Source: Planctomycetota bacterium (GTDB lineage: Bacteria > Planctomycetota > B129-G9 > JAJDCN01). Taken from it: 33,177 nt of DNA. Where the stretch lies: NCBI GenBank assembly GCA_029260815.1, contig JAJDCN010000269.1, positions 1 through 33,177 on the forward strand, in the 5' to 3' direction. Positions 1 to 33,177 of this stretch are shown in pieces. Position numbers and translations under genes: made by a program. The notes beneath the pieces were generated by a model. It saw nothing but the letters and a program-made list of their open reading frames with translations. It had not been told where the DNA came from and searched no databases. Every line of letters begins with the position of its first letter. The first letter of the stretch is position 1.

Positions 1-478
1 CCGCTGGACGGCTCAGATCAAGAGCCCTCGCAAGGTCGAAAGCGTCGTCGCCGCCCTCGGCCTCTGAATCCAACACCTTTGTCAGCAGATCGCTGATCTC
101 ATCGCCACTGAAGCCTGTGAGCTGGATATCGACATCGGGAAACCCTTCGAATTCCTGGAGCAAGCTTGCGAGCTTGGGCTCGTCCCATTCTCCAACAGTC
201 TTGTTCAGCGTCAGGTTGAGGGCCTTTTCCTTCTCAATGGGAATATCAACAAAGACGACTTCGACCTCCATGTATCCGAGATCCTCGAGGACCTTGAGCC
301 GCTGGTGCCCACCGACGACATGGCTCGTCTGCCGGTTGACAATAACCGGCTGTAAATAACCGAACGTGGCTACGCTAGCCTTAAGGTTTTCGTAAACGGG
401 ATCTCCCGGCTGAAGATCCACCCGCGGGTTGTAAGGCGCGGGATTTAAGGAATGAATTGGAATTTTCTGAACATTCAT
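1..478 (-). CDS. ParB-like N-terminal (ParB/Srx nuclease-fold) domain protein, truncated at the window edge
   Basis: Not in the ORF track because the stop lies outside the window. The reverse strand from ATG at 478 reads MNVQKIPIHSLNPAPYNPRVDLQPGDPVYENLKASVATFGYLQPVIVNRQTSHVVGGHQRLKVLEDLGYMEVEVVFVDIPIEKEKALNLTLNKTVGEWDEPKLASLLQEF... The pattern NPAPYNPR...FGYLQPVIVN...VVGGHQR is the classical ParB-like signature often found in front of DNA methylases. An AAAGGAGT Shine-Dalgarno precedes the ATG. Confidence 0.85.
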   Translation of the reverse strand, partial: MNVQKIPIHSLNPAPYNPRVDLQPGDPVYENLKASVATFGYLQPVIVNRQTSHVVGGHQRLKVLEDLGYMEVEVVFVDIPIEKEKALNLTLNKTVGEWDEPKLASLLQEFEGFPDVDIQLTGFSGDEISDLLTKVLDSEAEGGDDAFDLARALDLSRPA

Positions 479-483
479 AGTCT

Positions 484-523
484 ACTCCTTTCAAAGCGGG
501 ACCATTCCCGCCTTTAAAGGAGT
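484..523 (-). promoter_or_regulatory. Hairpin sequestering the Shine-Dalgarno of the ParB-like gene
   Basis: ACTCCTTTCAAAGCGGG (484-500) and CCCGCCTTTAAAGGAGT (507-523) are complementary at 15 of 17 positions with a 6-nt loop. On the minus-strand transcript, AAAGGAGU (the SD, a few nt before the AUG at 478) pairs with ACUCCUUU. Confidence 0.6.
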
Positions 524-583
524 ATCCACCATGAATAAGAGGGTTTCTATCCCCTCAATGTGAGTTTCACATTAAGCTCACGT

Positions 584-1195
584 TCAAGTCGGTGGTGGAG
601 CATCTGGGCGATAATATCCTGTTCCGCGCTTGTTGAAAATCGTTCGACCGGATTCTTTGATTTGTTCGATGCGCTTACGGACGGCTTCATCCCTCACCTC
701 TTCTCTTTCCTCTGCCAGCTTCGCGGAGATCTCTTTAGCAGTCAGCGCCTGCCCTTTGAGAAGGTCCCATACCTTACGCTGCCCATCAGGCAATGGTGCG
801 TCAGCATCAGTTAGCTGATTGATTTCGCCGTCCAAAGCAGCATCTAACGGGCGATACCTCTTTGCGAGCCGCACGAGATCTACCGGAGCTGCAAACACCT
901 TGTCTTTAAACCACTTGAGAGCCTCCTTAGAAGCAACTCGAACCGCTTTCGAGTTTGCATCGAAATCATCACTTCCATCCAAGGGACCAGTGATATCAGG
1001 ATGTTTGGAAACCTGGAGAACAAGCCATGAACCTTCATAGGAGGGGTTTCCGTGACCACTGATATCGATCAAACATTCATCATAGTTCGGATTTGGTGGG
1101 GCATGCCACACTCTGCACGTCATCTCATTGAAAGAATCGGTCTTGAACAGACCACCCTTATATACCCCATCGCTATCACAAATTCTAATTTTCAT
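584..1195 (-). CDS. Hypothetical protein with a possible C-terminal winged-helix-like region
   Basis: 203-aa ORF co-oriented with the ParB-like gene. The C-terminal half (GQRKVWDLLKGQALTAKEISAKLAEEREEVRDEAVRKRIEQIKESGRTIFNKRGTGYYRP) looks like a winged helix. Confidence 0.6.
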   Translation of the reverse strand: MKIRICDSDGVYKGGLFKTDSFNEMTCRVWHAPPNPNYDECLIDISGHGNPSYEGSWLVLQVSKHPDITGPLDGSDDFDANSKAVRVASKEALKWFKDKVFAAPVDLVRLAKRYRPLDAALDGEINQLTDADAPLPDGQRKVWDLLKGQALTAKEISAKLAEEREEVRDEAVRKRIEQIKESGRTIFNKRGTGYYRPDAPPPT

Positions 1196-1461
1196 AATGA
1201 TTCGAGGACCTCACACTTTGTTAAGCTCGTCATTTCGGAATTTTGAACACACTGTACCCGCGCCGGTATCAAGCAAAAGTTAACGTTGAACCTTAATATT
1301 ACGAGAGACAAAAAGTAACTGCAATGCCTTTCAGCCCGCCTCTTATAATCCTTGCGCCTGCTTTTTAATCCTGGTACTCTTCGCTTCCCCAAATCGCCGA
1401 ACTCCAACAGTGCGATAAATGAGCATGAAGAAAAGCCTCGAAAATTCTTAGGAGTAAAGTC

Positions 1462-2304
1462 TTGCCTCGTACAGCGATACCAAAGGTCGCTCTGATTTAC
1501 GATTTTGATCGGACCTTATCACCACGCAATATGCAGGAATATAATTTCCTGCCCGATCTAGAAATAAAGCCCGCGAAGTTCTGGACAGAGACAGGGAAGC
1601 AGGCGAGAGAACATAAAGCCGACGACATTTTGACTTATATGATCCTTATGCTGGAGCGTGCAAGGGAAAAGAACATTAAAGTAGACCGCAAATCATTTGC
1701 TCGGTATGGCAGCGGTATCAACCTCTTTAAGGGAGTTGAGGCATGGTTTGACAGAATCAATGATTACGCAAAATGCAAGAAACTAAAAGCGGAGCACTAT
1801 ATTATATCTTCTGGTCTCCGCGAGATGATTAAAGGAACGAAAATTGGTAAAAAGTTTAAGCACATTTACGCATCGGGCTTTTGGTATGACCAACATAATG
1901 TGGCAAAACGCCCAGCAATGGCAATTAACTATACAACGAAGACTCAATTTGTTTTCCGAATAAACAAAGGCTGTTTGGACGAGGCTGATCATACAAAGAT
2001 CAACAAGTGGACCAAGCCCAACGAAAGGGATATTCCCTTTGACCGCATGATCTTCGTCGGAGATGGCGATACGGATGTTCCTTGCATGCGACTAATCAAG
2101 GATCAAGGCGGTTTTTCGATTGCTGTTTATCCTCCACACAGCTCCAAAAAGAAGAATGCGGAGCGTCTAAAAAAGGAAGGGCGCGTTGATTTTGTTGCAC
2201 CAGCAGATTACAGCAAAGGCCGCCCTCTCGATCGAGCCATCAAAGCGCGCATAGACCTGATTGTTGCTCAATGTATGTACCAGAAAGAGATCGGGCAACC
2301 CTAG
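1462..2304 (+). CDS. HAD-superfamily phosphatase
   Basis: 280 aa with a TTG start after AGGAG. Motif I is IYDFDRTLS; a later IFVGDGDTDVPCM matches motif IV. Confidence 0.8.
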   Translation: MPRTAIPKVALIYDFDRTLSPRNMQEYNFLPDLEIKPAKFWTETGKQAREHKADDILTYMILMLERAREKNIKVDRKSFARYGSGINLFKGVEAWFDRINDYAKCKKLKAEHYIISSGLREMIKGTKIGKKFKHIYASGFWYDQHNVAKRPAMAINYTTKTQFVFRINKGCLDEADHTKINKWTKPNERDIPFDRMIFVGDGDTDVPCMRLIKDQGGFSIAVYPPHSSKKKNAERLKKEGRVDFVAPADYSKGRPLDRAIKARIDLIVAQCMYQKEIGQP

Positions 2305-2462
2305 CTCTTCATTATAAGGCTGGGCATCAACAAGCAGACCTAATACCGCTGGCGGACGAATCAGAGGACTTTCAACGTTCGGTTAGAGAATTTTACGATC
2401 CTTTCCCGTCTGGGAATCCTTACGAAAAGCAAGAAACTCGGTGTTAGCATAGAGGCGCCAAC

Positions 2463-3950
2463 ATGACAAGAGTCACTGCTTCAATGTTATATAATCATGT
2501 TCAATGCCCACATCGAGTGTACTTGGACGAACATGGTGATCCCTGCAAACAAGATCCCGTTGATGATTTTGTAGAATTGCTTTGGGAACGCGGCAATTCT
2601 TATGAGCGACAAGTCATTGCAGATCTCGGGGAAGAATATCTGGACATGACTCAATATCACGGGGACGAGCGGGAAACAAAGACCCGTGAGGCCATGATTG
2701 CTGGGGCGCCGTTGGTCTACTCCGCAAGGCTTTCCCATGGCGATTTGTTGGGAGAACCCGACCTTCTACGTAAAGTAGATGGTCAACGGTATATTGCAGG
2801 AGATATCAAGAGCGGAGTAGGTTACGAAGGATCAATTGACGAAGGTGAAGGGAAACCTAAGAAACACTATGCGGTTCAGCTTGCGCTATATACCGATTTG
2901 CTCCATTCCATAGGGATGGGCGCTGAGGGAAAGCGAGCGTTTGTTTGGGATGGAAGAGGAGAGGTTGTTGAATATGATCTTGACGAGGCCCAAGGAAAGA
3001 GAACACCTGAAACATGGTGGCAACTTTACAAGCGGATCAAGGCCGAAGCTCTGGCCATAGTCCAACAAACCACCCAGGCGCTGCCAGCTTTGACATCCGA
3101 TTGTAGTTTGTGCCACTGGAAGACCCATTGCAGGAAAATTATCGAAACCAAGTCAGATCTAACCTTGATTCCCGAACTCGGTCGCTCTCGACGGGATACG
3201 CTATCTCAGGAATTCGGTACCGTTCAAGACTTAGCGAAATGTAATCCGGCAGACTATCGGACAAAGAAAGACTCTACCATCTTCCCCAGGATTGGCATTA
3301 AAACCCTTGAGAAGTTTCAGGAGCGTGCTGAATTGAGAATCGCACCCGATTCGAAGCCTTACTTGAAGACGGCGGTAAATCTTCCAAATATTGCTCGGGA
3401 GCTCTTTTTCGATATCGAGAGCGATCCAATGGCAGGAATCTGCTATCTGCACGGTTTTGTTGTACGAGAGAGTGGGGATAACAACGGAGAAACATTTCAT
3501 GGCTTCATGATGAATGAAAACACCCAGGAAGAGGAGAAGCGTGTTTTTGCTGAGGCTCTTGATTTCATCAGATCGTCTCAGCCTTGTGTCATCTATTTCT
3601 ATTCAAAATATGAAAGAACAATCTGGAAACAGCTGGCCGAACGTTACTCCTCAGTAGCTTCAGTGGCAGAAATTGAGGATCTCTACGAGCACGAGAACAT
3701 GGTAGACCTGTATTATGATGTCGTCTACCGACACATGGTTTGGCCCACGCATAATCATTCCATCAAAACCTTGGCTCAATATTGTGGATTTTCATGGCGG
3801 GATGATCACCCGTCTGGTGCCGCGTCCATCAAGTGGTATCAGGACATGTGTCGCACGGGAGATATTGGATTACGAGACAGAATTTTGAAATACAACGAAG
3901 ATGATTGCCGAGCAATGCGGGTCCTTGTTGACTATATTCGCACTTTGTAG
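2463..3950 (+). CDS. TM0106-type RecB/Cas4-like PD-(D/E)XK nuclease fused to a YprB-like RNase H-fold exonuclease
   Basis: 495 aa. GEPDLL...GDIKSG matches the PD-(D/E)XK core. Cysteines VQCPHR and CSLCHWKTHC are arranged as in Cas4/AddB Fe-S nucleases. The C-terminal part has LFFDIESDP, HSIKTLAQYCGF and YNEDDCRAM, typical of DEDD/YprB. Confidence 0.8.
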   Translation: MTRVTASMLYNHVQCPHRVYLDEHGDPCKQDPVDDFVELLWERGNSYERQVIADLGEEYLDMTQYHGDERETKTREAMIAGAPLVYSARLSHGDLLGEPDLLRKVDGQRYIAGDIKSGVGYEGSIDEGEGKPKKHYAVQLALYTDLLHSIGMGAEGKRAFVWDGRGEVVEYDLDEAQGKRTPETWWQLYKRIKAEALAIVQQTTQALPALTSDCSLCHWKTHCRKIIETKSDLTLIPELGRSRRDTLSQEFGTVQDLAKCNPADYRTKKDSTIFPRIGIKTLEKFQERAELRIAPDSKPYLKTAVNLPNIARELFFDIESDPMAGICYLHGFVVRESGDNNGETFHGFMMNENTQEEEKRVFAEALDFIRSSQPCVIYFYSKYERTIWKQLAERYSSVASVAEIEDLYEHENMVDLYYDVVYRHMVWPTHNHSIKTLAQYCGFSWRDDHPSGAASIKWYQDMCRTGDIGLRDRILKYNEDDCRAMRVLVDYIRTL

Positions 3951-4172
3951 CGATCTACTTGAAATGCGGGCATATCCTTCATCACCCTTAATTGTTGGGC
4001 TTGGCCATTTTTTTGGCATGTGGCCTTAACGCGTGTTCCGTGATCGACGACTGGCTAACGCCTCGATAGGCAAATAATCGAAGCGGGACTAAGTGGGTTG
4101 AAACACGCGAGTTAGATGGGAAATGATCGGGAAATCTTTGTACGGATGTGTCGGTCAGGGACACACAAATAA

Positions 4173-4560
4173 AATGCGCTGGTCCGAAAAGGCGCGAAGT
4201 TGTTCTTCCAAGATACGGTGCATTGCTCTTTGATAACAGAATAACGCTGGATTGTGCCAAGTCAAGCCCGATTGGTTGACTGTGGGCGCAACGCAACCAA
4301 GGAGTAAGCGGCTGTCTGGAGCATTGTTTCAGGCGGCTTTTTTCTTGTGGATCCGATGTTTCAGATCAGGGCCAAGCGGTAGACCGAATTTGAGCAGCTT
4401 GCGTTGTTCGTGCGGATAGGCATGAACTCTGTTGCCAACCCAGCGGCGTAGGATTTCATTCTCGGCTTTAAGAAACTGAATGGTCCGAGCTAGTTGTGGC
4501 TGTGTCCATTTGGCCAGGAGTAAAAGAAGGTGTTGCATTTAAACCTCGTGGAGGTTAGAA
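4173..4560 (-). mobile_element. Internally deleted IS relic (integrase-type transposase family)
   Basis: Contains the 69-aa N-terminal transposase fragment (4329-4538) ending in ...KKKAA*. Downstream it carries the end sequence AATGCGCTGGTCCGAAAA (4173-4190), identical to 17202-17219, followed by GCATTGCTCTTTGATAACAGAATA, which resembles 17239-17262. Exact boundaries are uncertain. Confidence 0.55.
4329..4538 (-). pseudogene. Transposase/integrase remnant (N-terminus joined to the extreme C-terminus)
   Basis: MQHLLLLLAKWTQPQLARTIQFLKAENEILRRWVGNRVHAYPHEQRKLLKFGLPLGPDLKHRIHKKKAA. FLKAENEILR...LLKFG.PLG is typical of the N-terminus of planctomycete-type integrase/transposases, but the catalytic core is absent. 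Confidence 0.6.
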
Positions 4561-4697
4561 TTGAAAAGGTGGTTTGCATAAGTCTAGATTATAAGGTGCG
4601 CATTTTAATTGCACACGCCTGGGGAAGTTCAGGAGAGCCTCAATCAGCCAAATTGGACCTTGTCCTGAGAATTTCAGAATAACCTAAATTTGAGGAA

Positions 4698-5021
4698 CTA
4701 AATCAGAGAGGTTTTTCGCCGGGTTATTTGCATAGCCGAGGCCACAACGATTCCCGGCAGCGACGTGTTGTCCTGGATGTTCACCCCGTTCGCACGAAGA
4801 TGCTCAAGTGGGTTGTCCTGACCTGCGGCGAGCCCGAGTTGGGTTATCAACCAGACCGCTTGATTGTAACCCGAGTCATCGTTGACGAATGTAAAGGCAT
4901 CATCAGCGGCTTTGATGGTGGCATTGGCGACCTGGGGCACATCCGCCCCGGCAGCGATGAGTTCTACAACATCACGCCATTTTCTAGTTCTCGGTAACTG
5001 CCCAAGCCGTATATGCCCCAT
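4698..5021 (-). CDS. Hypothetical protein, probably 3'-truncated
   Basis: 107-aa ORF directly after the PLD-like gene on the same strand. MGHIRLGQLPRTRKWRDVVELIAAGADVPQVANATIKAADDAF... has protein-like composition. The reading frame ends close to the IS relic. Confidence 0.5.
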   Translation of the reverse strand: MGHIRLGQLPRTRKWRDVVELIAAGADVPQVANATIKAADDAFTFVNDDSGYNQAVWLITQLGLAAGQDNPLEHLRANGVNIQDNTSLPGIVVASAMQITRRKTSLI

Positions 5022-5048
5022 GAAGCGCCTTTCCTGCCACCAAGTCCA

Positions 5049-5987
5049 TCAATGCGGAACCGAGAATCTGTGCCGCAGAATATGGCGGTTCGAAGCGGGG
5101 TCGAATTCCCGTTGAATGTCGTCTCTGTCATTTCTTCCCAGGCGCGTCCATGTCGTAATGCTTCGGGTATCTGTGGTCGTATCGAATCCGTTCGGAACCG
5201 AGATTCCGGCCAAGTTGCTGATAACGTAACGGTCGTGAAAGCCATCCCAAATAAATATGTTGGCAGTCAGTCCGGCAGCCCGTAGAGGGGCGGTCCATGA
5301 GTCGAACAAGGATCGCCAGCCAGCTTCGTCATGCTGATCTCGTTTGTCGCGCGAATCGAAATAGCAGACGCGATGAATCTCAATCAGTGGGGCAGGCGTT
5401 CGTCCTGCCATTTTCTTCAGCAAGGTAAGGACATCACTATATCGCCGTTGGGATGGGTTCAGATGTGGGTCTAGAAACATGAATGAATTAGCGCATTGAA
5501 AAATCAGATCCAAGTGCTGTGTGTATTCCTCGACGGTTTGAAGCAGACGAACCGACGAACCTCGACTCGACCACCACCCCGAACTTCCAAGACGATCAAT
5601 ACAACCCACCAAAGTTTCTTGGCGGTAGTTGGTCGCCACTGGTTGCGTGGCAATAATGCCCGACAGCGGCGTGGTCGCGTGGGATTGGAGCGCTTCATCG
5701 CACCACTCACTGTCAGTTGCCGGGTCAGCGGCCACAGCTGGCGGGATCAGTCGAAGTCGTTGTTGTTGGGCAAGTTTCTTAAGCAGCTCCTTGCCTCGTG
5801 AATGCCACGGGCGACCGTCGTTCGAAAACAGCGCTGACCATGCACCAGATCGGAGATTCCTCACCAACCCTTCGGTCAATAACACTTCCTTAAGCTGCTG
5901 AAGCCGTATGCCGCAAACCTCGTCACTGCTGTATGAAGTCGCGTCGAACACATCAGGAGTGAGGGCGTATTCCGCGAGAAGCGCCAT
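5049..5987 (-). CDS. Putative phospholipase D-like (HKD-superfamily) effector protein
   Basis: ATG at 5987 overlaps the TGA of the AAA gene (TGATG). Protein MALLAEYALTPDVFDA... contains FMFLDPHLNPSQRRY and FHDRYVISNLAGISVPNGFD, a degenerate PLD-like arrangement. The ORF track starts further upstream at 6032. Confidence 0.55.
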   Translation of the reverse strand: MALLAEYALTPDVFDATSYSSDEVCGIRLQQLKEVLLTEGLVRNLRSGAWSALFSNDGRPWHSRGKELLKKLAQQQRLRLIPPAVAADPATDSEWCDEALQSHATTPLSGIIATQPVATNYRQETLVGCIDRLGSSGWWSSRGSSVRLLQTVEEYTQHLDLIFQCANSFMFLDPHLNPSQRRYSDVLTLLKKMAGRTPAPLIEIHRVCYFDSRDKRDQHDEAGWRSLFDSWTAPLRAAGLTANIFIWDGFHDRYVISNLAGISVPNGFDTTTDTRSITTWTRLGRNDRDDIQREFDPASNRHILRHRFSVPH

Positions 5988-7654
5988 CAAAATACCTCCC
6001 TCAATCCTTCTTCGAAAAAGCCGCCGGGCCAAGCTTTTGCCAACTCACCGCGCTCATTAAGCGGCATTTCACGGATGATGCTGCGCTTCCCGTCTGGTTC
6101 CAGGTAGAGAACCAGAACATCGTCTTTCGTAACAGGAGGAATCCCGTCAGGCAGTTCACTGGAGAATGTCTGGCGCATCCGCTTCATTACGCGCAGCAAC
6201 AGATGTTCGCTGTGCGTTTCAAGCATGAAGCGGTTCTTTCTGTCACCGAGGGCAGATGTGACGAATACATCACCCAGTTCCGCTTGCAGTTTGGGATGGA
6301 GGTGAATCTCAGGCTGTTCGATGGTGATGATGCGCTCTTTTGCCGCGTAGGCGCTCACGAGGACGGGCAAAACCTGGCTGATTCCAATGCCAACATCACG
6401 GTGACTGACGACCGTGTTTGATCGCCTGTCCATCAAGACCAATTCGTTAAGCTTCTCAATGTCGGCGGTACGAATTGCGTCAACCATCTTCGTAACCTCT
6501 TTCTCGAAGTCCTTGATGGCCGCGTATGCACCCTCGGGCTCAGGCTTGTCATCGTAGTCCGGTTCAATCGTCAACCCATCCTCATTGAGACGTTCCATTG
6601 CCTCCCACATCGGAGTCTCGAGTTGGTCGATACCGATCAGGTCTCGAACCAGAAGTTCGTAGGGGGTTTGCAGACGCTCTGGAGAATTCAGCCACTCATT
6701 TACCAGCGTGCGGACGCGAGCGTCACGTCGCACCACGTCCCAGGCGTATCCGCCACCAGCGAACCAGTTCGGATCATGGTGCTGGGCAAATGCCAGGTGA
6801 CGCGGTGGATATGATCTGAGAGGACCGAGATACTGCAACTTGTCCAGTTCATCTCCCACCGACTGACTGATGCCCTGGAGGATTTCGTCAAGTTTCCGGG
6901 GAAGAAAAGACCGCACTGCTGCAGCCAAGTCCTCCTTTCGGCGACCCTTGCTGATCGTGAAGAAGAGATTCTGCTGACTCGAACCACCGAGGCCGTCGAA
7001 TTTCGCGAGTCCATCGGGTAGAAATTGCGTGCTTGTTGCAACCACCTCAGGAACCAGCGCCGCGATTGCTTCGTCGAGCCCTTCGAAATCCTCTGGGCGA
7101 AGGTTCTCCGTTGTGGACGACATCATGACCATGGCCCTGATGGCCTCTCGAAATACCGGGTGTTCATGGTCCAGGCGATCAAGTTGGAGCTTGCCGTCCT
7201 TGCGGCGGCTCATTCGTAGGAGGCTGCGGTTGTCGGCCTGCAATTCGTAGGTGTGAAGTTCGGGTCGGGCTTCCGGTTTAGGACGGTCTTGGTCGTCCAG
7301 CGAGATTCCGATGTTGATCACCATCGTGACCATGTCAGCTGGAGCGAATAGCTCAGCGAGTTTTCCGGTGAACTCGCTCGCTTTCAAATCAACAGCCCAC
7401 TCGACGCGGCGGGTTGCCTCTCGCCGATGGACGTATTGCCGGAATCCCCCCAAATCGACCGAATCGCCACCAACGTTCGTGCGATGAATATCCAGGTCGC
7501 CTGTCTCCAGCGCATGCCGGGCCAGTATCAAACTGTGGATAATGCTGGACTTGCCTGCACTGTTCGCGCCGTAGATCAGGGTTAACGGGCGCAGCGGAAT
7601 GCGTTGCGTGTCAGCAAATGCTTTGAAGTTTCCGAGGTGCAGTGCATTCAGCAT
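5987..7654 (-). CDS. AAA/ABC-type ATPase with DUF3696-like C-terminus
   Basis: Internal ATG at 7654 overlaps the upstream stop (ATGCTGA) and has an SD. MLNALHLGNFKAFADTQRIPLRPLTLIYGANSAGKSSIIHSL contains Walker A; VGIGISQVLPVLV and ITIEQPEIHLHPKLQ are signature/Walker B. The C-terminus FMLETHSEHLLLRVMKRMR...EEGLREVF resembles DUF3696 ATPases. Confidence 0.85.
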   Translation of the reverse strand: MLNALHLGNFKAFADTQRIPLRPLTLIYGANSAGKSSIIHSLILARHALETGDLDIHRTNVGGDSVDLGGFRQYVHRREATRRVEWAVDLKASEFTGKLAELFAPADMVTMVINIGISLDDQDRPKPEARPELHTYELQADNRSLLRMSRRKDGKLQLDRLDHEHPVFREAIRAMVMMSSTTENLRPEDFEGLDEAIAALVPEVVATSTQFLPDGLAKFDGLGGSSQQNLFFTISKGRRKEDLAAAVRSFLPRKLDEILQGISQSVGDELDKLQYLGPLRSYPPRHLAFAQHHDPNWFAGGGYAWDVVRRDARVRTLVNEWLNSPERLQTPYELLVRDLIGIDQLETPMWEAMERLNEDGLTIEPDYDDKPEPEGAYAAIKDFEKEVTKMVDAIRTADIEKLNELVLMDRRSNTVVSHRDVGIGISQVLPVLVSAYAAKERIITIEQPEIHLHPKLQAELGDVFVTSALGDRKNRFMLETHSEHLLLRVMKRMRQTFSSELPDGIPPVTKDDVLVLYLEPDGKRSIIREMPLNERGELAKAWPGGFFEEGLREVF

Positions 7655-8763
7655 TCGTGCCCCTCCTCTGAGATCTGGATCATGAACGTCAGCCATGAGT
7701 CGGTTCGGAGTAACAGTGCATTGAGCTGCCGATCGGATAAACCCGTTTCCAGTTGATGAACCCGATTGAGAAACTGGACGTATTCCACGAGCGCCTTGGT
7801 ATCGCTATCGAGGAAATCGCTCAGAGGTTCGTGGTTGATTTCTCGACATACATAGAGGATGCGTGCTCGCCTGGTGGGTTTGCCTTCATGGAGCAGTTCC
7901 GGATGCTTGCCGGAAAGCCAGGGAATCACATTCTCGTCCGAAGCCAGGCTCCGGAGCAGGTGGCCCCACAGTTCCCGCAAGGAGGCCAGAACGTGACGCC
8001 CGCGATCAATGCCACCGCCAGACAGGGCCTCTCTTGCGCCCTGATATGCCTTGGCCAGTGCGGGATTGACCCGGCTCAGCAAATCGAAGACGCCTGACGT
8101 TTCCTCACGCACATCGGCCAGCACAGATGCTTGTTCGTCATCAGCATCTTCCGCATCATCTGGCCATAGCTCCATGACCGCACGTCCAGTGACCAGCACC
8201 TCACGACTCGCACTCGGTAGCACGAAGGATGGCAACGCTGTCAACTTCGGGAGGCTTTCGACGGCAAGCGCGAGTCTGTCGAAACCGGATGTGAGATTTT
8301 CGAATCGCCCCTGAAGCTGCGCGACGATGTCGTCTTGAAATTTGAATGCGTTTCGAATCCTATCGAAGTCGATTCTGGTGCTGAACGTTTCGGCGATAGT
8401 CGCCATTTGCGATGCCGACGTGAGCGCCAATTTTGCGGATGCTTGAATATGGCTGAGGCGGTCCGCGCTGGCCTGGACATTGCGCATCCAACTGGCATGG
8501 ACCCGGGCCAGATTATCTATCCCTCGCGTGTCGATCTTGATCTTGTCGAAGGAGGTCAGCATCCGCTGGTTGGCCTGAGCGATTTCCTGCATGCGCGTGA
8601 CAACACCACTCACCTTCAATTGCTCGGCCAGGGCAAGGTGGCTGCGGCGGAACGGCTCCAGAGCCTTTTCCATTTGCTGAAACGAATCGAGATAGGCAGG
8701 CCGCAAGGCGCGGCTTGCCTGTTCGAGCTGTTTCTGCATTGCCAAGTAGGACGACGTACTCAT
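7648..8763 (-). CDS. Coiled-coil protein with a possible pPIWI-associated predicted nuclease domain at the C-terminus
   Basis: 371 aa with a long helical N-terminus. The C-terminal NPALAKAYQGAREALSGGGIDRGRHVLASLRELWGHLLRSLASDENV...PTRRARILYVCREIN resembles the family annotated as predicted pPIWI-associating nuclease. Assigned from memory of the pattern. Confidence 0.5.
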   Translation of the reverse strand: MSTSSYLAMQKQLEQASRALRPAYLDSFQQMEKALEPFRRSHLALAEQLKVSGVVTRMQEIAQANQRMLTSFDKIKIDTRGIDNLARVHASWMRNVQASADRLSHIQASAKLALTSASQMATIAETFSTRIDFDRIRNAFKFQDDIVAQLQGRFENLTSGFDRLALAVESLPKLTALPSFVLPSASREVLVTGRAVMELWPDDAEDADDEQASVLADVREETSGVFDLLSRVNPALAKAYQGAREALSGGGIDRGRHVLASLRELWGHLLRSLASDENVIPWLSGKHPELLHEGKPTRRARILYVCREINHEPLSDFLDSDTKALVEYVQFLNRVHQLETGLSDRQLNALLLRTDSWLTFMIQISEEGHEC

Positions 8764-8790
8764 GAGTTCATCAAGCCTCCGGTTTCCACA

Positions 8791-9045
8791 CTATCTTTTC
8801 TTCTTTCCCTTCTCCCGTTGAGAAAGGGTGCTCCCGGCAGCAGATTTTGATGCCTTGCTGGTGCGCCCGTCTCGCAACGTTTTCGATGCCGCACTGGCCG
8901 CTTTCGCCGACGAGGTCTTCTTTGGAGCCTTGCGCTGCGACAAGGCGCTTCCCGAAGATGTTTTCGTAGATTTGGCCGTGCTCTTGCTGCGCAGCGTTTT
9001 TGATGCGGACGAACCGGCCTTCTTTCCTGTAACTTTCTTACCCAT
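8791..9045 (-). CDS. Small Lys/Ser/Ala-rich basic protein with an internal duplication
   Basis: From ATG 9045 (SD AAGGAG): MGKKVTGKKAGSSASKTLRSKSTAKSTKTSSGSALSQRKAPKKTSSAKAASAASKTLRDGRTSKASKSAAGSTLSQREKGKKKR. Two copies of ASKTLR-x-(T/S)-K(S/A)-x-GS(A/T)LSQR. Confidence 0.65.
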   Translation of the reverse strand: MGKKVTGKKAGSSASKTLRSKSTAKSTKTSSGSALSQRKAPKKTSSAKAASAASKTLRDGRTSKASKSAAGSTLSQREKGKKKR

Positions 9046-9082
9046 GATCAATCTCCTTGTTCTTGGTGAGGTTATTGATGTC

Positions 9083-10951
9083 CTACGAATCCCCGGCACT
9101 CATTGGCGTCAGGAGCCCACATTCCCTAAGCCCCTCCAGTGTCGATCCGAGTTTCTCGTCTGAAAACTCGGTCCGGTCCAGCTTGGCTTGCCACTCTGGG
9201 TGCTTATCGATTTCAGTTTTGATGCTGGCAATCGAAAGGTCGCCATCTTCAGCCAGTATCGCTTCGGCGGCATGAAGTACGGTCGCCCAGCGTTCAAGCG
9301 CCTGCCATCCCCAATCCTTCATCTTCTCCAGCATCGCATCGATTTGGTCTTTGGCGGCCCCGAGCGTTTTCTCCGCCTGCGCCACGCCTTTTGCGACGTC
9401 TGCGCCTGGACGGACAGGCTTGAGACCGCCTTGCGCGCGCCCCAGAACCATCCACTTTTGTTTGCGAGCGAGGCTCAGAAACTTGTGGATCGCATCGTCA
9501 AGCGGCCCGGCCGCACGCTGCGCGAACTTTTCGGTCAGCGAAAGTTCCGCCTTGCGCTGAACCAGATAGAACAGCTTAGCCAGCTTGACGCGTCCCAGCG
9601 GGCGGTCATCGGCGTGACAGCGGTCCGTGATGTATGCTGCCAGCGCTGCCTTGTTGTACATGTCATGGCCGCCATGGCGTTTGTCGGACTTCTTGCTGCC
9701 TCCTGATTTAGGAGGATTGGCCTCAAGTGTTTTTGTCTGCTGCTCCATTTCCTGGAGCAACTCTTCCATTTGGGCCTCTCGCCATTTTGCAGTGAGAGAA
9801 CCGTTGAATGCGCGATAAAGAAGCACATCGAACAAGCGGTTAATTTTCTCGCAGGACCTGAATCGGCTTTCCTCTATCCCGACAAGCTGCTCTGCCTGTT
9901 CGTTGAACGTGGCTAATGTGCTAGGGGCAGGAATCGGCGTATCGAATGAGCCCAACTGGTTCTTGTTGAGCTTGGGTATCCGAAGACGGCCTGAGTGGAC
10001 CTTCGCATAAGCCAAGAAAGCTGGAGATCGCAAGAGTGCGATGAGATACCAGCGGGATATTCGTTCGTCTTTAGGCTCAAGAGGATAAATATCCGCACTA
10101 CAGACACCCTCGAAACCCGGGAAGGAGACCTTGTTAAGGTAGGGTCGAATCTTCGAGTAAAGAATGTGATTTGGTGAAAACCAAAACTTGCTGCTCTTGA
10201 GGGCGCTGTCTCTCACCAGCTGAGGAGAGAGAATTCGCCCCGTGTCCTTCTCGATGTGCTCGCCGCCGACGTGGGGAAGGTTCTCGTATTCAGGACAATT
10301 CGGATCGACCAACCGTGTGCCGATCTCAACCAAGGAATCGAAGCGCTCTGTATCCCATCCGTTCGGATTTGTCGCCAGGTCACCGAACATTTTGCAGAAC
10401 AGTGCAGGCAGGATGCGCGCGGCTTTGGTGTCGGCCTCGGTGCGCTTCTTTCGAAGTGCTTCTGCTTGATCAAGAATTTCGACGATACGATCTTGTTCGG
10501 ACCTTGGCAGCCAGGGAATCTCCACGTCATAGACATTCTTGTCGGTGACTGCTGGGTAGTTCGCTCCACGCACATGCTGAAGAAGAGTATTGATAAATTG
10601 CTTCGTCCGGACGAAGAAGAAAAGAAGCCGTGGATGAAGAACCGACTCCATTGCCCTAAGCACGCAAAAACCCGTAGATGCTATTTCACCGCCAAGTTCA
10701 CTGGGCACCATCGCCACGGCATTGAGATTGGGGCGAACGGTAGAAACGACTACGTCGTTAGCTTCAACCACTTGTCGTGCCCGACTGGGAGCATCGCTGC
10801 CAAGAAGCTCTGCCGTTGAGGCAATGCACTTCTGTTCTCTATCGATACCGGAGATGTCTATGTATCGAAATGATGAATCCGGACTAAGGCGAGGATCCGT
10901 CTTTCGCGCCCGGGTACAGAGAGCGCCGATTCTAGCTGTGGGCCACGTCAT
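9083..10951 (-). CDS. hsdS: Type I restriction-modification specificity subunit with a C-terminal extension
   Basis: 622 aa with two target-recognition-like halves. The central repeat is typical (DIPWLPRSEQDRIVEILDQAEALRKKRTEADTKAARILPALFCKMFGD). It follows hsdM with a 4-nt overlap. The extra ~190 aa at the C-terminus are not part of standard HsdS. Confidence 0.9.
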   Translation of the reverse strand: MTWPTARIGALCTRARKTDPRLSPDSSFRYIDISGIDREQKCIASTAELLGSDAPSRARQVVEANDVVVSTVRPNLNAVAMVPSELGGEIASTGFCVLRAMESVLHPRLLFFFVRTKQFINTLLQHVRGANYPAVTDKNVYDVEIPWLPRSEQDRIVEILDQAEALRKKRTEADTKAARILPALFCKMFGDLATNPNGWDTERFDSLVEIGTRLVDPNCPEYENLPHVGGEHIEKDTGRILSPQLVRDSALKSSKFWFSPNHILYSKIRPYLNKVSFPGFEGVCSADIYPLEPKDERISRWYLIALLRSPAFLAYAKVHSGRLRIPKLNKNQLGSFDTPIPAPSTLATFNEQAEQLVGIEESRFRSCEKINRLFDVLLYRAFNGSLTAKWREAQMEELLQEMEQQTKTLEANPPKSGGSKKSDKRHGGHDMYNKAALAAYITDRCHADDRPLGRVKLAKLFYLVQRKAELSLTEKFAQRAAGPLDDAIHKFLSLARKQKWMVLGRAQGGLKPVRPGADVAKGVAQAEKTLGAAKDQIDAMLEKMKDWGWQALERWATVLHAAEAILAEDGDLSIASIKTEIDKHPEWQAKLDRTEFSDEKLGSTLEGLRECGLLTPMSAGDS

Positions 10952-12618
10952 TCTAATTCCTCAACTTTCAGCAAGATCGAATCAAGTCCTTCAACGATAG
11001 CTTGCTCGTCTTCCCGGAGTGAGTTGATCAGATCAATAGGATCGTCGTCCGGCGCAGAGGTCCCGATGGTTGGCTTGTAACGACTTGCAGCCAAGTTGTA
11101 ATCGTTCTCGCCAATTCGCCTGATGGTTGCCCACCAGCATCGCGGTAAATCACTGCCCGCTTGCAGCACCGAGTTCGCCTCAATGCCCGGCGCCTTCTTG
11201 AAGCTCGACTTCTTGTACTCGGCCCACTGCGCAAGCAAGTTCGGAAGGTCATTACGCTCTGGCGTTTCGGGGCGGCCGCCCCCCGAGACCTTATCGGGGT
11301 CATAACCGTCGATCCGGACGTCGTAAAACCAGACCTTTCCCTTCTGCTTAGACTTCTTGTCAGGCTTGGCGTCTTTGGGCGGTCGACGGAACACAAGTAC
11401 CCCGGTTTTGACACCCGCGTAGGGTTTGAAAACCCCGGCGGGCAGGGAGACGACGGCTAAAAGGTCGTAATCTTCGACGATCTTGCGTCGAAGCTCGACA
11501 TGGGCTGACGTGGACCCGAACAGAAGCCCCTCGGGCACGACCACCGCACATCGCCCGCCAGGAGCAAGTGCCTCCATCATCACCCCGAGAAATAGCAGTT
11601 CACTCTTCTTCGAGTTGGTCGGTAGGTCATTGCGGATGGATTCCTTTGGTAACTGCCCGGCGAATGGCGGATTCGAGAGGATGACCTTGTACTTGCGGGC
11701 AAGGTCGTCTTCGGTCAGACCGCCCATGTCGGAAAGCGTGTTGCCTCGTTTTACATTGGCCTTGCGAATGCCGTGAAGGACCAGGTTCATCATGGAGATG
11801 CGCATCATCTGGCGCGATACGTCGATTCCGAAGATCGACCGTTCAAGGATGCCCCAATCAGGAATCTTCTCGCCCGGTCCCTTGCGATAGGTCTGTAGTG
11901 TCGGGATTTCCTTGCGCGCCTCCTCAAGGCTCTGATTGCGCTTTTCTAACCACTCTTCGCCGTATATGGGAACTTCCTGTGGTTCGGTGGAGTACTTGGC
12001 CAGGATGTATTCCACCGCATCGATCAGGAATCCGCCCGTACCGCAAGCTGGGTCATAGACGGTGTCGCCGAGGTCAGGATCGACCATCTCGACCATCATG
12101 GTGCGGATCTGTCGCGGTGTGCGAAACTGGCCGTTCAAAGCCGACTGACCAAGATGGGTGAGCATGTACTCGAAGATATCGCCCTTGACGTCCGTTCCAA
12201 GTTTGGCGAATTCGATATTGTCGATTTCATCCACAACCTGTTTGAGAACATTGGGGTCCACGATTTCAAGCACTGCATCACGGAAGTATTCAGCGATCTG
12301 CGGCACTTCCTTCACCAGCGATGCCATGTATGGAAATACTTCATCCCGGATGAAGTCTCGCAGTTCCGTTCCGCTCTTGAACCGCCACTTGGTCCAGCGA
12401 TAGCGTTCGGATTGCTTGGGAAAAAGGCGTTTACCGTTCCCGTTGCTCGTCTTGCCCGTTAGCCTGGCTTGCAGCTCGCGGGTGGCCTCTTCCTCATCGA
12501 GCAACTTGAGATAGATCAGGTAGGAGATCTGCTCGATGTAGGTGACCGGGTTGGTGACACCGCCTGCCCAGAGGATGTCCGTAATCCGGTTCAGTTTCCT
12601 TCTCAAATCCTGGTTCAT
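10948..12618 (-). CDS. hsdM: Type I restriction-modification N6-adenine methyltransferase subunit
   Basis: 556 aa. The N-terminus (LRRKLNRITDILWAGGVTNPVTYIEQISYLIYLKLLDE), DPACGTGGFLIDA (SAM motif) and ILSNPPFAG (NPPF catalytic motif) are all present. Confidence 0.95.
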   Translation of the reverse strand: MNQDLRRKLNRITDILWAGGVTNPVTYIEQISYLIYLKLLDEEEATRELQARLTGKTSNGNGKRLFPKQSERYRWTKWRFKSGTELRDFIRDEVFPYMASLVKEVPQIAEYFRDAVLEIVDPNVLKQVVDEIDNIEFAKLGTDVKGDIFEYMLTHLGQSALNGQFRTPRQIRTMMVEMVDPDLGDTVYDPACGTGGFLIDAVEYILAKYSTEPQEVPIYGEEWLEKRNQSLEEARKEIPTLQTYRKGPGEKIPDWGILERSIFGIDVSRQMMRISMMNLVLHGIRKANVKRGNTLSDMGGLTEDDLARKYKVILSNPPFAGQLPKESIRNDLPTNSKKSELLFLGVMMEALAPGGRCAVVVPEGLLFGSTSAHVELRRKIVEDYDLLAVVSLPAGVFKPYAGVKTGVLVFRRPPKDAKPDKKSKQKGKVWFYDVRIDGYDPDKVSGGGRPETPERNDLPNLLAQWAEYKKSSFKKAPGIEANSVLQAGSDLPRCWWATIRRIGENDYNLAASRYKPTIGTSAPDDDPIDLINSLREDEQAIVEGLDSILLKVEELE

Positions 12619-12627
12619 TTCGATTCC

Positions 12628-14829
12628 TTATGCACTCTTCTTGAAGACCGATTCGTTCAGGTCCTCGACGATGTCTTTAAGCCCTTTTTCGCCGAACAGT
12701 TCGACGCCTAACTCGGCTGCGTTCAAGATCGACAGCGGCGGCTGGAACAGGTCTTCAAGTTCGATCCGGCCTCTAGCAATTCCACGATTCTTCAACAGCG
12801 AAAGATACTGCGCCTGCTGCGGGGTTATCGATTTCGCCACAAGCCATGCCTGGAAGTTCTCCGTCAGTTCTTCATCGCGACTCTTAATCTTGAGGTTTCC
12901 AAGAGCGGCCTTGATAAAGTCGATCAGGTTTCCACCGGGTTGCTGGTAGGCGCGCCGAAGGTTTTCCTCATTGAAATACATCTCGGGGCGGTTCAATCGG
13001 TCGGCGAGAGCCTGTTCTTCGTTCTCATCCAACAGTTCCCCGTCACGGACTTTCTTAATGACGGGATCGTCTTTTGCAGAAGATTGAACCGCCTTCTGCC
13101 AGTTGGTGATGTAATCCTTTTTGTCCACGCGCTCGCCATCCTTGCCAACCTCAACGTAGGTGACCGCATGAAGCCACTCATCCTGCAGTCCCAACTCGAC
13201 AAGATCGCGCCGCTCACCGGGAGGCTTGCGCGTGCCGCCAGGCGCGACACCGCTACCAGCACCCGTGAAGATGTCGGTGTCGCTGTCGTTGAAATACTCG
13301 TGGTTGCCGAAGAAGTCGTAGATGACGAATTTCTTCTTATCGATGTGTGGGGCGGTGCGGGTTCCACGACCGCGCATCTGCTGATAGAGAATCGGGCTTC
13401 GGACACGGCGGCACATGACGAGGTGGAGCACCTCGCGGCAGTCAAACCCGGTATCCAGCATTCCGACACTGACCGCGACCTGGGGATAGTCTTCGCGTTT
13501 GAATTTCCGGATGAGGTCGTCCGCGTTGGCCACATCACTCGTGATAACCTCCGCGTACTGCCCCTTCAGATCAGGATGGAGTTCATTCAAGTAGTTGGCG
13601 AGGCGGGCAGCATGGTGTTTGGTAATGGCAAAGACAATGGTCTTGCCTGGGCCAACCTTCTGACCTGGCGCAAGTTCCTGATAACTCTTCCATGCCAAGC
13701 GGTCGAATTCCTGGATCATCTTCTTGTTCGAGTCTTCATTCGTCCATTCGCGCTCGAATTTAGCAGGGTCGTAGGATTCGTCCTCGACTTCCGTGCCTTC
13801 CGCGAGCAGAACGGTGATCCCTGTGGCGAATTTGTAGGGCGCTAAATAGCCGCTCTTAAACGCCTCCTGAATTGGAAAAGCAAAATCAGGCTGGCCATCC
13901 TTACACTGATAGAATTGAAACGTGTTCCTTTCTATGTAGGCCGAAGGCGTTGCTGTTAATCCGATGTGCAAGGCGTCGAAATGCGTGAGTGCGGTCTGCC
14001 ATGAGCCGTAAATTGATCGATGCGATTCGTCAACAACGACGACATCAAAGTAGCCGCTGGTGAATTCCGTATAGCGGCTGACCATGGTTTGGAGCAGGCA
14101 AACTGTGATCTGCTGCTCCTGACGCGCCATGCCAGGGCGAAGCCAATAACTACCGTGTTGATTCAGCACATCCTGGAACGCCTCAAGAGCCTGCTTGGCC
14201 AGCTGCTCACGGTCAACAAGGAACAGCACCCGTTCAGCGCGCCCTGCCTGGATCAATCGCTTTATATACAGGCAGGTCAGGTCTGTTTTTCCCGTGCCCG
14301 TTGGAAGCTCGATAAGAAAACGCCGTTTGCCAAGTTCGATGGCGTGATCCAGCGCTTGCATGGCCTCCCGTTGATAGGAGCGAACCTGTCGGTCTTCTCC
14401 CTGGCGCAGGTAGTACTCAGGGATATCGACTGACGCAAGCGGCTTGCGCGTGGCTCGCATCTCGACGAGGCGCTCAAGGTCACGTCTGGAGAAAAACGAG
14501 TTGACGATTCGAGCATCATCGTTCGTGTAGTCCCAGAAGTAGATCAGTTCGCCATTCGTTAGAAAAATGAACGGTGCGCCGATCTTCTTCGCGTAGGGAA
14601 GAGCTTGCTGCTTCGCCGTATAAGGTTCGATGGCGGAGCGCTTCGCTTCGAGGATAGCTAACGGGCGACCGTTTCTTGCCATCAACATGTAATCAGCACG
14701 CCCGCCATCCGGAGTCGTCAGCTCAGTAGCCACCTGCGATTTGTCAGACGGTTCCCATCCGGCCTGTTTCAGCAGGTCGTCGATCACGATTCTTGCATCG
14801 GCTTCAGTCGAATGGTCCTTCACGGGCAT
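12628..14829 (-). CDS. hsdR: Type I restriction endonuclease/translocase subunit (EcoEI-like)
   Basis: 733 aa. Nuclease core GGRADYMLMARNGRPLAILEAKR; Walker A LPTGTGKTDL; DESHRSIYG (DEAH-like box); helicase motif VI QMRGRGTR. Confidence 0.95.
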   Translation of the reverse strand: MPVKDHSTEADARIVIDDLLKQAGWEPSDKSQVATELTTPDGGRADYMLMARNGRPLAILEAKRSAIEPYTAKQQALPYAKKIGAPFIFLTNGELIYFWDYTNDDARIVNSFFSRRDLERLVEMRATRKPLASVDIPEYYLRQGEDRQVRSYQREAMQALDHAIELGKRRFLIELPTGTGKTDLTCLYIKRLIQAGRAERVLFLVDREQLAKQALEAFQDVLNQHGSYWLRPGMARQEQQITVCLLQTMVSRYTEFTSGYFDVVVVDESHRSIYGSWQTALTHFDALHIGLTATPSAYIERNTFQFYQCKDGQPDFAFPIQEAFKSGYLAPYKFATGITVLLAEGTEVEDESYDPAKFEREWTNEDSNKKMIQEFDRLAWKSYQELAPGQKVGPGKTIVFAITKHHAARLANYLNELHPDLKGQYAEVITSDVANADDLIRKFKREDYPQVAVSVGMLDTGFDCREVLHLVMCRRVRSPILYQQMRGRGTRTAPHIDKKKFVIYDFFGNHEYFNDSDTDIFTGAGSGVAPGGTRKPPGERRDLVELGLQDEWLHAVTYVEVGKDGERVDKKDYITNWQKAVQSSAKDDPVIKKVRDGELLDENEEQALADRLNRPEMYFNEENLRRAYQQPGGNLIDFIKAALGNLKIKSRDEELTENFQAWLVAKSITPQQAQYLSLLKNRGIARGRIELEDLFQPPLSILNAAELGVELFGEKGLKDIVEDLNESVFKKSA

Positions 14830-14847
14830 GCTCTCCTGATTCTCAAA

Positions 14848-15132
14848 TCACTTGTACGCTGGAAAGTAATCCGCCAGGTACTTGCCTTTGAAGTACACGT
14901 CACAGACGAGCCTGCCGCGATCCACCTTGTGGGCGGTGCGGAGGTCAACCTGTTCACCCAGGATCAGGCGGGTGAGCTTTTCCTTAGCGGCCTGCCCACC
15001 GGCGGCGTGAAGTTCCGGGGCGTCAAACCCAGTAGGGCGAACCCGCGTTCCTGATTGCCCTTCCCACTTCCATCCACCGCTAACCTCAAACGTGTCGCCA
15101 TCGATGATCAAACTAACCGTAAACTGTGCCAT
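14848..15132 (-). CDS. Compact staphylococcal-nuclease-like (thermonuclease family) protein
   Basis: ATG at 15132 with SD AAAGGAG: MAQFTVSLIIDGDTFEVSGGWKWEGQSGTRVRPTGFDAPELHAAGGQAAKEKLTRLILGEQVDLRTAHKVDRGRLVCDVYFKGKYLADYFPAYK. It has the SNase IDGDT, R..GFDAPE and RGR catalytic positions. The ORF-track start at 15216 lies upstream of the predicted promoter and is unlikely. Confidence 0.8.
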   Translation of the reverse strand: MAQFTVSLIIDGDTFEVSGGWKWEGQSGTRVRPTGFDAPELHAAGGQAAKEKLTRLILGEQVDLRTAHKVDRGRLVCDVYFKGKYLADYFPAYK

Positions 15133-15180
15133 AATCGAATCTCCTTTCTTGCTTCGGACCAAGTTCTGGCAAGCAAGAAA

Positions 15181-15196
15181 CGCAAGGTGCGTGCCA
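15181..15196 (-). promoter_or_regulatory. Sigma54 (-24/-12) promoter
   Basis: The minus strand reads TTTGGCACGCACCTTGCG: TGGCACG-N4-TTGC, with exact GG-N10-GC spacing. It lies ~50 nt upstream of the SNase-like ATG and next to a gene encoding a sigma54 activator. Confidence 0.8.
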
Positions 15197-15209
15197 AAGA
15201 CGTCAGTCG

Positions 15210-15227
15210 CGCACAATTGTCTGTGCG
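15210..15227. promoter_or_regulatory. Candidate activator-binding inverted repeat
   Basis: CGCACA-ATTGTC-TGTGCG, perfect 6-bp arms, 13 bp upstream of the sigma54 promoter element. Confidence 0.35.
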
Positions 15228-15295
15228 GCCAGGCCTTATGGCATTTCGCTTCGTCATGGTCATTTTTCGCTCTTTCAACCCAGGCTTCAAAATCT

Positions 15296-16804
15296 TCAAC
15301 TTCGGTTGTAGTCGTCTGACTTTTTCATGAACTTGCTGACGGCTTGCGGGGTCATCCCCAGCAGACGCGCAGCCTCGCTTTGGTTGCCACCCGCGATTTC
15401 GACCGCGCGCAGGATCAACTGCTTTCGCGCGCTACTCAGAAATTCATCCAGCGCGAATCCAGGCTGCGGTTCGGGCAGGGTGTCGAGCGGATCGGCGTAG
15501 CTCACTGGTTCCGAGATGAGCAGATCGTCTGCCGCTAGGACGGAATCACGGCTCAAACGAACGGAACGCTCAATAACGTTTTCGAGATCGCGGACGTTGC
15601 CCGGCCACGCGTGGCTTTGAAGCCGCGCCAGCGCTTCTTGAGAAAGGCGTCGGGGTGAGCGCATCGTGGCATTGACTCGGTCGAGGACATGCAGGGCAAG
15701 TTTCGGAATGTCGGACCGGCGTTCACGAAGCGGTGGCAGAATCACTTCGCCCACGTTCAGACGGTAATAGAGATCCTCTCTGAACTTCTCCTTCTTGATT
15801 GATTGCGCAACATCGCGATTGGTCGCGGCGACGATGCGCACATTGACCTGATGAGGCTTTGGTTCACCAATTGATTCAACCATTCCGTCCTGAAGAACCC
15901 GGAGCAGTTTCGCCTGCATCGGCATGGGTAGCTCTGCAACTTCATCAAGGAAGAGCGTTCCTCCATCCGCCAGATCGAACTTCCCAGTCTGGTTTGAAGT
16001 CGCCCCAGTGAATGCGCCCTTCTTGTGGCCGAACAAAATGCTCTCGACCAAGTCCGGAGGAATGGCCGCACAGTTCAGAGCAACGAAGATGTCAGAAGGG
16101 CGACCGCTCAGGCGATGGACAAGTCGAGCAAGAAGTTCTTTTCCGGTGCCGGTTTCCCCGCGAATGAGTATCGGCGCGTCGGAGGACGCGAGGGTTCCCG
16201 CCATTTCTAAAGCCGCATTCATGGCTGGATGATCGCCAACGATTCCCAATTGGCGGATCGCCACATTCAAATCAGGAGGCGTTTCGGGTGCCGCTTCAAT
16301 CTCTGTTGTGGTTGCGCGGACGGAGGGGAATTCGTTTGCAGTGAGATCGACCTCGCCGACAAGCGGCCTGTCCTTCGTGACAAACCGGGGTGGTCGAACG
16401 TGCAGGAGTTTTGCAGGAATTTCGCCACTCGCGGCAAGGAGCACCCAGCATGCATGCATCTGTGGGGTTCCGGAGGCGACAGCGATAGAAAAGGATGCTT
16501 CTGGATGCTCTTCAGCGAGTTCTCGGATGTGCCTGCGGAGCGCACGGAAGATTGCAGCGTAGTCGGTGGGGTCTTCGAGGGAGACATTTCTGATCTCGAC
16601 CTCGACGCCGGAACCGCGCTTTTCGATCTCCGCTTTGGTTTCGGTTGTCCGGTCTTCTGTGTTGGGCGTGGCGAAGAGAACGACTCGCTCGAATGTACGT
16701 GCGGACACAAGCGACAGGATCGGACCAAGCTGCTCCTCTTGGCCGACCAGCCCTTTGGAATACGGGTCGTGGAACCCTGTGAATGTGAGTAGTACGTCCG
16801 TCAT
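15296..16804 (-). CDS. CARF-like sensor / sigma54-interacting AAA+ / Fis-HTH transcriptional activator (RtcR-related architecture)
   Basis: 502 aa. The N-terminus (MTDVLLTFTGFHDPYSKG...PILSLVSARTFERVVLFATPN...FSIAVASGTPQMHACWVLLAASGEIPAKLLHVRPPRF) looks CARF-like. Walker A is GETGTGKE, the sigma54-contact loop is an intact GAFTGA (KKGAFTGATS), and Walker B is GGTLFLDEVAEL. The C-terminus is a Fis HTH (GNQSEAARLLGMTPQAVSKFMKK). Confidence 0.85.
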   Translation of the reverse strand: MTDVLLTFTGFHDPYSKGLVGQEEQLGPILSLVSARTFERVVLFATPNTEDRTTETKAEIEKRGSGVEVEIRNVSLEDPTDYAAIFRALRRHIRELAEEHPEASFSIAVASGTPQMHACWVLLAASGEIPAKLLHVRPPRFVTKDRPLVGEVDLTANEFPSVRATTTEIEAAPETPPDLNVAIRQLGIVGDHPAMNAALEMAGTLASSDAPILIRGETGTGKELLARLVHRLSGRPSDIFVALNCAAIPPDLVESILFGHKKGAFTGATSNQTGKFDLADGGTLFLDEVAELPMPMQAKLLRVLQDGMVESIGEPKPHQVNVRIVAATNRDVAQSIKKEKFREDLYYRLNVGEVILPPLRERRSDIPKLALHVLDRVNATMRSPRRLSQEALARLQSHAWPGNVRDLENVIERSVRLSRDSVLAADDLLISEPVSYADPLDTLPEPQPGFALDEFLSSARKQLILRAVEIAGGNQSEAARLLGMTPQAVSKFMKKSDDYNRS

Positions 16805-17013
16805 TGATCCTGCCTTCGCGGTTCATCGCCAAGAAGGTGCTCGGGGTGACCCTTCAGCCATTCGTCGATGGAGTCCTTGTGGAATCGCCACCGCTTCCCG
16901 ACCTTCTGGCCGGGCATGCCGCCGTCCTGGACCAACTTGTAGAGCGTGGACTTGGAAATCTTCAGGTAGTCCGCCAACTCTTCGATGGTCATGACCTCGT
17001 CCGGTCCGGCCAT
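16801..17013 (-). CDS. Small excisionase/MerR-like HTH DNA-binding protein
   Basis: 70 aa: MTIEELADYLKISKSTLYKLVQDGGMPGQKVGKRWRFHKDSIDEWLKG, the classic Xis/helix_turn_helix_17 pattern. Overlaps the activator start by 4 nt. Confidence 0.85.
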   Translation of the reverse strand: MAGPDEVMTIEELADYLKISKSTLYKLVQDGGMPGQKVGKRWRFHKDSIDEWLKGHPEHLLGDEPRRQDQ

Positions 17014-17056
17014 GCGCCATACCTCCTGGTGGAATCGGGAATTTGCATAAGCGGGT

Positions 17057-17084
17057 ATTATCAGATATTATCGAATGTTGTCAA
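17057..17084 (-). promoter_or_regulatory. Sigma70-type promoter for the HTH-activator operon
   Basis: The minus strand has TTGACA (17084-17079), a 16-nt spacer and GATAAT (17062-17057), upstream of the HTH ATG at 17013. Confidence 0.5.
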
Positions 17085-17201
17085 GAACAACCTACGGGTG
17101 CAAGAAGTCGAAGCGAAGATAAGCTGAAGGAATTCTGAAGGTTGCGTGGGGTATTGCCGAGCTTCTTGCCCTCGCCCGGCCGCGAGAGGCATACAATATA
17201 G

Positions 17202-17387
17202 AATGCGCTGGTCCGAAAACGAACATTCAGGACACAGCGCATCGCTCATTGAAAACTGAATAGACGACATTATTGGCTTCGCCGAGCGACTTTGACCGAA
17301 TCATGGCGCACGGTGACCACGAAGTCAATGGTCGCTCGAAGAAAGACCTAGGCGGCTTTTCTGTAGTAATGCTTGAGTAAACCGGGC
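17202..17387 (-). mobile_element. IS 3'-end relic of the same family as the one at ~4.2-4.5 kb
   Basis: Identical 18-mer AATGCGCTGGTCCGAAAA (17202-17219), a related GCATCGCTCATTGAAAACTGAATA block, then a minus-strand coding remnant ...PGLLKHYYRKAA* (stop at 17348-17350). This is a typical C-terminus for this integrase family. Confidence 0.55.
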
Positions 17388-17427
17388 TACGGCAAAAGTT
17401 GCTCTGGTCGTGGCTTATGCCGTAGCC
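17385..17427. repeat. Inverted repeat GGCTACGGCA / TGCCGTAGCC
   Basis: Perfect 10-bp arms at 17385-17394 and 17418-17427 with a 23-nt loop, between the dGTPase operon and the IS relic. Confidence 0.6.
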
Positions 17428-17655
17428 AGCCGGATCTTTCCCCAGAAAGCTTCACGAAGCTGTAACGTTACTAATCCTGTCCTCGCTACGAACCATATCG
17501 GGGTCTTACACTTGCAGAGCAAAGGCTAAGAATCGAACCTTGCTTCCGATAACCGTCCAAGTGAGGCTCGCCTTTAAGGTGTCTTGTAAGTTCTTATTCA
17601 ACATTGGAAGCGCTTCGTTTGCACACCTCTCGTTAACGATCATGGTGATCATTGC

Positions 17656-19293
17656 TCAGACGTCCTGCACGTCTAGGAAGTAGCGTTCCCAAGAGGCGTG
17701 CTGGGGCGCAAACAGCGCGGTATGAGTCGCAATTGCCTCATCATCTGTTAGCCACGCAACATAATCAGCAGCAAGGCGCTGCGAAGTCAACTTTGAATCG
17801 TCACCCCACCGCTCTCTGTTGTAGTTGTCATACCTCTTTTGAGCTTTTCTCTCAATACTACGAGAGTTGTTGCCACGCCCCACATAAAACCAAAACAATT
17901 CACGTATAATGCGCGTTGCGGCCACCTGCCTTGCCGCCAAAGCTGGATGCACGTATTGCTCAATGATATCCATCCTCACCTTATCGATGATCCCTGTCCG
18001 TGTATACTCAGACTTGTGCTCCTCGAAATGAAAGCCTGTCTCACAGAACTGAAGTCGTCGGCTGTCAGAAGGCAGATTTCTCTGTGACGTCGGTGCGTTA
18101 GCAAGTTTGAATATCGCACGCCTGTGATCCTTCTCCTTCTCCCCCCCCTTCTCCCAAGCATCCCAATTGAGAATCCCAGCCTCGAATGCATCATTCAGGT
18201 CTGAGTTGACAAAGCAGATGTTGTCCGCAGTGCGCACTACAAACGCCTCTCGTGTTTCATCCTTTTTGCGCAATGTCATGGAGCCCCCGCGATAAACGTT
18301 TGGGGCCTTAAGCATGAAACTCTCGTATGCCCCGCGCCACGAGTGCGACAGAATCCCATATGCCGTTTGTCGTGTTACATCAGCGTTCTGCTTTTTGGGA
18401 TTGCACAAGAGTATACGTAGACCGTGTACGTAGTGTGCAAACAGTTCACCCATGCCTTTCTGAACCCAAAACTCGGTCTCCAAGTCATTCGGATATGGTG
18501 GCAGACCTTCCCACTCAAGAGGCTCATGAAACGCACACTTGCCATTGTCTACCAATAGTATATTCTTGCATCCAAGCTCGTCGAACAGCGGTTGCCCCAG
18601 TAGCCTCTGAACGTCACTCTCCATTGGCAGCTCAGTTTCATGACGGCGAGGATCTTTCATGGCAAGCCATTGGACTAAGTGCCATATGGCAGCGTCCTTG
18701 TGTTTATGCTGTGCCTTTCTCTTCTTGGCCTTCTCTTTCCCACCAGTAAGCCCGCCAATCTCTGGACCACCCGGGAGATTGATACAAAGACGGATGAAGA
18801 GCTCATATAAGCACAGGTTAAGAGCTGCTTCACCTGTATGTCCAAAAGGCGTATGGCCGATATCGTGCCCATATGCTATTGCTTCAGTTAAATCAACGTT
18901 GAGACCATTCTTGTGCGCAATACTCCGACTCAATTGGACGACATCAAGAGTATGTATAAGGCGGTTTCTATAGACCGTTCTCCCTGGACCTGTGAACACT
19001 TGAGTCTTCCCTGCAAGGCGGACGAAATTGGGGTTGAACAGAATCTGATCCCGGTCAATATCAAAATGTGTTCGGCCACCGGGCCACCCATCCTCGTCGG
19101 CATTCGACTCGATGAGCTTCGTGTTCTTTACGCGCGTTGCGCTCGTATACCTATAACCCAATGCCCTTCTTGTCTCGCCTTCAGGGCTAAAGTGGCAAGC
19201 ACGCGCGTCCATGTTCTTGTCGGCGATCTCCGACGCTTGTTTCAAAGCTCCTCGAGCTTTCTCTGTACTCTCAGTCACCGAACACCCTCCCAT
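17656..19293 (-). CDS. dGTPase-like HD-domain triphosphohydrolase
   Basis: 545 aa. RDQILFNPNFVRLAGKTQVF...RNRLIHTLDVVQLSRSIA...EAIAYGHDIGHTPFGHTGE is the dGTPase N-terminal signature with an intact H...HD motif. Confidence 0.85.
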   Translation of the reverse strand: MGGCSVTESTEKARGALKQASEIADKNMDARACHFSPEGETRRALGYRYTSATRVKNTKLIESNADEDGWPGGRTHFDIDRDQILFNPNFVRLAGKTQVFTGPGRTVYRNRLIHTLDVVQLSRSIAHKNGLNVDLTEAIAYGHDIGHTPFGHTGEAALNLCLYELFIRLCINLPGGPEIGGLTGGKEKAKKRKAQHKHKDAAIWHLVQWLAMKDPRRHETELPMESDVQRLLGQPLFDELGCKNILLVDNGKCAFHEPLEWEGLPPYPNDLETEFWVQKGMGELFAHYVHGLRILLCNPKKQNADVTRQTAYGILSHSWRGAYESFMLKAPNVYRGGSMTLRKKDETREAFVVRTADNICFVNSDLNDAFEAGILNWDAWEKGGEKEKDHRRAIFKLANAPTSQRNLPSDSRRLQFCETGFHFEEHKSEYTRTGIIDKVRMDIIEQYVHPALAARQVAATRIIRELFWFYVGRGNNSRSIERKAQKRYDNYNRERWGDDSKLTSQRLAADYVAWLTDDEAIATHTALFAPQHASWERYFLDVQDV

Positions 19294-19982
19294 ATGCCCT
19301 TCACCGACAGTAACAACTCCCGCTGAGGAGTCTCCATCGTTGCGCCCGGACGCATAGTCCCTCCGAATGCGCGCTCAAGAACGTTAACACTTTGTTGAAT
19401 GTTCTCGCGACACGGATACCTTCTCCAATCCCACATGCTACACTTGTCTTCCGCCACACTTAGTACCTGTCGCAGAAACTGTCGCGGTATCACCGTGTTG
19501 ATCGGATATAGGTCATATGTAGTGTCTTCGCCTTCCGAACCAACAAGAAGGTATCCGAACTCATCGTGCTCGGCCAAGTTCAGCAAATGGCAGCGCGCCG
19601 CAATGGGAAAAGGGAGCAATGACCGAAAGCGCTCTGGGGACTTGCAAGGAGCGACGTGCACGTGCGTGTGCTGGATACAACACCCCCCCGTTATATGACG
19701 GCTCTTACCTGGTCCGTGTTCAAAGACAATGCTCGGGCCGTATGCGCAGTTGATCGCATCACGCGTCAGTTGGACTACGTGGTTAAGCTCTTCCAGCAAC
19801 TCGCGGTCGAGAGATCTTGCACAGGAGCAGTGATGCTTAGAGACAACCATGAGCCAGCCTTGTATGAACTGGCCGAGCGTCGGCATCACCACAAAGTTTC
19901 TCGTCTCATATAAAGGGGTGTTCTCAATCCGCTGCGATCCAGCGTGGGTTAGGGCCTGACAAAGGGGACATGGGTCAATCAT
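19275..19982 (-). CDS. HIT-like nucleotide hydrolase/transferase
   Basis: 235 aa. N-terminal CPLC, then the HIT catalytic motif QHTHVHVAP. Overlaps both neighbouring genes. Confidence 0.75.
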   Translation of the reverse strand: MIDPCPLCQALTHAGSQRIENTPLYETRNFVVMPTLGQFIQGWLMVVSKHHCSCARSLDRELLEELNHVVQLTRDAINCAYGPSIVFEHGPGKSRHITGGCCIQHTHVHVAPCKSPERFRSLLPFPIAARCHLLNLAEHDEFGYLLVGSEGEDTTYDLYPINTVIPRQFLRQVLSVAEDKCSMWDWRRYPCRENIQQSVNVLERAFGGTMRPGATMETPQRELLLSVKGIWEGVR

Positions 19983-20790
19983 GCTTTTTTGATCTTCCTT
20001 CTAATGCGGCTTCTATCAATGCAGATAAGCGTGATGCCCTTGCTTGAAACTCTATAGGTGCTGCTACTGAGTCGCTCATCTTGAGCGGTGCAACATATGT
20101 ACTGAAAGGATCTTCTCCGGTGTACGCATATCGATGTAGAAAAGTGGAATCAAGACTTCGAACAGAGCCATGAGAGCCCAGCATTCGGAGTTCGAGCAAG
20201 AACTCTCTACCAGCACCAAGCAAATGCACGTCAATACGTGGATACCGGCGCTTGAGCTCTGCAGCGATCTCTATTCTGAATTCGGGCCTTCCGTTGCTGC
20301 ATCTGGCGGAGAACAGGCGCGGTATACCCACAGTGCAACTACCTACTTGTTGGATCAGCTTGTGTGCGTTCTCGGCCCACTCTACGTACGATGTTCCATG
20401 CGGAACGATCATTAGCTGTGGCCTTCTGTCGTTCGGCAGTCGGGACCAGGCTCGTATGAAATCTCTCGTTCTCAACAGACTTTTGCTTGGGTCATTGGGA
20501 CAATCAGAGCAAACGACTTCCTGTACACCAAGGTCAATAGCAAGATCAAGAAGCTCGATGTCGGTGAGTTCCGCGCTTTCTGTTCCGATCGAGACTTCTA
20601 AGGCTCCGGAATCCAGTGTAGTAAATACAGATTGTGACCTCTTAGCACAATAGTCGGCATATTGATGTGAGCGAAGCGCCAGCGGGGCCAGAAACATCTC
20701 CATGTCGCTATGAGGCGACAACACGTCTACCGTCGCAAGGCTTCCAACATGCGCAAACTTTATGTTTCTGGCAGTAGCAACCCTAGCCAT
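19975..20790 (-). CDS. tRNA-guanine-transglycosylase-like TIM-barrel protein (DpdA/TGT superfamily-like)
   Basis: 271 aa. TLDSGALEVSIG..., LAIDLGVQEVVCSDCPNDPSKSLLRTRDFI, LMIVPHGTSYVEWAENAHKLI, TVGIPRLF, HLLGAGREFLLELRMLGSHGSVRSLDST reads as successive barrel strands of TGT-like enzymes. Confidence 0.55.
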   Translation of the reverse strand: MARVATARNIKFAHVGSLATVDVLSPHSDMEMFLAPLALRSHQYADYCAKRSQSVFTTLDSGALEVSIGTESAELTDIELLDLAIDLGVQEVVCSDCPNDPSKSLLRTRDFIRAWSRLPNDRRPQLMIVPHGTSYVEWAENAHKLIQQVGSCTVGIPRLFSARCSNGRPEFRIEIAAELKRRYPRIDVHLLGAGREFLLELRMLGSHGSVRSLDSTFLHRYAYTGEDPFSTYVAPLKMSDSVAAPIEFQARASRLSALIEAALEGRSKKHD

Positions 20791-21889
20791 GGAGAAAGTC
20801 CTCTATGCTCTTTGACATCATATCTTCCACATGTCTCTTTACGTCCCCCCCCCAAAACGAACCAGGACTAAACTGGTAACCACCAAGTAAGGAGGATGCT
20901 TTCTTGGTAACGCACTGTCCGTCGACGATTATCTTGCCGTGTCCGCTCACCACTTCACCGAGAACCACGAGTTCGCTGCCAATTGTTTCTAGTGCGGCTT
21001 TAGCAGCTACTACAGCATCTCTATCAGCCGAACATAAGAGATGGCATGTTCCCCAACTCAATGCCCAAGCACGTGCGTCAGAATTGCAAGCAGCTGCTAC
21101 CTCATGAATCTCATGCGCAACAATGTCGTCTTCGAGAGAGATAACAGCATCAACGTCTGATAATGCTACTAAGTCCAGCGCGCAGGCGAGAAGACCATCG
21201 GAGGTGTCCATGCAGAATCTGGGCGGCGCTTTCTCCAACAGAATCTGGCCTTGTTCGACCTTTGCTGTGGGTGTAAGCGCCATGCTACGGACTCTGGATA
21301 GTAGGTCTTCTGAAAGAGTAGAGCATTTGCCCTTTCGTTCCTGGGTTGCTATCCCTGCCCAAAATCCGCCAAAGTCAGCCCTGTCTACAACAAAAAGCAT
21401 GTCACCCGGGCAAGCAGCTCCTCTGAGCAACGCTTGCTTTGTTCTTGTGGCACCAACAGCACATGAGACGGCGTGTGACCTCTCTCTTGCCTCTCTGATA
21501 TTGCCGCCAAGCAATGCCGTCCCGTGAGCAGAAGAACATGCAACCACCCCATTGAAAAACGAATCGAAAGTCTGGATCGCGGTCTGTCTTGGAAAATCAA
21601 CTGTTACAACTACCCCTAAAGGAGAAGCTCCCATTGACGCAAGGTCTGATAGAGATTTGACAACGCAGAGCCAGCCTGCATGATAGTAATCGCCCATGCC
21701 AAGTCGCTGAACTAGATTGGGAATGGGGCAAGGGTCAGTCGTGATCCATGTTGTCTCCCCGCGAGTGGATGTTTGCAGGCAAGCTGAATCATCAAGCATG
21801 AGCTCGGGGCCACCGTGCTCGGCCACAATGTCTCTTATCCTGTAAATCAGCTCGCGCTCGCCAAAATCCTCAAGAATTTGGGCTGTCAC
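20783..21889 (-). CDS. ThiL/PurM (AIR synthase)-like ATP-dependent enzyme
   Basis: 368 aa with a GTG start after GAGGGGG. LMLDDSACLQ...TTDPCPI...HAGWLCVVKSLSDLASMGASPLGVVVTVDFP and MDTSDGLLACALDL are ThiL/PurM-family motifs. Confidence 0.75.
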   Translation of the reverse strand: MTAQILEDFGERELIYRIRDIVAEHGGPELMLDDSACLQTSTRGETTWITTDPCPIPNLVQRLGMGDYYHAGWLCVVKSLSDLASMGASPLGVVVTVDFPRQTAIQTFDSFFNGVVACSSAHGTALLGGNIREARERSHAVSCAVGATRTKQALLRGAACPGDMLFVVDRADFGGFWAGIATQERKGKCSTLSEDLLSRVRSMALTPTAKVEQGQILLEKAPPRFCMDTSDGLLACALDLVALSDVDAVISLEDDIVAHEIHEVAAACNSDARAWALSWGTCHLLCSADRDAVVAAKAALETIGSELVVLGEVVSGHGKIIVDGQCVTKKASSLLGGYQFSPGSFWGGDVKRHVEDMMSKSIEDFLHG

Positions 21890-22618
21890 TTATCCCCCTC
21901 TTTTCAAGTGTTCACTTCTTTTTGGAGCAGAGGCCCTATGTAGTGACTGCAGGCTTATTATCCATTATTGGCCCGAGGATCGATCCCTTTTCACTCATTG
22001 GAGAACGTCCCAATGATTCCTTTGAGGTTCTTGGCAATATTCGGCCCGTTCTCTTCCTCTCCGAGAATTTCACAAAAGATTTTTCCGTGAACTCTCACAA
22101 TCTTTGTGGCTCAAAGATAACAGAGAGCTTTTGAGGTTTCAAGGCCAGATATCGTTGCCCCGAGCAGTTGCACTCCCTTTCCGTTGCGGTAAGGTTTGGC
22201 TGCAGAGGCTTGGCAGACAGGCGGTGCAATTGCTGAGTCTGGAGAATGCGCCTTGGTCCGGGAAGCTCCAGACGGTCTATTTCCTTGGCATTGCGTAACG
22301 CTTTTTTCACATGCCTTTATGTCTCCTCGCCACGCGAGTTGCCTAGAGTCCAGCTCGCGCCAATAGCATTCTATCTGGTGGATTCGAATTCTTGGTCCGA
22401 TAAGCCCTATTCTGTTATTGACTCATCAGAAAATTGCTTGTTTGCCTACGCCATGGGCAACTGCGATTGCGCTTTTTACACTGATTGCTTCCTCCGTTGA
22501 CTGCCGCTGCAATTAACCGCTAAAGGCTAAATAAGTAATGGTAGGATTCTGCTGGCCTGTGCCCAAAGATACTTGTGCAAAAAATCTCTATCTGCAAGGA
22601 GAGTTCGTTGTTTGCGCA

Positions 22619-25018
22619 TCACTTATTTTCAGGATGAAGTGATTTTGGCGGATGATATGAATCACTCTCGCTTTGGATCCGAATGCGGAAGCTCTGGTAA
22701 TCGTTCTGCTGAGCCTGATCAGTAACGTGTACGATGACGCTGACCTCCTTCTTATCGAAGTCGGCCGGCACTGGCCACGTAATTCGTCCTTCTTGAGAAA
22801 TTTTCATACCCTCAGGAGCATATTCCAAATGATATTGCACAGCTTTGCTTTTTGTTAGAGTGCCGACGCTGTATTGGTACTCTGTTCCTCTCATCGCAGT
22901 TTCTATAGGGCTAGTGTTAATATACAGGAAAGAGCGGCCCGCGCGCTGGAGAGCGGCTACGGGATCAAGTTTTTGGAGCACTAAGCGATCGTTTGATTCC
23001 GGAAGGAAGAGAACGACTTTCGCTTGAGGGATCAAGTAGATACGTTTGTGCATATCACGCATCTGTCCACTATAGGAAATATGGAGGTTTGGAATGTCTG
23101 CCAGCGGGCGCGTGTCTCCGAGGATGTACAGTCCTCCGCGGAGGAACCAAGTCTCGACACCTCGTTCCTTGTGAAGCTTGGCAATGATCACAAGGTAAAA
23201 CAGGCTGTCTGTTCCAGGGAGGCACCAAGCCCGTCGACGGCCTTGGTGAGGTATCAGGTGCAATATTGCACCTTCCGGAGAGTAGACAGCATTTCTTCTG
23301 AAGAACGCACTGGCATTCGGGTTGGGTATTTTATCGGTTCTGTTGGATTGATTCTCATTGCGAAACAGGTTGCCTAATTTCCCCTCAGGTACTTGATCAT
23401 TGTCCTTGAATGATAATGGGAAAGAAGCCAAACGCTCGAAGGACTTCAGGCTGTATCGCTGAAGCATGCGCGTATCTTGTCGCAAGATTAAAAGCGTGTC
23501 CGCTTCGGCAGCAATACGAACGTCATTTGTGTGGGTATCGATATAATGCACCACGCGCCCGTGGTTGATGTCAAATATGGCGAGTTTCCGGACTCGCGGA
23601 AGCGAGAAAATGTAATAGCGGCCGCCCCCTCCGACAGCGACCTCTTGATATTGCGCGGGAAGAACGATTTCCTTTGTCTTGCCAGGAAACGCAGGCTCGC
23701 GAATTAATGCGGCCGCCCTAGCCGAGGCGTTGTTGGCCGCCGGCGGGCTAACAACCTCGATCGAGCCGCCTTTGCGAACGACTTCGCTGTTGTTGTGATA
23801 AAAGACTACTTGGTAACGAATTCGTTCGATTTCTGTGAGAGGTTGCACTTGCACCCGGGTTGCAGCCTCAATGGGCAATTCGATTTGTTGTCCGCCCACG
23901 GAAATCTGCAAGGATTTTAAGGAACGGGTGTCTCGGGGCAAGCCCTTGGCCAAGCCACTAATACTGCCTTCGGGAAACTCTACGGTGACCTCTTGATCCA
24001 AACCAGCTGGGTGAACAGGCGTTGGCATCACATCACGGCGATAGCTGCCCTTGATACGGTTGAGTTGAAATCGTCGGGAATCCCACTTGCCACACGATAT
24101 TGTCAACCATGCCGTTGTTACCGGCTCGGGGTCAAGAAAGGAAACAAAACTCCCCTGAAACTCAACAGGTTCGCGAAGTGTGCTACGGTTTAGTTGTTTC
24201 GGGCTTATCGCGATGTGGGGAAGCGTCAGGAACTTTTCGAGGTGCGTAACGGGTACTGCGAACATGAGACCCGTGGCCGTGAAACCGATGGTAATTATAC
24301 CGACTACCTGGCCCGCTTTGTTAAGAACCGGCCCCCCTCCGTATCCAGGAGTCAATTTGGCATCTAGCTGAATGTATTCCAAAACACCTTGCTTCTTTCT
24401 CAAAGACGTAACACGACCTGCATTGACGCTGACCGCCGGATACTTCCCTTCGGCAACAAACATGTCCTTGCCAAGGGGATATCCAAATGTCACCAACTCC
24501 TGGGTCTCAAAAAGTTGTTCTGTTGTTCCCAGCGAAATAGCAGGAATCGGATTTTGAGGCGTTGTCTTAAGTAGCAGGAAGCCGTGCTCCGGATCACGAC
24601 GAATAACCGACGCCTCTAAAACCTCTTCACGGGCCGTACCCGCTCTCACGATAAGACGAACCTGAGCACCCAGACGAGATACGAGGCCTGAATGATCAAG
24701 CGTGACAAAAAAACCAGACGAATGAACACAGAATGCTGTTCTTACGGATTCTATTTGTTTTCCAGGCTTACTTTTTTCTGCTTCCTTCCTTACGCCCTTC
24801 TGAACGGTAACCTCTACCATTGCCGTAGCCTCTTTCCCCCGAGCAACAGCTTGATCTTGGGTAAGAGGCGCCGCTCCGGCCGTTGGAGGACCGATCCAAA
24901 GCGCGACCAAAAAACATACACAGCCGAATGCCTGTCTAGATAGGATCACGATGTTTTTGAGCAGATTATTCGACAAGGACAACCTCAAAGTTGTGCATTT
25001 TCTTTTGTTTGTCATCAT
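22619..25018 (-). CDS. Secreted trypsin-like (S1C) pseudoprotease with beta-propeller-like and Ig-like C-terminal regions (paralog A)
   Basis: 799 aa with a hydrophobic N-terminus. TAFCVHSSGFFVTLDHSG (His kept), DPEHGFLLLK (Asp lost), LTPGYGGGPVLN (Ser to Gly); VGGGGRYYIFSLP propeller-like start; PEGMKISQEGRITWPVP Ig-like C-terminus. A GTG start at 24949 is an alternative. Confidence 0.8.
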   Translation of the reverse strand: MMTNKRKCTTLRLSLSNNLLKNIVILSRQAFGCVCFLVALWIGPPTAGAAPLTQDQAVARGKEATAMVEVTVQKGVRKEAEKSKPGKQIESVRTAFCVHSSGFFVTLDHSGLVSRLGAQVRLIVRAGTAREEVLEASVIRRDPEHGFLLLKTTPQNPIPAISLGTTEQLFETQELVTFGYPLGKDMFVAEGKYPAVSVNAGRVTSLRKKQGVLEYIQLDAKLTPGYGGGPVLNKAGQVVGIITIGFTATGLMFAVPVTHLEKFLTLPHIAISPKQLNRSTLREPVEFQGSFVSFLDPEPVTTAWLTISCGKWDSRRFQLNRIKGSYRRDVMPTPVHPAGLDQEVTVEFPEGSISGLAKGLPRDTRSLKSLQISVGGQQIELPIEAATRVQVQPLTEIERIRYQVVFYHNNSEVVRKGGSIEVVSPPAANNASARAAALIREPAFPGKTKEIVLPAQYQEVAVGGGGRYYIFSLPRVRKLAIFDINHGRVVHYIDTHTNDVRIAAEADTLLILRQDTRMLQRYSLKSFERLASFPLSFKDNDQVPEGKLGNLFRNENQSNRTDKIPNPNASAFFRRNAVYSPEGAILHLIPHQGRRRAWCLPGTDSLFYLVIIAKLHKERGVETWFLRGGLYILGDTRPLADIPNLHISYSGQMRDMHKRIYLIPQAKVVLFLPESNDRLVLQKLDPVAALQRAGRSFLYINTSPIETAMRGTEYQYSVGTLTKSKAVQYHLEYAPEGMKISQEGRITWPVPADFDKKEVSVIVHVTDQAQQNDYQSFRIRIQSESDSYHPPKSLHPENK

Positions 25019-27536
25019 CTTCAGCCTCTAGCGTAACGGAAACACGATCCGTCTCCGGTTTCTGTGGGATGGCCCACTCGACACGTCCTGTTTCTGATAC
25101 CGTCATTCCTGGTGGTCCGGAAACCAACCGCCAGCGCACATTGCCTGTTTTCGAGCGTGCGGCCGCCTGATACTGATACACCGTACCGGTGCTGGCAAGT
25201 GCCGGCGGCACTGAGACAATGATTAATTGCCGAACGTCTGCTCGCTCAATCCAAGTGTCCAAGTCCGTTTTTCGTAAAATAAGGCTCTTGAACGGTGGTG
25301 GTATCTCGACGATAACGCGATATTCCGGAAAAAAGTGAAATTGCTTATCCAAGGAAAGCTCCTCGGCTGGTTCCTCACGGTTTCGACGACTCCGCTTGTT
25401 GCGCCGCTTCTTTGCAGGTGGGTTTTTTGACACTTTTATAGTCAAAAGAGGGGAATTTAAACCATGGAGATAAACATGACCTCGGTATGGGCCGTTACGT
25501 GGCCTGCCGTTTCTAGGCATTCTTTTGACGCCCAAGTAGAAATCGCTGTAGCCACTTGCTGGATAGTAATATTCGAGATTTTCCTGGAGCGCTGCTCGAT
25601 CCTGCCGGAGAACCTTGCCGGATTCGTTATAAATTGCTCCGTGCGAATAAAAGAATCGTCCATCTGAATCTGGAATCAAGTATTTTTTGAGGGGGGATGT
25701 AAAAACACGAAACGCCTGGCGCGCTTGTACCCGGAACACCTTTGGAGAGGAGAATGAGCCAGGGGTCCAAGTGGAAAAAATGTTCCCATTTTGAGACCAT
25801 CGTGTCTCTAAGCTCAGCCCCCCCGGAATAGGTTCCCATGCCAGCCGCTTAAAAGTAGCTAAATCGATTGCATTTTTTCCAATCCACAGTGGCCCGTTCG
25901 AAAGAGTTCCAAGGCTCGCCGGGCCAAACGCGTCCGGATCTACCGGCAGCTTATGTACGCCCACATGCTCAAAAGATTTCAAGCTCCAGACTTGCGCAGC
26001 CATGTCAGAACTCGAAACAATAACAAGCTTATTCACTCCGACAGCATAGGTGACAGTCCCCACGACTTCAATCCGCTTCACAACCTTTGCTTCGCGCAGA
26101 TCAAAGATGGTAATTTCCTCAGCGTCACGGTGGTGTAAAACCAAGTAGCGACCGCCGCCGCCAACTTTTGCATCATGAATCGTCTTGTTCAGAAAGACGC
26201 TATATTGGGTTTTGTTTTGCAGAGGTGGTGGAAACAATGTTTCAGATGTTTTGTCTTCTTCCACGGGAGGCCCCAGCCCCGTCACAATTCCGCTTGCGTG
26301 ACCAACTTCGTTTCCGGCTCGAGTCACGCTAACGGCATAAGAAACCTGCTTGATCGGCGGTGGTGATAAGATTTGCAGGCTCATCGCGCTAGACAAATCC
26401 ATGCTTATCGCCTGGCCCCCAAGCATGATTTCTACGCGCTCAAGTCCCGATACTGTGCCGAGCACCTTCTGGTCATTGTGAAGAACAATCATTGGTTGAG
26501 GCGTCGTGTCAATCGAGCGAATGGCTTCAAGAGTGAATTCTTTGTCCCCCACGCGGACCTTTTGGCTCTTCGTAGTGCCGTGCACCCATCCGGAAACGAA
26601 TTGAGCGGAGAGGTTAAGTCGTGTGCTCTCGTCGGACTTTGGTACGGGGGCGGCCTTGACCTCAAAGGTTCCACGAGACCTCTGTTTCATCGTGAACTGT
26701 CGCTTTTTGCCCCCTTCCGCTTGCAGCGTTAGTGTGACCTGAGGCGGCTCTTTTGCAAGGGGCGTGGATGGAATATGGACAACAAATTTGTGTGGAGCGC
26801 TGCGGTTTTTCCATGTGACCTTGGGCACATTCAGAGTGGGCTGCACTTGGTGTATAAACGCCTTGACCGTGTTCACGGGCACGGCAAAGTTGATATTGGC
26901 GCCGGGGATGATCGCCACAGCGACACCGACAACCTGACCGCGGGCATCAAGGATTGGTCCGCCCGAATTCCCAGGATTCAGTGTTGTGTCCATCTGGAGT
27001 ATACGAAGTTGTCCATTCTCTTTGCGCAGGGACGTAATGCGCCCTTTATTGATACTTATAGCTGGAAACTCATCCTTTTCTATGGCAAGCAATTTTCCTA
27101 ATGGGAAGCCAAAAGCGGTAACTTCTTGCGTTTCTATAAGGTTCGCCACATCACCGAGCGGTAATGCAACAAGGTCTTTGGCTCCAGACGAACGCAGCAA
27201 GGCCAGGTCGTTCTCATCATCTCGGCTGACAATGATCGCTTTGAGTATTCGTTGGTCCACTTCACCAATCCGAACCACCAGGCGCACGGATCGGATGCCT
27301 GATGATTTCGGTGGAACCGCATGAGCGTTCGTTAGAAACAGCCCAGAGGGGTGCACGCAGAACGCTGTTGCCGTACTGCCGCGGGGGCCTTTCACCTCAA
27401 CCAGAGCCGTTGCGGCTTTGCCTTTCCGAATTTGTTCGCCAATCGAAAGCGCGTCATCCGCCATTAATGCGCTATCCTGCGCGCCAACGAGGGCAATGAT
27501 AAATAAAGACTGTATTGTGCGTACAAGGAATCGCAC
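24966..27536 (-). CDS. Secreted trypsin-like (S1C/HtrA-like) protease, catalytically intact (paralog B)
   Basis: 856 aa with a signal peptide. TAFCVHPSGLFLTNAHAV (His), DDENDLALL (Asp), LNPGNSGGPILD (Ser). Same C-terminal architecture as its neighbours. Confidence 0.9.
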   Translation of the reverse strand: MRFLVRTIQSLFIIALVGAQDSALMADDALSIGEQIRKGKAATALVEVKGPRGSTATAFCVHPSGLFLTNAHAVPPKSSGIRSVRLVVRIGEVDQRILKAIIVSRDDENDLALLRSSGAKDLVALPLGDVANLIETQEVTAFGFPLGKLLAIEKDEFPAISINKGRITSLRKENGQLRILQMDTTLNPGNSGGPILDARGQVVGVAVAIIPGANINFAVPVNTVKAFIHQVQPTLNVPKVTWKNRSAPHKFVVHIPSTPLAKEPPQVTLTLQAEGGKKRQFTMKQRSRGTFEVKAAPVPKSDESTRLNLSAQFVSGWVHGTTKSQKVRVGDKEFTLEAIRSIDTTPQPMIVLHNDQKVLGTVSGLERVEIMLGGQAISMDLSSAMSLQILSPPPIKQVSYAVSVTRAGNEVGHASGIVTGLGPPVEEDKTSETLFPPPLQNKTQYSVFLNKTIHDAKVGGGGRYLVLHHRDAEEITIFDLREAKVVKRIEVVGTVTYAVGVNKLVIVSSSDMAAQVWSLKSFEHVGVHKLPVDPDAFGPASLGTLSNGPLWIGKNAIDLATFKRLAWEPIPGGLSLETRWSQNGNIFSTWTPGSFSSPKVFRVQARQAFRVFTSPLKKYLIPDSDGRFFYSHGAIYNESGKVLRQDRAALQENLEYYYPASGYSDFYLGVKRMPRNGRPRNGPYRGHVYLHGLNSPLLTIKVSKNPPAKKRRNKRSRRNREEPAEELSLDKQFHFFPEYRVIVEIPPPFKSLILRKTDLDTWIERADVRQLIIVSVPPALASTGTVYQYQAAARSKTGNVRWRLVSGPPGMTVSETGRVEWAIPQKPETDRVSVTLEAEDDDKQKKMHNFEVVLVE

Positions 27537-27538
27537 GG

Positions 27539-30112
27539 CTATTTCTCCACGGAGATTGTAAAGGTGTGAAAGCGCTCTTGGCCGCTGCCGTCGCGGATCA
27601 GAATGGTCACCTCTTCCTCTGTTGCCTCAAGCGTCTCCGGCACGTGCCACGTCACCTTGCCTTTCGGGGATACGGTCATACCCTCAGGGCCCCACTCCAG
27701 ATTATAGGTAACACCACCCTTTCGAGAGCGCACAATGATCGGATAAGTGTACGTCTCTCCCTTCTGGAAATGCTTCGGTGCCCTGGATGCAACAAAAAGA
27801 TAGTCGGCTTTGGACTCTTCCAACAACTGCTCCACATCGAGATGCTGGACAATCAGTCTGTCGTTCGTGAACGGAACAATCACCAGCAGGCGCGCTTCCG
27901 GGGCGAGATGTAGGCGCTGATACATCCGGATTTTGGGATCTGATAAGTTTATTTTGCTCTGATCCAGTGGGATGGATACATTGTGCACAATCGCGGAAGG
28001 ATCGCCCATGATGTACAGCGACATCTGTAAGGGAGCGTTTTTTATCTCGCGCCCTTTCGTATCAAAAATCGGCGCGCCGCGCTGGACAGACACGAAATAG
28101 TTTGCGTTTATCGCATGAACATAGCCGCAAAAGTTACCAGGATGAAGAGGAACTGGGCTTTTTGGCGAGCTGGGGAGCGGAGCTTTCAGATCCTTTGAGT
28201 AGAACTTCTTACCGCAAAAAATCACTTCCCCATCGGGACTTGGTACGCCGTCGTGATTGACGCGACCCGCCGGGTCTTTATGGAGGATCAATTTATTTCC
28301 TGTAATTTCCAGGATCTTTTTTTCGTAATGGAGGGCAAACACACTACCGCTCGCGGATGCTATCATGCGCTTGACCTTCCTTAGGTCGATGCCCATATTG
28401 CGAGGAGGCTCAACATCGAGCTTTGCCATACTGTGAATGTCGTACAGAAAGATCTGGTCGGGATCTCCTCCCGTTGATAGTACGAGTAGCGGTCCTTCAG
28501 ACGCCGAGCCCATCGAAACGGCTCGGATGACACCTCCTGTGTTCAACGTTGCGCTCGATTCACGTTGAAAGGTCTCCAGGCCCCATCGCTGGATGATCTT
28601 GGACTGGGTATAAAGGATCATCAGTTTTGTCATCCCCGCCGTGATTCTGACTTCGTCATTGGCCAGGGGAAGGATGCGAACGATACCTCCTTGGTTCACA
28701 TCAAAAATCACTAGCTCGCGCCGCTCCTGCAAGTGCGCGATAAGGAAGCGCCCTCCACCGCCGACAATAAGATCCTCGATTTTTGAAGGCATGACGATCT
28801 CAATACGTTCGTTGGGAAGTACCGGTGGCTGGATATTCGGTTTGGATCGAGGTTCGACAATGGGGATCATACCGCTAGCTTGGGCAATGATGGCTCCACC
28901 GCTTGTTGCGGTTAATGTGTATCGAATTGAAGAAACAGACTGGGTGTTGGTAAAAGACGCGAACCAGAGGTCTTTTGTAGAAATAGGAAGCATCTTTTTT
29001 CCAATGCAAACCGATATCGTGTCCATACCGCTGATCGACCCGCTGGAGCGGCTTCCGTTGTGCAATCGCGCTTCCGGCTTCGGCTTCCACCGTAACGTAC
29101 CAATGTCGCGAAGGCGTACCGGGTTGTCTCCAATCCGTATCTCCTGATCCTCAACCAGGCCCTCAATCGCATTGGCATCGGTCTGAAGCTGCGCCCAAAG
29201 AGGGTGTTTCCCATCCACCTTTACCACCGGCGGGGCCTGAACCCGATAGGTTCCGTCGATCAGCTTCATCGAATATGTACGGCGATCCGAAGGCCCCCGC
29301 GTAAGGACCATTTCGATTGATACGGGTTCCGGGAGCTCGGTGAATCCAGCGCACTCCGCTTCAAACAGAGCCGGTTGTTCCAGCCTCTCTCGAGGCACGC
29401 TGACCGGCTTTAGAGCAAGATGCGGCTGCCTTAAGAGCTCTTTCAACACTTCTACCGGCCACACGAATTGGCCCGCTGGATCCGATCGGCGTCTACTGAC
29501 AATACCGACGACGGAACCATCGGTAGACAATACGGGGGCGCCTACAACAGGGTCCGCATGTCGACCGAAGTGAAAGCTCTTTATTCTTCCTCGAAGCTTG
29601 CTTAGCTCACTCGCGACACCTCGAGATGTGCCAATACCTGACCTGCTCACGAGCTGCTGAAAGCCTATGTCGTTTCGACCGCTGCTACCAGTGCTAATGG
29701 CCAGCAGATCGTCTCCATCTCTCAACAGATGCGTTGATCCCAATTTTACAGCCGGCGCCTTTAAGGCAATGTCTGCTTTTACGATGCCAAGCCCGGTGTC
29801 AGGATCAAACCGTATAAGACGGGCAGGAACCGCCTTGGGAGTTTTTGGATCGCTAAAGTCTACAAGGTGAAGTGCTTCGCCCGGGAGTAACCGCCGACGC
29901 TTATATGGGATTCTCTCTAAGCATGTTGCGTAAAAACCGCTCGGGTGGATGCAAAACGCCGTGGCAATCCCGAATCGTTGTTTTGCCACAAGGAGTCCAA
30001 CGCTCTTTTGAAGCGGTGTAACCACTTCTTGGGGAAAGGGGTTCCGGTCTTTAGCATACGCGCTCGGTGCAAGGACCGCGAAGATCACAGACAAGCAAAG
30101 GACTTGTTTCAC
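27539..30112 (-). CDS. Secreted S1C pseudoprotease (paralog C)
   Basis: 857 aa with a signal peptide (MKQVLCLSVIFAVLAPSAYA). ATAFCIHPSGFYATCLERI, DPDTGLGIVK and ADPVVGAPVLS align to the triad segments, but all three residues are replaced. Confidence 0.8.
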   Translation of the reverse strand: MKQVLCLSVIFAVLAPSAYAKDRNPFPQEVVTPLQKSVGLLVAKQRFGIATAFCIHPSGFYATCLERIPYKRRRLLPGEALHLVDFSDPKTPKAVPARLIRFDPDTGLGIVKADIALKAPAVKLGSTHLLRDGDDLLAISTGSSGRNDIGFQQLVSRSGIGTSRGVASELSKLRGRIKSFHFGRHADPVVGAPVLSTDGSVVGIVSRRRSDPAGQFVWPVEVLKELLRQPHLALKPVSVPRERLEQPALFEAECAGFTELPEPVSIEMVLTRGPSDRRTYSMKLIDGTYRVQAPPVVKVDGKHPLWAQLQTDANAIEGLVEDQEIRIGDNPVRLRDIGTLRWKPKPEARLHNGSRSSGSISGMDTISVCIGKKMLPISTKDLWFASFTNTQSVSSIRYTLTATSGGAIIAQASGMIPIVEPRSKPNIQPPVLPNERIEIVMPSKIEDLIVGGGGRFLIAHLQERRELVIFDVNQGGIVRILPLANDEVRITAGMTKLMILYTQSKIIQRWGLETFQRESSATLNTGGVIRAVSMGSASEGPLLVLSTGGDPDQIFLYDIHSMAKLDVEPPRNMGIDLRKVKRMIASASGSVFALHYEKKILEITGNKLILHKDPAGRVNHDGVPSPDGEVIFCGKKFYSKDLKAPLPSSPKSPVPLHPGNFCGYVHAINANYFVSVQRGAPIFDTKGREIKNAPLQMSLYIMGDPSAIVHNVSIPLDQSKINLSDPKIRMYQRLHLAPEARLLVIVPFTNDRLIVQHLDVEQLLEESKADYLFVASRAPKHFQKGETYTYPIIVRSRKGGVTYNLEWGPEGMTVSPKGKVTWHVPETLEATEEEVTILIRDGSGQERFHTFTISVEK

Positions 30113-32649
30113 CGACCTTCCCCCTTTTGCATTTCCACCCGAATCCAGAACGTTTTGAGCGCTTCGCGCTCGGCATGATCCGTCACGGCGACGACGACAC
30201 GATGCTTTTCGTCCTCAACGTAAGAAGGGACACTCCATCGGATCGTGCCCTCCGGCGAGATTGTCATGCCTTCGGGGGCCGCCTCCAGTCGGAAACGAAG
30301 CCCTCCCTGGCTTGACCTGACATCGAGAGTGTGCCGATAAATTGTTCCAATACGAGCGCGGCGAGGTGGGTCGGAGACGACCAACAGATAATCTGTACCC
30401 AGCTTACCCAATTCGGAATCCAGGTCAAAACGGTGAAGGATGAGCCGGTCATTTATTTTGGGAATTGTGATGATCAGGTCCTCATCTGGATACAAAAGAA
30501 GTCGTTTGTCATACGAGAGACTCTGTTTTTGCGCATTGTGGCTTTCGCTTCTTTGAGGCGTAAGGGCATGCTTCAACAGCAAGATCGGCCGAGGGTCGGG
30601 CACCACGTGAATCCTAACGAATTCCATATCCTTTAGTCGGTTTGTTGGATGGGGCTGCGAACGGACCGACAGGCACAAAGTTCCGGATCCGACCGCGGGA
30701 ACAAACCATCGGTTTGGTGGAGGCGTGATTTTTTGCATTTCCAAATTGATAATCCCTCCACTGCTAAATATGTACTCTGCGTTGGGCCCACCTACAAGAC
30801 CCCAGCCTCTTGCACGGTTTTCATGCAGCACTGCGAAGGCCTTCCCGAGCAAAAGACTTCTCTGCTCGGCCTCCTTTGGGGCCCAAAAGGTAAAGATCGA
30901 TCCATCTCGCGAAGCGCGCACGACGCTTTCTGCGTGGATACCGATCTTCTGGAATTTTTCGACATGCAGAGCCCTTGGCTCTAGCGTTTTAAGATCGAAC
31001 AAAGTAGGAACTGCTTGAGCATGGGTATACGATATACACAACGGCCCCTTGGACGCGTACCCCATGGCGATCCACGCGATTGTGCTTTCCGGTCGAAGGT
31101 TCAGCACGGCTGTACGCTCACGCTGAAGCGTTTTTAGGTTCCAGCGGTGAATCAGCTTTTTCGTTTTTTCAACGATGATCAAGTGCTCGAGACCCGCGGC
31201 AAACACACTGTCTTCCGGCATGGGAATGTAGCCGATAAACTTCGCCTGATCGCGATCGAAGAGTCCCAGCAAGTGTAGCTTATGAAAATGGAATATCAAT
31301 AAGCGTCCGCCTGCGCCCAGGCACAGATCATGGATCGTGGAGGGAAGCTTCTTCGTGATCTTGTCCTGCCTACTTTGAATAAACAACTGATAGAGTGGAC
31401 GATGCAGATCGCGGAGCCGAATGATCCCTTTCTGCCGCGCAATCTCCTGGTCTTTTTGCTTAACGGTCACCGTATAATAGACTTGATCGATATTTTTTTT
31501 GTGATTGAAGACAAGCCGGGAAGCATCGGACAACTCGACCGTTACCCTGTTTTCGCCTACCTTCAGCGTAAGATTCTCCAGCCCGTCAAGTTTTCCCTCC
31601 AGTGTTGTACCGTCCACGAGCAGGGCTTTCGCTGGAGACTGCGGTGTCAGTTCGCGGAGGGTTGATAACTGCAGTTCGCGATTCCCGATCTTGAACTTTC
31701 GGTCTTCTGTAGAGCCTCGCACAAACGCACCGGACAGACTCGCAGAGCAGGTCACCCCTTCCGCATCCTTGCTGCGCTGGAGCAAGGGAGCATCTACGCG
31801 AAACTCGCCATTCTCGGCAAGCATGGCGAACTGTCGGGTGGAAATGCCAGGAAAGCGAAGTTCAAGCGACACGTTTAGATCGGGGTTTATCCAAGGTGCG
31901 TAACCGCTTAGCCGAACGCGAAACGTTATTTCCTTGTGCAAATCATCGAACTGCACTGCCGGTGGAACCCATTGGATTTTCGGTTGAGTCAAAAAGTCAC
32001 GGAGCTGGTTTACCGGCACCGCAAAGCCGATGCCTGTTCCGCCAGTGCCGAATACGACGACACCCAGCACACGTCCTGTCGCGTCGAGTACGGGCCCTCC
32101 GCCACTACCCGGGTTTAGCGCCGCGTCCAATTGAACGGCCTCCACTCGCTCACCGTTCTTGCGTAGAGCGGTTACTTTGCCCATCGTAACAGTAATCGCT
32201 GGCTGCTCTTCTATGCCCAAAGACAAGCCTCTGCCAAGCGGGAACCCCAAAACGGTCAAGTCCATGACCTCTGTTAGATCTTTGTCTGTGCCCAAAGAAA
32301 GGGTCGGAAGGTTGGTTCCTCCCTTCACCTGAAGTAAAGCCAAGAGCTTCGAACGATCTTCATGCACTACTTGCGCGTCGAGTTGCCTCTCCGTCTCTTC
32401 GCCGATATTTAGGATCAGAACGATTGAGCCAGATGCTTCGGCTACACGCGACGTAGTCACGAAAAGGCCGGACGGGTCAACACAGAATGCCGTCGCATAC
32501 CCCTCCCACCCGTCATCCAACACAACGAGCGCGGTTGCAGCCTTTCCGTTATTAAGGGCCGCTGGCTGAGGCGGAGCGGAGAGCCCTTCGTTTGTAGCAA
32601 CGAAGAAGAAAAACACGCAGGAAACTGAGCAAAGCAGCTTATTGACCAT
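30109..32649 (-). CDS. Secreted S1C pseudoprotease (paralog D, first gene of the operon)
   Basis: 846 aa with a hydrophobic N-terminus. TAFCVDPSGLFVTTSRVA, DRSKLLALLQ and LNPGSGGGPVLD show all three triad residues replaced. Overlaps paralog C by 4 nt. Confidence 0.8.
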   Translation of the reverse strand: MVNKLLCSVSCVFFFFVATNEGLSAPPQPAALNNGKAATALVVLDDGWEGYATAFCVDPSGLFVTTSRVAEASGSIVLILNIGEETERQLDAQVVHEDRSKLLALLQVKGGTNLPTLSLGTDKDLTEVMDLTVLGFPLGRGLSLGIEEQPAITVTMGKVTALRKNGERVEAVQLDAALNPGSGGGPVLDATGRVLGVVVFGTGGTGIGFAVPVNQLRDFLTQPKIQWVPPAVQFDDLHKEITFRVRLSGYAPWINPDLNVSLELRFPGISTRQFAMLAENGEFRVDAPLLQRSKDAEGVTCSASLSGAFVRGSTEDRKFKIGNRELQLSTLRELTPQSPAKALLVDGTTLEGKLDGLENLTLKVGENRVTVELSDASRLVFNHKKNIDQVYYTVTVKQKDQEIARQKGIIRLRDLHRPLYQLFIQSRQDKITKKLPSTIHDLCLGAGGRLLIFHFHKLHLLGLFDRDQAKFIGYIPMPEDSVFAAGLEHLIIVEKTKKLIHRWNLKTLQRERTAVLNLRPESTIAWIAMGYASKGPLCISYTHAQAVPTLFDLKTLEPRALHVEKFQKIGIHAESVVRASRDGSIFTFWAPKEAEQRSLLLGKAFAVLHENRARGWGLVGGPNAEYIFSSGGIINLEMQKITPPPNRWFVPAVGSGTLCLSVRSQPHPTNRLKDMEFVRIHVVPDPRPILLLKHALTPQRSESHNAQKQSLSYDKRLLLYPDEDLIITIPKINDRLILHRFDLDSELGKLGTDYLLVVSDPPRRARIGTIYRHTLDVRSSQGGLRFRLEAAPEGMTISPEGTIRWSVPSYVEDEKHRVVVAVTDHAEREALKTFWIRVEMQKGEGR

Positions 32650-32691
32650 ATCAAGCTCTATCCATCAAAAATTCTGCATCGATATTATAAG

Positions 32692-32719
32692 ATTGTAGCT
32701 TGCAAAATCTTAGAGTCAA
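32692..32719 (-). promoter_or_regulatory. Candidate sigma70-type promoter for the four-gene S1C operon
   Basis: The minus strand has TTGACT (32719-32714), a 16-nt spacer and TACAAT (32697-32692), ~45 nt upstream of the first ATG. Confidence 0.35.
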
Positions 32720-33177
32720 CCCAGGACAACCAGAATTTTGAGGTCGCAAGGGAAAAGAAAAGACCGAGAGACATCTTAAATCAGCTCTGTCGGGGCAACA
32801 ACAACCGACATGTTGTAACTAGCTGGACTCAAATAGTTACAAAGGTTTGTGTCGCAAAACTCCGACAAACCCGCCACCATTGAAACTCGCACAAGAACCT
32901 CAATATCCCTCAGGAAGACCTTCCACATAAAATCCAAGTGATTTCAACAAATCCTGAACTGACGCCCAACCAACCAGAGAGGACTTGCGCTCGGTTAATC
33001 ACACCGGGTACCATTAATTTTAGCCGAAACCCAATCCCGCCCCAGTTGACACAATCCACGCGTGAAACCACCTCTTCACCGATCCGGGCTCTATCTCTGC
33101 GCTTCGCTCTCTTCTGGCGCATGGAGCAGACATCAATGCACGCGACGCGTATGGACTGACGCCACTGCACTATGCCG

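Follow-up and report, generated by a model that had tools for sequence, protein, structure and literature searches.

A predicted sigma-54 switch with a CARF-domain activator in front of a Type I restriction operon of Planctomycetota

Introduction

Restriction-modification is usually thought to be always on. The DNA described in this work, a stretch of 33,177 nucleotides from a Planctomycetota bacterium (assembly GCA_029260815.1, contig JAJDCN010000269.1; "the window" denotes this stretch at its full length), raises the question whether a whole Type I operon may be switched on by a signal. A sequence-only reading of the window had placed a near-consensus sigma-54 promoter in front of an SNase-like gene and hsdRMS, remarking that Type I operons are not normally sigma-54-dependent. 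The remark is fair in general terms, but sigma-54 activation had been already predicted in the vicinity of restriction-modification genes. In the sections dealing with these proteins, PMC4012209 (2014) describes RtcR-like CARF-AAA-HTH proteins devoid of a link to Rtc, which often reside beside restriction-modification genes and are likely sigma-54 activators of downstream genes, and PMC11090510 (2024) reports RtcR-like CARF activators together with Type I systems in superoperons, with predicted activation by sigma-54.

We propose that the window hosts a restriction-defence operon which is inducible and is controlled by a CARF-domain sigma-54 enhancer-binding protein, a reading to which, on the basis of genes and sites recognized in the DNA, we assign a probability of about 0.88. 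The operon is probably turned on by a sensed signal, and not always on. The promoter foreseen by the sequence-only reading holds; what that reading had missed is that the activator carries a CARF sensor domain, that a tandem enhancer is present and that the module is widely conserved.

Results

The promoter resides on the minus strand at 15182..15196, where it had been sought, though the interval formerly given (15181-15196) is one base too long. The -24/-12 element reads TGGCACG-CACC-TTGC (TGGCACGCACCTTGC, equal to TTTGGCACGCACCTTGCGTTTC), within a minus-strand context running TTTGGCACGCACCTTGCGTTTCTTGC...AGAAAGGAGATTCGATTATG. From 15196 to 15182 the GG-N10-GC spacing is exact, and all of the 11 specified positions of TGGCACG-N4-TTGC are matched (11/11), this being the sole match with fewer than two mismatches in the whole window. 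Since the assembly (3.53 Mb) holds four exact copies of the pattern, versus one of a reversed control pattern, the string by itself is neither rare genome-wide nor convincing. What makes the call convincing is the setting, between an activator gene and the Shine-Dalgarno and ATG of a 94-aa SNase-fold gene found 50 nt downstream, as had been estimated, along with the conservation described below. Transcription is predicted to start at about 15170, 12 nt past the -12 C at 15182. The sole terminator-like hairpin between the activator and the SNase gene has a 5-pair stem and overlaps the promoter; no strong terminator is present there. A simple, crude consensus scan of the minus strand from the activator start to hsdM (12000-17000) found no sigma-70-like sites. 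The gene rpoN, named earlier as a check on the promoter, is present in the host genome (PF04552, E 1.9e-61), which also features 13 matches to the AAA+ activator domain, two of them weak.

The gene directly upstream, correctly spotted before as a sigma-54 activator, encodes a 502-aa regulator (15296..16804, minus strand) in which PADLOC, Pfam and alignment delineate a CARF domain, an AAA+ sigma-54 activator domain and a Fis-type HTH, in the order of the RtcR_PspF2 type. PADLOC matches residues 3-496 to RtcR_PspF2--CARF_AAA_HTH (8.6e-139), and Pfam hits are Sigma54_activat (1.1e-67), RtcR (2e-11), Cas_Csm6_CARF (2.4e-8) and HTH_8 (2.1e-6); the N-terminal CARF domain is akin to RtcR and Csm6. 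The sigma-54-contacting motif GAFTGA is found in the protein, F-T-G-A being invariant in the alignment, and Walker motifs are present. The combination by which sigma-54 enhancer-binding proteins are recognized, AAA+ with GAFTGA and a DNA-binding HTH, is thus found in the activator. The NCBIfam RtcR equivalog NF038308 is not reached, the score of 342.5 bits being about half the cutoff of 650. No adjacent divergent rtcB/rtcA genes occur at the window locus, where the neighbours are SNase and hsdRMS genes, and the host RtcB is encoded on another contig.

A 70-aa HTH_17 protein, excisionase/MerR-like (16801..17013, minus strand; Pfam HTH_17 1.4e-18), is encoded upstream of the activator, and the stop of its gene overlaps the activator start (ATGA). 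HTH_17 genes 33-41% identical lie directly upstream of the activator in loci L003, L004, L005 and L007, and also in L090. The pair is headed by a predicted sigma-70-like promoter and leader (17013..17084, minus strand), in which TTGACA-N16-GATAAT, at 17084-17057, scored 11/12 in the consensus scan.

One scan of GTDB representative genomes yielded about 28 activator relatives spanning the CARF domain, 45-72% identical, from genomes labelled as Planctomycetota, Desulfobacterales, Nitrospirae, Cloacimonadota, Gammaproteobacteria, Acidobacteria, Verrucomicrobia and others. The loci with sequence past the activator are 28, the window included, and are mostly metagenome bins, the organism labels of which may err. 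A GG-N10-GC site scoring at least 9/11 was found within 160 nt past the activator stop in 18 of the 28 loci, as opposed to none on the reverse strand and a mean of 0.375 (maximum 3) in dinucleotide shuffles; L004, L005 and L027 are close to one another, as are L006 and L008, and the independent count is nearer 15 of 25. The other 10 loci score below 9/11 in the first 160 nt, and a convincing full module was not found by the 28-locus scan in L021, L022, L024, L025 and L026. The four exact copies in the assembly show that the pattern can arise by chance, and might suggest that the site is a sigma-54-like string with no function; but position, orientation, enhancer and spacing are conserved in many phyla, and the composite element is specific to this type of locus. 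Such conservation makes a chance string very unlikely indeed. The predicted sigma-54 promoter in front of the SNase-fold/hsdRMS operon is, on sequence grounds, genuine.

Two 18-bp palindromes of the TTTCAACCnnGGTTGAAA type precede the promoter on the minus strand. The distal copy (CTACAACCGAAGTTGAAG, 15294..15311) matches TTTCAACCnnGGTTGAAA at 12 of 16 positions, and overlaps the last codons and the stop of the activator gene; the proximal copy (TTGAAGCCTGGGTTGAAA, 15273..15290) matches at 13 of 16, and its centre falls 86 bp before the -24 GG. The copies are exactly 21 bp apart, as in most orthologues, a distance corresponding to two helical turns. Palindromes of the TTTCAACC/GGTTGAAA type recur around the activator stop codon in the downstream regions of orthologous loci. 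The mean pair score is 25.95 of 32 at 21-bp spacing versus 17.5-21.7 for all other spacings between 18 and 35, and the summed best palindrome score is 368 versus 248-272 in first-order shuffles, scores which are descriptive since the consensus was drawn from the same loci, the fixed spacing being a more independent support. In several orthologues the distal copy encodes the final F-N-R-S residues of the activator. Because of the overlap, the activator gene holds part of its own probable binding site.

The distance to the promoter is fixed as well. In the window the palindromes lie 86 and 107 bp upstream of the -24 GG, and these distances are conserved; in every locus with a good site, 83-87 bp separate the -24 GG from the centre of the proximal copy, regardless of whether the pair is located before or after the stop. 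Applied to L011, L020 and L023, the 86-bp rule picks out degenerate sigma-54 boxes; L009 retains the 86 bp as well, though its whole module is found 0.4 kb downstream, behind an inserted nucleotidyltransferase gene (L009 3906-4242). In L016, where a HicAB-like insertion precedes the module, the rule does not hold: the palindromes keep the 21-bp spacing, but the distance to the -24 element is about 176 bp. The low-scoring L024 shows 86 bp too, yet its palindromes and box are noise. As a separate observation, the L016 insertion is a HicB/HicA-like pair (L016 2943-3442) set between activator and cis-module, and insertions in L016 and L009 displace the module by 0.4-0.6 kb. The composite enhancer-promoter pattern was found at two places in 393 genomes of the same phylum, the window locus and the equivalent place in genome G250, both directly downstream of a CARF-AAA+-Fis activator, and the reversed control was found at none. 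The predicted upstream activating sequences fit the location of about 100-150 bp upstream of the start that is taken as typical of sigma-54 enhancer-binding proteins. In many phyla the predicted enhancer geometry persists, including loci with a degenerate sigma-54 box or a displaced module. Another sequence upstream of the promoter, CGCACA-GACAAT-TGTGCG, was considered as an enhancer and rejected, being not conserved in other loci. A strict-consensus IHF site between enhancer and promoter was found only in L007, L010 and L018, and IHF bending is therefore not claimed for the window.

The first gene past the promoter has a Shine-Dalgarno sequence (AGAAAGGAGATT) and an ATG start at 15132 (15130..15149, minus strand). 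The start had been moved from 15216 to 15132 by the sequence-only reading, and the correction is borne out by 13 homologues, which begin at the equivalent Met and in nearly all cases are preceded by an AGGAG-type Shine-Dalgarno. The product (14848..15132, minus strand) is a 94-aa mini-SNase, assigned on the basis of AlphaFold, Foldseek and weak Pfam SNase matches. The AlphaFold model has pLDDT 90.1 and pTM 0.80, and staphylococcal nuclease accounts for every one of the best 50 Foldseek matches (best E 6.5e-6, TMq 0.69, probability 1.00). With E values up to 1 allowed, Pfam SNase is matched by 12 of 14 family members (best E 9.4e-4); the window protein has E 0.016 and 16.1 bits, below the curated cutoff of 21. 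Sequence searches of PDB with the protein or its profile gave nothing meaningful, and only the fold comparison was informative. D13, R32, E40 and R74 are invariant in the family, and D37 is replaced by N in 2 of 14 members; by motif spacing, D13, R32, D37, E40 and R74 would correspond to the catalytic D21, R35, D40, E43 and R87 of staphylococcal nuclease. That the modelled mini-SNase may be an active nuclease is plausible. A strict pairing of mini-SNase and activator was considered and rejected, given that the same-phylum members L112 and L113 have no activator nearby in the sequence examined, L113 being near a contig end. These copies (L112 7327-7596; L113 7469-7831) lack a neighbouring CARF activator, and the L113 copy adjoins an XRE-type regulator.

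Behind the mini-SNase come hsdR (12628..14829, 733 aa; Pfam ResIII 6.9e-33, EcoEI_R_C 1.5e-25, HSDR_N 5.7e-10; PADLOC REase_I 1.1e-87), hsdM (10948..12618, 556 aa; Pfam N6_Mtase 8.4e-51, HsdM_N 1.5e-18; PADLOC MTase_I 2e-137) and hsdS (9083..10951, 622 aa; PADLOC Specificity_I 4e-92 over residues 2-386), all on the minus strand. By Pfam and PADLOC, and as far as genes alone can tell, the Type I restriction-modification set is complete. Spacing is tight from SNase to hsdS, with a gap of 18 nt before hsdR and one of about 10 nt between hsdR and hsdM, and with hsdM overlapping hsdS. A gap of about 320 nt, which could hold another promoter, separates hsdS from a 371-aa pPIWI-associating nuclease-like protein (pP_pnuc_1; 7648..8763, minus strand; Pfam 3.1e-20), found in the same place in L004. 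Next are an OLD-like AAA_15/AAA_21 ATPase with a DUF3696-like C-terminus (5987..7696, minus strand; Pfam AAA_15 1.9e-21) and its 327-aa partner (5049..6032, minus strand), which matches no family and is the last gene of the proposed operon. Most homologues of the ATPase start at codon 12-15 of the annotated window gene; those residing behind hsdS in L002, L004, L006, L008, L010 and L015 are 46-73% identical, and genes 55-60% identical to the partner are found directly behind the AAA gene in L006, L008 and L010. The order SNase-hsdR-hsdM-hsdS, often followed by the ATPase and its partner, is common to many loci, and in the closest ones hsdR and hsdM are mostly 65-81% identical. The mini-SNase is the constant first gene in many loci, the genes behind it being variable, and the promoter might accordingly serve the SNase-fold gene only, the hsd genes forming a separate unit; but just 18 nt, hosting neither a terminator nor a promoter, separate SNase from hsdR, and we regard this arrangement as improbable. 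A single operon led by the mini-SNase is the reading adopted here.

In L030 the same cis-module is followed by distant Type I genes, and in L014 and L018 by CoCoNuT-like VWA-PP2C-kinase-helicase operons. A few further observations are recorded here. The CoCoNuT-like cluster of L014 includes a Card1-like CARF nuclease (L014 6364-8121), whose gene belongs to the operon that follows this promoter and SNase gene. The C-terminus of the window HsdS is about 200 residues longer (from about residue 420), homologues from orthologous loci matching only from 1 to about 410, and could be a fused domain. Upstream of the defence genes (17656-21889) a dGTPase-like HD protein, a HIT-like protein, a 271-aa protein assigned to no family and an AIR-synthase-like protein are encoded in one run, possibly a nucleotide-related system; four consecutive paralogues of 799-857 aa with trypsin-like protease domains occupy 22619-32649, and the far end of the island (1462-3950) encodes, on its plus strand, a HAD-family phosphatase and an RNase_H_2 (DUF2779-like) protein.

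Discussion

In the model proposed, a sigma-70-like promoter of their own would keep the HTH_17 protein and the activator at a basal level, and the Fis-type HTH of the activator would bind the tandem palindromes (15273-15290 and 15294-15311), as the conserved geometry suggests. Binding of a stress or infection signal by the CARF domain would lead to assembly of the AAA+ ring, which would remodel the RNA polymerase-sigma-54 complex waiting at 15182-15196. Transcription would proceed from about 15170 through mini-SNase, hsdR, hsdM and hsdS, and probably continue through the pP_pnuc nuclease, the AAA ATPase and the 327-aa gene.

The nature of the signal may be approached through the relatives of the activator. 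Among families whose ligand is known, RtcR is the nearest; its activation by 5' tRNA halves with a terminal 2',3'-cyclic phosphate (PMC7790460) puts broken RNA first among the candidates. The presence of RtcB in the host, and the fact that no Csm1_B domain (Cas10) was found in the host assembly, 89% complete, fit this view, but are no proof of it. Alternatively, the CARF domain may sense a cyclic oligonucleotide made by another defence system, either type III CRISPR or CBASS-like, rather than RNA ends. The CARF part of the activator also matches Csm6/Csx1-type CARF profiles, and a Card1-like CARF nuclease resides in the L014 operon; yet the missing Csm1_B domain and the kinship to RtcR point the other way, and we consider a cyclic oligonucleotide somewhat unlikely.

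Inducibility poses a problem. As hsdR precedes hsdM in one operon, a switch-on from zero would expose unmethylated host DNA: were hsdM and hsdS fully off before induction, HsdR would meet an unmethylated chromosome, a dangerous condition. Basal read-through transcription is the simplest answer to this self-restriction puzzle. A different hypothesis accepts the sigma-54 promoter, but as a mere booster of an operon otherwise expressed, by read-through from the sigma-70-like promoter at 17084 or from internal promoters; the methyltransferase would then never be missing, and induction would alter just the level of restriction. The activator gene is close and co-directional, no strong terminator precedes the SNase gene, the sigma-70 scan was crude, and internal or read-through promoters could supply basal hsdM and hsdS. 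By contrast, that scan revealed no sigma-70-like site on the minus strand from 12000 to 17000, and the short hsdR-hsdM gap and the hsdM/hsdS overlap leave no obvious separate hsdM promoter. A mere booster is quite conceivable, though short of an even chance; a signal-dependent switch of the operon is the reading we prefer.

Among known systems, the RtcR/rtcBA pair of E. coli and Salmonella is alike in having a CARF-AAA+-HTH enhancer-binding protein, an adjacent TGGCACG-N4-TTGC promoter (the E. coli rtcBA site is TGGCACGACGGTTGC) and an upstream activating sequence used by RtcR (PMC9650030). It differs in that the targets are rtcBA and not restriction genes, in that rtc genes are divergent and those of the window co-directional, and in the RtcR score of the window activator, far below the equivalog cutoff. 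The tandem TTTCAACC/GGTTGAAA enhancer was sought in the E. coli rtcBA region, and is absent. Deletion of the CARF domain renders RtcR constitutively active in vitro (PMC9650030). PspF, in the phage shock response, is a sigma-54 AAA+ activator answering stresses including phage, but lacks CARF and controls membrane-stress proteins rather than restriction, and the window activator falls below the PspF-family cutoff. Type III CRISPR systems with CARF effectors share a CARF sensor in a defence setting; unlike them, the window CARF would act on transcription via sigma-54, in a host assembly in which the Csm1_B domain of Cas10 was not detected.

The closest parallel is with the RtcR_PspF regulators covered by the pertinent sections of PMC4012209 and PMC11090510, which share with the window the domain order (PADLOC RtcR_PspF2) and the location next to Type I genes; CoCoNuT-like operons are also found behind the window-type cis-module, in L014 and L018. 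The sections of these open-access papers on such regulators describe neither the promoter, nor the enhancer sequence, nor an SNase-fold lead gene. In the light of this literature, the cis-module and the SNase-fold lead gene appear new, and the window locus is an example, well supported, of a class predicted before; its control element and lead gene are newly described. Plasmid relatives of the activator, 34-36% identical, lead into hsdRMS in Pseudomonas luteola, Vitreoscilla, Azotobacter and Vibrio coralliilyticus, and other plasmid relatives, in Rhodoferax and Polaromonas, into VWA-PP2C-kinase operons; in each, a sigma-54-like site matching 8-10 of 11 positions lies close to the stop of the activator, with no enhancer of the window type.

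How RtcR-type signalling ends is a question raised in PMC7790460. The mini-SNase could be an off-switch, or a plain effector nuclease. As a speculation that we deem unlikely when taken as a whole, activator, tandem-enhancer/sigma-54 element and mini-SNase would form a portable signal-gated cassette placed before different weapons (Type I systems of more than one subfamily, CoCoNuT-like VWA-kinase operons, AAA-nuclease pairs), and the mini-SNase, made first, would degrade the CARF ligand or the RNA from which it derives, ending the response as a ring nuclease does.

If the conserved sigma-54 switch before Type I genes is gated by a sensor, as predicted here, damage or infection signals may induce restriction operons in their entirety. 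Induced restriction also makes one ask how the cell escapes self-restriction when the operon is switched on. Given the exact sequences of promoter and enhancer, a simple reporter would allow a direct test of what CARF regulators sense and control.
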